A stretch of DNA of 64,000 nucleotides from positions 1,798,001-1,862,000 of the forward strand of contig NZ_CP122458.1 of assembly GCF_032598905.1 (NCBI RefSeq), in the 5' to 3' direction. Source of the stretch: Streptomyces sp. 11x1. GTDB lineage: Bacteria; Actinomycetota; Actinomycetes; Streptomycetales; Streptomycetaceae. The position numbers and the translations under genes are program-made. Positions 1 through 64,000 of the stretch are shown one piece after another (within the stretch, counting starts at the first letter, position 1; each line of letters starts with the position of its first letter). The notes below the pieces were generated by a model. It saw only the letters and a program-made list of their open reading frames with translations. It had not been told where the DNA came from and ran no database searches.

Positions 1-1799
1 AGGTCCTCTTCAAGGCCTCCCAGGACCCCGGCTACGCCTGCTTCCGCATCCCGGCGATCGTGCGAAGCAACACCGGCACCCTGCTCGCCTTCGCCGAGGG
101 CCGCGTCCTGAACTGCGGGGACGCGGCCGACATAGACCTCGTGGTGAAGCGGTCCACGGACGGCGGCCGCACCTGGGGCCCCTTGCAGGTGGTCAACGAG
201 GGCGGCGGCGACACCCACGGCAACCCCGCCCCCGTGGTCGACCGCCGGACCGGCCGCATCGTGCTGGCGGAGACGTACAACACGGGCCGCCTCGACAGCG
301 CGAGCTGTGACGTCCCCTGCGACCGCGCCCCGCACCTCCAGCGCAGCGACGACGACGGGCTGACCTGGTCCGAGCCGCGCAGCCTGAGCGACCAGATCCG
401 CCCGGCCGACTGGAACTCCTGGTACGCCACCGGCCCGGTGCACGGCATCCAGCTCACCCGGGGCCCGCGCGCCGGACGCCTCGTGCTCGGCGTCAACGCC
501 GAGACCTGGGCGGGCGGCCGGGTCACCGCCAACCACGCGGCGCTCGTGACCAGCGACGACGGCGGGGAGAACTGGAGGATCGGCGCCACGGACACCTGGC
601 CGGTCGCGGACGACGGAACGTTCCGCCAGAAGCCGTCGGAGCTGACACTCGCCGAGCGCGCGGACGGCTCGGTGCTGGTCAGCGGGCGCGAGCAGGACGG
701 CACCGACCTGGGCCACCGCAGCCAGACGGTCAGCAGGGACGGGGGCACCACCTTCACCGGGCCCTTCCGGGCGCTCCCGGACCTGTACACGCCCCAGGTG
801 CAGGGCTCCGTGCTGCGCCTCGGGAACCGGATGCTGCTGGCGGCCCCGGCCGACCTCGACCGCCGCCGCACCATGGCGATCCGCTCCTCGTACGACGGCG
901 GGCGCACCTGGGAGAGCGTGGACCGGGGCACGGTCGTCACCACGGACTGGTCCGGCTACTCGGATCTGGTCCGGATCGGCGGCGGCGAGGCAGGCAACGA
1001 GGTCGTCGGGCTGCTGTACGAGGGCGGCGCGGTCGACGCCCGGGACGAGATCCGCTTCGCCCGGTTCACCGAGGACTGGCTGAAGCCCCGCAGGGGTCCG
1101 GACCCGACGACGCCGGACCTCGCGCCCGGCGGCAGACCGGCGGCCGTCCTCGGGGGCGCCCGGCCCACGGACGGCGTGGTCGGCGGCGCGCTCGGGTTCG
1201 ACGGCGCCGACGACGCCGTACGGCTGCCGTACCGGTCCCGACTGCCGCTCGGCACCGAGGAGTTCACCGCCTCGCTCTGGTTCCGGTACTCGGCGACCGC
1301 CGGGGAACAGCCGATGCTGTGGATGGGCGGGGTCGGCACCACACAGCCGCAGGTGTGGCTGCGCGGGGAGCCGGCGTCCGGGCGGCTGACGGGGCTGATC
1401 ACCGTGCGGGACGGGGCCTCGCCGCCCCGCACCGCCTCCGTGCGCTCCACGGGCGCGTACAACGACGGGGCGTGGCACCGGCTCGTGCTACGGCGCGATG
1501 GGGGTACCTCCCGCGCGAGCGCAGCCGAGCGTGGGGGAGGGCAGCTCACCCTCTTCGTCGACGGCACCGCGTTCACCGCCGCCGACGTCCCCGGATCGGT
1601 CAGCCGGAACTCGCCGTTCGGCGTGCACATCGGGCAACGGGTGGACAGCCGCGCCCACTTCACCGGCTCGATCGACGAAGTACGGCTGTACGACCGGGCG
1701 TTGAGCGACGCGGAAGTGGCCGGGCTCTCGTCGGCCGACTCCGCGACGCGCGGCGAGATCCTGCGACTGCCCATGGACCGGGTGAACGCGGGCAACTAA
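1..1799 (+). CDS. Secreted exo-alpha-sialidase (GH33) with C-terminal LamG domain, 5' partial
   Basis: The reading frame is open from base 3, so the start lies outside the window. Near the beginning it carries the sialidase FRIP motif (ACFRIPAIV), whose arginine binds the sialate carboxylate in this family. Asp-box repeats follow (STDGGRTW, SDDDGLTW, SDDGGENW, SYDGGRTW, and a weaker SRDGGTTF), as expected for a six-bladed neuraminidase propeller that removes terminal sialic acids. After a Pro/Gly-rich linker, the last ~190 codons look like a LamG/concanavalin-type jelly roll (EFTASLWFRY, WHRLVLRRDGG, LTLFVDGT, IDEVRLYDRALSDAEV). A palindromic repeat is inserted in frame in this lectin domain at 1499-1540. 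The next gene starts 10 bp after the stop, so the two are probably co-transcribed. Confidence 0.9.
   Translation, partial: VLFKASQDPGYACFRIPAIVRSNTGTLLAFAEGRVLNCGDAADIDLVVKRSTDGGRTWGPLQVVNEGGGDTHGNPAPVVDRRTGRIVLAETYNTGRLDSASCDVPCDRAPHLQRSDDDGLTWSEPRSLSDQIRPADWNSWYATGPVHGIQLTRGPRAGRLVLGVNAETWAGGRVTANHAALVTSDDGGENWRIGATDTWPVADDGTFRQKPSELTLAERADGSVLVSGREQDGTDLGHRSQTVSRDGGTTFTGPFRALPDLYTPQVQGSVLRLGNRMLLAAPADLDRRRTMAIRSSYDGGRTWESVDRGTVVTTDWSGYSDLVRIGGGEAGNEVVGLLYEGGAVDARDEIRFARFTEDWLKPRRGPDPTTPDLAPGGRPAAVLGGARPTDGVVGGALGFDGADDAVRLPYRSRLPLGTEEFTASLWFRYSATAGEQPMLWMGGVGTTQPQVWLRGEPASGRLTGLITVRDGASPPRTASVRSTGAYNDGAWHRLVLRRDGGTSRASAAERGGGQLTLFVDGTAFTAADVPGSVSRNSPFGVHIGQRVDSRAHFTGSIDEVRLYDRALSDAEVAGLSSADSATRGEILRLPMDRVNAGN
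1499..1540 (+). repeat. Palindromic mini-element inserted in frame in the sialidase LamG domain
   Basis: This 42-bp stretch begins GGGGGTACCTCCCGCG and ends GCGTGGGGGAGG, so its ends are imperfect inverted complements. It adds roughly GTSRASAAERGG between DGG and GQLTLFVDG, where LamG domains normally have only a short turn. A related element lies in the DHFR-like gene at 11326-11354. From memory, elements of this look are widespread between Streptomyces genes. Confidence 0.65.
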
Positions 1800-1809
1800 C
1801 GTCCCTTGC

Positions 1810-3045
1810 GTGCCCGACGACGCCGGAGCGCGACAGCGGACAGGGGCCGGACCGGTCCTGATCCTGGCCCTGGTCCTGGCCCTCGCCGCCGTGCTGCTCA
1901 CCGTCCTCCCGGACGACGACCGGGAGGGCGGCGTGTCCTGCACGGCCAGTACGGTCCGGGACTGGAACCCGGACACGTCGCTGACCGGCGAGTTCACCCG
2001 GTACGGCGACGACGCGACCCGCACCGACGACTGGACCGGCGGCGACGGCACCCACTCCGTGCGGCTCCCGGACGGGCGGGTCCTGTGGCTGTTCTCGGAC
2101 ACCTATCTGGGCCAGGTGCACCCACCGCCCAACCCGGCCGGCGAGTCCGTCGCCTGGCGGGACGTCGCCACGCCCCTGGTACGCAACTCGGCCGTGGTGA
2201 TGTCCCCTTCGGGTCGTCTGGAGGCCACGCTCCCGGCGCCCGTCTTCCCGGACCCGGCCCCGCAGCGATGGCGCTGGCCGGTGGCCGCCCGGGTCGAGCC
2301 CCGCTCCCCCGGCTCGGACGAGAAGGTCGTACGGGTGCTGCTGTGGACGCGTACGGCAGGGCCGTCGCCGTGGATCTACGGGGTGCCCACCGCGACCGAG
2401 GTCGCCACCCTGTCGCTGCCGGAGCTGCGGTTGGAGGGGATCACCACGGTGCTGGACCAGGAGGCGGTCGCTGATCCGGCCCGGCGGGTGCTGTTCGGGA
2501 CGACGGCCGTGGACGCGGGCGAGTGGACGTACGTCTTCGGCGGCACCGACGCCCAGGCCGCCTCCCGGCCGACCTCACACGCGTATGTGGCCCGGGTGCC
2601 GCGCGGCCGGCTCGGGGAGCCGGGGGCGTGGGAGTACTGGGACGGAAGCCGGTGGGCGGTGCGGGGGCGGCCGAAGGCGGTGCTCGGCGACGGTGGGGAC
2701 AAGGGGGTGGGCAGTGCCTTCAGCGTCGTCCGGGACGGGCGCACCTATGTGCTGTTCACCATGGCCGCCGGGACGGCGGGGCTGACGACCGTCACCGCGT
2801 ACTGGGCCTGCTCCCCCACCGGCCCCTGGCACGGGCCCACCGAGGGGTTCAGTCCCCCGCTGCCGAACAGCGGCGTCGCGGCGTACAACCCGCAGGCGCA
2901 CCGGGCGGTCGGCGACGGGCGGCTGGTGCTCAGCTACGACGTCAACTGGCTGGACGCCGACGCGGCAGCGGCGCAGCTGAACATCACCCGGAACGTTTCC
3001 CTGTACCGGCCGCGGTTCGTATCGCTTCGTCTGGCTGCTCCGTGA
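1810..3045 (+). CDS. Secreted or membrane-anchored DUF4185-like protein
   Basis: The 411-residue product has an N-terminal hydrophobic segment (residues ~14-34, VLILALVLALAAVLLTVL) that may be a signal anchor or uncleaved signal peptide, followed by a predicted beta-rich body. LPDGRVLWLFSDTYLG and the later VGSAFSVVRDGRTYVLF resemble the DUF4185/DUF5005 group of five-bladed, glycosidase-like propellers found near carbohydrate-active enzymes. The GTG start at 1810 follows the sialidase stop by 10 bp, so a role in handling the same glycans is a reasonable inference. The 3' end overlaps the convergent transporter gene by 62 bp. No catalytic residues can be assigned with confidence. Confidence 0.65.
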   Translation: MPDDAGARQRTGAGPVLILALVLALAAVLLTVLPDDDREGGVSCTASTVRDWNPDTSLTGEFTRYGDDATRTDDWTGGDGTHSVRLPDGRVLWLFSDTYLGQVHPPPNPAGESVAWRDVATPLVRNSAVVMSPSGRLEATLPAPVFPDPAPQRWRWPVAARVEPRSPGSDEKVVRVLLWTRTAGPSPWIYGVPTATEVATLSLPELRLEGITTVLDQEAVADPARRVLFGTTAVDAGEWTYVFGGTDAQAASRPTSHAYVARVPRGRLGEPGAWEYWDGSRWAVRGRPKAVLGDGGDKGVGSAFSVVRDGRTYVLFTMAAGTAGLTTVTAYWACSPTGPWHGPTEGFSPPLPNSGVAAYNPQAHRAVGDGRLVLSYDVNWLDADAAAAQLNITRNVSLYRPRFVSLRLAAP

Positions 3046-4039
3046 CCGCCGGCTCGTCCGCGGAGCCCTCCACCGGGTCCTTGGCGCGGCGCTTGGCGAT
3101 GACCGCGCAGACCATGAGCTGCATCTGGTGGAAGAGCATCAGCGGCAAGACGGCGAGGGACGCCTCGGTGCCGAACAGGACGCTCGCCATGGGCAGTCCG
3201 GAGGCGAGGGACTTCTTGGAGCCCGCGAACTGGATCGCGACGCGGTCCGCCCGGTCGAAGCGCAGGGCCTTGGCGCCGTACCAGGTGAGCAGCAGCATCA
3301 CCGCGAGCAGGACCGCCTCGACGACGAGGAGTCCGGCGAGCCGCAGCGGGCTGACCTGGCTCCAGATCCCGCGCACCATACCCTCGCTGAAGGCGACGTA
3401 GACGACGAGGAGGATGGAGCCGCGGTCGACGAGGCCGAGGATCCGCTTGTGCCGGGTGACGAAGCCGCCGATCCAGCGGCGGGCCAGCTGTCCGGCGACG
3501 AACGGCACCAGCAGCTGGAGCACGATCTTCAGCAGCGAGTCGGCGGAGAAGCCGCCGACGCTGGCGCCCAGCAGGCTCGCGGCGAGCAGCGGGGTGACCA
3601 CGATGCCCGCGAGGGAGGAGAAGGAGCCCGCGCAGATCGCGGCGGGGACGTTGCCCCGGGCCATCGAGGTGAAGGCGATCGAGGACTGGATCGTCGACGG
3701 GACGAGGGTGAGGAAGAGCAGACCGGCGTAGAGGGAGGGGGTGAGGAATACCGGTTCGAGGCCGCGGGCCGCCAGACCCAGCAGCGGGAAGATGACGAAC
3801 GTGCAGGCCAGAACGGTGAGATGGAGCCGCCAGTGCTTGAGGCCGTCGAGGGCCTCGCGGGTGGAGAGCCGGGCGCCGTAGAGAAAGAAGAGGAAGGCGA
3901 TCGCGGCCGTGGACGCCCCCGAGGCGACCTCGGCGGCCGCGCCCCGCGCCGGGAGGAGCGCCGCGACGCCCACCGTCCCGAGCAACAGCAGGATGTACGG
4001 GTCGATCGGCATCCAACTCGGCCACTTCAGGCGTTTCAC
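2984..4039 (-). CDS. Bile acid:sodium symporter (BASS/SBF-like) family transporter
   Basis: The 351-residue protein has about ten hydrophobic helices (YILLLLGTVGVAALL, AAIAFLFFLYGARLS, LTVLACTFVIFPLLGL and others). FLTLVPSTIQSSIAFTS and the following NVPAAICAGSFSSLAGI fit the SBF-like (YfeH) branch, which moves organic anions with sodium. The conserved GSKKS-type stretch (QFAGSKKSLASGLP) is present. It is divergent from a LysR regulator with a shared 141-bp promoter region, a common arrangement in which the regulator controls the transporter. The C-terminal ~35 residues are hydrophilic, and their coding sequence overlaps the 3' end of the convergent upstream gene by 62 bp. The substrate cannot be told. 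Confidence 0.88.
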   Translation of the reverse strand: MKRLKWPSWMPIDPYILLLLGTVGVAALLPARGAAAEVASGASTAAIAFLFFLYGARLSTREALDGLKHWRLHLTVLACTFVIFPLLGLAARGLEPVFLTPSLYAGLLFLTLVPSTIQSSIAFTSMARGNVPAAICAGSFSSLAGIVVTPLLAASLLGASVGGFSADSLLKIVLQLLVPFVAGQLARRWIGGFVTRHKRILGLVDRGSILLVVYVAFSEGMVRGIWSQVSPLRLAGLLVVEAVLLAVMLLLTWYGAKALRFDRADRVAIQFAGSKKSLASGLPMASVLFGTEASLAVLPLMLFHQMQLMVCAVIAKRRAKDPVEGSADEPAVTEQPDEAIRTAAGTGKRSG

Positions 4040-4143
4040 GGTGCTCCACGTACTTTCGATGAGGGTGCGTCAGGGGCCGGAAGGCCCCTCTCCATCGTCC
4101 TCTCCCGCCCCTTGATCGGGAATCCTTCATACCGCTCTGACTG

Positions 4144-4162
4144 TTATCGCGTTCCACGATAA
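4144..4162. promoter_or_regulatory. Likely LysR operator in the divergent BASS/LysR promoter
   Basis: Perfect 6-bp arms TTATCG and CGATAA are separated by 7 bp, giving the T-N11-A layout that LysR-type regulators bind. The site lies 19 bp before the GTG of the LysR gene and about 105 bp before the transporter start, so it could serve both autoregulation and transporter control. Confidence 0.6.
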
Positions 4163-4180
4163 GCGGGTAGGCTGGCGCTC

Positions 4181-5056
4181 GTGTACGACCCCTCCCAGCT
4201 GCGCACCTTCCTCGCCGTGGCCCAGACCCTGAGCTTCACCCAGGCCGCCCGGCGGCTGGGGCTGCGGCAGTCCACGGTCAGCCAGCACGTGCGGCGGCTG
4301 GAGGACGCGGCCGGGCGGCAGCTGTTCTCCCGGGACACGCACTCCGTGGAGCTGACGGAGGACGGCGAGGCGATGCTCGGCTTCGCCCGGCGGCTCCTTG
4401 AGGTGCACGAGCAGGCGACGGCGTTCTTCACCGGGACCCGGCTGCGCGGACGGCTGCGGTTCGGCGCCTCGGAGGACTTCGTGCTGACCCGGCTCCCGGA
4501 GATCCTGGAGGCCTTCCGGCACGACCATCCCGAGGTGGAGCTGGAGCTGACCGTCGAGCTGTCGGGCACGCTGCACGAGCGGCTCGCGGCGGGCAAGCTC
4601 GATCTGGTGCTGGCCAAGCGCCGTCCGGAGGATCCCCGCGGCGAGCCCGTCTGGACGGACCGGCTGGTGTGGATCGGCGCGGAGCGGCTCCGCCTCGACG
4701 CCGACCGGCCGGTCCCGCTGATCATCTATCCACCGCCGGGCATCACCCGCACCCTGGCCCTGGAGGCGCTGGAGCGCGAGGGCCGCGCCTGGCGGATCGC
4801 CTGCACCAGCGGCAGCCTCAACGGCCTCGTCGCCGCCGCCCGGGCGGGCCTCGGCGTGATGGCGCATTCCCGCCGTCTGGTGCCCCCCGGCCTGGTCCGC
4901 GTCCCGGAGCGGGCCGGGCTGCCGGAGCTCGGCGAGGTCGACTTCGTCCTCGTCCACGGCCGCCGCCCGGGTGCGGCGACGAGCGCGGCGGACGCCCTCG
5001 CGGCGGCCATCCTCGCCGGCGGCGACCGGCTCCACGGCCGTGCACGGGGGGTGTGA
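4181..5056 (+). CDS. LysR-family transcriptional regulator
   Basis: The 291-residue protein has the canonical N-terminal winged helix-turn-helix (LRTFLAVAQTLSFTQAARRLGLRQSTVSQHVRRLEDAAGRQLF, residues 6-49, given here in pieces: SFTQAARRLG, QSTVSQHVRR). An effector-binding domain follows (residues ~90-285; LRFGASEDFVLTRLPEIL, DLVLAKRRPED). Length is normal for the family. The GTG start at 4181 fits the usual short N-terminus before the HTH. It is divergent from the BASS transporter, the obvious candidate target. The inducer is unknown. Confidence 0.93.
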   Translation: MYDPSQLRTFLAVAQTLSFTQAARRLGLRQSTVSQHVRRLEDAAGRQLFSRDTHSVELTEDGEAMLGFARRLLEVHEQATAFFTGTRLRGRLRFGASEDFVLTRLPEILEAFRHDHPEVELELTVELSGTLHERLAAGKLDLVLAKRRPEDPRGEPVWTDRLVWIGAERLRLDADRPVPLIIYPPPGITRTLALEALEREGRAWRIACTSGSLNGLVAAARAGLGVMAHSRRLVPPGLVRVPERAGLPELGEVDFVLVHGRRPGAATSAADALAAAILAGGDRLHGRARGV

Positions 5057-5333
5057 CGGCCCCGGACCGGACCTGAACGATGCTCGCGTTTCCCCAGGTC
5101 GGATCGTGTTCGCGAGGACGCGCACCGTAACCGGACCGTGCGGGTTCGGTGGAGATTGCGGTCCCGAAACTTACTGATGCGCCAGGAATTGCGCCTGAGA
5201 CCTCCCCATCTGCGTGTGTTTTCCGGCGTCACGCCCTGCCGTCCCCTCGAATGCGCCCCCTCCACGACCCTCCCGTCCGTTCTCCCGGTGAGGTAGCTTT
5301 CACGCGCTGTGCGGAGCGCCACGAGGAGCGGGT
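5057..5333. other. Intergenic region before the acyl-CoA synthetase
   Basis: This 277-bp gap has comparatively AT-rich patches near 5150-5225, probably the promoter of the downstream gene. No clear operator, hairpin or small ORF was recognised. Confidence 0.3.
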
Positions 5334-7160
5334 TTGCGCGAGTTCACCAACCCCCCGTTGGCGTCGGCGCCGCCGGTGGGCGGCCTGGCCGACGTCGTCT
5401 TCGAGTACGCCCAGGAGGACCCGGCGCACATCGCGCTCGGCCGCAAGGACGAGCGGGGCGAGTGGCGCGACGTGACCTCCGCCGAGTTCCGCGACGAGGT
5501 CCTCGCACTGGCGAAGGGCCTGCTGGCGCAGGGCATCCGGTTCGGCGACCGGGTCGCCATCATGTGCCGTACGCGCTACGAGTGGACCCTCTTCGACTAC
5601 GCGCTGTGGACCGTCGGCGCCCAGGTCGTCCCCGTCTACCCGACCTCCTCGGCCGAGCAGGTCTTCTGGATGCTGTACGACTCCCAGTGCACGGCCGCCA
5701 TGGTCGAGCACGAGGACCACGCGATGACCATCGCCACGGTCATCGACCGGCTCCCGCAGCTGCGCAGGCTCTGGCAGCTGGACGTGGGCGCGGTGCAGGA
5801 GCTGTACGAGTCGGGGGCGCACCTCGACGACGAGGTGGTGCACCGGCACCGGCGCGCGGTGACGCCGGAGTCGATCGCGACGATCATCTACACCTCCGGC
5901 ACGACGGGCCGCCCCAAGGGCTGTGTCATCTCGCACGCCAACTTCATGGTCGAGGCGGACACGGTCATCGAGCGCTGGGCGCCGCTGTTCAAGTCCCGCA
6001 GGGGTGACGAGGCGGCGACGCTGCTGTTCCTGCCGCTCGCGCACGTCTTCGGGCGGATGGTGCAGGTCGCGGGCATCCGGGGGAAGGTCAAGTTCGGCCA
6101 TCAGCCGCAGCTCAATGCGGCGGTCCTGCTGCCCGACCTGGCCGCCTTCAAGCCGACGTTCTTCCTCGCGGTGCCGTACATCTTCGAGAAGGTCTTCAAC
6201 GCGAGCCGGCGCAAGGCCGAACGCGAGGGCAGGGACGGGCCGTTCGAGAAGGCCGTCGAGGTCGCCGTGAAGTACGCGGACGCGATGGAGGCACGTGCCT
6301 GGGGCACCGGGCCCGGCCCGTCGGCCGGGCTGCGGATGCAGCACCAGTTCTTCGACAAGGTCGTCTACGGCAAGATCCGCGAGGCCATGGGCGGCCGGAT
6401 CAAGTACGCGATGTCGGGCGGTTCGGCGATGGACCGCCGGCTCGGCCTGTTCTTCGCGGGCGCGGGCGTCCACATCTTCGAGGGGTACGGTCTGACGGAG
6501 TGCACGGCGGCCGCGACCGCCAACCCGCCGGAACGCACCCGGTACGGCACCGTCGGCCAGGCCATCCCGGGCATGACCGTGCACATCGCGGACGACGGCG
6601 AGATCTGGCTGCGCGGCCCCAACGTCTTCCAGGGCTACCTCAACAACCAGAAGGCCACCGACGAGACGCTGCACGACGGCTGGCTCGCCACCGGTGACCT
6701 GGGCTCCCTCGACGAGGACGGCTATCTCACCATCACCGGGCGGAAGAAGGAGATCCTGGTGACCTCGGGCGGCAAGAGCGTCTCGCCCGCGATCCTGGAG
6801 GAACGGGTGCGCGACCATCCGCTGGTCGCCCAGTGCATCGTGGTCGGCAACGACCGCCCGTACATCGCCGCGCTGGTCACCCTGGACGGGGAGGCCGTCG
6901 AGCACTGGCTCCAGATGCACCACAAGGCGAAGCTGTCGCCGGCCGAGCTGGTGCGCGATCCGGAGCTGGAGACCGAGGTGCGGCGGGCGGTGGTCGCCGC
7001 CAACACCCTGGTCTCGCAGGCCGAGTCGATCCGTACGTTCCGGATCCTCGCCCACCAGTTCACCGAGGAGCACGGTCTGCTGACGCCCTCGCTGAAGCTG
7101 AAGCGGAAGGCGATCGAGAAGGCGTACGCGAGCGAGGTCGAGGCGCTGTACCGGGCGTGA
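5334..7160 (+). CDS. Long-chain fatty acid-CoA ligase (AMP-forming)
   Basis: The 608-residue protein activates fatty acids to acyl-CoA through an acyl-adenylate. It has the P-loop-like AMP-binding motif (IIYTSGTTGRPKG, ~residues 183-195), FEGYGLTECTAA, and the hinge/ATP motif WLATGDLGSLDEDGY followed by TGRKKE. The GRKKEILVTSGGK lysine region is intact. Length and layout match the FAA1/FadD15 type of actinobacterial synthetase. The start is TTG at 5334, chosen because GAGGAG lies 5 bp upstream and the protein begins a few residues before the conserved region. It appears to be a single-gene unit. Confidence 0.93.
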   Translation: MREFTNPPLASAPPVGGLADVVFEYAQEDPAHIALGRKDERGEWRDVTSAEFRDEVLALAKGLLAQGIRFGDRVAIMCRTRYEWTLFDYALWTVGAQVVPVYPTSSAEQVFWMLYDSQCTAAMVEHEDHAMTIATVIDRLPQLRRLWQLDVGAVQELYESGAHLDDEVVHRHRRAVTPESIATIIYTSGTTGRPKGCVISHANFMVEADTVIERWAPLFKSRRGDEAATLLFLPLAHVFGRMVQVAGIRGKVKFGHQPQLNAAVLLPDLAAFKPTFFLAVPYIFEKVFNASRRKAEREGRDGPFEKAVEVAVKYADAMEARAWGTGPGPSAGLRMQHQFFDKVVYGKIREAMGGRIKYAMSGGSAMDRRLGLFFAGAGVHIFEGYGLTECTAAATANPPERTRYGTVGQAIPGMTVHIADDGEIWLRGPNVFQGYLNNQKATDETLHDGWLATGDLGSLDEDGYLTITGRKKEILVTSGGKSVSPAILEERVRDHPLVAQCIVVGNDRPYIAALVTLDGEAVEHWLQMHHKAKLSPAELVRDPELETEVRRAVVAANTLVSQAESIRTFRILAHQFTEEHGLLTPSLKLKRKAIEKAYASEVEALYRA

Positions 7161-7179
7161 GCCCCGCCCCCCTCGCCGG

Positions 7180-7962
7180 TCAGACCAACTGGTAGCCCCG
7201 CATGTTCCGCAGCAGCAGATGGCAGTTCTGCAGGGAACCCGAGGTGTCGCCCAGCGAGCGGTAGATGCCCCACTTGGGGCGGAGCCGGTCCGCGAGAAAG
7301 GTGTCGACGCCGGCGCGGGAGACGTCGATGAGCGTGGTGGAGCCCTTCTTGAGGATCCAACGCACCGAACCGGCCGAGCCGTTGCCCACCTTGACCTGGA
7401 AGTCGACGTCCACCCAGGAGTTGTGCAGCGGCGCCAGGTCGGTGCGCCCGACCAGGATGTCGTCGATCGGCAGCTTCAGTTCGATGGTCTGCGCCCCGTT
7501 CACCCGTCGCAGGGACTGCACGACGAGCGGCGAGCTGCCGGCGCCGGGCTGTTTCATCTGCATGATGTGCGTGAAGCTGGTGGTCGCCTTCAGCGAGGTC
7601 GGGATGTACATCTGGTAGGTGACCCGCCAGGTCTGCCCCTCTGTCCAGCGCAGGAAGCCGCTGCCCGTCCGCAGGCCGGTGACCTCGTGGCGCTGACGGT
7701 CGGTGGAGGTGTCCCGGTCGACGGTGTGCATGTCGAACCGCCAGGTGTCGCCGGTGGCGCGGATGTGCGGCGCGGCGGCGGTGTGGGAGTCGGCGCGGTC
7801 GTCCTCCAGGGTCTCGAAGGCCCGCAGTCCGTCGGCGCTCGCCGAGGGGGACCACTTCAACTGCCAGGAGGCGGCGTGCGCGGCGGGGGCCGGCAGCGCG
7901 GCGGCGGCCGCCGCCGCGCTGCCGAGCGCGGCGCCGAGGATGTTCCTGCGTGTGGGGGTCAT
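7180..7962 (-). CDS. Tat-exported polysaccharide-lyase-like protein (heparin lyase I fold)
   Basis: The product is about 260 residues. It starts with a twin-arginine signal (TPTRRNILGAALG, then an Ala-rich hydrophobic stretch ending in AHAAS), so it is folded before export. The mature part (WQLKWSPSASADGLRAFETLEDDR, shown here as WQLKWSPSAS and FETLEDDR; RWTEGQTWRVTYQMYIP; FTHIMQMKQPG) resembles the jelly-roll heparin-lyase-like/PL20 group that cleaves uronic-acid polysaccharides. The ATG at 7962 is preferred to one five codons upstream because it places the RR motif normally. A DasR-type site lies ~85 bp upstream. Substrate and activity are inferences. Confidence 0.65.
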   Translation of the reverse strand: MTPTRRNILGAALGSAAAAAAALPAPAAHAASWQLKWSPSASADGLRAFETLEDDRADSHTAAAPHIRATGDTWRFDMHTVDRDTSTDRQRHEVTGLRTGSGFLRWTEGQTWRVTYQMYIPTSLKATTSFTHIMQMKQPGAGSSPLVVQSLRRVNGAQTIELKLPIDDILVGRTDLAPLHNSWVDVDFQVKVGNGSAGSVRWILKKGSTTLIDVSRAGVDTFLADRLRPKWGIYRSLGDTSGSLQNCHLLLRNMRGYQLV

Positions 7963-8045
7963 CAGCCATCCATTCACGTACGTGAGTGAGATTCACCGAC
8001 GTGTGTCGCGGCAAGGACAGGTTCCCCGCGTGACTGCGTTCGGTC

Positions 8046-8061
8046 AATGGTCCAGACCGAT
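8046..8061. promoter_or_regulatory. Candidate DasR (dre) or chitinase-type operator
   Basis: AATGGTCCAGACCGAT contains the core TGGTCCAGACC. The chitinase-promoter repeat of streptomycetes and the DasR box (consensus around TGGTCTAGACCA) have the same core. It lies between the divergent lyase-like gene and the aldo/keto reductase, ~85 bp from the lyase start. Palindromic match is 12 of 16 to the DasR consensus as remembered. Confidence 0.4.
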
Positions 8062-8194
8062 AGGTTGGGACCGCCGGATCCATTTCCGGCCAATCTGCGA
8101 TTCGGGGCGCGAGCGAGCCGCTCAGGAATGCATCGCGCGCCGTGATCGTTGACGATGGGAAGTACCACCCGACGACTTGAAGGATCGAGAGCTC

Positions 8195-9031
8195 GTGAGC
8201 AGCAAGGTCCCCCCGATCATCCTGAACAACGGCGTCGAGATGCCCCAGCTGGGCTTCGGCGTGTGGCAGGTGCCGGACGACGAGGCCGAGCAGGCGGTCA
8301 CCACCGCACTGGAGGCCGGCTACCGGAGCATCGACACCGCCGCGATCTACGGCAACGAGGAGGGTACGGGCAAGGCACTCGCCAAGGCCGGCGTCGCCCG
8401 CAAGGACCTCTTCGTCACCACCAAGCTCTGGAACAGCGACCAGGGCTACGAGTCCACCCTGCGCGCCTTCGACGAGTCCCTGGACAAGCTCGGCCTGGAG
8501 TACGTGGATCTGTACCTGATCCACTGGCCGATGCCGGACCGGGGCACCTTCGTCGACACGTTCAAGGCGTTCGAGAAGCTCTACGCCGACGGACGCGCGA
8601 AGGCCATCGGTGTCTCCAACTTCCTTCCGGAGCACCTGGAGACCCTGATCGAGGCCACGAACGTCATCCCGGCCGTCAACCAGATCGAGCTGCACCCGCA
8701 CCTGCAGCAGCTCGCCGCCCGCGAGTACCACGCGGAGCAGGGCATCGCCACCGAGGCCTGGTCGCCGCTCGGCCAGGGCAAGGGGCTCCTGGAGGTCCCG
8801 GCGATCATCGCGATCGCACAGAAGCACGGCCGCACCCCCGCGCAGGTGGTCCTCCGCTGGCACCTCCAGCTGGGCAACGTGGTCATCCCCAAGTCCGTGA
8901 CCCCGTCCCGCATCAAGGAGAACATCGAGGTCTTCGACTTCTCCCTGGACACCGAGGACATCGCCGCGATCAGCGCACTGAACGAGGACCGGCGCATCGG
9001 CCCGGACCCGGCGACGTTCAACCAGGCCTGA
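8195..9031 (+). CDS. Aldo/keto reductase
   Basis: The 278-residue protein is an NADPH-dependent carbonyl reductase of the AKR5 type. The catalytic tetrad is visible: Asp in RSIDTAAIY with its Tyr, Lys in VTTKLWN, and His in LIHWPMP. The NADP-binding end is also present ([19 protein letters not shown]). Length is typical. GTG at 8195 is chosen over a TTG six codons upstream because the upstream AAGGA can act as the ribosome site and homologues usually begin just before the VPPIILNNG strand. A strong hairpin follows the stop. The physiological substrate is unknown. Confidence 0.92.
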
Positions 9032-9052
9032 GACAAGGCCCGAGACAGACCT

Positions 9053-9089
9053 GAGACCGCCCGTCGGAAGGCTTCCGACGGGCGGTCTC
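9053..9089. terminator. Bidirectional terminator between the convergent AKR and SDR genes
   Basis: A 16-bp perfect stem (arms start GAGACCGCCCGTCGGA) closes a 5-nt loop. It lies 22 bp after the aldo/keto reductase stop and 30 bp after the SDR stop on the other strand. There is no U-tract, as is usual in high-GC actinomycetes. Confidence 0.8.
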
Positions 9090-9118
9090 GCGTGTGCCCG
9101 GCACCCGTGGTGCCCGCG

Positions 9119-9820
9119 TCAGACCGGCTGCCCGATCGGCCGTACGACCACGGTGTTGATGTCCACCCCGGCCGGCTGGCGGATCGCCCAGACCACGGAG
9201 TCGGCGATCTGGTCGGCGGTGAGGAGATGGCCGGGCGGCAGGCTGCCGTAGCTGTCCCAGAACGGCGTCTCCACGCGGCCGGGCGCGATGAGGGTCACGC
9301 CGACGCCCCACTCGGTGACCTGACGCCGTGTGTTCTCGGCGAGCCCGGTGACGGCCCACTTGGTCGCGCCGTAGATGTTCCCGGGCCCGTGAATGAAACC
9401 CGCGACGCTGCCGACCAGCATGATCCGCCCCCTGCTCTCCTTGAGGGCGTCGATGGAGGCCCGGATGAGCAGGGCCGGGCCGAGCACATTGGTCAGCACC
9501 ATCTCCGACCACCCGGCCGGATCCCCCTCGGCGACCGTGTCGTGGGTGCCGAACCCGGCGTTGGCGAGGACGGTGTCGATCCGCCCGAACTCCTTCAGCG
9601 TGGCGGCCACCGCCGCCTGTACGTCCGCGTACTCCGCGGCGTGCCCCGGCAGGGTCAACAGGCTGTCCGGATCGCCGAGTCCGGCGGCGAAGGCCCGCAA
9701 CCGGTCGGGCCCGCGCCCGGTGACGGCCACCCGGTGGCCGAGGTCGAGCAACTGCCGGGCGACAGCGGCTCCGATGCCGCTGGATCCGCCGGTGATGAGC
9801 GCCACGGGAGCGTCGGTCAT
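9119..9820 (-). CDS. Short-chain dehydrogenase/reductase
   Basis: The 233-residue protein has a classical SDR layout: the cofactor loop VALITGGSSGIGAAVARQL near residues 5-25 (TGxxxGIG), NAG in VLANAGFG, the catalytic Ser in MLVGSVAGF, and YGATK with catalytic Tyr and Lys. PGRVETPFW follows. The enzyme oxidises or reduces an unknown alcohol or ketone with NAD(P). The ATG at 9820 begins just before the dinucleotide-binding strand. It lies downstream of the methyltransferase on the same strand, with an inverted repeat between them. Confidence 0.92.
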   Translation of the reverse strand: MTDAPVALITGGSSGIGAAVARQLLDLGHRVAVTGRGPDRLRAFAAGLGDPDSLLTLPGHAAEYADVQAAVAATLKEFGRIDTVLANAGFGTHDTVAEGDPAGWSEMVLTNVLGPALLIRASIDALKESRGRIMLVGSVAGFIHGPGNIYGATKWAVTGLAENTRRQVTEWGVGVTLIAPGRVETPFWDSYGSLPPGHLLTADQIADSVVWAIRQPAGVDINTVVVRPIGQPV

Positions 9821-9852
9821 GGAAGTCCCCCTACTGGTTCCGGCCGGCCGGG

Positions 9853-9879
9853 TGGACTCCGGCCGGCGTGCGGAGTCCA
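9853..9879. repeat. Inverted repeat upstream of the SDR gene
   Basis: Perfect 9-bp arms TGGACTCCG and CGGAGTCCA are separated by 9 bp. It lies 33 bp before the SDR start and 66 bp after the methyltransferase stop. It could be an operator for the SDR or a weak terminator for the methyltransferase. A LacI-like half-match (TTGGAGCGCTCTCG, 9884-9897) sits beside it. Confidence 0.5.
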
Positions 9880-9944
9880 TCACTTGGAGCGCTCTCGAAG
9901 TCAAGCGCCTCCGGGCCAGGGGGACTTCGCCGCGACGCGCTCCG

Positions 9945-10865
9945 TCACCGCCGAGCCACATGCACCGTCTGGGCCGCGAGGACGAAGAGGTCCGTGCGGT
10001 GGTGCAGGCTCGCCTTGTCGTCGGGGTCGAGGAGGCGGTCGACCGTCGAGAGGTCGGCGGCGTCGAGGAACTCCGCGAGCATGCCCCGGGCACGCTGGAA
10101 CTGGCCCACGGCGTAGGCGCGGGCGGCTTCGGGGACCGGGGCCGGCAGGTCCAGCAGGAAGGTGCGGGACGTGGCGTCGCGCAGACCCACGGCGGTGAGC
10201 AGTCCCGGCCAGTCCTCGGTCTCCGGGACGCTCCCGGGCACCGACCCCCGCATCTCGGTGAACCACCGGTCCTCCGCCGCGTCGATCCGGGACTGCAGCC
10301 CGGGGCGTCCGATGCCGATGTCACGCGGCAGGAACCGGCTGGGCAGCCCGCCCTCGACGAGGGCCAACGTGCCGCCGGGCGCCAGGCGTTCGGCGAAGGC
10401 GGCGAGGGCGGCGCGCTGGTCGCCGAGGTGGTGCAGACTGCGGCTGGCCCACATCAGGTCGGCTGGGTAGTCCAACTCTCCCAGACCGTCAGGGAGTTCG
10501 GCCTCCAGGGTGGCGAACCGGTCCGCGAGACCAAGCTGTTCGGCACGGGTACGCGCACGCCCCAGCAGCGGCCCCGAGCCGTCCAGTGCGACGACCCGGG
10601 CGCCGGGGAACTCCTCGGCGAGCAGACAGCTCACCACCCCCGGGCCGCTGCCGACGTCGACGACCAGCCCCGGCTCGGGCTGGCGCATGGCGACCCAGGC
10701 GGCGGCACGCCGGTTGAGCGGGTCGAACAGTTCCGCCTGCTCCACGAGGTGCTCGGCCAGCTCGGCCCAGTCCAGATCGGTGTGGTGGCCGTGATCGTGG
10801 CCGTGGCCCTGCCCGCACTGGTGTCCGTGCCGGTGCGGGTCCTGGTCGTGGTGGTGCTGCCCCAT
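9945..10865 (-). CDS. Class I SAM-dependent methyltransferase with His-rich N-terminus
   Basis: The 306-residue protein has the glycine-rich SAM motif VVDVGSGPGVVSCLLA (residues ~68-83), an acidic loop (VALDGSGP) and the post-motif region LAPGGTLALVEGG, so it is a Rossmann-fold methyltransferase. Unusually, the first ~28 residues are nearly all His, Gly, Gln and Asp (HHHDQDPHRHGHQ, then GHDHGHH) with one Cys, which looks like a Ni, Zn or Co binding tail. The ATG at 10865 is the only start that includes this tail; without it the enzyme would begin near TDLDWAEL. The substrate is not evident. Confidence 0.82.
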   Translation of the reverse strand: MGQHHHDQDPHRHGHQCGQGHGHDHGHHTDLDWAELAEHLVEQAELFDPLNRRAAAWVAMRQPEPGLVVDVGSGPGVVSCLLAEEFPGARVVALDGSGPLLGRARTRAEQLGLADRFATLEAELPDGLGELDYPADLMWASRSLHHLGDQRAALAAFAERLAPGGTLALVEGGLPSRFLPRDIGIGRPGLQSRIDAAEDRWFTEMRGSVPGSVPETEDWPGLLTAVGLRDATSRTFLLDLPAPVPEAARAYAVGQFQRARGMLAEFLDAADLSTVDRLLDPDDKASLHHRTDLFVLAAQTVHVARR

Positions 10866-10969
10866 GACGGTGAGCCTCTCTTCCGGGTGGTGTCAGCCTG
10901 CTCCGACGCACCCGACGACCGCCACCTCTCTTGCCGTATCGGCAAATCTGCCGTGCCGATTCCGCCCGG

Positions 10970-11588
10970 TCAGCTCTGCTGTGCCGACCGGTAGACACAC
11001 ACGTTCGCACCGGTGCCGCTGGTGGTCGTGGAGACCAGTTCCAGGGCGTGCTTGGCACCGTCGCCCGGGAAGATCGTCTTGCCGCCGCCGAGGAGCACCG
11101 GCATGACGATCAGGACGAGCTCGTCGACGAGCCCCTCCTGGAGGAGGGTGCGGGCGAGCGTCGGGCTGCCCATGACCAGCAGGTCGCCCCCCTCGGCCTC
11201 GCGGAGTTTGCGGATCTCGGCGACCGCCTCCGCGCCCGGGACGAGCGTGGTGTTGTCCCAGGTCAGCTCGGACTCGGTGAGCGTCGTGGACACGACGTAC
11301 TTGCGGATGGATTTCATCCGGTCGGCTGGGGGTCCCCCCGCTTGCGGGGGAGGGTCGCCCGCGCGGTCGGGCCACGCCCCCGCCATGGCCTTCCAGGTGC
11401 GGCGGGCCGTACAGCAGGGCGTCGGCCTTCTCCAGCGCGGTGTCCCAGGCGCCGCCCACGACCTCCGGGTCGAAGAACGGGTGGGTCCAGCCGCCGTGGG
11501 CGAACCCGCCGTCGGTGTCCTCGTCGGCACCGCCGGGCGCCTGCACGATTCCGTCCAGGCTCACGAACTCGCAGATCACGATGCGCAT
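10970..11588 (-). pseudogene. DHFR/RibD-like reductase gene, broken by a one-base frameshift and carrying a palindrome insert
   Basis: The N-terminal part (MRIVICEFVSLDGIVQAPGG to ALLYG) and the C-terminal part (RRTWKAMAGAWPDRAGD, MKSIRKYVVSTTL, GGDLLVMGSPTLARTLL, VMPVLLGGGKTIF) together make a normal bacterial DHFR-like reductase of the RibD C-terminal family. They lie in different frames. Removing one C from the GGCCCGCCGC run near 11405-11410 would join ALLYG to RRTWKAM. Further on, a 29-bp palindromic element (11326-11354) adds PPPQAGGPP in frame between GD and ADRMKS. Either the gene is inactive, or the extra C is a base-calling error. Confidence 0.75.
11326..11354 (-). repeat. Palindromic mini-element inside the DHFR-like gene
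   Basis: The sequence begins CTGGGGGTCCCCCC and ends TTGCGGGGGAGGG. It can fold as a hairpin with a 7-bp CCCCCGC stem. It is read in frame in the C-terminal portion of the broken reductase as about nine Pro/Gly/Gln/Ala residues. It shares the GGGGGT and GGGGGAGG ends with the insertion in the sialidase gene. Confidence 0.65.
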
Positions 11589-11768
11589 GGGGTTCTCTTC
11601 TCTCTCACTGTCACGGGCTTACGGCGATACAGACCGCCGCGCCGCCCGGAACTCATCGCATCCACCCGCCTCCCTCATCGTGACGTGGCTCACACGGGCA
11701 TACCACCGGTCCGCCGGGGGTGGGGGAAGAGGGACTGACCCCTGGCGGACCGGTTCACGCGAGCGGAC

Positions 11769-13481
11769 TCAGAGCGCGGGGTACGCGTTCTGCATCAGCT
11801 GCTGGAACTGGGCGGAGAACCAGTGCCCGGAGATCGGCGCGTTCGCCAGGGCGCCGGACATGTTGTAGTTGTTCCGCGGGTTGCCCGTGTACGTCGGGTC
11901 GCACATGCGGTCGAAGCCCTTGCCCTCGTCGTTCGGGATGGCGGAGCTGGCCCCGTCGGACTCCCCCGGCGGCTTCATCCACACGTAGGCGTCGATCCCG
12001 GTCGCCGGGGAGGCCTTCGGACGCTCGCCGAGACCGGCTCCGGACTGGTTGCACCAGTTGCCCGTGTTGAGGCGGCGGTCGTAGCGCCCGCCGTCGATGT
12101 AGGTGTCGACGCTGGTCGTCGCGCCCGGTCCGGTGGGCCGTGCGGTACCGCCCCAACCGTTGCGGGAGGTGTCGATGAGCATGCCGATGTTCGAGTTGAA
12201 GCCCGCCGAGACCGCCTGGGCGCGGAAAGCCTGGGCGAAGGACAGTTCGTCGACGTAGCGGTTCCAGTCCAGCCACTTCGACTCGCGGACCGACTTGCCG
12301 GCCACCGTGTCGTTGATGGTGAAGTTGTTCTCCTTCAGCGCGCTGTAGTTCGCCGTGTTCGTGATGAAGCCGTGGACGTCGTTCACCGTGGCGCCCTCGG
12401 CGGTCGCCGCCTCCTTCATGATGGCGGCGGAGGGGGCGAAGTTGTCGTCCCAGCCGAGCCAGCCGTGGTGGCCGGCGTCGACGTAGTTGTAGACGTTGGG
12501 GACGTCGCCCAGCTTGTTCAGCGCGTACCCGACACCCTTGACGTAGTTGCCGTTGGCCTTCATCACGTCGCACTGCGGCACGGCCGTCGGGCGGCTGCCG
12601 ACGTTGGTGACGAGGTTGGGCAGCGAGTCGATCTCGACCGTGGTGACGATCCGCAGGCCGGCGTACTTGGAGTCGGCGAGGATCGCCTTGATCGGGTCGA
12701 TGTACTGGGTCTTGTACTTGTCGATCTCCGTGGGGCCCAGCTCGCCGTTGGAGGCGAGGGCCGAGCAGTCACGGCCGGGCAGGTTGTAGATCACCAACTG
12801 GACGACGAGCTCGCCCGAGCCCTTCTGCCGGAGCGCCTCGTCGAGGTGGGCGCGCAGGCCCATCTTGCCGCCGGCGCCCGCGATGGCGGCGATGCGGTCC
12901 AGCCAGACACCCGTCGGCTGGTTGGAGATCCGACTGCCGCCCGGTTCGGCGGCGGCGTTGGCGGACCACTCGGGGTTCACGTACACCTTGGCGCCGCTGT
13001 ACGGGTTGTCCACCCTGCTGCCCGGCGTGCCCGGGTCCGGATCGGTGCCGCCTCCACCGCCGTCGTCGACGTTGCAGGTCACGCCGTCGAGCGTGAAGGT
13101 CGCCGGAAGCGCGTTGGTGCCGCTGTAGGAGGCCTGGAAGCCGAAGCTGACCGAACCGCCGGTGGCCAGCGTGCCGTTGTACGTCTCGTTGGCGGCGGTC
13201 ACCGACGTGCCGCTCTGGGTGATCCGGGAGTTCCAGCCGCTGGTGACCTGCTGGTTGCCCGCGTACGACCACTTCACGGCCCACGAGGACTTCGCGGCGC
13301 TGTTGTTGGTGACGGTGACGGCGGCGGTGAAGCCGGTGGACCACTGGTTCTGCACCTTGTAGTCGACGGTGCAGGGGACCGCCTGAGCACCGACGTCGTC
13401 GGGCACCGCGGCGACGGCGGTCCCGGCGGCGCCGGCGACCAGCGCCAACGCCGCGAGGAGTGCTGTTCTGGTACGGCTCAT
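11769..13481 (-). CDS. Secreted GH6 cellobiohydrolase with N-terminal CBM2
   Basis: The 570-residue protein has a signal peptide (residues ~1-25, RTALLAALALVAGAAGTAVA), a cellulose-binding CBM2 (~36-137; CTVDYKVQNQWSTGF, NGTLATGGSVSFGFQ, FTLDGVTCNV), a Gly/Asp/Pro linker (GGGGGTDPDPGTPG) and a GH6 catalytic domain (~160-570). GH6 inverting cellobiohydrolases use aspartates that fit IYNLPGRDCSALAS and TTVEIDSLPNL; NYVDAGHHGWLGW and MLIDTSRNGWGG are further family signatures. It releases cellobiose from the non-reducing ends of cellulose. The ATG at 13481 starts the signal peptide. It is divergent from the GH48 gene, and CebR-type boxes lie between them. Confidence 0.96.
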   Translation of the reverse strand: MSRTRTALLAALALVAGAAGTAVAAVPDDVGAQAVPCTVDYKVQNQWSTGFTAAVTVTNNSAAKSSWAVKWSYAGNQQVTSGWNSRITQSGTSVTAANETYNGTLATGGSVSFGFQASYSGTNALPATFTLDGVTCNVDDGGGGGTDPDPGTPGSRVDNPYSGAKVYVNPEWSANAAAEPGGSRISNQPTGVWLDRIAAIAGAGGKMGLRAHLDEALRQKGSGELVVQLVIYNLPGRDCSALASNGELGPTEIDKYKTQYIDPIKAILADSKYAGLRIVTTVEIDSLPNLVTNVGSRPTAVPQCDVMKANGNYVKGVGYALNKLGDVPNVYNYVDAGHHGWLGWDDNFAPSAAIMKEAATAEGATVNDVHGFITNTANYSALKENNFTINDTVAGKSVRESKWLDWNRYVDELSFAQAFRAQAVSAGFNSNIGMLIDTSRNGWGGTARPTGPGATTSVDTYIDGGRYDRRLNTGNWCNQSGAGLGERPKASPATGIDAYVWMKPPGESDGASSAIPNDEGKGFDRMCDPTYTGNPRNNYNMSGALANAPISGHWFSAQFQQLMQNAYPAL

Positions 13482-13625
13482 GAGTGCGGGTTCCTCTTCC
13501 GTAGTGGGGTGTACGAGGAGGAGTCGTCGCGCTGTCGCCGAGGCGAGTAAAAGACCTGAACGCTGGTGGTGTGCGCGGAGCGTTCCTCGCAGCTCGGACA
13601 CGCCTGGGACGAGCGCGTCGACTGA

Positions 13626-13639
13626 TGGAACCGCTCCCA
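13626..13639. promoter_or_regulatory. CebR-like operator, GH6 side
   Basis: TGGAACCGCTCCCA matches the CebR consensus TGGGAGCGCTCCCA at 12 of 14 positions. It is about 145 bp upstream of the GH6 start. CebR is the LacI-family cellulose-utilisation repressor of streptomycetes, released by cellobiose or cellotriose. Confidence 0.6.
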
Positions 13640-13777
13640 CTGGTGCTGGTGAAGGTAGCGCCAAGTGACGGCAAAAAACAGAGGTGTTGCGTTATTGCGC
13701 TCAACGAATTGTTTCCGCCTGATCGAATCTTTTCGACTCTTCAAACACCTTGACCCCTTGGGCCCTCCTCCTCACTA

Positions 13778-13791
13778 TGGGAGCGCTCCCA
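13778..13791. promoter_or_regulatory. Perfect CebR operator upstream of the GH48 gene
   Basis: TGGGAGCGCTCCCA is an exact 14-bp palindrome identical to the CebR consensus. It lies 69 bp before the GH48 ATG. It indicates repression in the absence of cello-oligosaccharides. The cebR gene itself is not in this window. Confidence 0.85.
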
Positions 13792-13859
13792 CTGGTTCAA
13801 GGCTTGTTGTTGCTGCTCCGCCCCCACCTTCGCAAGAGCCGCACGGAAGGAACCAGAGC

Positions 13860-16775
13860 ATGCACCCCAGACCGGGACGCCGTGCCACGCGGCGTCTGTG
13901 GACCGCCGTGGTCGCGGCCCTCGCCCTGCCCCTGACGATGCTCGGCACGGGGTCGACTCCCGCCAGCGCGGCCGCGGTCGCCTGCAACGTCGACTACAAG
14001 ACCAACGACTGGGGCTCGGGCTTCACCGCCGAGCTCACGATCAGCAACCGGGGCACCGAGGCCATCAGCGGCTGGACCCTGACGTACGACTACACGGGCA
14101 ACCAGACGCTCAGCAACGGCTGGAGCGGTACCTGGTCGCAGTCCGGGAAGACCGTGACCGCGCGCAACGCCTCATGGAACGGCACGATCGCCGTCGGCGC
14201 CGCGGTGAGCACGGGCGCCCAGTTCACGTACAGCGGCACGAACGCGGCGCCGACCAACTTCGCGATCAACGGCACCGCGTGCGTGGGCGCGCACCAGCCG
14301 CCGATCACGGTGCTGACCAGTCCGGCGCCGGGCGCGGTGTACTCGCAGGGCACGGCGGTCCCGATGGCGGCCACGGCCGCCGCCGCGGACAACGCCACGA
14401 TCACCAAGGTCGAGTTCTACGACGACACCACGCTGCTGGGCACGGACACCACCTCGCCGTACACGTACTCCGCCTCCGGGCTGAGCGTGGGCAGTCACTC
14501 GCTGGTGGCCAAGGCGTACGACAGCCTGGGCGCGTCGGCGAACTCCACACCGGTCGGCATCACGGTCGCCTCGGGTCCCGCCGTGGTGGTCTCGCCGACC
14601 CAACTGGGCGTCCGCCAGGGCCAGTCGGGCACGTACGACGTGAAACTGTCGACCCAGCCGTCCGGCAACGTGACGGTGACGACCGCGCGGGCGTCCGGCA
14701 ACACCGGTCTGTCGGTGTCGGGCGGCGGGTCGCTGACCTTCACGCCGTCGAACTGGAGCACGGCCCAGAAGGTGACCATCTCCGCGAACGCCTCCGGCAC
14801 CGGCTCGGCCGTCTTCGACTCGACGGCGACCGGCCACGCCAAGGCCTCGGTGACCGTGACCCAGCTGGCCGCGTCGAGCGAGTACGACGAGCGGTTCCTG
14901 GAGCTCTACGGCAAGATCACCAACCCGGCGAACGGCTACTTCTCCCCCGAGGGCATCCCGTACCACTCGGTGGAGACGCTGATCGTCGAGGCGCCGGACC
15001 ACGGCCATGAGACCACCTCGGAGGCGTACAGCTACCTCCTGTGGCTCCAGGCCATGTACGGCAAGGTGACGGGTGACTGGTCCAAGTTCAACGGGGCCTG
15101 GGAGATCATGGAGAAGTACATGATCCCGACCAAGCCCGACCAGCCCACCAACTCCTTCTACAACGCCTCCAAGCCGGCGACGTACGCCCCGGAGCACGAC
15201 ACCCCGAACGAGTATCCGGCGCAGCTCAACACCAATGTCTCGGTCGGTCCGGACCCCATCGCCGCCGAGCTGAAGAGCGCCCACGGCACGGACGACATCT
15301 ACGGCATGCACTGGCTGCAGGACGTGGACAACGTCTACGGCTACGGCAACTCGCCCGGCAAGTGCGAGGCGGGTCCGACCGACACCGGCCCGTCGTACAT
15401 CAACACCTTCCAGCGCGGGCCGCAGGAGTCGGTGTGGGAGACGATCCCGCAGCCCACCTGCGACCAGTTCAAGTACGGCGGCCCGAACGGGTACCTGGAC
15501 CTGTTCACCCGTGACGCGTCGTACGCCAAGCAGTGGAAGTTCACCAATGCCCCGGACGCCGACGCGCGAGCCGTGCAGGCCGCTTACTGGGCGGACGTCT
15601 GGGCGAAGCAGCAGGGCAAGGGCGGTGACGTCTCCGCGACCATCACCAAGGCCGCGAAGATGGGCGACTACCTGCGCTACGCGATGTACGACAAGTACTT
15701 CAAGAAGATCGGGAACTGTGTGGGGCCGACCACCTGCCCCGCGGGCACCGGCAAGGACTCCTCCCACTACCTGCTCAACTGGTACTACGCGTGGGGCGGT
15801 GCCACCGACACCAACGCCGGCTGGGCCTGGCGCATCGGCTCCAGCCACACGCACGGCGGTTACCAGAACCCGCTGGCCGCCCACGCCCTCGCCAACTACG
15901 CCCCGCTGAAGCCCAAGTCGGCGACCGGGCAGGCGGACTGGGCCAAGTCGCTCGACCGGCAGATCGAGTTCTACCGCTGGCTGCAGTCGAACGAGGGCGG
16001 CATCGCGGGCGGCGCAACCAACAGCTGGGCGGGGCGGTACGCCACTCCCCCGGCCGGGACGCCGACCTTCTACGGCATGTTCTACGACGAGAAGCCGGTG
16101 TACCACGACCCGCCGTCCAACCAGTGGTTCGGCTTCCAGGCGTGGTCCATGGAGCGGGTCGCCGAGTACTACCAGCAGACGGGCAACGCGGCCGCGAAGA
16201 CCGTGCTGGACAAGTGGGTCGACTGGGCGCTGTCCAAGACGACGATCAATCCGGACGGGACGTACCGGATTCCGTCGACGCTCCAGTGGTCCGGCGCGCC
16301 CGACACGTGGAACGCGTCGAGTCCCGGCGCCAACGCGGGACTGCACGTCGCCGTCGCCGACTACACCGACGACGTGGGGGTGGCCGCCGCGTACGCCAAG
16401 ACGCTGACCTACTACGCGGACCGCTCCGGTGACGCGGACGCGGCCCGGGTCGCCAAGGCGCTGCTCGACGGCATGTGGGAGCACCACCAGGACGGGCTGG
16501 GGGTCGCGGTTCCCGAGACCCGGGCGGACTACAACCGGTTCGACGACCGGGTGTACGTGCCGAGCGGGTGGACCGGCAGGATGCCGAACGGCGACACCAT
16601 CAACTCGACGTCGACGTTCGACTCCATCAGGTCGTTCTACGAGGACGACCCGGCCTGGTCGAGGATCGAGGCGTATCTGGCCGGCGGGGCCGCGCCCTCG
16701 TTCACGTACCACCGGTTCTGGGCCCAGGCGGACATCGCCCTGGCCATGGGTTCGTACGCGGAGCTTCTGGAGTAG
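13860..16775 (+). CDS. Secreted GH48 cellulase with CBM2 and Ig-like domains
   Basis: The 971-residue protein has a signal peptide (~1-37, ending PASAAA), a CBM2 (~40-140; [33 protein letters not shown]), a bacterial Ig-like module (~145-235; [28 protein letters not shown]), a second beta-sandwich linker module (~240-330), and a GH48 catalytic domain to the end ([40 protein letters not shown]). The glutamate in the HGHETTSEA stretch fits the family acid. GH48 enzymes attack cellulose from reducing ends and pair with GH6 enzymes working from the other end. The ATG at 13860 has AAGGA 8 bp upstream. Confidence 0.96.
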
Positions 16776-16806
16776 CACCGCGGAGGACGTCCGACAGCCG
16801 CGGGCC

Positions 16807-16855
16807 GTTCGTGGCTGGTCGCGCAGGTCCCCGCGCCCCTTCGGGGGCGCGGGGA
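16807..16855. repeat. Gene-end repeat with a perfect 12-bp hairpin, after the GH48 gene
   Basis: It contains GTGGCTGGTCGCGCAG, the core of a repeat seen elsewhere in this window. It is followed at 16828-16855 by a 12-bp perfect stem (TCCCCGCGCCCC) closed by a TTCG tetraloop. The position 32 bp after the GH48 stop and before the GH74 gene suggests a terminator or mRNA 3'-end structure. Confidence 0.75.
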
Positions 16856-16889
16856 TCATTCCCCCACCTGTCAGGAGAGGACCCCCACT

Positions 16890-19556
16890 GTGCGAAGAAC
16901 GCGCATCCTCACCGCCGTCCTGGCCCTCGCCGCCGGGCTGCTGGCGGGCTCCCCACCCGTCGTGGCCGCCGAGCGGGCCGAGGAGTCGGTGGCCGTCGCC
17001 GCCGACACCTACACCTGGACGAACGCCCGGATCGACGGCGGCGGCTTCGTCCCGGGCATCGTCTTCAACCGCAAGGAACGCAACCTCGCGTACGCCCGCA
17101 CCGACATCGGCGGTGCCTACCGCTGGGTGGAGGCGTCCAAGACCTGGACCCCGTTGCTCGATTCCATCGGCTGGGACGACTGGGGTCACACCGGTGTCGT
17201 GAGCCTCGCCTCCGACCCGGTCGATCCGAACAAGGTGTACGTGGCGGCCGGGACGTACACCAACAGCTGGGATCCGGGGAACGGGGCGATCCTGCGGTCG
17301 TCGGACCGGGGGGCCAGCTGGCAGAAGGCGCATCTGCCGTTCAAGCTGGGCGGGAACATGCCGGGGCGGGGCATGGGCGAACGGCTGGCGGTGGACCCGA
17401 ACCGCAACAGCGTGCTGTACCTGGGCGCGCCCAGCGGCAAGGGGCTGTGGCGGTCCACGGACTCGGGGGTCACCTGGTCGCAGGTGACGAACTTCCCGAA
17501 CGTCGGCAACTATGTGGCCGATCCGTCCGACACCAGCGGCTACTCCAGCGACAACCAGGGCATCGTCTGGGTCACCTTCGACGAGTCGACGGGCACCTCG
17601 GGCAACGCCACGCGGACCCTGTACGTCGGGGTCGCCGACAAGGACAACGCGGTCTACCGGTCCACGGACGCGGGGGCGACCTGGTCGCGGCTGGCCGGGC
17701 AGCCGACCGGCTATCTGGCCCACAAGGGCGTCCTCGACACCGCGAACGGCCATCTGTACCTGTCGTACAGCGACAAGGGTGGGCCGTACGACGGCGGCAA
17801 GGGGCAGCTGTGGCGGTACGCGACGGCGACCGGCACCTGGACGAACATCAGCCCGGTGGCGGAGGCCGACACCTCCTACGGCTTCAGCGGGTTGACCGTC
17901 GACCGGCAGGACCCGGGCACGGTCATGGCGACGGCGTACAGCTCCTGGTGGCCGGACACGCAGATCTTCCGCTCCACGGACAGCGGCGCCACGTGGACCA
18001 GGGCCTGGGACTACACGTCGTACCCGAACCGTGCGAACCGATACACCATGGACGTCTCCTCGTCCCCCTGGCTGACCTGGGGCGCGAATCCCCCGCCGCC
18101 CGAGCAGACACCCAAGCTCGGCTGGATGACCGAGGCGCTGGAGATCGACCCGTTCGACTCGAACCGCATGATGTACGGGACCGGCGCGACGATCTACGGC
18201 ACGGAGAACCTGGGGAACTGGGACAGCGGCAGCCAGTTCACCATCAGACCGATGGTGCGGGGGCTGGAGGAGACGGCCGTCAACGACCTGGCCTCTCCCC
18301 CGTCCGGTGCGCCGCTGCTGAGCGCGCTCGGAGACATCGGCGGCTTCCGGCACACCGATCTGACGAAGGTCCCGTCGATGATGTTCACCCAGCCGAACTT
18401 CACGACGACGACCAGTCTGGACTTCGCCGAGTCGACCCCGAACACGGTGGTGCGTGTGGGGAATCTGGACTCCGGTCCGCACATCGCGTTCTCCACGGAC
18501 AACGGCGCCAACTGGTTCGCCGGGACGGACCCTTCGGGTGTCAGCGGCGGCGGTACGGTCGCGGCGGCCTCGGACGGCGGCCGTTTCGTGTGGAGTCCCG
18601 AGGGCACGGGCGTGCGGTACACGACCGGGTTCGGCACCACGTGGTCGGCGTCGAGCGGTATCCCGTCCGGCGCGATCGTGGAGTCCGACCGGGTGGACCC
18701 GAGGACCTTCTACGGCTTCAAGTCCGGGAAGTTCTACGTCAGTACGGACGGCGGGGCGACCTTCACCGCGTCGAACGCGACCGGGCTGCCCAGCGGCGAC
18801 AGTGTCCGTTTCAAGGCGCTGCCCGGGGTGAAGGGCGACGTCTGGCTGGCCGGTGGCGCCACCGACGGGGCCTACGGGCTGTGGCACTCGACGGACGGCG
18901 GCGCGACCTGGACCAAGCTCTCCGGCGTCGAGCAGGCCGACACGATCGGCTTCGGCAAGGCGGCGACGGGAGCCTCGTACCAGACCCTCTACACCAGCGC
19001 CAAGATCGGCGGCGTGCGCGGCGTCTTCCGCTCGACGGACAAGGGCGGGACCTGGACCCGGATCAACGACGACGCCCACCAGTGGGGGTGGACGGGCGCG
19101 GCGATCACGGGTGACCCGAGGGTGTACGGGCGGGTCTACATCGCGACGAACGGGCGCGGGGTCATCTACGGCGACTCCTCCGACACCGGCGGCGGGGGCG
19201 GCGGTACGGATCCGGACCCCGAGCCCGAGCCGACGGGCCCCTGCGCGGTGACGTACAAGATCACCAATGAGTGGTCCGGGGGCTTCCAGGCGGACGTGCG
19301 GCTGTCCAACACGGGCACGAGCGCGTGGACCGGCTGGTCGCTCGGCTGGACCTTCCCGGGCGGTCAGCGCATCTCCCAGATCTGGAACGCCGCCCACACC
19401 CAGACGGGGTCGGCGGTCACCGCCCGGAACATCGGCTGGAACGGCACGGTGGCGGCCGGTGCGTCGGTGAGTTTCGGCTTCACCGGAAGCTGGTCGGGGA
19501 CGAACGGCAAGCCGACCGCGTTCAAGCTCGGTGACCAGTCCTGCGCGGTGACCTGA
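16890..19556 (+). CDS. Secreted GH74 xyloglucanase with C-terminal CBM2
   Basis: The 888-residue protein has a signal peptide (RILTAVLALAAGLLAG), then two tandem seven-bladed propellers of GH74 (~40-770). These have the family start (TWTNARIDGGGFVPGIVFN, DIGGAYRW) and many BNR-like turns (SSDRGASW, STDSGVTW, STDAGATW, STDGGATF, STDKGGTW). The catalytic Asp residues are expected in DIGGAYRW and in the second propeller (LGDIGGFRHTDL). A Gly/Asp/Glu/Pro linker leads to CBM2 (~790-888; CAVTYKITNEWSGGF, KLGDQSCAVT). It cleaves xyloglucan backbone between substituted glucoses. GTG at 16890 is preceded by AGGAGAGGA. A strong hairpin follows the stop. Confidence 0.95.
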   Translation: MRRTRILTAVLALAAGLLAGSPPVVAAERAEESVAVAADTYTWTNARIDGGGFVPGIVFNRKERNLAYARTDIGGAYRWVEASKTWTPLLDSIGWDDWGHTGVVSLASDPVDPNKVYVAAGTYTNSWDPGNGAILRSSDRGASWQKAHLPFKLGGNMPGRGMGERLAVDPNRNSVLYLGAPSGKGLWRSTDSGVTWSQVTNFPNVGNYVADPSDTSGYSSDNQGIVWVTFDESTGTSGNATRTLYVGVADKDNAVYRSTDAGATWSRLAGQPTGYLAHKGVLDTANGHLYLSYSDKGGPYDGGKGQLWRYATATGTWTNISPVAEADTSYGFSGLTVDRQDPGTVMATAYSSWWPDTQIFRSTDSGATWTRAWDYTSYPNRANRYTMDVSSSPWLTWGANPPPPEQTPKLGWMTEALEIDPFDSNRMMYGTGATIYGTENLGNWDSGSQFTIRPMVRGLEETAVNDLASPPSGAPLLSALGDIGGFRHTDLTKVPSMMFTQPNFTTTTSLDFAESTPNTVVRVGNLDSGPHIAFSTDNGANWFAGTDPSGVSGGGTVAAASDGGRFVWSPEGTGVRYTTGFGTTWSASSGIPSGAIVESDRVDPRTFYGFKSGKFYVSTDGGATFTASNATGLPSGDSVRFKALPGVKGDVWLAGGATDGAYGLWHSTDGGATWTKLSGVEQADTIGFGKAATGASYQTLYTSAKIGGVRGVFRSTDKGGTWTRINDDAHQWGWTGAAITGDPRVYGRVYIATNGRGVIYGDSSDTGGGGGGTDPDPEPEPTGPCAVTYKITNEWSGGFQADVRLSNTGTSAWTGWSLGWTFPGGQRISQIWNAAHTQTGSAVTARNIGWNGTVAAGASVSFGFTGSWSGTNGKPTAFKLGDQSCAVT

Positions 19557-19572
19557 CACCCGCGCCGGACGA

Positions 19573-19610
19573 GAAGAGGGCGCGCGTCCGGGTCGGCGCG
19601 CGCCCTCTTC
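19573..19610 (+). terminator. Terminator after the GH74 gene
   Basis: Arms GAAGAGGGCGCGCG and CGCGCGCCCTCTTC form a perfect 14-bp stem with a 10-nt loop, 16 bp after the GH74 stop. Confidence 0.85.
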
Positions 19611-19739
19611 GTACCCTGTACAAGTGGAAGGTCGAACCGCGTACACCCTCCCCTGTAGGCATGTTCATGTCGGGCACAGAAGGGCAATTCAGAGTGTGTA
19701 CGCACGGCTCGCCCGGAGACCTTCACAGAAGGAGCCCCT

Positions 19740-20669
19740 GTGCCGAACCACAGCCGCGTCACGCGCCGACTGAGCATGAAGACCGCCCTCGCCGCGGTGG
19801 CTCTGCTGTCCTTGTCCCGTACCACCGGACTGTCCGGCGCACCCGCCGTCGCGGCGGTGGAGGAGAAGAAGGAGGAGGCCATCGCCGGCCCGCCCCTCGC
19901 GACCATGTCCTTCAATCTGCGCTACGCGAGCACCGTGCGGCCCAACAGCTGGGCCGTGCGCAGACCGGTGATGCGGGCCCTGCTGCGGCAGGAAGCACCC
20001 CATGTCATCGGCACCCAGGAGGGCCTCCATCAGCAACTGCGCGACATCGAGGCCGACCTGGGGACGGACTACCGCTGGATCGGCACCGGCCGCGCGGGCG
20101 GCAACCGCGACGAGTTCATGGCCGTCTTCTACGACACCCGCCGGCTCGCGCCCGTCGAGTATCGGCACTTCTGGCTCTCCGACACACCGGAGGTGCCCGG
20201 GTCGAACACCTGGGGCGGCGGTTCCATCCGGATGGTCACCTGGGTCCGGTTCCGTGACCTGAAGGACGGCGACAGACAGTTCTACGTCCTCAACACCCAC
20301 CTCGACAACCTCAGCCAGTACGCACGCGACCGCGCCGCGGCCCTGATCGCCCAGCGCATCGCCGGGCTCGACCGGTCGCTGCCCCTCGTCGTCACCGGCG
20401 ACTTCAACGTGGCGGCCCACCGGAACACGGTCTACGACACGATGCTGGGCGCCGGCCTCGTCGACACCTGGGACGCGGCACCCGAGCGCAACGACCTGTA
20501 CGCGACGTTCCACGGCCACCGCCCGCTGACGCCGGGCGGCGACCGCATCGACTGGATCCTGACCACTCCGGGCATCACGGTGCACCGGGCGGCCATCAAC
20601 ACGTTCGCGTCCGGTGGCCAGTTCCCCAGCGACCATCTGCCGGTGCAGGCGTCCGTCACGCTGGGCTGA
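19740..20669 (+). CDS. Secreted endonuclease/exonuclease/phosphatase-family protein
   Basis: The 309-residue protein has an N-terminal export segment (~13-40; RLSMKTALAAVALLSLS) and a complete EEP metal-dependent hydrolase domain. SFNLRY holds the metal-binding Asn, VIGTQEG the Glu, VLNTHLDN the His, VTGDFNV the Asp/Asn pair, GDRIDWIL the Asp, and PSDHLPV the catalytic Asp-His. Such enzymes hydrolyse phosphodiester bonds in nucleic acids, inositol phosphates or sphingomyelin; the secreted actinomycete type is uncharacterised as far as I know. The GTG start at 19740 has AAGGAG 5 bp upstream. It is convergent with the PL11 gene, with a terminator between them. Confidence 0.88.
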   Translation: MPNHSRVTRRLSMKTALAAVALLSLSRTTGLSGAPAVAAVEEKKEEAIAGPPLATMSFNLRYASTVRPNSWAVRRPVMRALLRQEAPHVIGTQEGLHQQLRDIEADLGTDYRWIGTGRAGGNRDEFMAVFYDTRRLAPVEYRHFWLSDTPEVPGSNTWGGGSIRMVTWVRFRDLKDGDRQFYVLNTHLDNLSQYARDRAAALIAQRIAGLDRSLPLVVTGDFNVAAHRNTVYDTMLGAGLVDTWDAAPERNDLYATFHGHRPLTPGGDRIDWILTTPGITVHRAAINTFASGGQFPSDHLPVQASVTLG

Positions 20670-20686
20670 CCAGCGCGCGCAGGAGT

Positions 20687-20713
20687 CCGTGGGCGGGCCG
20701 GGCCCGCCCACGG
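20687..20713. terminator. Bidirectional terminator between the EEP gene and the PL11 gene
   Basis: A 12-bp perfect stem (left arm CCGTGGGCGGGC) with a 3-nt loop lies in the 52-bp gap between the two convergent stop codons. Confidence 0.8.
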
Positions 20714-20721
20714 AGCGGCCC

Positions 20722-22587
20722 CTACGGCGTGTACACGGTCGGCCTGGGCGCCGTCGGCATGCCGGCGCCGATGAAGAAGCTGGTGTGCGGGGGCTGGTTG
20801 TACGCGGTGTTCTGCCAGGCCAGCCCTGTGCGGTACATCGGGTCGTGCAGCAGGGTCGTGATCTTCGTGCTCGTCTCGATCGGCGTCGAGTAGATCCGCA
20901 GCGCCGTGTTGCCGCTCGTGCGCCAGACCACCTCCTCACGCCAGTCGCCGAGGATGTCGCCGGAGAGCGCCGGGGTGGCCTTGGTGCCGTTGTTGGAGGA
21001 GACCCCGGAGCCGGTCAGCAGCCGGGTGTCGGCGGATGTGCCGTACTTGTCGATCCGGGTGCCGTCGAGGAGCTCACGGACCGGGTCGCCGTCCCACCAG
21101 GAGAGGAAGTTGACCGAGGAGGGCTCGCGGCCCTTCGCCGCGTCGGCCTCGTCGCGGATGGCGGAGTCGGAGGCCGACCACATCTCGGGGCCGTCGCTGC
21201 CCGCGTGGATGTCACCGGCGACTCCCCGCCCGTTGTCGCAGCAGGCGGCGAGTTGCCAGCGGACCACACCGTTGGCCGGGTTGATGTACAGCTCGGCGGG
21301 CTGGGAGGTGGACTCCGAGACCTTGAAGTACTCCAGGCCGGACGTCGACGCGTCGAGGTCGCCCAGGTGCTGGGCGTCGCCGTGGCCCGTCCGGGTGGTC
21401 CACAGGGCGGCCCCGTTGTCGTCCACGGCCATCGCGCCGTACACGATCTCGTCCCGGCCGTCGTTGTCGACGTCACCGACGGAGAGGCTGTGCGAACCCT
21501 GGCCGTCGTAGCCCCGGCCGGAGTTGGTGGAGGAGTTGGTGTCGAAGGTCCAGCGGCGGGTGAAGGAGCCGTTCCGCCAGTCCCAGGCCGCGATCACCGA
21601 ACGGGTGTAATAGCCGCGCGCCATGATCAGGGAAGGGTGGGCACCGTCCAGATACGCCGTCCCGGCGAGGAAGCGGTCCACGCGGTTGCCGTACGAGTCG
21701 CCCCAGGACGAGACCGTGCCCCGGGCCGGGACGTGGTCGACGGTCTGCATCGCGCGCCCGGTCTGCCCGTTGAACATGGTCAGGTACTCGGGCCCGGACA
21801 GGATGTAGCCGCTGGAGTTGCGGTGGTCGGCGGAGGAGCTGCCGATGACCGTCCCCGCCCCGTCGACCGTGCCGTCCGCCGTCTTGGCGGCGATCTCCGC
21901 CTTGCCGTCGCCGTCGTAGTCGTACACCTGGAACTGGGTGTAGTGCGCGCCCGAGCGGATGTTGCGGCCCAGGTCGATGCGCCACAGTCGGGTGCCGTCG
22001 AGCTTGACGCCGTCGATGATCGTGTTGCCGGTGTAGCCGGACCGGGAGTTGTCCTTGGCGTTCGTGGGCTGCCACTTCAGGACGAACTCCAGGGCCCCGT
22101 CGCCGTCGAGGTCGCCCACGGAGGCGTCGTTCGCCTCGTAGGTGTAGGCGACGCCGTCCGGGGTGGTGCCGCCCGCGGGTGCGCTGATCGGCACGTCCTT
22201 GTAGCCGGTGCGCAGTTGGACGGCGTGCACCGAGTCGCCCTGCTCCACGCCGCCCACGACCGCGCGGACCGTGTAGTCGGCCTGGGCCGGGGCGCCGGTG
22301 TGGAAGTAGTTCGTCGAGCCGGTGATCGGGGTGGAGTTGACCTTCGTACCGGCTCGGTAGACGTTGAAGGACACGTCATTCGGGTCGGTGGCCAGCCAGC
22401 GCCAGCTGACCAGGTTGCCGCTGTCGACGTGCACGCTGACCACGCCCCGGTCGAGGCGCTCGACCTGGCGGGCGGTGGCAGCCTCGGCGGGCGTGCCGGT
22501 GAACGTGGTGAGTCCGGCGGCGACCAGGGCCGCTGTCACCAGCGAGCGCAGGGCTCGGCGTCTGTGGTGCCTGTGCGGGTGCTGCAC
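20722..22587 (-). CDS. Secreted PL11 rhamnogalacturonan lyase
   Basis: The 621-residue protein has a signal peptide (~1-37; LRSLVTAALVAAGLTTFTG, ending PAEAA). An N-terminal beta domain (VERLDRGVVSVHVDSGNLV, SWRWLATDPNDVSFNVYR) leads to an eight-bladed propeller with calcium-binding loops (VGDLDGDGALEFV, VYDYDGDGKAEI, VGDVDNDGRDEIV, SGDILGDWREEVVWR). This is the PL11/YesW pattern, enzymes that cut the rhamnose-galacturonate backbone of pectin by beta-elimination. Length is normal. The ATG at 22587 begins a His/Arg-rich n-region (QHPHRHHRRRALR). It completes a cellulose, xyloglucan and pectin set with the neighbouring genes. Confidence 0.94.
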   Translation of the reverse strand: MQHPHRHHRRRALRSLVTAALVAAGLTTFTGTPAEAATARQVERLDRGVVSVHVDSGNLVSWRWLATDPNDVSFNVYRAGTKVNSTPITGSTNYFHTGAPAQADYTVRAVVGGVEQGDSVHAVQLRTGYKDVPISAPAGGTTPDGVAYTYEANDASVGDLDGDGALEFVLKWQPTNAKDNSRSGYTGNTIIDGVKLDGTRLWRIDLGRNIRSGAHYTQFQVYDYDGDGKAEIAAKTADGTVDGAGTVIGSSSADHRNSSGYILSGPEYLTMFNGQTGRAMQTVDHVPARGTVSSWGDSYGNRVDRFLAGTAYLDGAHPSLIMARGYYTRSVIAAWDWRNGSFTRRWTFDTNSSTNSGRGYDGQGSHSLSVGDVDNDGRDEIVYGAMAVDDNGAALWTTRTGHGDAQHLGDLDASTSGLEYFKVSESTSQPAELYINPANGVVRWQLAACCDNGRGVAGDIHAGSDGPEMWSASDSAIRDEADAAKGREPSSVNFLSWWDGDPVRELLDGTRIDKYGTSADTRLLTGSGVSSNNGTKATPALSGDILGDWREEVVWRTSGNTALRIYSTPIETSTKITTLLHDPMYRTGLAWQNTAYNQPPHTSFFIGAGMPTAPRPTVYTP

Positions 22588-22626
22588 GTGACGAACCTCC
22601 AGAAGAAACGGACGGGTTCCACTCCT

Positions 22627-23598
22627 TCAGTCGCCACCGTTCCCGGCCACGTTGCCGTATCTTTCGGCCAGTTCGGCCACGGTCCGGGCGATCCTGTGGC
22701 GCAGTTCGGCCGGTTCCAGCACCTCGATGTCCGTGCCCAGCCGCAGGAACTCGCCGTGCGCGTGCTCGACGGACTCGACGGGCACCCTCACCGTGGCCCA
22801 GCCGTCTTCGGCCGTGCCGCCCTCGGCGGGAACGGCCCTGGGCAGGGTCACGCCCGGCGCCAGCCGGACCAGCGCCTCGCCACGGTGCAGCCGGGCGTGG
22901 AAGTCGCGCTGGTACGCCGCCCAGTACGCGGCGAGGTCGAAGCCGTCCGGGCGGGTGAACTCCTCGTCGGCGGCGTCGGGTTCGAGGATGTCGAGGATCT
23001 GGTCCACGCGGAACGTACGGGGTCCCGGCCCCGCGACGACGTACCAGCGGCCCGCCTTGAGGACCAGGCCGTACGGTTCGAGACGACGCCGTACATCGGT
23101 CGGCTCGGCCCAGCGGCGGTAGAGGACGTGCAGCACCCGGCCGTTCCAGACCGCGTCGGCGACGGCGGACAGGAACGGGGTGTCGTCGGCCTCCGCGTAC
23201 CAGCCGGGGGCGTCCAGGTGGAAGCGGCCGGCGACCCGGTCGGCGTGGGCCCGCAGCTCGACGGGGAGGGCCGCGCGGACCTTCAGCCGAGCGGCGGCCA
23301 GCACCGCGCCGAGGCCCAGGTCGGCGGCGGGCCCCGGGGCGCCCGCGAGGAACAGGGCCTCGGCCTCGTTCCTCGTGAGCCCGGTGAGGCGGGTGCGGTA
23401 GCCCTCCAGGAGGCGGTAGCCCCCGGCGTGGCCCGCGTCGCCGTAGAGCGGGACCCCGGCCGCGCCCAGCGCCTCCACGTCCCGGTAGACCGTGCGGACG
23501 GAGACCTCCAGCTCCTCGGCGAGCTCGGCGGCGGTCATCCGCCCCCGGGTCTGGAGCAGCAGCAGGACGGAGACGAGTCGGCTGGACTTCACTGACAC
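22627..23598 (-). CDS. WYL-domain transcriptional regulator (DeoR-type HTH)
   Basis: The 323-residue protein has an N-terminal HTH (residues ~4-55; VLLLLQTRGRMTAAELAE, VSVRTVYRDVEAL), a WYL domain (~135-215; VLHVLYRRWAEP, LEPYGLVLKAGRWYVVAG), and a WCX C-terminal region (VESVEHAHGEFLRLG). WYL domains sense nucleic-acid-like or other small ligands. The GTG at 23598 lies within a near-perfect operator (23587-23613), which indicates autoregulation and control of the divergent pair starting at 23632. Confidence 0.93.
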   Translation of the reverse strand: MSVKSSRLVSVLLLLQTRGRMTAAELAEELEVSVRTVYRDVEALGAAGVPLYGDAGHAGGYRLLEGYRTRLTGLTRNEAEALFLAGAPGPAADLGLGAVLAAARLKVRAALPVELRAHADRVAGRFHLDAPGWYAEADDTPFLSAVADAVWNGRVLHVLYRRWAEPTDVRRRLEPYGLVLKAGRWYVVAGPGPRTFRVDQILDILEPDAADEEFTRPDGFDLAAYWAAYQRDFHARLHRGEALVRLAPGVTLPRAVPAEGGTAEDGWATVRVPVESVEHAHGEFLRLGTDIEVLEPAELRHRIARTVAELAERYGNVAGNGGD

Positions 23599-23613
23599 AG
23601 GATGTCAGTGAAG
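23587..23613. promoter_or_regulatory. Operator with 11-bp perfect arms at the WYL regulator start
   Basis: CTTCACTGACA and TGTCAGTGAAG are exact inverted complements separated by 5 bp. The left arm covers the first codons of the WYL gene, and the right arm ends 18 bp before the divergent ATG at 23632. Bound protein would block both transcripts. Confidence 0.8.
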
Positions 23614-23631
23614 CGGTCCTAACGTGCCGCC

Positions 23632-24132
23632 ATGCCCTTCACCGAGAAACTGCTGACCGTGCCGCCGCCCGTCGAGGCGGCCGGCCGACGGATCAAGCGC
23701 TACCACGTCACGGCCGACCCGGACGGCATCGCTCCCGAGGTCGCGGAGGCGGCGTACGCGCTCCTTCCCGCACTGCTGCCGGAGCCGGACGGGACCACAC
23801 CGCCCGCGACCTTCGTCGTGCTGCACCGGGGCGGCGACACCGGTGCCTACCTGAACGTCTACAGCTGGGTGTGGGACAACGTCCTGCACTTCGCCGGAGC
23901 GGCGGCGGGCCAGCCGGTGCTCGGCTGCCCGGACACCGACCCCACGCACTTCGTGGCCACCGACCGCCCGTGGATCGGCTGCGTCTGGGAACTCCCGCCG
24001 ATCCAGCACGAACGCGACGCCTGGGTACGGCACGTCCTCGCACCGGAACTCCCGGACCTCGACGCCTACTTGGCGGACTCCCTGCCCGCCGGGACGACCG
24101 GAACCCCCTCGCTCACCGGAGGTCGGCGATGA
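23632..24132 (+). CDS. Uncharacterised protein, probable WYL-regulator target
   Basis: The 166-residue protein is soluble, with no signal peptide, membrane segment or recognised motif. It contains PATFVVLHRGGDTGAYL, NVYSWVWDNVLHFAG and DRPWIGCVWELPPIQHE; the central WVWDN and WELPP stretches are typical of small actinobacterial proteins of unknown role. Its stop overlaps the start of the next gene by 4 bp (ATGA), so the two are translationally coupled. It is divergent from the WYL regulator and shares its operator, which suggests substrate-dependent induction. Confidence 0.75.
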   Translation: MPFTEKLLTVPPPVEAAGRRIKRYHVTADPDGIAPEVAEAAYALLPALLPEPDGTTPPATFVVLHRGGDTGAYLNVYSWVWDNVLHFAGAAAGQPVLGCPDTDPTHFVATDRPWIGCVWELPPIQHERDAWVRHVLAPELPDLDAYLADSLPAGTTGTPSLTGGRR

Positions 24133-24605
24133 GCGGCCCGCACGACTTCGACTTCTTCCACGGCGCGTGGGAGGCCCACCACCGCCGCCGCACCGACTTC
24201 CTCGCGCCGGACAGCGACTGGGAGGAGTTCACCTCCACCAGCCGCTGCTGGGCCCTCTTCGACGGGGCCGCGAACATCGACGAGATCGACATGCCGCACC
24301 TCGGCTCGAAGGGGCTGACCCTGCGGCTGTTCGACCCACGGGCGCGGACCTGGTCGCTGAGCTGGTCCTCCAGCCGTACCGGCACGCTGTTCCCGCCGGT
24401 CACGGGCCGGTTCGAGGGCGGCCGGGGGGAGTTCTACGGCGACGACACCCTCGACGACGAGAACGTGCGCGTGCGTTTCGTGTGGTCGGGGATGTCCGAG
24501 ACCTTCGCCCGCTGGGAGCAGGCGTTCTCCCGGGACGGCGGCACGACCTGGCTGACCAACTGGATCATGGAGTTCAGGCGGCCTTCCGGAACGACCGCAG
24601 GGTGA
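24129..24605 (+). CDS. Uncharacterised DUF1579-like protein, coupled to the preceding gene
   Basis: The 158-residue protein begins DFDFFHGAWEAHHRR, like the start of DUF1579/lipocalin-type domains that open with 'DF..G.W...'. It continues with repeated beta-strands (LTLRLFDPRARTWSLSWSS, FVWSGMSETFARWEQAFS, DGGTTWLTNWIMEF). A small ligand-binding barrel is a plausible fold. The ATG lies within the ATGA overlap with the upstream gene. Its 3' end overlaps the convergent methyltransferase gene by 32 bp. Confidence 0.7.
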   Translation: MSGPHDFDFFHGAWEAHHRRRTDFLAPDSDWEEFTSTSRCWALFDGAANIDEIDMPHLGSKGLTLRLFDPRARTWSLSWSSSRTGTLFPPVTGRFEGGRGEFYGDDTLDDENVRVRFVWSGMSETFARWEQAFSRDGGTTWLTNWIMEFRRPSGTTAG

Positions 24606-25317
24606 ACTCCGGGTCCGGGCGCGGCAGGTCCTGGTCGGGCAGGGCGGCGAGGCGACGCGCGAAGTCGTCGGCCAGCGGATCGCCGGGCGGCAGCGTGACG
24701 AACCAGCCCCGGCGCAGGTCGGCGACCGTGCGGCGGGGGCTGCGGCCCTGGCCGCGCCCGGGGAATCGGGCCTGCCCGGCGGCACGCAGCCCGTGGGCGA
24801 CGGCGTACTTCTCGACCACGCCCGCGGGGTCCATCGCCGGGGCCCGGGGCCGTGGGGCGAGCACCGCGTCGATGTCGCTGCCCACGTTGTGGGAGGCGGC
24901 CTTGTCGACGGTGGTGACGTAGACGCCACCGGGGCGGAGCACCCGCGCGCACTCCCCGACCACGGCCCGCACGTCCTCGGGGCCGCCCAGCAGATGCAGC
25001 AGCCACACACTGGTGACGGCGTCGAACTCCCCGTCGCGGAACGGGAGTCGGCGGGCGTCACCGATCACGACGGAGCCGGGCAGCCGGGCGGCGGCCCGGC
25101 TCGCCATCGCATGCGTGAGGTCGACCCCCGTGACCCGTGTCCGGGGACGGGCAGCCGCGAGGCGACGGGTCACGATCCCGGTGCCGCAGGCGATGTCGAG
25201 CAGCCGGCGTGCGCCCTCGGGGACGAGGCCGAGCACGGCGTGGGCGGCGGCCTCGGCGCGGGGTTCGCCGCCCCGCAGGGTGTCGTAGGCGCCGGCCTCC
25301 TTGTCGTAGTCCAGCAC
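24574..25317 (-). CDS. Class I SAM-dependent methyltransferase
   Basis: The 247-residue protein has the SAM motif LLDIACGTGIVTRRLA (residues ~40-55), the acidic loop VTGVDLTHAMA, IGDARRLPFRDGEFDAV and LRPGGVYVTTVDKAA, the pattern of UbiE/Methyltransf_11 enzymes. GTG at 25317 is chosen because it follows the pterin dehydratase stop by 5 bp and opens with VLDYDKEAGAYD, the usual beginning. The two genes form an operon. The acceptor substrate is not known. Confidence 0.88.
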   Translation of the reverse strand: MLDYDKEAGAYDTLRGGEPRAEAAAHAVLGLVPEGARRLLDIACGTGIVTRRLAAARPRTRVTGVDLTHAMASRAAARLPGSVVIGDARRLPFRDGEFDAVTSVWLLHLLGGPEDVRAVVGECARVLRPGGVYVTTVDKAASHNVGSDIDAVLAPRPRAPAMDPAGVVEKYAVAHGLRAAGQARFPGRGQGRSPRRTVADLRRGWFVTLPPGDPLADDFARRLAALPDQDLPRPDPEFTLRSFRKAA

Positions 25318-25322
25318 CCGCC

Positions 25323-25628
25323 TCAGCCCGCCCCGTGACCGGGGGCGAGCGCCTCCACCCTGCGGGCCAGCTCGAAGTCCTTCTCGGTGACGGCGCCGCC
25401 GACGCTGTGGGTGTGGATGGTCAGCGACACCGTGTCGTAGCCGAGGGTGAGGTCGGAGTGGTGGTCGAGCTCCTCCTGGGTCTGGGCGATGTGCACTACC
25501 ATCGCGGTCGCCGCGAAGTGCGAGCCCAGCCGGTAGGAACGGGCGATCCGGTCCCCGTCCAGCGACCAGCCGGGCAGCTCCGTCAGCCGGTCCTCGATCT
25601 CCTTCTGCGACAAGGGTTCGACGGGCAT
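25323..25628 (-). CDS. Pterin-4a-carbinolamine dehydratase
   Basis: The 101-residue protein matches PCD/DCoH along its full length: LPGWSLDGDRIARSY, then the catalytic histidine motif in EELDHHSDLTLGYDTV and the TIHTHSVGGAVTEKDFELA end. The family dehydrates 4a-hydroxytetrahydropterin after aromatic amino acid hydroxylation, and some members are molybdopterin-related or regulatory. The ATG at 25628 gives normal length. It is the first gene of a two-gene unit with the methyltransferase. No aromatic hydroxylase lies nearby. Confidence 0.94.
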   Translation of the reverse strand: MPVEPLSQKEIEDRLTELPGWSLDGDRIARSYRLGSHFAATAMVVHIAQTQEELDHHSDLTLGYDTVSLTIHTHSVGGAVTEKDFELARRVEALAPGHGAG

Positions 25629-25757
25629 GACCCACTCCTTCCGGGAGGTCCCCTCCGTGACGTCCGGTCCCTCCCAGCGTGCCACAGACGGAGGGCCGGG
25701 TCCCTGGCCAGGAGCCCGGGCGCGCCACGCCTCGACCGGCTCGGTTACGTTCTCCGC

Positions 25758-26627
25758 ATGACCAGTGTCCCGACGACTGTCCCGACCGGTGCCCCGGGCC
25801 GTCCCACCGCGCCCGCCGTCCAGGGCGTGGGCCCGCTGCTGCGCTCCTGGCGGGAGCGACGGCGGGTCAGCCAGCTGGAGTTGGCGCTGCGCGCGGGTTC
25901 CTCGGCGCGACACATCAGCTTCGTCGAGACGGGCCGCTCCCGCCCGAGCGAGGAGATGGTGCTCCGGCTCGCCGAGCACCTGGAGGTACCCGTACGGGAG
26001 CGGAACGCGCTGCTGCTCGCGGCGGGTTACGCCCCGCACTACCCGGAGACGCCGCTGGACGACCCGTCGATGGGCGCGCTGCGGGAGGGCATGGAGCGGC
26101 TGATCCAGGGCTACGAGCCGTATCCGGCGCTGGTGATGAACGCGACGTACGACGTCCTGGCCGCGAACCGGGGCATTGCCATGCTTCTCGACGGGATCCC
26201 CGAGTCTCTGCTGGTGCCGCCGCTGAACGCGATGCGGTTGACGCTGCACCCCGAGGGCATGGCGCCGCGCATCCGGAATCTGCGCGCCTGGCGCGGGCAC
26301 CTGCTGGAGCAGATGGAGCGCCAGGTCGCGCTGCACCGCTCGGAGCCGCTGCGGGCGCTGTACGAGGAGGTGGCGGCCTATCCGCTGCCGCCGGGCACGC
26401 CCGAGGACGATTCCGGCGGGGACGCGGGGGCGGGGCCCGGCGCGGGGGCGAGTGTGTACTTCGCGCTGCCGATGCGGATCGAGCACGAGGGCCGGGTGCT
26501 GTCGTTCATCTCCTCGGTCTCCACCTTCAACACGCCCCTGGACGTGACCGTGGCCGAGCTCGCCATCGAGACGTTCCTCCCGGCGGACCCGGCGACGGTC
26601 AAGCACCTGCACGGGCTGATGTCCTGA
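25758..26627 (+). CDS. XRE-family regulator with MmyB-like ligand-binding domain
   Basis: The 289-residue protein has an N-terminal HTH_31 (residues ~22-85; GPLLRSWRERRRVSQLELAL, SARHISFVETGRSRPSEEMV) and a C-terminal MmyB-like PAS-related domain (YEPYPALVMNATYDVLAANRG, ETFLPADPATVKHLHGLM; each shortened here). The domain is thought to bind fatty-acyl-like ligands. The Gly/Ala-rich loop (GGDAGAGPGAGA) in the C-terminal half is unusually long and probably a local expansion. It ends 3 bp before the convergent membrane-protein gene ends. MmyB-type regulators often sit beside an SDR they control; none is adjacent here. Confidence 0.88.
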   Translation: MTSVPTTVPTGAPGRPTAPAVQGVGPLLRSWRERRRVSQLELALRAGSSARHISFVETGRSRPSEEMVLRLAEHLEVPVRERNALLLAAGYAPHYPETPLDDPSMGALREGMERLIQGYEPYPALVMNATYDVLAANRGIAMLLDGIPESLLVPPLNAMRLTLHPEGMAPRIRNLRAWRGHLLEQMERQVALHRSEPLRALYEEVAAYPLPPGTPEDDSGGDAGAGPGAGASVYFALPMRIEHEGRVLSFISSVSTFNTPLDVTVAELAIETFLPADPATVKHLHGLMS

Positions 26628-26630
26628 CGG

Positions 26631-27077
26631 TCAGTCGGCGTCCGTGCGGGGGCCTGCCGCGCGGAGGGCCAGGTACTGGAGTGCCGCGAACCCGGCCACG
26701 GTGACCGCCTGGAGCGGTGTCCACACCGCGCCCGCCGCGCTCGGCGTCAGCCACAGCACCAGGGAGACGAGGCTGAGGACCGTCCAGGCGAGGTTGGCCT
26801 CGATCACGGCCCGTACGGGCAGCGTCGGCGGACGCTCACGCGCGGCGAGCAGGGCGACACCCACCGCGTACACGGTGAGGAACGCGCCGAGCCCGAGGAG
26901 CAGCCCGGGGTCGACCCCGAGGAAGCGGCCGAGGGGGCCGGAGGCCAGGAGGTAGGCGAGCCCGTTCGCCCCGGTCACCGCCGCGTCGGCGGCCAGGAAG
27001 CGGCGCAGCATGGTGCGGGGGTCGGTGGTCCGGGCCAGTACGGCGAGCCGGGCCGTCGACGCGAAAGTCGTGGACAT
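26631..27077 (-). CDS. Small integral membrane protein, four helices
   Basis: The 148-residue protein has four hydrophobic segments: AAVTGANGLAYLLASGPLG, LLLGLGAFLTVYAVGVALLA, ANLAWTVLSLVSLVLWLTP and PLQAVTVAGFAALQYLALR. No catalytic motif is visible. It resembles the actinobacterial 'integral membrane protein' group without known function. The N-terminus FASTARLAVLARTTDPRTML is basic and probably cytoplasmic. It is divergent from the DUF5753 regulator, with 267 bp between them. Confidence 0.8.
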   Translation of the reverse strand: MSTTFASTARLAVLARTTDPRTMLRRFLAADAAVTGANGLAYLLASGPLGRFLGVDPGLLLGLGAFLTVYAVGVALLAARERPPTLPVRAVIEANLAWTVLSLVSLVLWLTPSAAGAVWTPLQAVTVAGFAALQYLALRAAGPRTDAD

Positions 27078-27344
27078 GGCAGATCACGCTCCGTCGAGGT
27101 GGTGGGCGGTAAACGGGAGGGACCGGGGGCCGAGCGCCCCGTGGGGCGGCCGGAAGGACCCGGTGACCTCACCTTGCCGCGCGGTGCCGACGGCGGTCGA
27201 TTACCTCCGAGGTCATGGCACCCCGTACCCTGCGGGGTCGTCGTGCCCCGAGGCCGCCGGAACATCCCGTTCCGGCCGCCCCTGTGCGGTGCCACCGGTG
27301 CATGACAGACTGTTGGGGTATCTCGGCGCGTGGGGAGGCGTGGC
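27078..27344. other. Divergent promoter region with an ACCTC-C-GAGGT palindrome
   Basis: The gap contains ACCTCCGAGGT (27206-27216, palindromic around one base) and a nearby CCCCG/CGGGG inverted repeat (27221-27239). Either could be an operator for the XRE regulator. No ORF was supported. Confidence 0.35.
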
Positions 27345-28208
27345 GTGAGTGAGCGGCGGGCCGCGCCCACCGTGGGCCAGGTGGTGCTCGGAAAACGGCT
27401 CCAGGAACTGCGGGAGGCCGCCGGGCTCAAGCGCGAGGAGGCGGCACGCGTCCTCCGGGTCGCCCCGGCGACGGTACGGCGCATGGAGACCGCCGACGTC
27501 GCCCTGAAGATCCCCTACGTCCAGGTGCTGCTGACGACGTACGGGGTCGCCGAGCACGAGGTCGCCGCGTTCGTGTCGCTGGCCGAGGAGGCGAACAAGC
27601 CGGGGTGGTGGCAGCGGTTCCACGATGTGCTGCCCGACTGGTTCAGCGTGTACGTCAGCCTGGAGGGCGCGGCGCAGCTGATCCGGCAGTACGAGCCGCA
27701 CTTCGTGCCGGGGATGCTGCAGACCGAGGAGTACGCGCGGGCCGTGATGGAGGCCGGGACGGTCGGGCAGACCGGTACCGAGAGCATCGAACGGCATGTG
27801 TCGCTACGGATGGCGAGACAGAAGCTCCTCACCCAGGAGAAGCCGCCGCACCTGTGGGTGATCATGGACGAGACGGTCCTCAGGCGGCCGGTGAGCATCC
27901 GCTCCCAGGTGATGTGCGACCAGATCGACCGGCTTCTCGACGTCACCGAGAAGGACCATGTGATCCTCCAGGTCAGCGAGTTCGCCAGCGGCCCCCACCC
28001 GGGCACCTACGCCCCCTTCTCCCTCTTCCGCTTCGCCGAACCGGAACTGCCCGACATGGTCTACAGCGAGTACCTCACCGGTGCCCTCTACCTCGACTCC
28101 CGCACCGAGGTGGCCCTCCACCTCGAAGTCCTCGACCACATGGCGGCGCACGCGGCCTCCGCCGAGGCGACACGGGACATCCTGAAGCGGTACCGCGACA
28201 CGTACTGA
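27345..28208 (+). CDS. XRE regulator with DUF5753 (Scr1-like) domain, without its usual DUF397 partner
   Basis: The product is about 287 residues. An N-terminal HTH (residues ~12-65; KRLQELREAAGLKREEAARV, ATVRRMETADVALKI) is followed by the DUF5753 domain (EYEPHFVPGMLQTEEYARAV-type stretch, RQKLLTQEKPPHLWVIMDE, DHVILQVSEFASGPHPG). These proteins are abundant developmental regulators in Streptomyces (WhiJ/BldB-associated). GTG at 27345 is chosen because GGGGAGG lies 6 bp upstream. The small DUF397 gene that usually follows is absent: the next gene is dnaK on the other strand, 13 bp past the stop. Confidence 0.9.
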   Translation: MSERRAAPTVGQVVLGKRLQELREAAGLKREEAARVLRVAPATVRRMETADVALKIPYVQVLLTTYGVAEHEVAAFVSLAEEANKPGWWQRFHDVLPDWFSVYVSLEGAAQLIRQYEPHFVPGMLQTEEYARAVMEAGTVGQTGTESIERHVSLRMARQKLLTQEKPPHLWVIMDETVLRRPVSIRSQVMCDQIDRLLDVTEKDHVILQVSEFASGPHPGTYAPFSLFRFAEPELPDMVYSEYLTGALYLDSRTEVALHLEVLDHMAAHAASAEATRDILKRYRDTY

Positions 28209-28221
28209 GCCCCCCGGGCGG

Positions 28222-30117
28222 CTACGCCGCCCCTCCCGCCCCTCCCTTCGGCCCCTTCTCCTCGTCCACGATCTCCGCGTCGACCACCGTCGTGTCGTCG
28301 TCCTCGGCCGCCTTCCCGTTCCCGTTGCCGGCCGGGCCGGGGGGCGGTGTCTCGGCCCGGTCTGCGGCCGCCGCCGCGTACATGGCCTGGCCCATGCGCT
28401 GGCTGACGGCGGAGAGGTGGTCGGTGGCGGCGCGGAGGGACGCGGTGTCCTCGGGGTGCTCCAGGAGGCGCTTCACCTCCGCCACCGCGGCCTCCACCTC
28501 GGCCCTGCTGTCGACGGGGACGCGCGCCTCGTTCTCGCGGAGGAACTTCTCGGTCTGGTAGGCGAGTTGCTCGGCGTGGTTGCGGGTCTCGGCGGCCTCG
28601 CGGCGCCGGCGGTCGTCGTCGGCGTACTGCTCGGCCTCCCGCATCATGCGGTCGATGTCGTCCTTGGGGAGCGCGGAGCCGCCGGTCACCGTCATCTTCT
28701 GTTCACGGCCGGTGGCGAGGTCCTTCGCCGAGACGTGCATGATGCCGTTCGCGTCGATGTCGAAGGCCACCTCGATCTGCGGGACACCGCGCGGCGCGGG
28801 CGGCAGCCCGGTGAGGTCGAAGACGCCCAGCTTCTTGTTGTACGCGGCGATCTCCCGCTCCCCCTGGTACACCTGGATGCCGACCGAGGACTGGTTGTCG
28901 GCCGCCGTCGTGAAGATCTCCGAACGGCGCGTGGGAATCGTCGTGTTGCGCTCGATCAGCTTGGTCATGATGCCGCCCTTGGTCTCGATGCCCAAGGACA
29001 GCGGGGTGACGTCGAGCAGCAGGACGTCCTTCACGTCGCCCCGGATGACGCCCGCCTGGAGCGCGGCGCCGACCGCCACCACCTCGTCGGGGTTCACCCC
29101 CTTGTGCGGGTCCTTGCCGGTGAGTTCCCGGACCAGGCCGCTCACGGCGGGCATCCGCGTCGAACCGCCCACGAGGATGACGTGGTCGATCGCCGCGAGC
29201 TTCACCCCCGCGTCCTTGACGGCCTGGTGGAACGGCGTCCTGCACCGATCGAGCAGGTCGGCGGTCAGCTCCTGGAACTGGGCGCGCGTCAGCGTCTCCT
29301 CCAGGTGGAGGGGCCCTTCCGCGGAAGCAGTGACGTACGGGAGGTTGATCGACGTCTCGGAGGAGCTGGACAGCTCGATCTTGGCCCGCTCCGCGCCCTC
29401 CCGCAGCCGCTGCAACGCCATCTTGTCGCGGCCGAGATCGACGCCGTGCTGCCCCCGGAAGCGTTGGACGAGGTGTTCGACGACCCGCTGGTCCCAGTCG
29501 TCGCCCCCGAGCCGGGTGTCGCCGTTGGTGGCCTTCACCTCGATGACCCCGTCACCGATCTCCAGGAGGGAGACGTCGAAGGTGCCGCCGCCGAGGTCGA
29601 AGACGAGGACGGTCTGCTCCTCGCCCCGGTCCAGGCCGTAGGCGAGGGCCGCCGCCGTGGGCTCGTTGATGATCCGCAGGACCTTCAGGCCCGCGATCTC
29701 CCCCGCCTCCTTGGTCGCCTGCCGCTGCGCGTCGTCGAAGTACGCGGGCACGGTGATGACCGCGTCGGTGACGTCCTCGCCGAGGTACGACTCGGCGTCC
29801 CGCTTCAGCTTCTGCAGGACGCGCGCGGACAGTTCCTGGGCCCGGTAGCGGGTGCCGTCCACGGAGCCCTCCGTGGGGAACCGCCAACTCGCGTCGCCCA
29901 TGTGGCGTTTGACGGAGCGCGCCGTGCGCTCCACGTTCGTCACGGCCTGCCGCTTGGCGATCTCGCCGACGAGCACCTCGGCGTTCTTGGCGAAGGCCAC
30001 CACCGACGGTGTGGTCCGCTGCCCCTCCGTGTTGACGACGACGGTCGGCTCACCGCCCTCCAGCAGGGCCACCACCGAGTTCGTCGTCCCGAGATCGATC
30101 CCGACCGCACGCCCCAT
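28222..30117 (-). CDS. dnaK: Hsp70 chaperone DnaK, orphan paralogue
   Basis: The 631-residue protein is a full Hsp70. Its ATPase domain (~1-365) has [57 protein letters not shown] and [13 protein letters not shown]. The substrate domain has [16 protein letters not shown] and [19 protein letters not shown], and the helical lid ends in an acidic [14 protein letters not shown] tail. The usual actinomycete dnaK operon partners grpE, dnaJ and hspR are absent, so this is probably a second copy. A HAIR-like HspR element and a TTGACA -35 lie upstream. The ATG at 30117 starts the conserved GRAVGIDLG. Confidence 0.96.
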
Positions 30118-30188
30118 CGCCGTCCCCTTCCAGCGGAGTCCGCAAGGACCCGCGAGGTCCGCCAAGTGTTCCCACCACCAGCACAAAA

Positions 30189-30209
30189 CTTGAGTGGGCT
30201 CTTGTCAAT
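30189..30209 (-). promoter_or_regulatory. HspR-type HAIR element overlapping the dnaK -35 box
   Basis: On the dnaK strand the right half ACTCAAG is perfect and the left half ATTGACA shares TTGA with CTTGAGT. The spacing is exactly 7 bp, as in the HAIR consensus CTTGAGT-N7-ACTCAAG. TTGACA would serve as the -35 box. The site is 72 bp upstream of the dnaK start. Confidence 0.65.
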
Positions 30210-30240
30210 GGGGCGGAGACGGGGCGCACGAAGCAGACGG

Positions 30241-30666
30241 TCAGGCCAGCTCGGCCGTCAGCGTGATCGTCGTGCCGGTCAGGGCCTGGCTGACCGGGCA
30301 GTTCTTCTTTGCGCCCTCGGCCGCCTCCTGGAAGCCGGCCGCGTCGAGGCCGGGCACCTCGCCGCGGACGGTGAGGTGGATGCCGGTGATGCCCTCGCCG
30401 GGCTGGAACGTCACGTCGGCCTTGGTCTCCAGGCGGGTGGGCGGGGTGCCCGCGCCCGTGAGGCCGTGGGAGAGCGCCATGGAGAAGCAGCTGGAGTGGG
30501 CGGCCGCGATCAGCTCCTCGGGGCTGGTCTTGCCGTTCGCCTGCTCCGCGCGCGACGGCCACGACACCGGCTGCGAACCGATGCCGGAGGAGTCGAAGGT
30601 GACGGTGCCGGTGCCCTTGAGCAGCTCGCCTTCCCAGACGGTGTGTGCGGTGCGCGTGGTGGCCAC
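30241..30666 (-). CDS. OsmC/Ohr-family peroxiredoxin
   Basis: The 141-residue protein has both redox cysteines of the OsmC type: one in AAAHSSCFSMALS and one in KKNCPVSQALTG. The early Arg and Glu (WPSRAEQANGKTSPEEL) are as expected. OsmC proteins reduce organic hydroperoxides using low-molecular-weight or lipoyl thiols. GTG at 30666 is chosen because GGAAAGGA lies 7 bp upstream and the protein then begins ATTRTAHTVWEGEL, the family start. It is next to dnaK on the same strand, but the HAIR site lies between them, so it is probably a separate unit. Confidence 0.92.
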   Translation of the reverse strand: MATTRTAHTVWEGELLKGTGTVTFDSSGIGSQPVSWPSRAEQANGKTSPEELIAAAHSSCFSMALSHGLTGAGTPPTRLETKADVTFQPGEGITGIHLTVRGEVPGLDAAGFQEAAEGAKKNCPVSQALTGTTITLTAELA

Positions 30667-30769
30667 GATGAGTCCTTTCCTGTCAGTCACGATGCCGGAG
30701 TCCCGTCGCCGGGGTTCCGCCGCCGGGGTTCCGTGCCCCCATCCGATCACACTCCGGCGGGTACGAGGC

Positions 30770-32581
30770 TCATCTCACCCTGAACACCGGCCCCCGCGCG
30801 GTGAACGGCAGGCGAGCACCTTGGGGAATCAGATACGCGTGCTCCCGCCGCACCCGCAGCACGTCGCACCAGCCGTCCGTGATGACCAGGACCGGTGCGC
30901 CCGGCGGGAAGTCGTCGGCGCGGTGCAGCAGATCGACGCCCGGCTGCAGTTCCGTACCGCCGCGCCCGCGTACCCGTACCCGTCCGGCGATCTCGGTGAC
31001 CGGCAGGTACCCCGCGTCGTGCGGGGCGGCGTCGCAGAACACGACCCGGGCGGCCGGTACGTCCCGGGCCGCCGCGTACGAGGCGATCGCGCCCAGCGCC
31101 TTGCCGAGCAGCGTCCGGTCCATGGAGCCGGAGGTGTCGAGGACGACGCCGAAGGTGCAGCGGGCGACCTCCTCGGGCGGGAAGTACCGTCCGGCGCGCG
31201 GGATGTCGGGGGTGGCGGACTGACGGCGCGAGGGGCGCGCGTAGGTGCGTACGGCCTGGGGGCTGGGTACGAACTCGTCGAACCAGCGGGCGAGTTGCGC
31301 GTCCCAGGGCAGGGGCGGATGGCTGAGGGCGCGGATCTCCTCGACCAGACCGGCGGGCAGCAGGCCGCGTTCCTGCCGCTCGTGCAGGTCGAAGCCCCGG
31401 GCCAGGCCCCGGCGGTAGAACTCGTCGAGGTCCACGTAGTCGCGCGGCGAGCCGAGCGGACCGCCGAGGATGTCGCCCACGCCCCTGCCGCGCGGGGTGG
31501 CGAGCCTGCGCATCCGGCGCAGGTCACCGACGATCCGGTCGTAGACCTCCTCGGCCGACAGCCCGGTCAGTCCGGGGTCGTACAGCAGCCCCTCGGGCAT
31601 GGTGCCGACCTGCATCTCGCGCAGCCAGTCGTTGATGACGTAGTCGGCGGCGATGTTGAACAGGAAGGGGTCGCGGGTGCCGCAGCGGTCGCCGTGGCGC
31701 AGGGCGGCGTGCAGCATCTCGTGGGCGAGGACGAACCGCCACTCCTCGTCGTCGAACTGGCGGAGCGGGTTGATGTAGATCTCGCCCGCCTCCGCGTCGA
31801 CGGCCGCGACGGAGATGCCGTGGGCATGGGCGAGTTCGACGTCGGCGACGATCCGGATGCCGGCCGCGATGCCGCCGAGCAGCGGGTAGGAGGAGATGAA
31901 CCAGCTCAGCGCCTTCTCCCAGGGCCGCATGCGGGTCGGCTCGTCGTCCAGGGACTCACGGCGGCCGCCGGCCATGTCCATCGCGGCGGACATCGTGCGG
32001 GTGAGGGCGTGCGCGAAGGCGAGCTGCCAGTCCGTGGGTGTGCCCCGCCACGTGGGCCAGGACAGCAGCAGCTGGTCGGGCTCGCCGCCGGACGTGCCGC
32101 AGTGCTCGTACGCCGCCGGGAGTCCGTCACGGCGCCAGCGGGCGGCGAGGCGCTCCTCGTCGCCGTCCGGGTAGCGGTCGGGCAGGTTCTCGGGGGTCAG
32201 GCCGACGGGGAAGGTGAGCAGGAACCGGTTGACGGCGACGCAGCGGGCGGCGAGGTCGAACCGGTCGGGCTGGGCGCGCTCGCCCCGCGCCGCCGGGACG
32301 TGCCCGAAGCCGAGGTGGATGGCGGCGTGGGCGATGGCCCAGGCCCAGACGTCGGGGGCCGCGAGCCGGTCGGGGTGCGCGTGCAGCACGCCCTCGGAGT
32401 CGACCCGGACGAGGCCCTCGCGGGGCGCCAGGTCGCACTTCTCCTTGCGGCAGACGCTGAACCCGACCGCCCGCAGCGCGGAGTTGCGCCGCACCGCCTC
32501 CAGTCCCGCCTCGAACGCCTCGGTGGCGAGGTCCCGCTGTGTCTTCCGTTTCCCCCGGCCCTTGCCGCCGGCCGTGCTCAC
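30770..32581 (-). CDS. Metallopeptidase-like plus von Willebrand A domain protein (DUF2201-type)
   Basis: The 603-residue protein has two parts. The N-terminal two-thirds include FVLAHEMLHAALRHGDR, an HExxH-like variant (HEMLH) typical of the 'putative metallopeptidase' domain of this family. The C-terminal VWA domain has a MIDAS motif (LDTSGSMDRTL) plus later Asp in VITDGWCD. The GTG start at 32581 overlaps the stop of the upstream AAA ATPase by 4 bp, so the pair is translationally coupled. MoxR AAA ATPases with VWA partners act as chaperones for metal-centre insertion or complex remodelling. The target is not evident here. Confidence 0.88.
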   Translation of the reverse strand: MSTAGGKGRGKRKTQRDLATEAFEAGLEAVRRNSALRAVGFSVCRKEKCDLAPREGLVRVDSEGVLHAHPDRLAAPDVWAWAIAHAAIHLGFGHVPAARGERAQPDRFDLAARCVAVNRFLLTFPVGLTPENLPDRYPDGDEERLAARWRRDGLPAAYEHCGTSGGEPDQLLLSWPTWRGTPTDWQLAFAHALTRTMSAAMDMAGGRRESLDDEPTRMRPWEKALSWFISSYPLLGGIAAGIRIVADVELAHAHGISVAAVDAEAGEIYINPLRQFDDEEWRFVLAHEMLHAALRHGDRCGTRDPFLFNIAADYVINDWLREMQVGTMPEGLLYDPGLTGLSAEEVYDRIVGDLRRMRRLATPRGRGVGDILGGPLGSPRDYVDLDEFYRRGLARGFDLHERQERGLLPAGLVEEIRALSHPPLPWDAQLARWFDEFVPSPQAVRTYARPSRRQSATPDIPRAGRYFPPEEVARCTFGVVLDTSGSMDRTLLGKALGAIASYAAARDVPAARVVFCDAAPHDAGYLPVTEIAGRVRVRGRGGTELQPGVDLLHRADDFPPGAPVLVITDGWCDVLRVRREHAYLIPQGARLPFTARGPVFRVR

Positions 32582-33639
32582 CGGCGCGCCTCCACCAGCC
32601 GGGGCATGTCGCGGGCCGCCTCGACCAGGAACCAGGCCGGCAGCACGGGGTTGCCGTCGGTGTCGTCGGCGATGACGGTCTGGGCGACCTCGACGGAGAT
32701 CTCCGCGAGCCGCACCAGCAGGGACTTGGCGCGGTACGCGGTCTGCCGCCCGTTCGCGGACATGTGCTGCTTGCTGACCGGCAGTTCCTTGATCAGCCGG
32801 CCGCGGAAGGAGTCGGCGAGGTAGTACAGCAGGTCGCGGTCCTCCACGCGGTGGGGCCAGCCGGCCTCGCCCTTGAGGATGGCCTCGATGCCGAACCGGC
32901 TGCGCACGATCTTGACGTAGCCGCAGAAGGCCACCGCGTGCGCGGGCGTCAGCGTGCCGTGCGCGAGGACCTTCAGGGTCTCCTCGTCGAGGTCGGTCCC
33001 GAAGGAGTGCAGCGCGTCGGAGAGCATGTGCCAGGAGCGAGGCGTGGAGAACGGCTCCTCGCTCTTCGGCGGCTTCGACCACAGCTGGTCCGGGCGGTCG
33101 GTGAGGTGGTCCAGGATCCAGGGGTGGATGCCGTTGCCCTCGGCCCAGGCCAGCCAGTCCTTGGCCGACGCCTGGAGGTGGACGTGGGTGAGCCGGTTGA
33201 CCAGGGCGGAGGCGATGGGGCGGGCCAGGGCGTTGTCGGTGGCACGGTTGCCGGCGCCGACGACGATCGAGCCCTTCGGCAGCTCGTAGTTGCCGATACG
33301 GCGGTCCAGGATCAGCGAGTAGAAGGCCTTCTGCACATCCGGGGTCGCCGCGTTGAGCTCGTCCAGGAACAGGCAGTACGGCTCGTCGCGGGCGATCGCC
33401 TCCGGCGGGCAGAACACGGAGCGACCGTCGCGGATCTGCGGGACGCCCATCAGGTCTTCCGGCGCGAGCTGCGTACCGAGGAGGCTCACACACTCCAGGC
33501 CCAGCGACTCGGCGAAGTCCCGCACGAGGGAGGACTTGCCGATGCCGGGGGCGCCCCAGAGGAAGACGGGGCGCACGGTGGCGAGGCCGAGCAGCAGCTC
33601 GGGGAGGCGGGAGGGCGTGACGGTGACGGCTGCCTGCAA
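32578..33639 (-). CDS. MoxR-like AAA+ ATPase
   Basis: The 353-residue protein has Walker A (LWGAPGIGKSSLVRDF, residues ~28-43), Walker B (LFLDELNAA), sensor 1 (GAGNRATDNA) and the MoxR-type layout without a C-terminal helicase part. TTG at 33639 is proposed because GGAG lies 8 bp upstream and the protein then begins LQAAVTVTPSRLPELLLG, close to the ATPase fold; no ATG or GTG fits. It is coupled by a 4-bp overlap to the VWA/metallopeptidase gene, giving a chaperone-plus-adaptor pair. The 137 bp upstream hold the promoter and no other gene. Confidence 0.9.
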   Translation of the reverse strand: MQAAVTVTPSRLPELLLGLATVRPVFLWGAPGIGKSSLVRDFAESLGLECVSLLGTQLAPEDLMGVPQIRDGRSVFCPPEAIARDEPYCLFLDELNAATPDVQKAFYSLILDRRIGNYELPKGSIVVGAGNRATDNALARPIASALVNRLTHVHLQASAKDWLAWAEGNGIHPWILDHLTDRPDQLWSKPPKSEEPFSTPRSWHMLSDALHSFGTDLDEETLKVLAHGTLTPAHAVAFCGYVKIVRSRFGIEAILKGEAGWPHRVEDRDLLYYLADSFRGRLIKELPVSKQHMSANGRQTAYRAKSLLVRLAEISVEVAQTVIADDTDGNPVLPAWFLVEAARDMPRLVEARR

Positions 33640-33776
33640 GGCGTGGGCTCCAGGGATTCGGTCCTGCGGACGTCGCGGACGTTGCGGCCAGTGTGGGTGA
33701 CCGCTTCGCGGGAGCGCAGCCGAATTTTTTGTGGCCGGGGGCACCTGTGCGTCTGCCGGGTCCTGCTGGGGGATGC

Positions 33777-35948
33777 CTAAGCGTCTGCCGGGCCCTGCTG
33801 GGTGGCGGGTGCGGGTCGGTTCGTGGCTGGTCGCGCAGTTCCCCGCGCCCCTTCGGAGCGCTCCAGTTGAGCCATGGGTACTTGGGGGCCGTCCGCTTCC
33901 CTCAGCCAGCGTCTCAGGACGCGGTGGATGTGTTCCGCGCCCACCAGGGGCTCGTCCTCCGTCACCGGCTCGGAGAGGGCCAGGGGGGACATCAGGAAGG
34001 GGCGGGACTGGCAGCCGCCCAGGCCTCCGTGGGAGCCGATCTGTTCCTCGAAGGCGAGGACCTCGCCGTCGGCGGGGTCGTAGGAGGAGTTGACCATGAT
34101 GTCGGCGGTGTGCGGGAAGCCGTGCGTGCGGCGTACGGCGTCGGCGGCACCGGGGCCGAAGTCGGCCAGGGGGCCCGGGTGTTCGTCGCTCAGATCGTCG
34201 ATCGGGATCTCCGCGCCGTGCGCGCCGAGGACCACACCGCCGTGCTTCTCGCTGCGGACGAGGACGAATCCGATGCCGGGGTGGTTGGCCAGGGTGGAGA
34301 GCAGCGCGGGGTGACGGGCGTCGATCTCCTCGCGGCTCATCCGGTGGGAGACGTCCGGGAACGAGACGAGGCCGAGGTTGCCGGAGGCCAGCGTGATGGG
34401 CTCGGAGCGGCGGGTGGGGCGGTGCTCCTCGACGCCCTCCTCGACGGGGATGCGCAGCGCGGCCCGTACCGCCGCGCGTGCCTCGGCGCCGCTGTGGGTG
34501 CGCTGGGCGCGGCGCGGGACGGCCAGGCCGCAGCCGGCGCGGACCAGGTCGCCCAGGGTGAGGCCGTAGCGGCCCAGGAAGGTCTCCCCGGGGCTCTGGC
34601 CGTGGTCGGAGAGGAGGACGATCCGGTAGGCGCGCGGGGCGTGTTCGGCGACCTGGGCGATCAACGCGAGGGAGCGGTCCAGGCGTTCGAGGATCTTCGC
34701 GGCGTCCCGGCTGTGCGGTCCGGAGTGGTGCGCGACCTCGTCGTACGCCACCAGGTCCGCGTAGATCGCCGCGCGGCCGGCGAACATGTCCCCGATCACC
34801 GCGGCGACGACGACATCGCGCTCGACGACGGTGGCGAAGGCCCGGATGAACGGGTAGAGCCCGCCGCGCTTGACGCGCGGGCGCTGCTCGGCCAACCGGG
34901 CCCGGGTGGACTGGCCGATCTCCCTCAGGACGTCGGCGACGAAGGACATGGCCGTGCGGACGGCGTTGGCTGGGTCGGAGAAGTAGGCGAAGTAGCCGGC
35001 GCGGGACCGGTTGCGCCTGCCCCGGCGGGCCGCCATCGACAGCACCAGCGCGAGCTGCTCGGCGCCGCCGCTGAAGAGGTTGCCGCGGCTGGCGCCGTCG
35101 ACGGTCAGCAGACCGCCGTCGCCGGTGTGGTCGACGGCCCGGCGCTGGAGCTCGGCGGCGCTGGAGGGCCGGTTGCAGACCATCACCTCCCGGGTGTCCT
35201 TCTCGTACCAGCGGAAGGCCGGCACGTCGTGGTTGGTGCCGTGCAGGATGCCGAGCTGGCTGGCGCCGGTCTGGCTGGACCAGTCGGTGCGCCACGGGGT
35301 GAGCCGGTGCGTGGGCCGGGGGCGGGCGATGCCGGCGGAGGCGGGCGGCGGCGCGAGGCCCAGCCACGCGGCCACGGTGGGCATCAGCCCCTTCTCCGCC
35401 GCCGCCTCCAGCACGTCGTGGCCGACTCCGTCGAGCTGGAGGAAGAGGGTGCCGGGGCCGGCGGGCCCCGGGCGGCCGGCGGCGTGCCCGCGGCGGCGGT
35501 CGGCCAGGCGGTACAGGCGGCGCCGGTAGGCGTCGTCGTCCCGTACGGCGAGGGCGCCGCCGGTGGCGGAGGCGACGGCGGACATCACCGCGGCGACGAC
35601 CACGGCCGTCTCGGGCGCGGCCGCGCCCTGGCCTGAGGGGTTGAGCCGCAGGGCCAGCAGGAGCAGGGAGCCATTGAGGAAGAAGACGAGCAGGCCGAGG
35701 ACGAGTGCCGGCACCAGCAGCAGGGCCCGCACCAGCAGCGGCCACACGAGCGAGGACAGCAGACCGAAGGCGCCCGCGCCGAGCGCCGCGGTCACGGCGA
35801 TCTGCGTGGCGCTCTCGTCGCTCTCGGACTGGAGCCGGAAGTCGGGGAGCGCGCCCGCCAGCACGAGCATGGTCAGGGTGGACACCGCCCATACGGCGAG
35901 CATCCGCCAGACGCCGCTCAGCACCCTCCGCCAACGACCACCGCCCAC
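33777..35948 (-). CDS. Membrane protein fusing a holin-like domain to an alkaline-phosphatase-superfamily phosphodiesterase
   Basis: The 723-residue protein has four N-terminal helices (~10-125; MLAVWAVSTLTMLVLAGALP, ALLLVPALVLGLLVFFLNG, VVVAAVMSAVASATGGALA), resembling the phage-holin/DUF360 family. A type I phosphodiesterase/nucleotide pyrophosphatase domain follows (~160-690): TLFLQLDGVGHDVL, AYDEVAHHSGPHS and RIVLLSDHGQSPGETF supply metal-binding Asp and His. Likely a cell-envelope phosphodiesterase of unknown substrate. The last ~27 residues (RSEGARGTARPATNR and on) are encoded by a gene-end repeat (33816-33858) and are probably not original. Start is GTG at 35948. Confidence 0.85.
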   Translation of the reverse strand: MGGGRWRRVLSGVWRMLAVWAVSTLTMLVLAGALPDFRLQSESDESATQIAVTAALGAGAFGLLSSLVWPLLVRALLLVPALVLGLLVFFLNGSLLLLALRLNPSGQGAAAPETAVVVAAVMSAVASATGGALAVRDDDAYRRRLYRLADRRRGHAAGRPGPAGPGTLFLQLDGVGHDVLEAAAEKGLMPTVAAWLGLAPPPASAGIARPRPTHRLTPWRTDWSSQTGASQLGILHGTNHDVPAFRWYEKDTREVMVCNRPSSAAELQRRAVDHTGDGGLLTVDGASRGNLFSGGAEQLALVLSMAARRGRRNRSRAGYFAYFSDPANAVRTAMSFVADVLREIGQSTRARLAEQRPRVKRGGLYPFIRAFATVVERDVVVAAVIGDMFAGRAAIYADLVAYDEVAHHSGPHSRDAAKILERLDRSLALIAQVAEHAPRAYRIVLLSDHGQSPGETFLGRYGLTLGDLVRAGCGLAVPRRAQRTHSGAEARAAVRAALRIPVEEGVEEHRPTRRSEPITLASGNLGLVSFPDVSHRMSREEIDARHPALLSTLANHPGIGFVLVRSEKHGGVVLGAHGAEIPIDDLSDEHPGPLADFGPGAADAVRRTHGFPHTADIMVNSSYDPADGEVLAFEEQIGSHGGLGGCQSRPFLMSPLALSEPVTEDEPLVGAEHIHRVLRRWLREADGPQVPMAQLERSEGARGTARPATNRPAPATQQGPADA
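33816..33858. repeat. Gene-end repeat read as the C-terminus of the phosphodiesterase gene
   Basis: GTGGCTGGTCGCGCAGTTCC followed by CCGCGCCCCTTCGG is nearly identical to the copies at 16807, 36101, 41912 and 43914. Here it lies before the stop of the minus-strand gene and is translated as GARGTARPATNR. Confidence 0.75.
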
Positions 35949-36177
35949 GTTCCGGCCACCTTTGCGTCACGATCCTGGGGTCAGCCTGTCATAGGGGGTG
36001 GGGGCGCCGGGGTGGCATCGAGGGGGCGGCACGGGGGCACGGCTCGGCAAGGGGGCGGGCAGGGGCCGGCGCTTGCCGTGCGTCGCGGGCCGCGGGTCGT
36101 CGGTGGCCGGTCGCGCAGTTCCCCGCGCCCCTGGAGGGCGCTGGTGCACCCGGCGCTCGAAGAGGCACGTGGTGCCC
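35949..36177. other. Intergenic region with a gene-end repeat
   Basis: This 229-bp gap separates the 3' end of the gene at 36178 from the start of the phosphodiesterase gene, both on the minus strand. It holds a G-rich stretch (35995-36065) and a repeat copy at 36101-36142. No ORF was supported. Confidence 0.5.
36101..36142. repeat. Gene-end repeat copy
   Basis: GGTGGCCGGTCGCGCAGTTC continues into CCCGCGCCCCTGGAGGGCGC, with a short GCGCCC/GGGCGC hairpin. It lies 36 bp past the stop of the minus-strand gene at 36178. Confidence 0.7.
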
Positions 36178-36678
36178 TCAACGGCCGTCGTAGCCCGCCG
36201 TCGGCATCGACAGGCGGCGGTGGACATGGGCCTTCATCTGGGCGTCGTAGGCGGGTTCGGCGTGGCCGACGGTCTCGACGCGGATGCCGCGCCGGGCGCA
36301 CTCGGCGGTGAAGTCGTCGACGGAGGCGAAGGCGCGCTCCAGGACGCGGTGGCTGGGGGCGACGAAGAGATCGACCAGGCCGGCGTCGACGTCGGCCCAC
36401 AGGGCGCAGTGATCGGGGCGCAGACCGCGTACGAGCAGCTCGCGCGTGACCACATAGCCGCGCTCGGCCGCCCAGCGGGCGCACATGGCGTGCTGGCTGC
36501 GGGAGTCGACCAGGAAGGGGTCCGCCTCCAGCTCCTCCAGCGGTGTCAGGCTCGCTATGGCCGCGACCCGCACCACCGCACCGCGTCCCGGCGCGACCTG
36601 CCCCACCGCGCCGCGGCCACGAGCCGCGTCCGGGCACGCCACCCCGGAGACGCCGCTCCGATCGCCCTTGTCTCCCAT
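36178..36678 (-). CDS. Uncharacterised protein, possibly a degenerate resolvase-fold domain
   Basis: The 166-residue frame has no signal peptide or membrane helix. After a Gly/Arg/Ala-rich N-terminus (start uncertain; a downstream GTG at VRVAAIASLTP is equally possible), DSRSQHAMCARWAAERGYVV, ALWADVDAGLVDLFVAP and DFTAECARRGIRVETVG follow the pattern of the serine-recombinase N-terminal domain: helix after SxxxQ, 'VDLFV' strand and 'RGIRVE' strand. The DNA-binding half is missing and the catalytic Ser-Arg pair is unclear. The resolvase link is my inference; the safe call is hypothetical. Confidence 0.6.
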   Translation of the reverse strand: MGDKGDRSGVSGVACPDAARGRGAVGQVAPGRGAVVRVAAIASLTPLEELEADPFLVDSRSQHAMCARWAAERGYVVTRELLVRGLRPDHCALWADVDAGLVDLFVAPSHRVLERAFASVDDFTAECARRGIRVETVGHAEPAYDAQMKAHVHRRLSMPTAGYDGR

Positions 36679-36839
36679 GCTGTTCCCCCTCCCCCGGGCC
36701 CGGGACCCGTCCCGCGGAGCGAACCGCGGACGCCGGAACCGGCATGCCCGTCCACGGCATGATCCGCGGGACGAGCTCAGGCCGCAGACCCTACTCCAGC
36801 CCGTAGGCTCGGGGGAGTGGCGCGAAGGAGGCGAACGGA

Positions 36840-37613
36840 GTGCCGGTGGAGATCACCTGGTGGGGTCACGCGACCTGCACAGTGGAGGACTCGGGTACGA
36901 GAGTGCTGACCGACCCCCTGTTCGCGCGCCGGCTCGCACATCTGCGCAGGCGCCGGGGCGCGCCCCCGCCACCGGAGGCCGCGGTCGCGGACGTCGCACT
37001 GGTGTCGCATCTGCACGCCGATCATCTGCACGTCCCCTCCCTGGCCCGGCTCGCTCCGGGGACCCGGGTGGTGGTGCCGAAGGGCGCGCCGCGCCAGGTG
37101 CCGGGGCTGCGCAGGCTGGCCCATCTCCGGCTCTCCGAGGCGGCGCCCGGTGACGAGGTCAGGGTCGGTGACCTGGTCGTACGCGCTGTCTCCGCCCGGC
37201 ACGACGGGCGGCGGCTGCCGGTGGGACCGCATCGCTCGCCCGCGCTCGGCTTCGTCGTCGAGGGCGAGGCGCGGACGTACTTCGCCGGGGACACCGGGCT
37301 GTTCGAGACGATGGCGAAGGAGGTCGGGCCGGTCGACGTGGCCCTGCTGCCGGTCGGCGGCTGGGGACCGTACCTCGGCGAGGGACACCTGGACGCGGGG
37401 CGCGCGGCGGAGGCGCTTGCGCTGCTCGCGCCCCGGAGCGCGGTTCCGGTGCACTACGGCACGTACTGGCCGATCGGCATGGACGCCGTGCGCCCCCATG
37501 AATTCCACGCTCCTGGTGAGGAGTTCGTACGCCTCGCCGCCGCACGCGCTCCCGACGTGGCCGTGCACCGGCTGGGCCACGGGGAGAGCGTGCGACCGGG
37601 GGTGGCCCGATGA
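36840..37613 (+). CDS. MBL-fold metallo-hydrolase (UlaG/RomA-like)
   Basis: The 257-residue protein has TWWGHATC at the start, the zinc motif SHLHADHLH (HxHxDH), the later GDTG in YFAGDTGLFE, and a final His in VPVHYGTYWP. This is the L-ascorbate-lactonase-like branch of beta-lactamase-fold hydrolases. GTG at 36840 is preceded by AAGGAGG at a suitable distance. The next gene (DedA) starts 43 bp after the stop on the same strand, so they are probably co-transcribed. The substrate is unknown. A distantly related MBL gene lies at 38272, convergent. Confidence 0.9.
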   Translation: MPVEITWWGHATCTVEDSGTRVLTDPLFARRLAHLRRRRGAPPPPEAAVADVALVSHLHADHLHVPSLARLAPGTRVVVPKGAPRQVPGLRRLAHLRLSEAAPGDEVRVGDLVVRAVSARHDGRRLPVGPHRSPALGFVVEGEARTYFAGDTGLFETMAKEVGPVDVALLPVGGWGPYLGEGHLDAGRAAEALALLAPRSAVPVHYGTYWPIGMDAVRPHEFHAPGEEFVRLAAARAPDVAVHRLGHGESVRPGVAR

Positions 37614-37656
37614 GACGCCCGTCGGCGGAGGTCGCAGAGGTCGTGGGGGAGGCTCG

Positions 37657-38268
37657 GTGATCGCCCTGGCCGCGAGCGCTCCCGTGCCGTACGCGTCCAC
37701 CCAGCAGGCGATCGGCTATCCCACGCTGTTCCTGCTGGTGCTGATCGGGGCGCTGGTGCCGGTGGTGCCGACCGGGGCGCTGGTCAGTTCGGCGGCCGTG
37801 GTGGCGTTCCATCAGACGGCGCCGCTCTCGCTGCTGCTGGTGTTCGCGGTGGCGTCGGTCGCCGCCTTCCTCGGGGACATCGCGCTGTACTGGCTGGGCC
37901 GGCGCGGTATGGGCTCCAAGAACGGTTCGCGCTGGTTGGAGGCGATTCGCCGCCGGGCGCCGGAGGACCGGCTGACCCAGGCGCAGGCGAAGCTCGACGA
38001 CCACGGGGTGGCCGTGCTGGTGCTGTCGCGGCTGATGCCGGCCGGGCGTCTCCCGGTGATGCTGGCCTGTCTGCTGGCGAAGATGCCGCTGCGGCGGTTC
38101 GCCCGGGGGAATCTGCCGGCGTGCCTCGCGTGGGCCGTGACGTACCAGTTGATCGGCATCCTGGGCGGGTCCTTGTTCGAGGAGCCGTGGGAAGGGGTAC
38201 TGGCGGCGGTCGTGCTGACGCTGCTGATCAGCCTGGTGCCGAGTGTGTGGCGCCGGGTCGTCCGGTGA
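37657..38268 (+). CDS. DedA-family membrane protein
   Basis: The 203-residue protein has several hydrophobic segments (TLFLLVLIGALVPVVPTGAL, LLVFAVASVAAFLGDIALYW, VLLTLLISLVPSVW-type end). The DedA signatures are present: the acidic/Gly GDIALYWLGRRG and the arginine motif SRLMPAGRLPVMLACLL. DedA proteins are proton-driven lipid scramblases or flippases of undecaprenyl phosphate and other lipids. GTG at 37657 is chosen because GGGGGAGG lies 4 bp upstream. It ends 3 bp before the convergent MBL gene ends. Confidence 0.9.
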   Translation: MIALAASAPVPYASTQQAIGYPTLFLLVLIGALVPVVPTGALVSSAAVVAFHQTAPLSLLLVFAVASVAAFLGDIALYWLGRRGMGSKNGSRWLEAIRRRAPEDRLTQAQAKLDDHGVAVLVLSRLMPAGRLPVMLACLLAKMPLRRFARGNLPACLAWAVTYQLIGILGGSLFEEPWEGVLAAVVLTLLISLVPSVWRRVVR

Positions 38269-38271
38269 GGG

Positions 38272-39396
38272 TCAGTCCAGCACTCGGGAGCCGCCGATCG
38301 GCAGGTCCCACAGGTTCTCGCGCGGCAGTCCGGCCGCCCGCCATGCCGTCCTCACCCTCCTCAGGGGTTCCAGGACCGGTTCGGCCGACAGCACGAAGGT
38401 GGCCCAGTGCATGGGGGCCATGTGCCGGGCGCCGAGGTCCTGGAAGGCACGGACGGCTTCCTCCGGGTCGCAGTGCACGTCGCTCAGCCACCAGCGGGGG
38501 TCGTAGGCGCCGATCGGCAGGAGGGCTACGTCGATCCCCGGGTGGCGGCGGCCGATGAGGGAGAACCAGTGGCCGTAGCCGGTGTCGCCGGCGAAGTAGA
38601 GGCGCCGGCCGCCGGGGGCGGTGAGGACCCAACCGCCCCACAGGGACCGGCAGGTGTCGGTGAGGGTGCGCTTGGACCAGTGGTGGGCCGGTACGAAGTC
38701 GAAGCGGACGCCGTGGAGTTCGGCCGCCTCCCACCAGTCCAGCTCGGTGACCCGGTCGAACCGGCGCCGCCGGAACCAGCGGCCGAGTCCGGCGGGCACG
38801 AACACCGGGGTGTCGCGCGGGAGTCTAGCCAGGGTGGGCGCGTCCAGGTGGTCGTAGTGGTTGTGGCTGATGACGACCGCGTCCACCCGGGGCAGCGCGT
38901 CCCAGTCGACGCCCACGGGGGTGACGCGCGCCGGGGTGCCCAGGATGCGGCGGGACCAGACGGGGTCGGTGAGGACGGTCAGCCCGCCGATCCGCACCAC
39001 CCAACTCGCGTGCCCCGCCCAGGAGACGGCCAGGGTACGGGCGTCCGCCCTCGGCAACGGGCCTGGTTCGTAAGGCAGCAGCGGGACGTCGGCGAGTCCG
39101 TCGGCCCCGGGCCGCACCGAGCCCTCACGGGCGAACCGGGCGAAGGCCTTCAGCCCGGGGAGGGGCGTGGTGAGCCGGCCGGCGAACGACCGAGGCCAGC
39201 GGCGCGGCTCCCCGAGGGGGCGGGGCGGAGCGAGCGGCGGGAGGAGGGGAGTCCCGGACTCCGGGTCGGCGGTGCCCCGGGTGGTTGTCGAGGAGACGGT
39301 CGTCGCCGCGGTTGTCGGCATGGAGGCTGTCGTCGTGGAGGTGGTCGTCGAGGAGGCGTTCGTCGTGGAGGTGGTCGACTCGGACTGCTGCGTCAT
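38272..39396 (-). CDS. MBL-fold hydrolase of the NAPE-PLD-like group with Ser/Thr-rich N-terminus
   Basis: The product is about 374 residues. The catalytic part has SWAGHASWVVRIGG, the zinc motif SHNHYDHLD, FVPAHHWSKR, YFAGDTGYGHWF, HCDPEEAV and MAPMHWATF, matching N-acyl-phosphatidylethanolamine phospholipase D-like hydrolases. The first ~45 residues are almost only Thr and Ser (STTTSTTTAS, TTAATTVSSTTT), encoded by GTCGTC/GTGGTC repeats, so the true start is uncertain: ATG 39396, GTG 39414, or one inside the repeat. No signal peptide is visible. It is downstream of the aminotransferase-fold gene on the same strand. Confidence 0.85.
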   Translation of the reverse strand: MTQQSESTTSTTNASSTTTSTTTASMPTTAATTVSSTTTRGTADPESGTPLLPPLAPPRPLGEPRRWPRSFAGRLTTPLPGLKAFARFAREGSVRPGADGLADVPLLPYEPGPLPRADARTLAVSWAGHASWVVRIGGLTVLTDPVWSRRILGTPARVTPVGVDWDALPRVDAVVISHNHYDHLDAPTLARLPRDTPVFVPAGLGRWFRRRRFDRVTELDWWEAAELHGVRFDFVPAHHWSKRTLTDTCRSLWGGWVLTAPGGRRLYFAGDTGYGHWFSLIGRRHPGIDVALLPIGAYDPRWWLSDVHCDPEEAVRAFQDLGARHMAPMHWATFVLSAEPVLEPLRRVRTAWRAAGLPRENLWDLPIGGSRVLD

Positions 39397-39464
39397 CGAG
39401 GAGGCTCCCGTCACTGAGCGTCGTCGTCACGAAGGATCGTCATCGCTGAAGTCCGCCGAAGGCC

Positions 39465-39536
39465 GGGTCACCGAGGCCGCCGGGGTCACCGAGGCCGCTG
39501 GTGCCGTCGGTCCCGCTGGTGCCGTCGGTCCTGCCG
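39465..39536. repeat. Two adjacent pairs of 18-bp tandem repeats
   Basis: GGGTCACCGAGGCCGCYG occurs at 39465-39482 and 39483-39500, then GTGCCGTCGGTCCYGCYG at 39501-39518 and 39519-39536. They fill most of the 147-bp gap between two minus-strand genes. In one plus frame they read as GVTEAA twice and GAVGPA twice, but no gene could be supported there. Confidence 0.75.
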
Positions 39537-39543
39537 AAGAGCC

Positions 39544-40761
39544 TCACCGCAGGGCCTCGAACGCCGCTCCAAGGCGGGTCAACGCCCTTTCCACCTGCGG
39601 GAGTTCCAGGGGATCCGGTGCGGTGAGGGCGCGGGCGCGGTCCTCCTCGGTGGTGCCGAGGAACGCGTCGGTGGACAGCCGGACGCGCAGCGCCCCGAGG
39701 TCGTCCCCGAACCGGTGGCCACCGGGGGCGGGCATCCCGAGCCGCTCGGTGAGGAAGTCCTCCGCCTCCTGGGCGTCACCGACGCCGTACCCCGCGAGGG
39801 TCGAGCGCAGCGGGGCGAGGTCGGCGTAGAGATGCCGTCCGGCGCGCGGCGGCAGGGCGAGCGCCCCGGCGGCCACCACGGCGCGGTACGCGGCCTCGGC
39901 AAGGCGCGCGTGCAGACGCACGGCGGCGGCGAGCCGTTCGGTGACGGCGGCGGGCTCGCCGAGGGCGTGGGCGGCGGCCGCGGCCACCGGGGTGGCGACC
40001 CGGGCGCCCAGCGCGGTGAGCACGTCCAGGACCCGGTCGCGCAGCCCCGTCCCGTCCCCGTTCGCCGGGAAGCGGGCGACGGCGGCCGGCCAGCCGGCGG
40101 GCAGGAAGGCGCCGGCGAGGTCGGCGACGACGGTGACCCGGTCGGGCAGCATCTCGGCGGGGCTGAGCAGCACGGTGTCGTGCGGGTCGTGCACGGTGTC
40201 GCGCCAGGTCTCGTCGCTGACCAGGTGCAGCCCCTCCCCCAGGGCCGCCTCCATGGCCTCGTGCACCAGTTCGGGCGGGGCCACGGTCGCGGTCGGGTCG
40301 TCGGCGACGCACAGCACGAGCAGCCGGGGGTCGCCACCCTCGGCCCGGATCCTGCGGACGGTCTCCAGGAGCGCGTACGGGTCCGGCACGCCCCCGCACT
40401 CGGCGGGCGTGGCCACGTGGAAGACGCTTCGCCCCAGCGCCCGTGCCTGCGGCTCCCACCAGGCGGCGCACGGCCGTGGGAGCAGCACGTCGCCGCCGAT
40501 CGCGGCGGTCAGCGCGAGGAGCAGGGCGGGGGCACCGGGGGCGGCCAGGGCCCTGTCCCGGGTGGTGTCCAGTCCGCGCCGGTCCCAGTAGCCGCAGGCG
40601 GCGTCCAGGAGGGCGGGGTCGCCACCGAGCGGGACCGGGTGGGGGCGGTCCGACGCGGCGGAGAGCGCGGCGGCCAGTTCGGGCAGGACGGGCAGTCCCT
40701 GGGCGGGGAGCGGCGGGCCGTAGCGGACCGGACCGTGCCCTTCCGGATCCGTCCGCCGCAT
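39544..40761 (-). CDS. Aminotransferase class I/II-fold protein without any lysine, probably non-catalytic
   Basis: The 405-residue protein has the fold-type I aminotransferase layout: ALLLALTAAIGGDVLLPRP, DDPTATVAPPELVHEA (compare NPxNPTG), LHLVSDETWRDTVH (compare SDEIYxDL), and LRVRLSTDAFLG with the substrate-binding Arg. The position expected for the PLP lysine (SxxK) reads ADLAGAFLPAGW. No lysine occurs anywhere in the protein, and the cofactor Asn and Tyr are replaced by Asp and Trp. It therefore cannot form the normal internal aldimine. The ATG at 40761 gives the usual length. Role unknown. Confidence 0.8.
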   Translation of the reverse strand: MRRTDPEGHGPVRYGPPLPAQGLPVLPELAAALSAASDRPHPVPLGGDPALLDAACGYWDRRGLDTTRDRALAAPGAPALLLALTAAIGGDVLLPRPCAAWWEPQARALGRSVFHVATPAECGGVPDPYALLETVRRIRAEGGDPRLLVLCVADDPTATVAPPELVHEAMEAALGEGLHLVSDETWRDTVHDPHDTVLLSPAEMLPDRVTVVADLAGAFLPAGWPAAVARFPANGDGTGLRDRVLDVLTALGARVATPVAAAAAHALGEPAAVTERLAAAVRLHARLAEAAYRAVVAAGALALPPRAGRHLYADLAPLRSTLAGYGVGDAQEAEDFLTERLGMPAPGGHRFGDDLGALRVRLSTDAFLGTTEEDRARALTAPDPLELPQVERALTRLGAAFEALR

Positions 40762-41020
40762 GTGTGCCTCCGCCCGCTCCTGGTGCGTCGCCCGGCGCTC
40801 ACCCCTCGGGATCGCTCCGGGATGTCGATGGTGCTCGTGCTGCCGCGTGGTGTTGCTCGGTGCTCCGTCGTGCGTCGGGGTGCGTCGGCGGCCCGTGTCG
40901 AACTCGGCGGGCGTCGCACGCACCCTCGGCCTGTCAGTACCCAGGCCCGCGCGCGCCATGGGCCCCGGGGCGGGTTGCGCCGGTCACATCCGTCAGGGGC
41001 CGGTGGCGGGCGCGGAGCCC
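40762..41020. other. Intergenic region upstream of the lysine-free aminotransferase-fold gene
   Basis: This 259-bp gap lies between two minus-strand genes and presumably contains the promoter of the aminotransferase-fold gene. No strong inverted repeat or ORF was recognised. Confidence 0.3.
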
Positions 41021-41710
41021 TCAGGGCGTCCACCGGTCCCGGCGGCGCAGCCGGTGCACGGCCGCGCCGAGCGCGCCCGCGACGAGCAGGCCGCCCGCGA
41101 CCATGGCCGGGACGGAGTCGGTGAAGGCCCCGCCGTCACCCGCGTGGACGCCGCGCTGGACCGGTGCCGGTTGGTGCGTGGAGTGGTGGGAGGGTTGGTG
41201 CGTGGGCTGGTGGGTCGGTTGGTGCGTGGGCTGGTGGGTCGGCTTGAGGGTGGACCAGGACTGGTCGCCTCCGACGGAGACGTCGAAGGCCGCGCTCCAC
41301 TGCTTGCCCTCGCCTCCGGGGGCCGCGGGGCACACTCCGTCGACGCCCCACTCGGTGGCCGAGTTCGCCGCGTCGACGCCGGTCTCGAAGTCCGCGGCGG
41401 GCGCGATCTTCGCCGTGCCCTGGTAGGAGGGGCCGGCGTCACCGTCGCCGGGGAGGCGTTGCAGCGTGACGGTGCCCTGTTCGAACGCCTGTGAGCTGGC
41501 CTCGATGGTCTCGGGGGCGGTGCCGCCGGTCGGGTCGCAGGCGACGGAGAAAGTGAGGGTGCCGCCCGGCTCGACGGACTGGGGGTCCACCTCGGCCGCG
41601 GGGTCCGCGTACGCGGGTGTGGCGGCGGCGCCCAGGACGGCACCGATCAGGGCGGCGGCGGACAGGACACGGGCTCTGCGGCGCATGGGCGGGCGCGTGG
41701 GCGGGGGCAT
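41021..41710 (-). CDS. Secreted, C-terminally anchored protein with PTHQ repeats
   Basis: The 229-residue protein has a signal peptide (RRRARVLSAAALIGAVLGAA, cleavage near PAYA-DPAAE). A globular part of ~120 residues (SVEPGGTLTFSVACDPTGG, VDGVCPAAPGG with two Cys that may pair) is followed by a run of PTHQ tetrapeptides, then a transmembrane helix (VPAMVAGGLLVAGALGAAV) and a basic tail (HRLRRRDRW). There is no LPxTG motif, so it is an integral cell-surface protein rather than sortase-linked. The ATG at 41710 is chosen because GGAG lies 8 bp upstream. Function unknown; it resembles small actinobacterial surface proteins. Confidence 0.8.
   Translation of the reverse strand: MPPPTRPPMRRRARVLSAAALIGAVLGAAATPAYADPAAEVDPQSVEPGGTLTFSVACDPTGGTAPETIEASSQAFEQGTVTLQRLPGDGDAGPSYQGTAKIAPAADFETGVDAANSATEWGVDGVCPAAPGGEGKQWSAAFDVSVGGDQSWSTLKPTHQPTHQPTHQPTHQPSHHSTHQPAPVQRGVHAGDGGAFTDSVPAMVAGGLLVAGALGAAVHRLRRRDRWTP
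41169..41240. repeat. Three 24-bp tandem repeats encoding PTHQPTHQ
   Basis: Two copies (41193-41216 and 41217-41240) are identical; the third (41169-41192) has a few changes and encodes PSHHSTHQ. The unit encodes eight residues, so copy-number change keeps the frame. Confidence 0.85.
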
Positions 41711-41911
41711 CGGGGGGACTCCTTCGGCCGACTCCGGCGGGGTGGGGGCACGACCGCCGTGCCCCGCGTCCATCAGAGCGCCGAGCCCCACGGGGCGCGC
41801 GTCACCGGGCACCATTCGCGGGACGCGGAGGGCCGACCGGGTGACGGTTCGCTCCGCCGCGTTCGCCGGTGAGCACCGTGGCGGGAGCGGGTTCGTGGTC
41901 GGCTGCCGGTT

Positions 41912-41956
41912 CGTTGTGGCTGGTCGCGCAGTTCCCCGCGCCCCTATGGGGGCGTG
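41912..41956. repeat. Gene-end repeat copy after the ANTAR gene
   Basis: GTTGTGGCTGGTCGCGCAG runs into TTCCCCGCGCCCCTATGG, ending in a CGCCCC/GGGGCG hairpin with a TATG loop. It lies 17 bp past the stop of the minus-strand gene at 41974. Confidence 0.75.
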
Positions 41957-41973
41957 CTGCGGCTCGGGTCGGC

Positions 41974-42690
41974 TCAATCAGAAAGGGAGACCAGTTCCCG
42001 TTCCAGGCCCCGGCCCCTCTTCTGGACCACCGCCGACGCGACGTCCGAGAGTTTGCGGTTGGTGCCCTGGGAGATGCGGCGGAGGACGGTGAACGCGGCG
42101 TCGGCGTCGCAGCCGAGGACGTGCATGACCATGCCACAGGCCTGGTCGACCACGGGGCGGGAGCGCAGTGCGGCGCCGAGCTGGTCGAGTTCGCTGAGGG
42201 CGGCCCGGTAGGAGCGGTCGCGAACGATGCAGGTCGCGGCGAGGTCGCCGAGGGCACGGGCGGGGCCGTGCGGGACGTCCCTCAGGGCGTGGGGGCGGAA
42301 GCTGTAGAGGCTGAGGGTCACGGTGAGCCCGGAGCGCCTGAAGGGGAGCGTGACGCTGGACCGTACGCCCGCGTCGAGGGCCACCGCCCGGTACTCCGGC
42401 CAGCGTTCCTCGCGCAGCAGATCGGCGGAGTCGACGGGCTCACCGCGCTCCAGCGCGGCCGGGAGCGGTCCGTCGCCCGAGCGCAGTTGGACGGCGACGA
42501 GTCCCGCGAGGTCGGGGTGGGTGACCGCGGCGGGCCGTTCGGTGCCGCTGTCGGACACCATGCCGCTGGCGCCGCAGCAGTCGTCGGTGCAGCGGGCGGC
42601 CTGTTCGACGAGTTCGGAGAGCCTTCTGCCCGGATGTGCGGATTCCGCTGATTCCCGGCCCACGCGGCCGAGTTGTTCGCGTTCCGGCAT
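41974..42690 (-). CDS. GAF-ANTAR domain RNA-binding regulator
   Basis: The 238-residue protein has a GAF-like sensor part (residues ~20-150; RLSELVEQAARCTDDCCGAS, ALDAGVRSSVTLPFRR) and a C-terminal ANTAR domain (~175-235; LGAALRSRPVVDQACGMVM, AFTVLRRISQGTNRKLSDVA). ANTAR domains bind paired RNA hairpins to prevent transcription termination. The CC pair in TDDCCGAS is unusual and could be redox-sensitive. The ATG at 42690 is chosen because GAGGAGG is upstream. It is divergent from the PAS-GAF gene, with 110 bp between them. Confidence 0.88.
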   Translation of the reverse strand: MPEREQLGRVGRESAESAHPGRRLSELVEQAARCTDDCCGASGMVSDSGTERPAAVTHPDLAGLVAVQLRSGDGPLPAALERGEPVDSADLLREERWPEYRAVALDAGVRSSVTLPFRRSGLTVTLSLYSFRPHALRDVPHGPARALGDLAATCIVRDRSYRAALSELDQLGAALRSRPVVDQACGMVMHVLGCDADAAFTVLRRISQGTNRKLSDVASAVVQKRGRGLERELVSLSD

Positions 42691-42800
42691 GATGCACGCC
42701 TCCTCCTCGGATCGCCTTCCCACGCACCCGCGCGGAAAACGAATCTTCGGCCTTCGGTCCGGCCGTGCCCTCCGCGTCGTCCAGGCGCTACGTTCGTCGT

Positions 42801-43913
42801 ATGACCCAGACGGACGAATTCGGTGAGGAACTCGCGGATTTCGTACACCGTGTCGCGGAGCTCAAGGCGGCCCGTTCGGTGCCGACGGGAGATCTGCCGA
42901 CGGTCCTGGACGCGGCGTTCTTCGAACTCGACCACGTCGCGGACCAGTTGTGGCCGTGGTACGAGCGACTCACCGCCTCGGGTCCGGCCGGCGGCACCTC
43001 GTCCGCCGCGCAGGAGCACCAGTTGCTGAGGACCATGTTCCAAAGCCTGCCGCTGCCGGTGCTGTTGGTGGACCGCGAGACGGTGGTGCGGCGCCTCAAC
43101 CAGGCCGCGACCGCCTTCACCGGCGTACGGTCCGGTTATGCGACGGGCCGTCCGCTCAGCGGTTTCCTCGCCCATTCCGACCGGGGCGCGTTCCGTTCGC
43201 AGGCGGCGGCCGTGGCCCGCGGCGAGGGCGACCGCAGTCTCAGCGTCCACCTGCAGCAGCGCCCGTCGTTGCCGGTCCGCGCCACGCTCACCAAGCTGCG
43301 CCCCGGCAGCGGTGAGCCGCGCAACACCGTCCTGGTCCTCCTCCAGCCGGCCGGACACCGGATGCCGACCGTCGAGCCCCTGCGTCCGCTGCCCAACCTC
43401 ACCGAGACCACCCGCCACGCGGCCCTGATGGACCTCCTCGACGCGATGACCACGGCCCTGCTCACGGCGCCGGCCGGTACGGCCCTCGACCGGGCGGCCC
43501 GTGTCCTGCACGGCCGCTTCGCCGACTGGGTGGTCGCCGACACGACGACTCCCGGCCTCGCGCGCTCCACGGTCCTGGCCCCCTCGGAGGAGGAGGCAAA
43601 GCTCCTGGTGTCCCAGGACCCCGCCACCTGTCCCCTCGTCGTCACGGCCGCCCGGGGCGGTTCCCCCGCCCTCCAGATCCGTCCGGCCGACCCGGCCGCC
43701 TTCGGCCACGACGGCTCGGGGGCCCCGGTCCTCGTGAAGGCCGATGTGACCTCCCTGCTGACCGTGCCGCTGGCTCCCCCGGAAGGCCCGGTCACGGGCG
43801 TCCTGACCCTCTTCCGCTCAGGCGCCCGCCTGGCCTTCTCGATGGCCGAGGCCCAGGCGATGGACACGATGTCCCGCCACATAGCCCTGGCCATGGAAAC
43901 CCGGGCCCCGTAA
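42801..43913 (+). CDS. PAS-GAF sensor protein without an output domain
   Basis: The 370-residue protein has a PAS domain (residues ~75-185; MFQSLPLPVLLVDRETVVRR, AATAFTGVRSGYATGRPLSG) and a GAF domain (~210-365; LLDAMTTALLTAPAGTALDR, SLLTVPLAPPEGPVTGVLTL). Such tandem sensors usually carry a PP2C (SpoIIE/RsbU) phosphatase that acts on anti-sigma antagonists. Here the protein ends with the GAF domain, so it would act through partners. It is close to a sigma factor of the SigB/SigF type and an ANTAR protein, which suggests stress signalling. The stop touches a gene-end repeat. Confidence 0.82.
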   Translation: MTQTDEFGEELADFVHRVAELKAARSVPTGDLPTVLDAAFFELDHVADQLWPWYERLTASGPAGGTSSAAQEHQLLRTMFQSLPLPVLLVDRETVVRRLNQAATAFTGVRSGYATGRPLSGFLAHSDRGAFRSQAAAVARGEGDRSLSVHLQQRPSLPVRATLTKLRPGSGEPRNTVLVLLQPAGHRMPTVEPLRPLPNLTETTRHAALMDLLDAMTTALLTAPAGTALDRAARVLHGRFADWVVADTTTPGLARSTVLAPSEEEAKLLVSQDPATCPLVVTAARGGSPALQIRPADPAAFGHDGSGAPVLVKADVTSLLTVPLAPPEGPVTGVLTLFRSGARLAFSMAEAQAMDTMSRHIALAMETRAP

Positions 43914-43945
43914 GGGGCGCGGGGAACTGCGCGACCAGCCACGAC
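43914..43945. repeat. Gene-end repeat copy, inverted, after the PAS-GAF gene
   Basis: GGGGCGCGGGGAACTGCGCG followed by ACCAGCCACGAC is the reverse complement of the copies at 16807 and 33816. It begins directly after the stop codon of the PAS-GAF gene. Confidence 0.8.
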
Positions 43946-44003
43946 GAACCCGCAGACGACCGACGCACCCCACCCCCACGGCGCCCACGGCCAACCAGCG
44001 GAG

Positions 44004-44792
44004 CTACACCGCGTCCTTCATCACCTGGTCCCGCAGCCGATCACAGCACCGGCTGATCAACCGCGACACGTGCATCTGCGAGATCCCCAACTGCTCGGCG
44101 ATCCGGCTCTGCGTCATGTCGCCGAAGAACCGCATGTACAGGATCGCCCGCTCCCGCTCCGGCAGCGCGGCCAGCCGGGGCTTCACGGCCTCGCGGTCCA
44201 CCACCGTGTCCAACGCGGGGTCCGGCGCCCCCAGCGCGTCGCTCAGCGAGTAGCCGTCCTCGCTCCCCGGCAGCTCCGCGTCCAGCGACAGCGCCGTGAA
44301 GCTCTCCAGGGCCTCCAGCCCCACCCGGACGTCCTCCTCGCTCATGTTCGCGTGTGCGGCGATCTCCGCGACGGTGGGGCGTCGCCCGGAGATGGTCTGG
44401 GACAGGTCCTGACTGGCGAACCGCACACGGTTGCGCAGGTCCTGGACCCGGCGCGGCACGTGCAGGGTCCACATGTGGTCCCGGAAGTGCCGCTTGATCT
44501 CACCGGTGACGGTGGGCACGGCATAACTCTCGAAGGCGTTCCCCAGCTCGGGGTCGTAGCGGTCGACGGCCTTGACCAGGCCGAGCGAGGCGACCTGGCG
44601 CAGGTCGTCGTAGCTCTCACCGCGGTTGCGGAACCGGCCCGCGAGCCGTTCGGCCATGGGGAGCCATGCCTCGATGATCTGCTCACGCAGGGTGTCCCGC
44701 TGTTGACCGGGCGGAAGTGCGGCCAGCTGGCGGAAGGCCTCCGCGGTGTCGGGGGCATCGTCGTGCGGATGATGCTTCGCCTGGGTACGCAT
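44004..44792 (-). CDS. RNA polymerase sigma factor of the SigB/SigF/SigG group
   Basis: The 262-residue protein has sigma region 2 (YDDLRQVASLGLVKAVDRYD, FESYAVPTVTGEIKRHFRDH), region 3 (VPRRVQDLRNRV, RRPTVAEIAAHANMSEEDV) and region 4 (ERERAILYMRFFGDMTQSRI, LGISQMHVSRLI), typical of the stress and sporulation sigma-70 branch. These factors are held by anti-sigma proteins and released by antagonist phosphorylation. The ATG at 44792 is used. Its neighbours (PAS-GAF, ANTAR) fit a stress module. Several paralogues occur per Streptomyces genome, so its exact identity is not assigned. Confidence 0.93.
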   Translation of the reverse strand: MRTQAKHHPHDDAPDTAEAFRQLAALPPGQQRDTLREQIIEAWLPMAERLAGRFRNRGESYDDLRQVASLGLVKAVDRYDPELGNAFESYAVPTVTGEIKRHFRDHMWTLHVPRRVQDLRNRVRFASQDLSQTISGRRPTVAEIAAHANMSEEDVRVGLEALESFTALSLDAELPGSEDGYSLSDALGAPDPALDTVVDREAVKPRLAALPERERAILYMRFFGDMTQSRIAEQLGISQMHVSRLISRCCDRLRDQVMKDAV

Positions 44793-44968
44793 GGTGCGTC
44801 GCAACTCCCTGGATGGCGCTTCTGGGATGGACGGTCACCGTGGGGGCGCGGAGCTGCACGAGGGACAGCACACCCGTGAGGGAAACCTCGCCACTTCCAC
44901 GGACGTGCCTCCTGTCCGAAGCACTTCTATGCGCCTGCCCCGGATCATGCATGGCAAACACATTCGGG

Positions 44969-44992
44969 GTTTTCCATTCCGCCCGCGGGTGA
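44969..44992 (+). promoter_or_regulatory. Candidate stress-sigma promoter before the TPP enzyme
   Basis: GTTT and GGGTGA are separated by 14 bp, close to the SigB-type consensus GNNT-N14-16-GGGTAC. It ends 34 bp before the ATG at 45027. One base of the -10 box deviates. Confidence 0.4.
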
Positions 44993-45026
44993 CTCGCTCG
45001 GGAGACCACACCCCGGGAGGTCCAGT

Positions 45027-46835
45027 ATGAGCACCACCGTCGCCGATCACATCTTGCGGAGGCTGCGCGAATGGGATATCGAACAGGTATTCGGCTACCC
45101 AGGGGACGGCATCAACGGGCTGCTCGCGGCCTGGGGCCGGGCCGAGGACCGGCCGCGGTTCATCCAGTCCCGGCACGAGGAGATGTCCGCCTTCCAGGCG
45201 GTCGGCTACGCCAAGTTCTCCGGCCGGCTCGGGGTGTGCGCGGCGACGTCGGGCCCGGGGGCGATCCACCTGCTCAACGGGCTGTACGACGCCAAACTGG
45301 ACCATGTGCCGGTGCTGGCGATCGTCGGCCAGACGCACCGCAGCGCGATGGGCGGCTCCTACCAGCAGGAGGTCGACCTGCACACCCTGTTCAAGGACGT
45401 GGCCTCGGACTTCGTCGAGACGGTGACCGTGCCCGAGCAGCTGCCGAACGTCCTCGACCGGGCGATCCGCACCGCGTACGCCCGGCGGGCGCCGACGGCC
45501 GTCATCGTCCCCGGTGACGTGCAGGAACTGGAGTACTCGGCGCCGACCCACGAGTTCAAGATGGTCCCCTCCAGTCTGGGCGGCGGCTCCTGGACGGCGG
45601 TGCCGTCGGCGGAGTCGGTGGAGCGGGCCGCCGAGATCCTGAACGCCGGCGACAAGGTCGCGATCCTCATCGGGCAGGGCGCCGCCGGTGCCCGTGCCGA
45701 GGTGGCCCGGATCGCCGAGCTGCTCGGCGCGGGCGTCGCCAAGGCGCTCCTCGGCAAGGACGCGCTGAGCGACGAACTGCCGTACGTCACCGGCTCGATC
45801 GGGCTGCTGGGCACGCGCCCCTCGTACGAGCTGATGCGTGACTGCGACACGCTGCTGACCATCGGCTCGTCCTTCCCTTACTCCCAGTTCCTGCCGGACT
45901 TCGGCAAGGCGCGGGCCGTGCAGATCGACATCGACCCGCACATGGTCGGGATGCGCTACCCGTACGAGGTGAATCTCGTCGGGGACGCCAAGGCGACGCT
46001 GGAGCGGCTGATCCCGCTGATCGATCCGGAGCGGGGGCGCGATTGGTACGACGAGGTGTGCGCGGGGGTGGCGCGCTGGCGCGAGGTGACGGCGCGCCGG
46101 GCTGAGCTGTCGGCTGATCCGATCAACCCCGAGCTGGTGGCCCACGCCCTCGATCCGCTGCTGCCGCACGACGCGATCATCTCCTCGGACTCCGGTTCGG
46201 CGGCGAACTGGTACGCCCGGCACATCACCATGCGCGGACGCATGCGGGGCTCGCTGTCCGGCACGCTGGCGACGATGGGGTGCGGGGTGCCGTACGCGAT
46301 CGGCGCGAAGTTCGCGCACCCGGACCGTCCGGCGATCGCCCTGGTCGGGGACGGGGCGATGCAGATGAACGGCATGGCGGAGCTGATCACCGCGGCGAAG
46401 TACCAGGACCGCTGGGAGGATCCGCGGCTGGTGGTGGCCGTCTGGAACAACCACGACCTCAACCAGGTGACGTGGGAGCTGCGGGCGATGGGCGGCGAGC
46501 CGTCCTTCCTGCCCTCGCAGGAGCTGCCCGACGTCCAGTACGCCGCCTTCGCGCGCTCGCTCGGGCTGACCGGGATCCGGGTGGAGAAGCCGGAGGACGT
46601 CGAGGCGGGCTGGCGCGCGGCCCTCGCGGCGGACGGTCCGGCGGTGGTGGAGTTCCTCACCGACCCGGCGGTGCCGCCGATCCCGCCGCACGCGACCTGG
46701 GAGCAGATGGAGTCCACGGCCGCCTCGATCCTCAAGGGCGACGCCGACCGGGCGTCCATGGTCAAACAGGGCTTCAAGGCGAAGATGCAGGAGTTCCTGC
46801 CGGGCGCCGGGTCGAAGAAGCACGACGGCTGTTGA
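45027..46835 (+). CDS. TPP-dependent pyruvate oxidase/acetolactate synthase-like enzyme
   Basis: The 602-residue protein has the three TPP-enzyme domains. The PYR domain contains the activating Glu (SRHEEMSAFQAVGYAKF). The middle domain has LLTIGSSFPY and AVQIDIDPHMVG. The PP domain has the metal-binding VGDGAMQMN and the later Asn in WNNHDLNQV. SGPGAIHLLNGLYDAKLDH is as in the PoxB group. It is closest in feel to PoxB-type pyruvate oxidases, which turn pyruvate into acetate with FAD. The substrate needs proof. It is a single gene with its own promoter region. Confidence 0.9.
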   Translation: MSTTVADHILRRLREWDIEQVFGYPGDGINGLLAAWGRAEDRPRFIQSRHEEMSAFQAVGYAKFSGRLGVCAATSGPGAIHLLNGLYDAKLDHVPVLAIVGQTHRSAMGGSYQQEVDLHTLFKDVASDFVETVTVPEQLPNVLDRAIRTAYARRAPTAVIVPGDVQELEYSAPTHEFKMVPSSLGGGSWTAVPSAESVERAAEILNAGDKVAILIGQGAAGARAEVARIAELLGAGVAKALLGKDALSDELPYVTGSIGLLGTRPSYELMRDCDTLLTIGSSFPYSQFLPDFGKARAVQIDIDPHMVGMRYPYEVNLVGDAKATLERLIPLIDPERGRDWYDEVCAGVARWREVTARRAELSADPINPELVAHALDPLLPHDAIISSDSGSAANWYARHITMRGRMRGSLSGTLATMGCGVPYAIGAKFAHPDRPAIALVGDGAMQMNGMAELITAAKYQDRWEDPRLVVAVWNNHDLNQVTWELRAMGGEPSFLPSQELPDVQYAAFARSLGLTGIRVEKPEDVEAGWRAALAADGPAVVEFLTDPAVPPIPPHATWEQMESTAASILKGDADRASMVKQGFKAKMQEFLPGAGSKKHDGC

Positions 46836-46848
46836 ACGGCACTGAAGA

Positions 46849-46907
46849 GTTCAGTTGCGCACGAAAGAGTTCAGTGGTCGGTTCAGTAGCGCGGTGAACT
46901 GTTCAGT
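46849..46907. repeat. Four GTTCAGT direct repeats
   Basis: GTTCAGT starts at 46849, 46869, 46881 and 46901, so spacing is 20, 12 and 20 bp. The first two are part of a longer AGAGTTCAGT. ACTGAA precedes the cluster and TGAACTGTTCA forms a palindrome at its end. Another copy of AGTTCAGT occurs on the minus strand at 54188-54194 upstream of the peptidase gene. Confidence 0.75.
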
Positions 46908-47030
46908 GCCGTACCTGGCATCGTGGTGCGGCTGAATGTCCCGACGTCACGCCACGTGTCCGAGTCAGTTGTCCCCGGCCGGTAGCGGCGGGGAGTTCTC
47001 CAGCAGCCACACGATGCGCGTCGGCATCTC

Positions 47031-47096
47031 TGAGCTCGACCGGTCACACACCTGCTCGTGGCGTTCATCGACAAGCACAGGGGCCGCGTCGGCGAC
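47031..47096 (+). mobile_element. Remnant of an IS3-family transposase junction
   Basis: In one frame the end of OrfA can be read (ELDR), and in the next HLLVAFIDKHRGRVGDV, which resembles the start of IS3-type OrfB (xxxFIDxHRxRFGV). The arrangement matches the overlap where these elements shift frame. About 66 bp remain and no terminal repeats were recognised. Confidence 0.5.
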
Positions 47097-47140
47097 GTCG
47101 GCCGCCCGCACCGGCCGCGACAGCGACCGCGAGTCAAGAC

Positions 47141-47306
47141 CGCAGCACCGAAGTCGCTTCTGGTGATGGCCGATCGGCTCGGCGTCCTTGGCCGTTCGGC
47201 GGAGGTGGTCCGGAAGCTTGGCAGAGGCGTCAGGGCGTCCCCACCGGCGACGTTGGTCGCATGACTCAGATCGAGATCTCGCACGAAACGCCACCTCCGC
47301 GGCACG
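47141..47306 (+). promoter_or_regulatory. Duplicated leader, copy A, running into the acyltransferase gene
   Basis: By hand alignment, 143 of 166 bases match the minus strand at 54049-53884. The copy covers ~120 bp upstream of the ATG at 47261 and the first ~15 codons. Conserved blocks include CGATCGGCTCGGCGTCC and CGGAAGCTTGGCAGA. It is probably a shared promoter and regulatory region. Confidence 0.8.
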
Positions 47307-48529
47307 GGGCACCCGCTGAACCCGCGGGCGTGGTCGAACAGCAGCCGTCGGTGGGGCGGTTGGTCGGGGTGGACCTGGCCCGCGCGCTGGCGGTGTTCGG
47401 CATGTTCGCGGTCCACGTCGCCCCACCTGCCGAGGACGTGGGTGGCTTCGGCGGCTGGCTGCTGGAACTGACCGAGGGCCGGTCGTCGATCCTGTTCGCC
47501 ACCCTCGCCGGGTTCTCGCTGATGCTGATCGCCAGCCGTCGGGAGCCGAAGACCGGCCTGGCCGGCCGGCAGGCGAAGGCCCGGATCGTGATCCGGGCTG
47601 TGGTCCTGCTGGCGCTGGGCACCGTGCTGACGATGCTCAGGACCGGGATCCTGGTGATTCTCGCCTTCTACGGGGTGTACTTCCTGCTGGCACTGCCCCT
47701 GATACGACTGCGGGCCAGAACCCTCGCGATCATCGCGGCCGTGCTCGCGGTCGTCGGGCCGCAGGCGGCGTTCGGCCTGAAGTGGCTGCTGGGCGAGACG
47801 ACGGCGAAGATCATCAACACCTACGACCCGATCGGCAGGCTCGGCGGCGACGGACTGCTGGGTCTGCTGCTCGACGGCTACTACCCCGCGATCACCTGGA
47901 TGCCGTTCGTGATCGCCGGCATGGCACTGGCCCGGCTCGACCTGGCCGCCGGCGTGGTGCAACGTCGGCTGGCCGCGCTCGGCGCCGCGCTGATGGCGCT
48001 CGGATACGGGACCGCCTGGCTGACGGCAAGGCTGTACCCGCCCATTCAGGCGGACAAGGCCGCTCTGAAGGAAGCCTTCGCGAACCTGGATCCGAACTCC
48101 ATCGAATCCCTGCGACCGGGATCGCCGGCCTTCGACTACATCAACAACAAGGTCACGGACAGCGCGAACATAGCCTCGTCGCTGCTGGGAGCCGAGCCGC
48201 ACAGCGGTACGACCTTCGAGATCATCGGCGGCCTCGGCGTGGCGATCACCGTACTCGTCTGCGCGACCGCGACCATGGCCCGGCTCGCGTGGCTGCGCCT
48301 GCTGGCGAGCCCGCTCATCGCCGTGGGCACCATGTCCCTGACGCTCTACGTCGCCCACGTCGCCGCCTACGCCATGCTGCCCGATGAGGCCATCGGCACC
48401 TTTGTTCCGCTGCTCGGGTTCATCGCCGGGGCGATCGTGTTCGCCACCGTCTGGTCGCGCTTCTTCCGCCGCGGACCGCTGGAGTACCTGCTCAACAACA
48501 CCACCAAACTGGCGAAGTTCGTCCGGTGA
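47261..48529 (+). CDS. Multi-pass membrane acyltransferase (DUF418/HGSNAT-like)
   Basis: The 422-residue protein has about eight to ten hydrophobic helices. RLVGVDLARALAVFGMFAVH at residues ~32-51 is the signature of the heparan-alpha-glucosaminide acetyltransferase/DUF418 group, with its His in the membrane. Further segments are FATLAGFSLMLIAS, IVIRAVVLLALGTVLTML, YYPAITWMPFVIAGMAL and TLYVAHVAAYAMLP. They use acyl-CoA to modify extracytoplasmic sugars or lipids. The first ~16 residues (MTQIEISHETPPPRHG) are shared with the unrelated peptidase at 53929 and come from the duplicated leader. The kinase gene follows. Confidence 0.85.
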   Translation: MTQIEISHETPPPRHGAPAEPAGVVEQQPSVGRLVGVDLARALAVFGMFAVHVAPPAEDVGGFGGWLLELTEGRSSILFATLAGFSLMLIASRREPKTGLAGRQAKARIVIRAVVLLALGTVLTMLRTGILVILAFYGVYFLLALPLIRLRARTLAIIAAVLAVVGPQAAFGLKWLLGETTAKIINTYDPIGRLGGDGLLGLLLDGYYPAITWMPFVIAGMALARLDLAAGVVQRRLAALGAALMALGYGTAWLTARLYPPIQADKAALKEAFANLDPNSIESLRPGSPAFDYINNKVTDSANIASSLLGAEPHSGTTFEIIGGLGVAITVLVCATATMARLAWLRLLASPLIAVGTMSLTLYVAHVAAYAMLPDEAIGTFVPLLGFIAGAIVFATVWSRFFRRGPLEYLLNNTTKLAKFVR

Positions 48530-48768
48530 GACGCGGCGTGTCAGGGCCCGTTCGCCCTTCGCCCGAACAAGGTCGGCCCTGGCTGAGCCCGGATACGATG
48601 ACCACGGCCCCCGTCCTCGGGTACGGTCGGCGCCGATCACGGGCTACCGGTCATCACCGCTGCACTGCTGCGGCTGGTGACCCCGGCCGGCGTGGCCCGG
48701 ACGCGGCTGCGCTCATCGGTCGGGCGACCGCCCGGCTCGGCGGCCACCGCCGTCGTCGTGGAGGTGCC

Positions 48769-49974
48769 GTGGCTGGTTGGGCGAAACTCCCCGAGGTCGT
48801 CACCGCCGGGGCGGTGACGACCTGGCAGGGCAGGTTGCTGTTGGCGTGGTGGTTGTTCCTGCCCGCCACGGCGATCGTCACGGCCGTCATCAACGTGCCC
48901 GGGCAGCCCGCAACAGCGATCGGCCTGCTGGCCGCCGCACTCGCCCTGCTCTGCCGGTTCACCTGGCCGATCACCTCGCTGCTGGCAGGGACCGGCCTCG
49001 CGGCAGTGGCGTTGATCTTGCAGAGCACGACCCTGCTGGCTTTTGTCTGGCCGGTGAGCGTGATGCTCGCCTATGCGGTGGGCCGCCAGGTCCCGGACAC
49101 TCGCCTCGCGGTGGCCGCTCTGACGCTCGCCACCGGCGTGCAATCCGCGGCCAGCTTCGTCGAGCTCGCCGGGCTGACGGTTGACCTGGAGGATGTCGGC
49201 CGCATCGTCGTCATCAATGTGCTGCTGGTGGTACTGCCGGGCGCCATCGGCATGCGGCAGGGGGAGCGAGCCCTGGCCATGGATGCCCTGCACGAACGCA
49301 ACGCCCTGCTGGAACGCGCCAACCTGCTCGGCGAGTCGCAGGCCCGGATGCAGGAAAGGGCGCGCATCGCCGGCGAGATGCACGATCTGCTCGGCCACCG
49401 GCTCAGCCTGATCGTCCTGTACGCCGGTGCCCTGGAGATGCGCACCCGCACCGCGGCCCCCGAGATCAACGAGCAGGCCGACCTGCTGCGGACCACCTCC
49501 CGGACCGCACTCGACGAGCTTCGCACGGTGCTGGGCATCCTGCGCCTCGACGGCGCCGAACCACCGGACGGCGCCGAATCGGCGGTCGGCACGCGCGAGG
49601 ATGTCACCAGCCTGGTCGCCGAAGCCCAGCATGCGGGCCTGCCCCTCACCCTGTCCTGGCGCGGCGGCGACCTCACCGACGCCGACACCGGCATCCGCCG
49701 AGCGGTCAACCGCATCGTGCGCGAAGCCCTCACCAACGTGCACAAACACGCCCCGGGTGCGCCAACCCGGCTGACCGTCACCGTCGACACCGAAAAACTC
49801 ACCATCAACGTACTCAACGTCGCACGCCCGCCCGCCGTCCCACCGCCCAGCAGCGGCCTGGGACTGGCCGGCCTGCGCGAACGCGCCCGCCTGGCCGGCG
49901 GCGACTTCACCGCCGGCACAGACCCGCTCACCGGCAACCACGCCCTCACCGCCACCCTCCCCCTGCGCCATTGA
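48769..49974 (+). CDS. Two-component sensor histidine kinase (NarL/DesK-type)
   Basis: The 401-residue protein has ~5 N-terminal helices (RLLLAWWLFLPATAIVTAVI, AIGLLAAALALLCRF, LLAGTGLAAVALIL). A HisKA_3 domain carries the phospho-accepting His in EMHDLLGHRLSLIVL, and HATPase_c has the N-box VREALTNVHKHAP and the G-box GLGLAGLRERARLAG. GTG at 48769 is preferred because GGAGG lies 4 bp upstream; the frame stays open back to 48526. The likely response-regulator gene is convergent at 50380, an unusual arrangement. Confidence 0.9.
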   Translation: MAGWAKLPEVVTAGAVTTWQGRLLLAWWLFLPATAIVTAVINVPGQPATAIGLLAAALALLCRFTWPITSLLAGTGLAAVALILQSTTLLAFVWPVSVMLAYAVGRQVPDTRLAVAALTLATGVQSAASFVELAGLTVDLEDVGRIVVINVLLVVLPGAIGMRQGERALAMDALHERNALLERANLLGESQARMQERARIAGEMHDLLGHRLSLIVLYAGALEMRTRTAAPEINEQADLLRTTSRTALDELRTVLGILRLDGAEPPDGAESAVGTREDVTSLVAEAQHAGLPLTLSWRGGDLTDADTGIRRAVNRIVREALTNVHKHAPGAPTRLTVTVDTEKLTINVLNVARPPAVPPPSSGLGLAGLRERARLAGGDFTAGTDPLTGNHALTATLPLRH

Positions 49975-49986
49975 AGCCCGGGCGCA

Positions 49987-50333
49987 ATGAGCCCGACCAT
50001 CGATCAACCCGCCCTGGCCGACGCGCAGATGCTCCCCTCCCGTACCGGGGCCGAAGACGGGCCCCACCACCACGCATCACGAAGGAAGACCAAGACGGCC
50101 TTCATCGCCCTCGCCGGAGTCGCCGTCGCGGTCTGCGGCGGTCTCGGCTCAGCGTCTGTTCTTACTTCGAGTCTGCCGTCTCGCCACTGACCTACCAGCA
50201 AATCAAGATCGGCGACACCCAGGACAGGGTGCGCGAGCTGACCGGCGGCGACAGCATGACCGCCCGCAAAGCGGGCCGGTTCTGCTTCCACGACGCCAAG
50301 CTCGCGCAGAAGGTCGAGATCCGGACGCCGTAG
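49987..50333 (+). pseudogene. Small single-helix membrane or exported protein, frameshifted
   Basis: The first frame gives a hydrophilic N-terminus, KTKTAFIALAGVAVAVCGG as a membrane or signal helix, then stops at 50190. The continuing part, SYFESAVSPLTYQQIKIGDT and QDRVRELTGGDSMTARKAG, is in another frame. Together they make a ~110-residue protein like those with a helix followed by an 'SPLTYxQIxxGDTxxxVRxL' domain. The frames switch near 50150-50165. It lies between the kinase and the regulator, so an accessory role in that system before decay is plausible. Confidence 0.6.
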
Positions 50334-50379
50334 GCGGAACCCGGCAAGCCGACGCTTCGCGTGGGCTCGACGAGGCGGA

Positions 50380-51045
50380 TCAGGAACGGCTGCCTGGCGG
50401 AAGAACTCCGGCATCATGCGCCAGGATCGCCGCCTGAACCCGGTTGGTGCAGCCAAGGACGGAGAGGATGCGACTGACGTGAGACTTGGCGGTGCCTTCA
50501 CTCATCAGCAGCGCCTTGGCGATCTCAGCGTTCGAGCAGCCCTCACGCAGCAGGCACAGCACGTCGCGCTCGCGGTCGGTCAGAGCCGCGACACGGCGCC
50601 GCGCATCGTCGGCCTGGCTCACGTCGCGGTTGACGTGGCGATCGATCAACTGCTGGGTGACCCGGGGCGACAGGACGGGCTCACCGGCGGCCGCCACCCG
50701 GACAGCCCTGATCAGGTCGTCGGGCGGGGTGTCCTTGAGCAGAAACCCCGCAGCGCCGCAGCGCAGCGCCCGGGTGACGTACTCTTCCTCACCGAAGGTG
50801 GTCAGCATGACCACGCTCGTCCGCGGCGCCACCGTTCTTATCTCGACGGCCGCGGCCAGCCCGTCGACGCCAGGCATGCGAATGTCCAGCAGCGCGACGT
50901 CAACGAGGTGCTTGCGAGCGAGCTCGACGGCGCCGGCACCGTTGTCCGCCTCGGCCACGATCTCGATGTCATCGGCGACGTCGAGCACGAACCGGATCCC
51001 GGCGCGGATCAACGCCTCGTCGTCGGCCAACAGCACCCGAATCAC
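50380..51045 (-). CDS. NarL/FixJ-family response regulator
   Basis: The 221-residue protein has a receiver domain with the acidic pair in VLLADDEALIRAG, the phospho-acceptor Asp in VALLDIRMPGVDG, Thr in VVMLTTFGEEEYV and Lys in GFLLKDTPPDDLI. A LuxR-type HTH follows (LTDRERDVLCLLREGCSNAE, LLMSEGTAKSHVSRIL). GTG at 51045 is chosen because it is directly before IRVLLADDE. It is convergent with the histidine kinase, with a broken small gene between; in this family the pair usually sits in one operon. Confidence 0.92.
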   Translation of the reverse strand: MIRVLLADDEALIRAGIRFVLDVADDIEIVAEADNGAGAVELARKHLVDVALLDIRMPGVDGLAAAVEIRTVAPRTSVVMLTTFGEEEYVTRALRCGAAGFLLKDTPPDDLIRAVRVAAAGEPVLSPRVTQQLIDRHVNRDVSQADDARRRVAALTDRERDVLCLLREGCSNAEIAKALLMSEGTAKSHVSRILSVLGCTNRVQAAILAHDAGVLPPGSRS

Positions 51046-51440
51046 CCTGCCACCCCCCTCAGTCAGCCGCGACGTCCCCGACGGCCGACGCGCGAGCCGA
51101 CTCCGGTCAGAACGCGGCGAGTGCCGCAGGCGTTGGCACCCAATTATCGACGGACGGCATGGCGACGCACACCGAACGGCAAAGTGCGGCACTTCAGGCT
51201 GGTCTGACGGCAATTTCCCCGCCTCCGGCTCACGGTCGGCCCGGGTGGCTGATGTCGAGTCGGTCACCCGGAACGTGATGATTGCCCCCGGAGCGGCGTG
51301 CGGCCGCCGGTGGTGGCCGAACCGGCGGAATCGGCGGCTGGTGGAGATGACTGCACGGATGACCGACGCGGCGAAGACGGTGCTGAAGCAGTGGCGAACC
51401 ACGGTCTCGCTGTCGGGGAGCGTGAGGGCTTCCGCCGCCC
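51046..51440. other. Region without an intact gene, upstream of the response regulator
   Basis: These ~395 bp include the promoter of the response regulator. They lack consistent codon bias and no coding segment could be assigned. They are probably decayed sequence continuing into the monooxygenase remnant. Confidence 0.4.
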
Positions 51441-51829
51441 TCAGGACCGAAAGATGCCGACCGTTTCGGCCACTGCCGCGCGGACGAGTTCGGCCGCGGG
51501 CAGGTCTGCCCACCGGCTGGTGTCGGCGAATACCTGCCGGTCACTGGGCACTTCGCCGACGGCACCACGGCGCAGCACGACGTGTTGGTCGGCGTCGACG
51601 GCATCGACTCACTGGCCCGACGCACGCTGTGGGGCCCCAAGCAGGAGCATCGGCTGCACATCTTCGGCGGATTCACCATCACAGGGCGACGCCGAGCACA
51701 CCCGACCTCGCCGTACGCCGCCTGCGGAGCCGGTATGTCCACCGAGGACGGCTGCTTCCTCGGCCGCGCGCTGCGCGGCGTCGACCTCACTGCCCCACAG
51801 CACACCTCACAAAGCTACGAGGACCAGGT
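51441..51829 (+). pseudogene. Remnant of a FAD-dependent monooxygenase gene
   Basis: The plus frame reads ADEFGRGQVCPPAGVGEYLP, VTGHFADGTTAQHDVLVGVD and GIDSLARRTLWGP, then EHRLHIFGGFTI, joined directly to AHPTSPYAACGAGMSTEDG and CFLGRALRGVDL. The DVLVGVDGIDSLARR and (D)AAHPTSPYAACGA motifs belong to PHBH-like flavin monooxygenases. The N-terminal FAD-binding region is missing, and the segment between FGGFT and HPTSPY is deleted. Coordinates are approximate. Confidence 0.65.
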
Positions 51830-51846
51830 GAGCGCCGTCGCCCGGA

Positions 51847-51880
51847 AGGCGGGCGGCCGGGCATGCCCGGCCGCCCGCCT
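51847..51880. terminator. Terminator after the peptidase gene
   Basis: GGCGGGCGGCCGGG and CCCGGCCGCCCGCC form a perfect 14-bp stem around CATG, extended by one A-T pair. It lies a few bases beyond the peptidase stop. Confidence 0.8.
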
Positions 51881-51883
51881 CGG

Positions 51884-53929
51884 TCAGTTGCCGGGGACGC
51901 GCTGTGCGGTGTGCGGTGCCCGCACGCCGTCCAGGACCCTGGCCTCGGGTGCGGTGGAGGTGCCGCCCGAGGTGGCGCGGGTGAACGCGGCGGCGCCGCC
52001 GAGGAGCGGGACGCGAACCGACGTACGGGCCAGGTCCAGGGTGAGCGTCGGGGTGGTGGACGGCGGTTCGATGAGGTTCTTGTCCGTGCCCGCGACGATC
52101 AGGGCCAGGCGGTGCCCCTTGGGGACGACGTGGTCGGTGGCCGCGAGGTCGAGCGTGATGGTGTAAGCCTTGCCCGGGGTGAGCGGGACCCCCTTGCGGT
52201 CGGAGGCGTGGTTGCCGAGGTCGGCCCACCCGCGGCTGAACACGGTGTAGTCGACGGACCTCTTCTTCGCCCGCGTTGCCTTGAAGCACGCGCTGTCCCG
52301 CTTGGTGCTGCTGCCCCAACAGGTGCGGTTGGTGAGGGTGGTGATGCCCTCGGCCTTGTCGGCGTGGTCCCGGATGGTGTCGGGGCCGAGGTCGACGAGG
52401 ACGGCGGACAGATGGGCCGTCGACGTGGTCGGGGTGGCGGTGACGGTGACCTTGGAGGAGCCGGACAGACGTAGGTCGCTGGTGAGCGGCTTCGTCAGGA
52501 AGCCGGCCTTCTCGGGCGTCGTGCTGCCGATCCGCGCCGCCCAGTCGGTTTCGCCGCGCGCGCGGTTGTCGGTGAACGTCTCGGTGCCGGTGCTCTTGTT
52601 CAGGCCGAGGGTCCCCACGCCCGGCCGACTGCCGATGGCCGGGTGAAGGGTGGTGGTGTGCGTGTCGCGCGACGGCCACACGTTCGAGGTGACCCACTGG
52701 TCGGGGTGCCGCTCGATGTCGGCCATGGGCTCACGGTCGATGCCGTTGTCGTAGCCGAGGAGTTCGTGGTCGAACCAGCGGTGCAGGGCATGGACCCAGT
52801 CGGCGCGCCGGAAGTCGAAGGGGTCGACGTGACCGGTCTGGGAAAGCCAGATCTTGCGCTCGACGCCGTTCTTCGCGAGGGCGTCCCACCACTGCCCGAA
52901 ATGCTTGGCGCGGACGTTGAGGTCTTGCATCCCGTGCACGAGAAACACGCTCGCGCGTACCTTCGCCGCGTCCTTGACGTAGTCGCGCTCAGTCCACAGG
53001 GGCGTCCTGTCACCGCTGCGCGGGGCCCCGTCGACGAGCTTGCGCTCCATGGCCGCACAGCGCCTGGAGGCGTCGTCGCTCTGCACTGCGAAGGACAGCC
53101 AGTCGGGGCCGAACTCCGAAAACGGGGCACCCTTGGCGAAGTAGTAGTCGTACCAGGAGGAGATCGCGCTGATCGGAACGATCGTCTTCAGGCCCTTGAC
53201 GCCGGTGGCGGCGACGCCGTTGGCTATGGTGCCGTCCCAGCTCTTGCCGATCATGCCCGTGCGGCCGTTGGTCCAGGTCGCCTTGACGGCGGTGCCGCCG
53301 CGCCGGCTGGTGTAGGCCCTGGCGCGGCCGTTCAACCAGTCGACGACGGCCTTCGCGGACCGGATGTCGCTGCGGCCGCCGACATCGACGCAGCCGTCGG
53401 AGCGGTTGGTGCCGGCGAGGTCGACGCCGACGAAGGCGTAGCCGCGGGGAACGAAGTAGTTGTCGTAGAACAGCGGCATCCGGCCGACGCGACCGCGCGT
53501 GTCGTACGTCTTCTTCTGGCTCTCGTTGCCGCGCCCGCAGCAGGAGTAGTACGGGCTGGCGTCCATGATGACGGGGACCTTGCGGCCCAGCCGGGCGGGT
53601 TCGCGGGGCCGGACGATGTCGGCGGCGACGCGGTCGTTCCTGCCGTCGCCATCGCCGTCGAGGCCGGTGTCCACCCAGACGGACTCACGGACGGCATGGG
53701 CGTAGGAGTAGACCGGTCGGCTCTCCTTCGGGGCGGGGGCGGCCCGGGCCGCCGCCGGGGTGAGGAAGGTGGCCAGCAGGGCGGCCACGGAGGCGGTCGC
53801 GTACGTTCTGTAGATCGTGAAGCGCGTGCGTTTCCCCGTACGCGGAGGCGGCCCAACGACCGCGGGCACGGGCACGATGATCGCGTGCCATGGAGGTGGC
53901 GTTTCGTGCGAGAACTCTGTCTGAGTCAT
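51884..53929 (-). CDS. Secreted S15-type X-Pro dipeptidyl-peptidase/CocE-like hydrolase
   Basis: The 681-residue protein has an unusually long N-terminus: ~38 residues before a signal helix (TYATASVAALLATFLTP, ending AARAAP). The alpha/beta hydrolase domain follows with the nucleophile in IGKSWDGTIANG, the Asp in LVHGMQDLNV and the His in SQTGHVDPF. A C-terminal jelly roll (~460-681) is as in PepX/CocE enzymes. They cut X-Pro dipeptides or acyl esters outside the cell. The first 15 residues (MTQTEFSHETPPPWH) come from the duplicated leader shared with 47261; the original start may have been closer to the signal helix. Confidence 0.9.
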   Translation of the reverse strand: MTQTEFSHETPPPWHAIIVPVPAVVGPPPRTGKRTRFTIYRTYATASVAALLATFLTPAAARAAPAPKESRPVYSYAHAVRESVWVDTGLDGDGDGRNDRVAADIVRPREPARLGRKVPVIMDASPYYSCCGRGNESQKKTYDTRGRVGRMPLFYDNYFVPRGYAFVGVDLAGTNRSDGCVDVGGRSDIRSAKAVVDWLNGRARAYTSRRGGTAVKATWTNGRTGMIGKSWDGTIANGVAATGVKGLKTIVPISAISSWYDYYFAKGAPFSEFGPDWLSFAVQSDDASRRCAAMERKLVDGAPRSGDRTPLWTERDYVKDAAKVRASVFLVHGMQDLNVRAKHFGQWWDALAKNGVERKIWLSQTGHVDPFDFRRADWVHALHRWFDHELLGYDNGIDREPMADIERHPDQWVTSNVWPSRDTHTTTLHPAIGSRPGVGTLGLNKSTGTETFTDNRARGETDWAARIGSTTPEKAGFLTKPLTSDLRLSGSSKVTVTATPTTSTAHLSAVLVDLGPDTIRDHADKAEGITTLTNRTCWGSSTKRDSACFKATRAKKRSVDYTVFSRGWADLGNHASDRKGVPLTPGKAYTITLDLAATDHVVPKGHRLALIVAGTDKNLIEPPSTTPTLTLDLARTSVRVPLLGGAAAFTRATSGGTSTAPEARVLDGVRAPHTAQRVPGN

Positions 53930-54049
53930 GCGCACAACGTCGCCGGTCCGGACGCCTGGACGCGTCTGCCAAGCTTCCGCACCACCCCCGCCGAACGGCA
54001 GAGGACGCCGAGCCGATCGACCATCACCGGGAGCGGCTCCGGTGTCGCG
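53884..54049 (-). promoter_or_regulatory. Duplicated leader, copy B, running into the peptidase gene
   Basis: This is the inverted partner of 47141-47306 (about 86% identity by hand). It contains the ATG at 53929 and ~120 bp upstream. ACCGGCGACGTTG just before the start and the CGCACGAAACGCCACCTCC block within the coding part are conserved. Confidence 0.8.
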
Positions 54050-54355
54050 GCGGGAACCGAGATGCGCCTGCGTCGTGTCCCTGCAACTCTCCGTCCCGGC
54101 CGCGTTCTGCTTGAGGATCAGGGGGTCTGTCAAACGATTTGCAGTCCCGCGGAACCACGAACGCGTTCCGGGATCAGGGCCACGAGGACTGAACTTTTTC
54201 CTTTCGTCCGACAACGGCGACGGTGCGTCCTGAGGCACGCGCCACCGGTTCCGCGCGCCGCCGGTCCGCGCCCCGGAGGTCCGTGACCCGGCTCCCCCGT
54301 GTCGGTGCCGGGTGTTCGGGTACGCGGGGGCCACCAACCGATCTGGAGGGGAGTC
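53930..54355. other. Divergent region upstream of the peptidase and the DUF2795 gene
   Basis: Apart from leader copy B, this 426-bp gap includes a CGGAAC/GTTCCG inverted repeat (54148-54168), an AT-richer patch (54125-54145), the AGTTCAGT motif on the minus strand (54188-54195), and a stress-type promoter for the downstream gene. No ORF was supported. Confidence 0.5.
54299..54323 (+). promoter_or_regulatory. Stress-sigma-type promoter before the DUF2795 gene
   Basis: GTGT and GGGTAC with 15 bp between them match the SigB-type consensus GNNT-N14-16-GGGTAC exactly. The expected start of transcription is ~54331, with GGAGGGG at 54345 and ATG at 54356. Confidence 0.6.
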
Positions 54356-54838
54356 ATGCAGCGAGGCAGCGACCGGATGAGCGCCCACCGCGACGACGAG
54401 ATGAAGCACGAACTGCAGGGATTGCTCCGATCTGGGCATCCCACCCGGACGGAGGAGTGGAACGACCCCGAGCCCTACGCAGAGGACGATCCGGAGGTGG
54501 CGCACGGGCCGGTGACGCCGAGCCGGGCGCCCGCGCGGGTGGAGGCGCTGCGGCTGGACCTGGCCCGGGTCCTGGGCCGTACGTCGTTCCCGGCGGGCCC
54601 CGCCGAGCTGATCCGGGTCCTGCGGGACCGGCACGCCCCGGACGGGCTGGTCGCGCCCCTGGAGCGACTGCCGCGGAAGGCCCGCTACGACTCGGTCCAC
54701 CAACTCGCTGAGGCGGTGGTCCAGGTCCAGGACGAGAGCGGTGGGACCGGGGGAGCCGGAGCGGCCGGAGAAGCGAGGGGTGGGGCCGCGCGGCCCCCGG
54801 CGGAGGCCACGGAATCCACACACGACGGGGACACATAG
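54356..54838 (+). CDS. DUF2795 domain protein
   Basis: The 160-residue protein has an acidic N-terminal half (RTEEWNDPEPYAEDDPEVAH) and, at ~80-128, the DUF2795 helix bundle (FPAGPAELIRVLRDRHAPD, LVAPLERLPRKARYDSVHQL). The tail is Gly/Ala-rich (SGGTGGAGAAGEARGG). DUF2795 proteins are small, abundant and of unknown role in actinobacteria. GGAGGGG precedes the ATG at 54356. It is first in a plus-strand run that includes CBS, decarboxylase-like, PfpI and catalase genes, and a stress-type promoter is in front. Confidence 0.85.
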   Translation: MQRGSDRMSAHRDDEMKHELQGLLRSGHPTRTEEWNDPEPYAEDDPEVAHGPVTPSRAPARVEALRLDLARVLGRTSFPAGPAELIRVLRDRHAPDGLVAPLERLPRKARYDSVHQLAEAVVQVQDESGGTGGAGAAGEARGGAARPPAEATESTHDGDT

Positions 54839-54925
54839 GGCCCCTCCTCGCGGGTACTGCGGGCAAGGTCACGCCGATGCGGGCGCGACCCCGGTCGAGA
54901 CGGAGCGGCGAGAGGCCCGGAGACC

Positions 54926-55576
54926 ATGGCCGAGTTCGTGAGGGAAGTCATGACGCCAGGTGTGGCGACGGTCCGCCCGGACGCCTCCCTCGTGGAGGCT
55001 GCGCAGCTGATGCGCGCCCAGAACATCGGGGACGTGCTCGTCGCGGCCGACGGACACGTGATCGGGGTTCTGAAGGACCGCGACATCACCCTGCGGGCCG
55101 TCGCCGACGGGGCCGACCCGCTGACAGTGAGCGCCCAGGCCGTCTGCACCCCGAACCCGGTCGTGATCGGCCCGGACGACGCGGTGTCCGCCGCCGTCGC
55201 GCGGATGCGCGACCACGCGATACGCCGACTGCCCGTCATGGAGGGCGGACACCCGGTGGGCATGGTCAGCCTCGGCGACCTGGCCGTCTCCCAGGACCCG
55301 GGCTCGACGCTCGCCCACATCAGCCGGGCATCCCCCGAACCATGGCCACGGACCGACCGAACCGCCGGGACCAGCCCGGGAGCGGACCGGTTATTCGCCA
55401 CCGACTCAGGAACGGACCGGCTCTCCGGCGCCGACCCAGGGGCGGACCGGCTCTCCGGCGCCGACCGAGGTCCGGACCAGATCTGCGGGGCCGACCCGCG
55501 GACGGCCTCGGGCTCGGGATCCGGTTCCGAAACAAACCCGGGCTCCGGCGTCGGCCCGGGGCCGGTCCCGGCCTGA
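54926..55576 (+). CDS. CBS-domain protein with repetitive C-terminal tail
   Basis: The 216-residue protein has a tandem CBS pair (residues ~7-125; VMTPGVATVRPDASLVEAA, NIGDVLVAADGHVIGVLKDR, AVSAAVARMRDHAIRRLPV), a module that usually senses adenine nucleotides. After ~125 the sequence is low-complexity, with repeats around ADRLSGADPGADRLSGADRG and a SGSGSGSE stretch, encoded by near-identical ~27-bp DNA copies at 55410-55470. The tail is probably unstructured. Stand-alone CBS proteins in Streptomyces are linked to stress. It is in the run that ends with katE. Confidence 0.87.
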   Translation: MAEFVREVMTPGVATVRPDASLVEAAQLMRAQNIGDVLVAADGHVIGVLKDRDITLRAVADGADPLTVSAQAVCTPNPVVIGPDDAVSAAVARMRDHAIRRLPVMEGGHPVGMVSLGDLAVSQDPGSTLAHISRASPEPWPRTDRTAGTSPGADRLFATDSGTDRLSGADPGADRLSGADRGPDQICGADPRTASGSGSGSETNPGSGVGPGPVPA

Positions 55577-55755
55577 CCGGGCGGCTCGCCTCCGACGGAC
55601 CGTGGCGGCGCGCCCCGCCCACCGACACCAGCCAGCCGGCTGAACCGCCGCCGACGCACACCACCAACGCCGACCCCGTCCCGACATCCCCAGCCCCGAC
55701 CCCAAGCGCGCCCCCGGCCCCCACCCCGCATCGGACAGCCACCGGCACGGAGACC

Positions 55756-57252
55756 ATGGACGACGACAGCGTGACCACCGATCAGCGGCCCGACCACTCC
55801 CGTACCCCCGTCCTGGAGGCCCTGGAGCGCTACCGGCGCGCCGACCGCCGGCCTTTCTCACCGCCCGGCCACAAGGGTGGCGTGGGCGTGGACGCGCGGG
55901 TCGCCCTGACGCTCGGTCCCGATGTGATCGCCTCGGACGTGCTCGCCCTGAACGGCCTGGACGACCGGCGGATGTCCGGCCGGGTCCTGGAGCGGGCCGA
56001 GGAGCTGATGGCGCACGCCGTCGACGCGGACCGGGCCTACTTCTCGGCCTGCGGCAGTTCCCTGCCGGTGAAGGCGTCGATGCTGGCGGTCGCCGGGCCG
56101 GGCGAGAAGCTGCTGGTCGCGCACAACGCCCACAAGTCCGTGATCGCGGGCGTGATCCTGGCCGGCATCGAACCGGTGTGGGTGCGCCCGCGCTGGGACG
56201 CCGAGCACCGGCTGTCGCATCCGCCGGGCCCCGAGCAGGTCACCGAGGCCTTCGAGCGGGCGCCCGACGCGAAAGGCATGCTGCTGGTCACACCCACGGC
56301 GTACGGCACCTGCGCGGACATCGCCGCCGTCGCGGAGGTCTGCCACGCGCGCGGCCGCCCGCTGACCGTCGACGAGGCGTGGGGCGCCCATCTGCCGTTC
56401 CACGAGGCCCTGCCGAGCTGGGCCATGGACGCGGGCGCCGACCTGTGTGTGACGTCGGTGCACCAGATGGGGGCGGGCCTGGAGCAGGGCTCGGTGTTCC
56501 ATCTGCGGGGCGACCTGGTCGATCCGGCGGTGCTCAGGCTCCGCGGCGGCCTGCTCAACACCACCAGTCCGTCGGTCCTGATGTGGGCGGCGCTGGACGG
56601 GTGGCGGCGGCAGTTGGTGGAGCGCGGCCATGAACTCCTGGACCGGGCGCTGAGGTTGGCGACCCGGCTGCGTACCGAGGTGGCCGCGCTGCCCGGACTC
56701 GTCCCGCTGGCCGACGCCGAACTCGCCGGTCCCGACCGGGCGTTCGCGTACGACCCGCTGATGGTCGTGATCGACGTCTCCGGCCTCGGTACGAGCGGGT
56801 ACGCGGCCGTCGAGTGGCTGCGCGAGCACCACCGGGTGGATCTCGGGCTCGGCGACCACCGACGTGTCGTGGCCCAACTCACCCACGCCGACACGGAGGA
56901 GAGCTGCGCGGCGCTCCTCGACGCCCTCACGGACCTCGTGAAGCGTCGCGAGTCGCTGCCGCCGCGGCCGGACGTACGGCTGCCCGAGCCGGAGGAGCTG
57001 GAGCTGGAGAGCGTGCTGCTCCCCCGCGACGCCTTCTTCGGGCCGGTGGACCAGGTGCCGCCGGCGGAGGCCGTGGGCCGGGTGGCGGCGGAGCCCGCCA
57101 GCCCCTATCCGCCCGGAGTGCCGGTGATCTGTCCGGGCGAGCGGATCAACCGGGCGGTCGTGGAGTACCTCGGGTCGGGCGTGGAGCACGGCATGTACGT
57201 ACCCGATCCGTCGGACCCGGAGCTGCGCGCCCTGCGGGTGGTGGCCCGATGA
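55756..57252 (+). CDS. Orn/Lys/Arg decarboxylase-fold protein with Gln at the catalytic lysine
   Basis: The 498-residue protein matches fold-type I Orn/Lys/Arg decarboxylases: FSPPGHKGGVGVD, AYFSACGSSLPVKASML, VAHNAHKSVIAGVILAG, MLLVTPTAYGTCADI, VDEAWGAHLPFH, then a C-terminal domain (VPVICPGERINRAVVEYL). The usual SxHK that holds PLP reads SVHQMGAGLEQGS (CAG instead of AAG). With Gln it could bind PLP only non-covalently, so activity is doubtful, unless the base is a read error. The ATG at 55756 is chosen from homologous length. The PfpI and catalase genes follow. Confidence 0.83.
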   Translation: MDDDSVTTDQRPDHSRTPVLEALERYRRADRRPFSPPGHKGGVGVDARVALTLGPDVIASDVLALNGLDDRRMSGRVLERAEELMAHAVDADRAYFSACGSSLPVKASMLAVAGPGEKLLVAHNAHKSVIAGVILAGIEPVWVRPRWDAEHRLSHPPGPEQVTEAFERAPDAKGMLLVTPTAYGTCADIAAVAEVCHARGRPLTVDEAWGAHLPFHEALPSWAMDAGADLCVTSVHQMGAGLEQGSVFHLRGDLVDPAVLRLRGGLLNTTSPSVLMWAALDGWRRQLVERGHELLDRALRLATRLRTEVAALPGLVPLADAELAGPDRAFAYDPLMVVIDVSGLGTSGYAAVEWLREHHRVDLGLGDHRRVVAQLTHADTEESCAALLDALTDLVKRRESLPPRPDVRLPEPEELELESVLLPRDAFFGPVDQVPPAEAVGRVAAEPASPYPPGVPVICPGERINRAVVEYLGSGVEHGMYVPDPSDPELRALRVVAR

Positions 57253-57361
57253 CCGCCGGCGGACCGGGCACGGCGCACAGCCCGGAACAAGGCACGCAAC
57301 AAGGCCTGGAACAACGCACGGAACAACACGGGGAAAGGCAAGGAGAGGAGACCGAGCAGCC

Positions 57362-57904
57362 ATGCGTATCGCATTCCTGACAGCCCCCGAGGGTGTCGAG
57401 CAGATCGAGCTGACCGAGCCATGGCAGGCGGCGGAGAACGCCGGTCACGAACCCGTCCTGGTGTCGACGAAGCCCGGTCGTATTCAGGCCTTCGACCATC
57501 TCGACAAGGCGGACACGTTCGCCGTGGACGCCGTGGTGGGCGAGGCGCCGCCCGAGTCGTTCGACGCGCTGGTCCTGCCCGGCGGGGTGGCCAACCCCGA
57601 CTTCCTGCGTATGGACGACAAGGCCGTGTCGTTCACCCGGTCGTTCTTCGAGCGGGGCCGTCCGGTCGCGGCGATCTGTCACGCGCCGTGGACGCTGGTG
57701 GAGGCGGACGTGGTGCGCGGCCGGGTCCTGACGTCGTGGCCGAGTCTGCGCACGGACATCCGCAACGCGGGCGGCACCTGGGTGGACGAGCAGGTGCGGA
57801 TCTGCGACCACGGCCCCAACAAGCTCGTGACCAGCCGCAAACCGGACGACCTCAAGGCGTTCTGTGAGGCGTTCCTCGACGTGTTCTCCCAGGAGGCCGC
57901 CTGA
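57362..57904 (+). CDS. DJ-1/PfpI-family protein
   Basis: The 180-residue protein has the flavodoxin-like fold of PfpI (MRIAFLTAPEGVEQIELTEP, FDALVLPGGVANPDFL), the nucleophile elbow with Cys-His in VAAICHAPWTLVEADVV, and SWPSLRTDIRNAGGTWVDE as in the intracellular protease/deglycase group. Members act as glyoxalases, deglycases or chaperones. Its stop overlaps the katE start by one base (TGATG), so both are translated together. The partner catalase carries a DJ-1-like domain itself at the C-terminus. Confidence 0.92.
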   Translation: MRIAFLTAPEGVEQIELTEPWQAAENAGHEPVLVSTKPGRIQAFDHLDKADTFAVDAVVGEAPPESFDALVLPGGVANPDFLRMDDKAVSFTRSFFERGRPVAAICHAPWTLVEADVVRGRVLTSWPSLRTDIRNAGGTWVDEQVRICDHGPNKLVTSRKPDDLKAFCEAFLDVFSQEAA

Positions 57905-60009
57905 TGACCTCTCCCCAGGACCGCAAGCAGGAGCAGCGCGAGGCGGCCCACCCGGTCGACCCGGCGTCGGGGCCCCTCACCACCGACCAGGGCGTGGCCG
58001 TCGACCACACCGACGACTCGCTGACCGTCGGTGAGCGCGGGCCGACCCTGATGGAGGACTTCCACTTCCGGGAGAAGCTCACCCACTTCGACCACGAGCG
58101 GATCCCGGAGCGAGTGGTCCACGCCCGGGGCGCGGGGGCGTACGGGTACTTCGAACCGTACGTGTCCTGCGCGGAGTTCACCCGCGCGGCGTTCCTCCAG
58201 GACCCGTCGGTCCGCACCCCCGTCTTCGTGCGGTTCTCGACCGTGCAGGGGCCGCGCGGGTCGGCGGACACCGTGCGGGACGTACGCGGCTTCGCGACCA
58301 AGTTCTATACGTCCGAGGGCAATTACGACCTGGTGGGGAACAACTTCCCGGTCTTCTTCGTCCAGGACGGGATCAAGTTCCCCGACTTCGTGCACGCGGT
58401 GAAGCCGGAGCCGCACAACGACATCCCGACGGGCGCCTCCGCGCACGACACGCTCTGGGACTTCGTGTCCCTCCAGCCGGAGACGCTGCACGCGATCATG
58501 TGGCTGATGTCCGACCGGGCGATCCCGCGCAGCTACCGCATGATGCAGGGCTTCGGCGTGCACACCTTCCGCTTCGTGACCGCCGACGGGCGGGGCACCT
58601 TCGTGAAGTTCCACTGGAAGCCGAAGCTGGGCACGCACGCACTGGTGTGGGACGAGGCGCAGGAGTGCCAGGGCCGGGACCCGGACTTCAGCCGCCGGGA
58701 CCTGTGGGACGCCATCGAGGCCGGCGAGTTCCCGGAGTGGGAGCTGGGCGTCCAACTCGTGCCGGAGGAGGACGAGTTCGCCTTCGACTTCGATCTGCTC
58801 GACGCCACGAAGCTCATCCCGGAGGAGCAGGTGCCGGTACGGCCGATCGGCCGGATGGTGCTGGACCGCAACCCCGAGAACTTCTTCGCGGAGACGGAAC
58901 AGGTCGCCTTCCACACGGCGAACGTCGTCCCGGGCATCGACTTCACCAATGACCCGCTCCTGCAGGCCCGTAACTTCTCCTACCTGGACACCCAGCTGAT
59001 CCGCCTGGGCGGCCCCAACTTCAGCCAGCTGCCGGTGAACCGGCCCGTGGCGCCGGTGCGCACCAACCACCGCGACGGCTACCACCAGTCGGCGATCCAT
59101 CGCGGCACGAACTACTTCCCGAACTCCCTCGGCGGAGGCTGCCCGGCCCATGCGGGCGCCGACCCGCACGCCTACGCGCACCTCGCCGAGCGCGTCGACG
59201 GTGCCAAGATCCGCCGCCGCAGCGAGAGTTTCAAGGACCATCACAGCCAGCCCGCGCTGTTCTGGAACAGCATGGCGCCCTGGGAGAGGCAGCACATCGT
59301 GGCCGCCTTCCGCTTCGAACTGGGCAAGGTCGGGGCCCTCTCCGTCCGCGCTCGTACGGTGGAGCAACTGGTGAAGGTGGACCCGGAGTTGGCGGCCGAG
59401 GTGGCGAAGGGCATCGGGGTGCCCGTCCCGTCGGACGCCGAGCCGGGGGCGTACAAGCTCAGTTCCCCGGCCCTCAGTCTGGAGGCGCAGCGCGGTCCCG
59501 GTTCCATCCGCACCCGGCAGATCGCGGTTCTGGTCTCCGACGGTGTGGACGCCGAGCAGGTGACCGGTGTGCGGGAGGCGCTGGCGGCCGAGGGCGCGAT
59601 CGTGGAGGCCATCGCGGCCCAGGACGGCACCGTACGCGGCGCGGACGGCGCGGGGTACACCGTGGACCGGGCCCTGCCGACGGTGGCCTCCGTCCTGTAC
59701 GACGCGGTGTTCCTGCCCGGTGGTCCGGTCGGCACCCCGTCCCAGGCCGCCGACCTCGACGCGATGCGCTTCGTCCGCGACGCCTACCGGCACGGCAAGC
59801 CGATCGGCGCCCTGGGGTCCGGCGTCGGGGTCGTCGCCGCCCTCCGGCCGGAGGGTGTCCGGCTCTCCTCCGAGTTCCACCATGTGGTGGCGGACCGGGG
59901 CGTGGTGACGGACACGGCCCAGGGCACCGCGAGCGAGGACTTCACCAGGGAGTTCGTGGCGGCGATCGCGGCCCACCGCCACTGGGACCGCCCGCCGACC
60001 CACTGCTGA
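57904..60009 (+). CDS. katE: Large-subunit catalase HPII with C-terminal DJ-1-like domain
   Basis: The 701-residue protein is a clade II catalase. The catalytic His is in [16 protein letters not shown], the distal Asn in [14 protein letters not shown], and the haem-ligand Tyr in [16 protein letters not shown]. The extra ~150 C-terminal residues ([38 protein letters not shown]) form the flavodoxin/DJ-1-like domain typical of HPII. It turns H2O2 to water and oxygen in the cytosol. The ATG overlaps the stop of the PfpI gene. A strong terminator follows. Regulation by a stress sigma factor would fit the upstream promoter. Confidence 0.96.
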
Positions 60010-60025
60010 CGAACGACGATCACAC

Positions 60026-60064
60026 GGGCCTTGGGCGCCTCTCGGTAAGGGGCGCCCAAGGCCC
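60026..60064 (+). terminator. Terminator after katE
   Basis: GGGCCTTGGGCGCC and GGCGCCCAAGGCCC form a 14-bp perfect stem with an 11-nt loop, 16 bp beyond the katE stop. Confidence 0.85.
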
Positions 60065-60072
60065 TTCCCGTT

Positions 60073-60104
60073 CAGGGGCGCGAGGAACTGCTCGATCAAC
60101 CACG
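60073..60104. repeat. Diverged gene-end repeat copy
   Basis: AGGGGCGCGAGGAACTGCTC followed by GATCAACCACGAC resembles the reverse-complement copy at 43914-43945, with several changes. It lies directly after the katE terminator. Confidence 0.55.
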
Positions 60105-60172
60105 ACGCACCCGCATCCCGCAGCACACCCGACGGCCCCGAGCTCCGAACGGCCCCCTACGCCCTCGCCCCC

Positions 60173-60766
60173 CTACGGCCGCCGCCCGAGCAGACACAAC
60201 AACCTGGTCTGCGCGTCCGCCCCCACGGGCGGAGCCACCGGCGCCCCGAACAGCCCGCTCTTCTCCAGATCACCGGCATACGGGGCGATCTCGTCGGCCG
60301 CGAACCGCACCAGCTCCCCCGGCAGCCGCTCGTCCGCTCCGATCGCCCGGGACAGGTCCCACGCGTGCACGACGAGATCGGCGACCATCTGCGCGCAGTA
60401 CGCGGTCGCCGGGGTGTCGCCGTAGGAGAGGTGGACCGTGCGTTCCAGCGCGCCGGGCGCCGTGAACGCCTCCCGCGCGGAGTGGGCGGCGGTGTCCCAG
60501 GAGGCCGCCGGGTCGGGGCCCAGCAGGTCGCCCCCAAAGGTGTCGCCGACCTCCTCGATCATGCAGCCGTCCCGTACCAGCGAGGGCACCCACAGCTGCT
60601 CGGAGACGAGGTGGTTGACGAGGTCGCGGACCGACCACTCGGCGCAGGGCGTGTCGGCGCCCCACTGGTCGTCCCGGACGGCGTGGACCCTCGCGCCGAA
60701 GAGGTCCTGTGCCTCGGCGTGCCGGTCGAGCAGCGCACGCGTCCCCGCGCTCGCCCCGGGTCTCAT
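60173..60766 (-). CDS. DinB/mycothiol-dependent isomerase-like protein (TIGR03086 type)
   Basis: The 197-residue protein has WGADTPCAEWSVRDLVNHLV near the N-terminus and VADLVVHAWDLSRAIG later. The two His of NHLV and VHAWD are the metal ligands of the maleylpyruvate isomerase N-terminal/DinB bundle. Such proteins are often thiol-dependent transferases or isomerases using mycothiol; the substrate is unknown. The ATG at 60766 overlaps the stop of the small upstream gene by 4 bp (ATGA), so they are coupled. Confidence 0.88.
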   Translation of the reverse strand: MRPGASAGTRALLDRHAEAQDLFGARVHAVRDDQWGADTPCAEWSVRDLVNHLVSEQLWVPSLVRDGCMIEEVGDTFGGDLLGPDPAASWDTAAHSAREAFTAPGALERTVHLSYGDTPATAYCAQMVADLVVHAWDLSRAIGADERLPGELVRFAADEIAPYAGDLEKSGLFGAPVAPPVGADAQTRLLCLLGRRP

Positions 60767-60996
60767 GGCGTCGCCGGCCCTCGATCCCGCGCTCCGTCGC
60801 GCGTACGGCCCGAGACGACCGGCCGGCGCGGATGGCGGCGCAGATACTCGCCCTCCAGCTGGGCCATCCGTTCGTTGTGGGTGCGCAGCGCCTCGGTCGA
60901 CCCGTGCAGCAGCGTGTCGTGCCGCGTGCGGTGGATCGACTCCAGTTCCTTCATCAACTGCTGGTCGTCCAGCTGGTCCGGGTGCACTCCGGTCAT
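60763..60996 (-). CDS. Small conserved protein, DUF6158-like
   Basis: The 77-residue protein begins MTGVHPDQLDDQQLMKELES and continues IHRTRHDTLLHGSTEALRTH, predicted as a single long helical region followed by a basic Arg-rich tail (RRHPRRPVVSGRTRDGARD). It resembles the small 'L..E...LH.TR..T..HGS..AL..H..R...LE.EYL.R' proteins common in streptomycetes, with no known role. The start at 60996 and the 4-bp overlap with the DinB-like gene support a real gene. Confidence 0.8.
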   Translation of the reverse strand: MTGVHPDQLDDQQLMKELESIHRTRHDTLLHGSTEALRTHNERMAQLEGEYLRRHPRRPVVSGRTRDGARDRGPATP

Positions 60997-61085
60997 GGTG
61001 GTACCCCGATCTCGGTGGTCCTCCCTCCACTGTACGAAGATCCGGGGCCCCGGGCCCCCGCGCGGACGGCAGCCGAGGACAGGGC

Positions 61086-62705
61086 CTAGCGGGCGCGCTC
61101 CACGCGGCGCTCGTCCCACACGGGCTCCGGGGTCTCCCGTACGCGACCGTCCGAACCGAAGACCAGAAAGCGGTCGAACGAACGAGCGAACCAGCGGTCG
61201 TGGGTGACGGCGAGGACCGTGCCCTCGAAGGTCTCCAGGCCCTCTTGCAATGCCTCCGCGGACTCCAGGTCGAGGTTGTCCGTGGGCTCGTCGAGGAGCA
61301 GCGCGGTGACGCCCTGCAACTCCAGCAGCAGGATCTGGAAGCGGGCCTGCTGGCCGCCGGAGAGCCGATCGAACGGCTGCTCGGCCTGCTTGGTCAGCTC
61401 GTAGCGGCGCAGCCGGGACATGGCGGCGCCCCGGTCCTGGGCGTGCTCCTTCCACAGGATGTCGAGCAGCGGGCGCCCTTCCAGCTCCGGGTGGGCGTGT
61501 GTCTGCGCGAAGTGCCCCGGCAGGACCCTGGCACCGAGCTTCCACTCGCCCGTGTGGGCGACCTCGTCACCGGCGAGCAGCCGCAGGAAGTGCGACTTTC
61601 CCGAGCCGTTGGAACCGAGGACGGCGACCCGTTCGCCGTAGAAGACCTCCAGGTCGAAGGGATTCATCAGGCCGGTCAGCTCAAGTGCCTTGCAGGTGAC
61701 CGCCCTGACGCCCGTACGACCGCCCTTGATCCGCATGGTGATGTCCTGCTCGCGCGGCGGCTCCGGCGGCGGTCCGGCCTCCTCGAACTTGCGCAGCCGG
61801 GTCTGGGCGGCCTGGTAGCGGGAGGCCAGCGCGACGCTGTTCTCGGCCGCCTGGCGGAGGTTCAGCACGAGCTTCTTCAGCTGCTCGTGCTTCTCGTCCC
61901 AGCGTCTGCGCAGTTCCTCGAAGCGCTCGAAGCGCTGTCGCCTGGCCGCGTGGTAGGTGTCGAAGCCGCCGCCGTGCACCCAGGCGTCCGCGCCCGCCGG
62001 TCCCGGCTCCACGCTGACGATCTTCTCGGCGGCTCGGGAGAGCAGTTCCCGGTCGTGCGAGACGAACAGGACGGTCTTGCGGGTCTCCTTCAGCCGCTCC
62101 TCCAGCCAGCGCTTGCCGGGGACGTCGAGGTAGTTGTCGGGCTCGTCGAGGAGGAGGACCTGGTCGGTGCCGCGCAGCAGTGCCTCCAGGACGAGCCGCT
62201 TCTGCTCACCGCCGGAGAGCGTCCGCACCTGCCGCCACTGCGCCTTCTCGTACGGCACGCCGAGCGCGGCCACGGTGCAGATGTCCCACAGGGTCTCCGC
62301 CTCGTAGCCGCGCGCCTCGGCCCAGTCGGAGAGGGCCTGCGCGTACGCCAGCTGGGCCGCCTCGTCGTCCACGGTCATCATCGCGTGCTCGGCGGCGTCG
62401 ACCGCCTTCGCGGCCTCCCTGATCCTCGGCTGCGCCACCGACACCAGCAGGTCCCGCACGGTCGTCTCGTCCCGCACGGAGCCCACGAACTGCCGCATCA
62501 CCCCGAGGCCACCGGTGACGGTCACCGATCCGCCGTGCGGCTTCAGCTCACCGGAGATCAGCCGCAGCAGCGTCGTCTTCCCGGCCCCGTTGGGCCCGAC
62601 GAGCGCGACCACCGCCCCCTCCCCCACCCGGAAGGACACGTCCCCGAGCAGCGCCCTCCCGTCCGGCAGGTAGTACTCCAGATGAGCGGCTTCGAGATGT
62701 CCCAT
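61086..62705 (-). CDS. ABC-F family ATPase
   Basis: The 539-residue protein has two ABC domains without membrane segments: Walker A in LVGPNGAGKTTLLRLISG and VLGSNGSGKSHFLRLLAG, signature motifs TLSGGEQKRL and RLSGGQQARF, Walker B in LLLDEPDNYLD and LLLDEPTDNLD. An arginine- and charge-rich linker (RFERFEELRRRWDEKHEQLK, ~290-340) is the ABC-F P-site tRNA interaction motif. These proteins act on ribosomes as translation factors or give resistance to ribosome-targeting antibiotics. ATG 62705 is preferred; an ATG three codons upstream (62714) is possible. Confidence 0.94.
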   Translation of the reverse strand: MGHLEAAHLEYYLPDGRALLGDVSFRVGEGAVVALVGPNGAGKTTLLRLISGELKPHGGSVTVTGGLGVMRQFVGSVRDETTVRDLLVSVAQPRIREAAKAVDAAEHAMMTVDDEAAQLAYAQALSDWAEARGYEAETLWDICTVAALGVPYEKAQWRQVRTLSGGEQKRLVLEALLRGTDQVLLLDEPDNYLDVPGKRWLEERLKETRKTVLFVSHDRELLSRAAEKIVSVEPGPAGADAWVHGGGFDTYHAARRQRFERFEELRRRWDEKHEQLKKLVLNLRQAAENSVALASRYQAAQTRLRKFEEAGPPPEPPREQDITMRIKGGRTGVRAVTCKALELTGLMNPFDLEVFYGERVAVLGSNGSGKSHFLRLLAGDEVAHTGEWKLGARVLPGHFAQTHAHPELEGRPLLDILWKEHAQDRGAAMSRLRRYELTKQAEQPFDRLSGGQQARFQILLLELQGVTALLLDEPTDNLDLESAEALQEGLETFEGTVLAVTHDRWFARSFDRFLVFGSDGRVRETPEPVWDERRVERAR

Positions 62706-62799
62706 GGGGCGCATTGTCCGAGCCGCGCCACCACACGGGCAAATCCATTTCGTTGTCGGGCGTGGGTGCCTTGTCGGGTGCCGGTCCGGTGGGGCTGGA

Positions 62800-62873
62800 C
62801 GCGCTGTTCCCCGCGCCCCTTGCTTTCGGCCCGAAAGGGCCGTAGGCCCTTGAGGGGCGCGGGGAACAGCGCG
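62800..62873. repeat. Large cruciform-like inverted repeat between the ABC-F and PAP2-kinase genes
   Basis: Two perfect 21-bp arms (62800-62820 and 62853-62873, beginning CGCGCTGTTCCCC) flank a 32-bp interior. The interior has two more hairpins, TTTCGG/CCGAAA and GGGCC/GGCCC, so the whole can fold as a three-way structure. The arms resemble the gene-end repeats elsewhere in the window but sit here between divergent starts. Confidence 0.85.
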
Positions 62874-62975
62874 AGAAGCCCCACTCACCCGCACCCGGCA
62901 ACGCAACCCCACCCACCCTCACCGAACCCCACCCCGCCCGACACGGTTCCGTCGCCATGGGGTACCCGTGGACCC

Positions 62976-64000
62976 ATGACCCCAGACGTCGACCTCACCG
63001 TCCGCCCCCCGGGCCACCACATCCTCCGCGACCGTTTCCTCGCCGCGGACAGCCGCCTCTTCGACGCGGTGGCGACCCGCGACTGGCCGGGTGCCCATCC
63101 CCTCCTGCCGAAGCTGAGCCGGGCCGCGAACCACGGGGTGCTGTGGTTCGCCACGGCGGCGGCGATCGCGGCGACCCGGAGTCCGCGGGCCCGCAGGGCG
63201 GCCGTCCGGGGCGTCGCCTCGCTCGCGCTCGCCTCGGCGACCATCAACACCCTCGGCAAGCGCTCGATCCGCCGCCCCCGCCCGGCCCTGCACAACGTGC
63301 CGCTGACCCGTCAGCTGAAGCGCCAGCCGATCACCACGTCGTTCCCGTCGGGCCACTCCGCCTCCGCCGCCGCCTTCGCCGCCGGTGTCGCCCTGGAGTC
63401 GCGCGGCTGGGGCGCCGCGGTCGCCCCGCTGGCCACCGCGGTGGCGCTGTCCCGCGTGTACACCGGCGTGCACTTCCCGAGCGACGTCCTGGTGGGCGCC
63501 GCCCTGGGCGTGGGCGCCGCCTACGCCGTGCGGGGCATGGTGCCCACCCGCGACCGGCTGCCGCCGCCCGGCCGCCCCTACGTGGACGCGCCCGCCCTGC
63601 CGGACGGCGAGGGTCTGGTCGTGGTCGCCAACCGCGCCTCCGGCACGTCGGACCGGGTGCGCGCCCTGCGGGACGTGCTGCCCGGGGCCGAGACCGTGGA
63701 GTGCGAGCCGGAGGATGTGCGCGCCGAGCTGGAGAAGGCCGCCACCCGGGCCCGGGTGCTCGGCGTGTGCGGCGGCGACGGCACGGTGAACTCCGCCGCC
63801 GAGGTGGCCCTGCGCCATGGAATCCCCCTCGCCGTCCTGCCCGGCGGCACCCTCAACCACTTCGCGTACGACCTCGGCGTGGAGGACGTACGCGACCTGG
63901 GCCGCGCGGTGCGCCAGGGCGAGGCCGTCAGGGTGGACCTCGGGCACTTCACCACCGGCGACACGGAGGGCCACTTCCTCAACACCTTCAGCCTCGGTGT
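62976..64000 (+). CDS. PAP2 phosphatase fused to diacylglycerol-kinase-like domain, 3' partial
   Basis: The reading frame from ATG 62976 stays open to the window end (341 codons). The first part is a PAP2 phosphatase with KRSIRRPRP, SFPSGHSAS and SRVYTGVHFPSDVLVG supplying the three catalytic motifs. The second part starts a DAGK/YegS-like lipid kinase (VLGVCGGDGTVNSAAEVAL, LPGGTLNHFAYDLGV). Bifunctional proteins of this kind probably exchange phosphate on membrane lipids. The C-terminal end of the kinase is outside. The promoter region contains the large inverted repeat. Confidence 0.92.
   Translation, partial: MTPDVDLTVRPPGHHILRDRFLAADSRLFDAVATRDWPGAHPLLPKLSRAANHGVLWFATAAAIAATRSPRARRAAVRGVASLALASATINTLGKRSIRRPRPALHNVPLTRQLKRQPITTSFPSGHSASAAAFAAGVALESRGWGAAVAPLATAVALSRVYTGVHFPSDVLVGAALGVGAAYAVRGMVPTRDRLPPPGRPYVDAPALPDGEGLVVVANRASGTSDRVRALRDVLPGAETVECEPEDVRAELEKAATRARVLGVCGGDGTVNSAAEVALRHGIPLAVLPGGTLNHFAYDLGVEDVRDLGRAVRQGEAVRVDLGHFTTGDTEGHFLNTFSLG

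Follow-up and report, generated by a model that had tools for sequence, protein, structure and literature searches.

Gene fusions that arise when a deletion brings the beginning of one open reading frame (ORF) next to another have been described in a preprint by Kaul et al., which also mentions localised promoter capture at deletions and, in the part available to us, gives no clear novel beneficial function for its cases (PMC12803068). The fusion analysed here resembles those cases in the joining of an ORF start to another ORF and in promoter capture; compared with the fusions in the available text, however, it retains a whole enzyme domain while gaining a promoter and approximately 30 residues, it is common to several species, and both of its parents still exist as separate genes (PMC12803068). 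The donor is an acyltransferase (AT) that resembles the HGSNAT/YeiB branch of the TmAT superfamily in its HGSNAT_cat and DUF418 matches and in its DLAR motif, an instance of the DxxR motif named for this superfamily in the accessible part of the source (PMC12423673). Unlike that branch as presented there, it belongs to an actinobacterial group whose promoter is conserved and which often has a linked two-component system (PMC12423673). As in the leaderless genes of actinobacteria, a conserved -10-like hexamer ends 6 nt before the ATG and no Shine-Dalgarno run was seen by eye, the start itself being predicted here. A fusion that supplies an old enzyme with a ready-made promoter is rarely visible with all its joints; at this locus living relatives still show the donor, the recipient, the two junctions and the former start codon, and the case illustrates clearly how fusion can rewire a bacterial gene.

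An inverted repeat precedes an acyltransferase and an S15 peptidase gene

The window, a stretch of 64,000 nucleotides from Streptomyces sp. 11x1, was compared with itself by BLASTN. A gap-free inverted repeat with 144 of 167 positions identical (86%, E 1.1e-50) was found between 47140–47306 on the forward strand and 54050–53884 on the reverse strand, the longest among the 114 inverted pairs in the region 44000–57000. It contains approximately 121 bp 5' of an ATG (at 47261 for AT, at 53929 for S15) and the first 15 codons. These values agree with the first-pass annotation, which had placed about 120 bp of upstream DNA and about 15 codons in both copies and had counted 143 of 166 identities between 47141–47306 and 54049–53884; a recount gave exactly 143/166. 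When the genome itself was searched with the repeat DNA, two matches were obtained at E ≤ 0.001, namely both copies in the window. A second inverted pair (47725–47762 and 53885–53848) is identical at 34 of 38 positions in the same codon phase and abuts the first repeat on the S15 side only; none of 2,000 codon-shuffled AT genes gave more than 27 of 38 matching positions, and the second-best location in the window, with both strands considered, reached 24. This second pair is absent from the first-pass annotation.

The AT translation scored 34.3 bits against PF07786 (cut-off 22) and 30.4 bits against PF04235 (cut-off 23.6), and carries its DLAR motif near the N-terminus, as VDLARAL. The sensor histidine kinase gene adjoins AT in near relatives too. 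The S15 protein contains a signal-peptide-like stretch and matched the family profile NF003780 with 838 bits (cut-off 642) as well as PF02129 and PF08530; by these profiles it is a predicted Xaa-Pro dipeptidyl-peptidase that would release X-Pro dipeptides.

Table 1. Features of the AT–S15 locus (positions within the window).
Feature	Position	Strand	Basis
AT leader (promoter/operator), original	47140..47260	+	inverted repeat; conserved 5' of AT homologues
Distal site CCGATCGGC, putative regulator site	47170..47178	.	letters checked; 22-bp spacing in aligned leaders
Proximal site CCGTTCGGC, putative regulator site	47192..47200	.	aligned leaders; letters checked
Putative -10 hexamer GACGTT, ending 6 nt 5' of ATG	47249..47254	+	conserved A(-11)/T(-7); leaderless start inferred
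AT, multi-pass acyltransferase, HGSNAT_cat + DUF418, 422 aa	47261..48529	+	PF07786, PF04235 above cut-off
AT segment, codons ~156-167, copied also at S15 5' end	47725..47762	+	34/38 identical to 53885-53848
Sensor histidine kinase, start overlaps AT stop	48526..49974	+	HisKA_3 above cut-off; HATPase_c 25.1 bits vs cut-off 26.4
NarL/LuxR-type response regulator, candidate binder of both leaders	50380..51045	-	Response_reg + GerE
S15, predicted Xaa-Pro dipeptidyl-peptidase, AT-derived N-terminus, 681 aa	51884..53929	-	NF003780; Peptidase_S15 + PepX_C
Place of former S15 start codon, now ACG (Thr31)	53837..53839	-	DNA alignment with ordinary S15 gene L099; Met here in L013, L098
Relic of AT codons ~156-167 within S15	53848..53885	-	second inverted pair
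Relic of AT codons 1-15 (MTQTEFSHETPPP...) within S15	53884..53929	-	main inverted repeat
Captured S15 leader	53930..54050	-	sites TCGATCGGC 54020-54012, CCGTTCGGC 53998-53990; putative -10 GACGTT 53941-53936

The S15 gene begins with the leader and two segments of an acyltransferase gene

Read from its 5' end, the S15 gene consists of the AT leader, AT codons 1–15, AT codons ~156–167 and, after these, the former start codon of S15 (ACG in the window, Met in two relatives). The 420 bp (140 codons) between the two AT segments are missing in frame, and the fusion joint lies where AT codons ~156–167 meet the bases just 5' of the old start codon. The 5' part is homologous to AT and the 3' part to S15, in frame; both parents exist unfused, and none of the loci read shows a complete AT with S15 behind it on the same strand. 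By these alignments, the gene is an S15 paralogue separate from the ordinary S15 of the genome; its own promoter has been lost, and it now starts with the AT leader and AT codons. The S15 gene thus appears to have been joined to an AT duplicate in decay and to have inherited its promoter.

Ordinary S15 homologues were found in 257 of the 392 Streptomyces genomes and start approximately 30 residues later than the window protein; the leader was lacking at all 26 ordinary S15 loci that were fetched and searched for it (E < 0.1). In a tree of seven leader-bearing and 20 ordinary S15 proteins (19 of the 26 ordinary loci L099–L124 plus the ordinary S15 of the same genome; L102, L105, L111, L114, L116, L117 and L123 were left out, as was L013 for its deletion), the leader-bearing proteins formed one clade with a support of 100/100. 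Among the S15 loci with the leader, L095 is the window's own gene, L096 the same record as L022 and L097 the same as L019. The first-pass annotation had allowed for a mere local duplication if homologues of both proteins lacked the shared N-terminus and no other genome carried the leader. Ordinary S15 homologues do lack this N-terminus, but the leader is present at AT homologues and at one S15 clade in other species, which points to an old, inherited promoter capture and not to a local accident of one genome.

S15 and AT stand head to head, with their leaders back to back, in S. scabiei, S. torulosus, S. cavernae and strain S-455, and L127 carries a leader-bearing S15 without AT within the DNA examined. 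We consider this reading as a whole very likely: the AT leader is ancestral and S15 was fused to an AT copy, and the captured promoter would be leaderless and bound by a regulator, so that AT and S15 would be switched together. A former AT copy would have lain upstream of S15 in the same orientation, and two deletions would have produced the fusion; duplicated AT modules may once have stood on both sides of S15, an arrangement seen in S. cavernae, and the present 6.6-kb convergent layout would have arisen when the AT copy next to S15 was lost. Transcription from the captured promoter would start at the ATG and give a leaderless mRNA.

The leader is a probable promoter/operator conserved at acyltransferase genes

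The leader is very probably the conserved promoter/operator of AT genes of the HGSNAT/DUF418 type, and neither a mobile cassette nor an RNA element. It is present at all five AT paralogues of the genome (three of the five outside the model training set), and the same leader was found at distant ATs in Nocardia, Micromonospora and Saccharothrix. Two CCGnTCGGC sites lie 22 bp apart, the commonest spacing (counted 37 times in 46 aligned leaders). Of 34 distant AT leaders, 97% have A at -11 and 100% have T at -7; this conserved spacing suggests a leaderless start at the ATG. A NarL-type regulator gene was located near AT at 29 of 44 loci, the other 15 having no such regulator within the DNA examined. 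This linkage and the site pairs make the NarL-type regulator a candidate binder of the paired CCGnTCGGC sites. If the neighbouring response regulator binds both leaders, AT (with its kinase) and the peptidase would be switched together; AT and S15 are, judged from sequence, probably under the same regulator.

A leader model (R1) was built from 20 near leaders (training: the window and L012–L022, which include three of the four leader-bearing S15 loci, L095–L097) and run on the 392 Streptomyces genomes. AT was found at the predicted start in 20 of the 29 fetched loci (L066–L094), and in 17 of 26 after removal of three training genomes (L067–L069). With model R2, AT followed the element in 9 of 21 loci in other genomes, of which three in training genomes; AT was the commonest gene behind the element among the whole-genome matches. 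The best 78 of 118 R2 matches were classified and the 40 weaker ones left out; 50 of the 78 were AT, which is no unbiased rate, since most of the 53 sources had been fetched because they encode AT and R2 was trained on many of their leaders. L158, L159 and L163 are training loci, and L164 and L175 derive from the same genome as L037. In a DNA search of 199 genomes (this one included), nine others matched over 25–51 bases only, and these short or chance matches were set aside.

Alternative explanations and a possible regulon

The fusion might be real but inconsequential, the S15 gene having hitch-hiked on the deletion and its leader being a fading relic. The S15 gene carries an internal deletion in L013 and changed C-terminal ends in L098/L127, L022 and L019, its Nei-Gojobori dN/dS was 0.28–0.65 over 15 pairs of six genes (leader-bearing S15 genes alone; L013 and L098 were omitted because their frames are damaged), and an ordinary S15 is still present in the genome at 1490128–1492077. 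Against this, the start codon and its spacing to the leader are intact in all eight leader-bearing S15 copies among the best 78 of 118 R2 matches, and the operator columns are as well kept before S15 as before AT: of 55 columns conserved in distant ATs, S15 leaders (n = 3) keep 42–44 and near-AT leaders (n = 7) 41–45. Moreover, S15 and AT leaders differ less at conserved columns than elsewhere in S. scabiei (4/50 versus 16/45, Fisher p 0.001) and in S-455 (13/50 versus 22/45, p 0.018), although not significantly so in the window (5/50 versus 7/45, p 0.31). We regard an inconsequential fusion as unlikely.

The first-pass annotation had noted that two unrelated genes share one promoter, start region and N-terminus, and had listed an inversion within a duplication among its candidates; the shared start and the involvement of duplication stand, whereas its two other candidates, a regulatory RNA and a mobile promoter cassette, find no support. 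An attenuator, riboswitch or leader peptide transcribed from the 121 bp is very improbable: mean column identity across the 20 near leaders is high (88%) and the leaders can be folded into a consensus structure of -20.5 kcal/mol, but compensatory changes were found in none of its 21 predicted pairs (covariation term 0.1), the only two Rfam matches (E 0.18 and 0.22) fell far below the gathering scores and outside the leaders, and the A(-11)/T(-7) spacing suggests transcription from the ATG, hence no transcribed leader. Least credible of all is a self-moving cassette inserting before unrelated genes, for although related elements occur, among the best 78 of 118 R2 matches, before a short MTxxxRxKE-type ORF (L015, L026, L053, L126 and L153; in other scans also L071 and L172), directly before ABC exporter genes (L031, L035) and, with the gene 25 nt further down, before a response regulator gene (L037), the genome holds just two close DNA copies, AT is the commonest gene behind the element among whole-genome matches, and the S15 copy includes internal AT coding sequence, which is not expected of a promoter cassette.

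Promoter capture by fusion to an AT gene remains our preferred reading. A wider proposal, possible but on balance doubtful, is that an as yet undescribed envelope regulon of actinobacteria, under a NarL-type two-component system, uses the leader as its portable leaderless promoter and recruits genes by fusion to decaying duplicated ATs; S15 would have been captured in this way, and perhaps the ABC exporter with the MTxxxRxKE ORF. A literature search of titles and abstract beginnings found no paper on this operator or regulon. If true, each recruit of the regulon would wear the first AT codons as a scar. Membrane acyltransferases, an ABC exporter and a sensor system form a group marked by the operator, whose conservation provides a concrete handle on whether the fusion recruited the peptidase into a two-component regulon.

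Leader divergence and exchange between copies

In S. torulosus, S15 has lost the AT codons that follow the ATG, yet the leader–ATG spacing is kept. The S15 leaders did not cluster apart from the AT leaders, so later exchange with AT leaders or several captures are conceivable. In L019 and L022 the S15 leader has diverged much further from that of the window (76% and 68% identity) than the S15 coding DNA has (91% and 95%). Gene conversion between AT and S15 leaders may have occurred: L014, L019 and L022 do not fit its pattern, but the group of the window, L012, L013 and L016 does, with S15 leaders slightly more alike across species (92–99%) than to their own AT leaders (88–91%).

Capture of the acyltransferase leader by an S15 peptidase gene

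In a comparison of the window with itself, the leader (about 121 bp before the ATG, a putative promoter/operator) and first 15 codons of the acyltransferase gene AT were found as an inverted copy at the S15 gene, with 144 of 167 positions identical (E 1.1e-50); with the repeat DNA itself as query, two matches were obtained in the 10.67-Mb genome. AT codes for a 422-aa protein (HGSNAT_cat/DUF418) and S15 for a 681-aa Xaa-Pro dipeptidyl-peptidase, residues ~43–63 of which were judged by eye to be signal-peptide-like; between the two genes lie a histidine kinase gene overlapping AT and a gene coding for a NarL-type response regulator. On the S15 side the first match is adjoined by a second, short one, which is identical at 34 of 38 positions (at most 27 in 2,000 codon shuffles), has the same codon phase and translates to AIIVPVPAVVGP in S15 and AIIAAVLAVVGP in AT. 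According to the alignment coordinates, the AT relic in S15 lacks an internal 420 bp (140 codons).

S15 matches (E 1e-100 or better) were present in 257 of 392 Streptomyces genomes, strain 11x1 included, and most of the alignments listed begin near query residue 28. Strain 11x1 also has an ordinary S15 gene (76%). Many ordinary S15 genes start with MPKRTRFTIW... or near it, and their upstream DNA is different. R1, a sequence model built from 20 near leaders, detected no leader at E < 0.1 in the 26 ordinary S15 loci fetched as best-scoring, two weak matches having E values of 0.28 and 0.77, and recovered it in all four leader-bearing S15 loci, three of which belong to its training set. In a DNA alignment, homology with the ordinary S15 gene L099 begins immediately ahead of the old start codon. 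In the window S15 this is codon 31 and reads ACG; L013 and L098 have a methionine at this position. The leader-bearing S15 proteins form one clade (7 versus 20 ordinary proteins, 100/100). S15 is the recipient of the AT leader; the promoter capture is real and old and came about by gene fusion, through a mechanism of known kind. No description of the operator and its genes was found in the literature searched.

The leader belongs to AT

Among 44 loci with AT relatives taken from species genomes, the leader is common to the near relatives L012–L022 (76–96% protein identity over the best segment), and its skeleton is kept at ATs of 55–62% identity in Micromonospora, Nocardia, Saccharothrix, Kitasatospora and other Streptomyces. 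R1 matched in 34 of the 392 Streptomyces genomes, strain 11x1 included. At the matched loci from other genomes (L066–L094), AT was located at the predicted start in 20 of 29, once 4 nt off, and was missing there in nine (L070, L071, L077, L081, L089, L091–L094); because three of the 20 (L067–L069) are training genomes, the independent rate is 17 of 26. R2, a broader model built from 46 leaders, identified 11 sites in strain 11x1 at E 1.7e-5 or better, four of them used in training: before all five AT paralogues (three outside the training set), S15, a small ORF ahead of an ABC exporter region, and four short ORFs; one of the latter (L136) looks like a truncated AT N-terminus. The 78 R2 matches classified out of 118, from 53 sources mostly picked for encoding AT, stand before AT (50), S15 (8) or other sequences (20), and for every one of the AT and S15 matches the start codon is exactly at the predicted place.

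CCGnTCGGC-like sites in the 46-row alignment are most often 22 bp apart (37 counts), about two helical turns. In 34 distant AT leaders, GCCGGAT at −41 to −35 is conserved at 91–100% per position, A at −11 at 97% and T at −7 at 100%. The latter two bases correspond to the A and the final T of a TAnnnT −10 hexamer, and this would place the transcription start of leader-bearing genes near the ATG. Visual inspection of both window leaders showed no Shine-Dalgarno-like run.

Gene order and history

S15 is divergent from a neighbouring AT, with leaders back to back, in L014 (S. torulosus), L016 (S. cavernae), L019 (S. scabiei) and L022 (strain NRRL S-455). The leaders of L022 share a perfect 20-bp palindrome where they overlap; it would serve as the proximal site of AT and the distal site of S15 at once. 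Beyond S15, on the side opposite the neighbouring AT, L016 has a second AT-kinase copy and L014 a leader relic. In the window, L012 and L013, AT is on this far side only, within the DNA read; in L127 (G428), the 16 kb read contains a leader-bearing S15 and no AT. A duplicated AT module probably once flanked S15 on both sides, one of which was then lost; this loss would account for the 6.6-kb distance and inverted layout. In L019 and L022, S15 coding DNA is 91–95% identical to the window, AT-kinase DNA 83–85% and S15 leaders 68–76%, a contrast perhaps due to exchange of S15 between species.

Putative shared regulation and spread of the element

Relatives of the window's response regulator (at least 43% over at least 150 aligned positions) occur in 29 of the 44 AT loci, kinase relatives in 31 and both in 28; the 15 loci lacking the regulator include some on short contigs. 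In L037 (L175 is the same genome) the element also lies upstream of a response regulator gene, which starts 25 nt farther downstream; in L031 and L035 it precedes ABC exporter genes. Behind the match at L049:14601 is a 656-aa ORF, which had no Pfam match. From these sequence comparisons, the likeliest reading is that AT and S15 share control by the linked two-component system. To be set against the capture and shared-control readings, S15 leaders were not separable from AT leaders in the leader comparison, L019 and L022 combine strongly diverged S15 leaders with little-diverged S15 coding DNA, the S15 gene carries damage or alterations in L013, L098/L127, L022 and L019, and the test of kept operator columns gave no significance in the window. 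The element is also patchy: among 296 genomes of the class, 15 carry it, strain 11x1 included. The 21 matches in the other 14 precede AT in nine cases (within one base of the predicted start; three are training loci), a short ORF starting MTxxxRxKE in one, the L037 regulator in one and other sequences, unrelated genes and short ORFs among them, in ten.

Element copies also stand ahead of short ORFs in five loci, of which at least those in L154, L131 and L017 resemble cut-off AT N-termini, suggesting that AT genes duplicate and decay often. In L126, another copy points away from a second AT and is located upstream of a 71-aa ORF (MTHRARHKEL...) and of an ABC exporter, apparently divided among several overlapping reading frames. 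The window further contains a dispersed repeat family, an inverted pair and palindromes, one of them directly past the S15 stop and terminator-like in appearance.

Coordinates of the leader-related features and other repeats
Feature	Location	Coordinates	Remark
Short second match	window	53885-53848 vs 47725-47762	S15 vs AT
Ordinary S15	strain 11x1	1490128-1492077	
Leader relic	L014	5315-5392	
AT/S15 leader palindrome	L022	9925-9944	
Element before short ORF	L154	7193-7270	
Element before short ORF	L155	6907-6995	
Element before short ORF	L126	10852-10952	
Element before short ORF	L131	6166-6266	
Element before short ORF	L017	18976-19078	
Element, 71-aa ORF, exporter	L126	6297-8475	strain 11x1 ~1064.3-1066.5 kb
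Dispersed repeat copies	window vs itself	16797-16853, 33799-33856, 36078-36144, 41851-41954, 43900-44004, 60074-60115, 62754-62914	both orientations; ~45-100 bases, 82-93% alike in listed pairs
Inverted pair	window	13083-13382 / 13974-14273	300-base segments, 68% alike
Palindrome past S15 stop	window	51847-51880	perfect, 34/34
Palindrome	window	7891-7924	perfect, 34/34
Palindrome	window	9053-9089	near-perfect, 97% of 37
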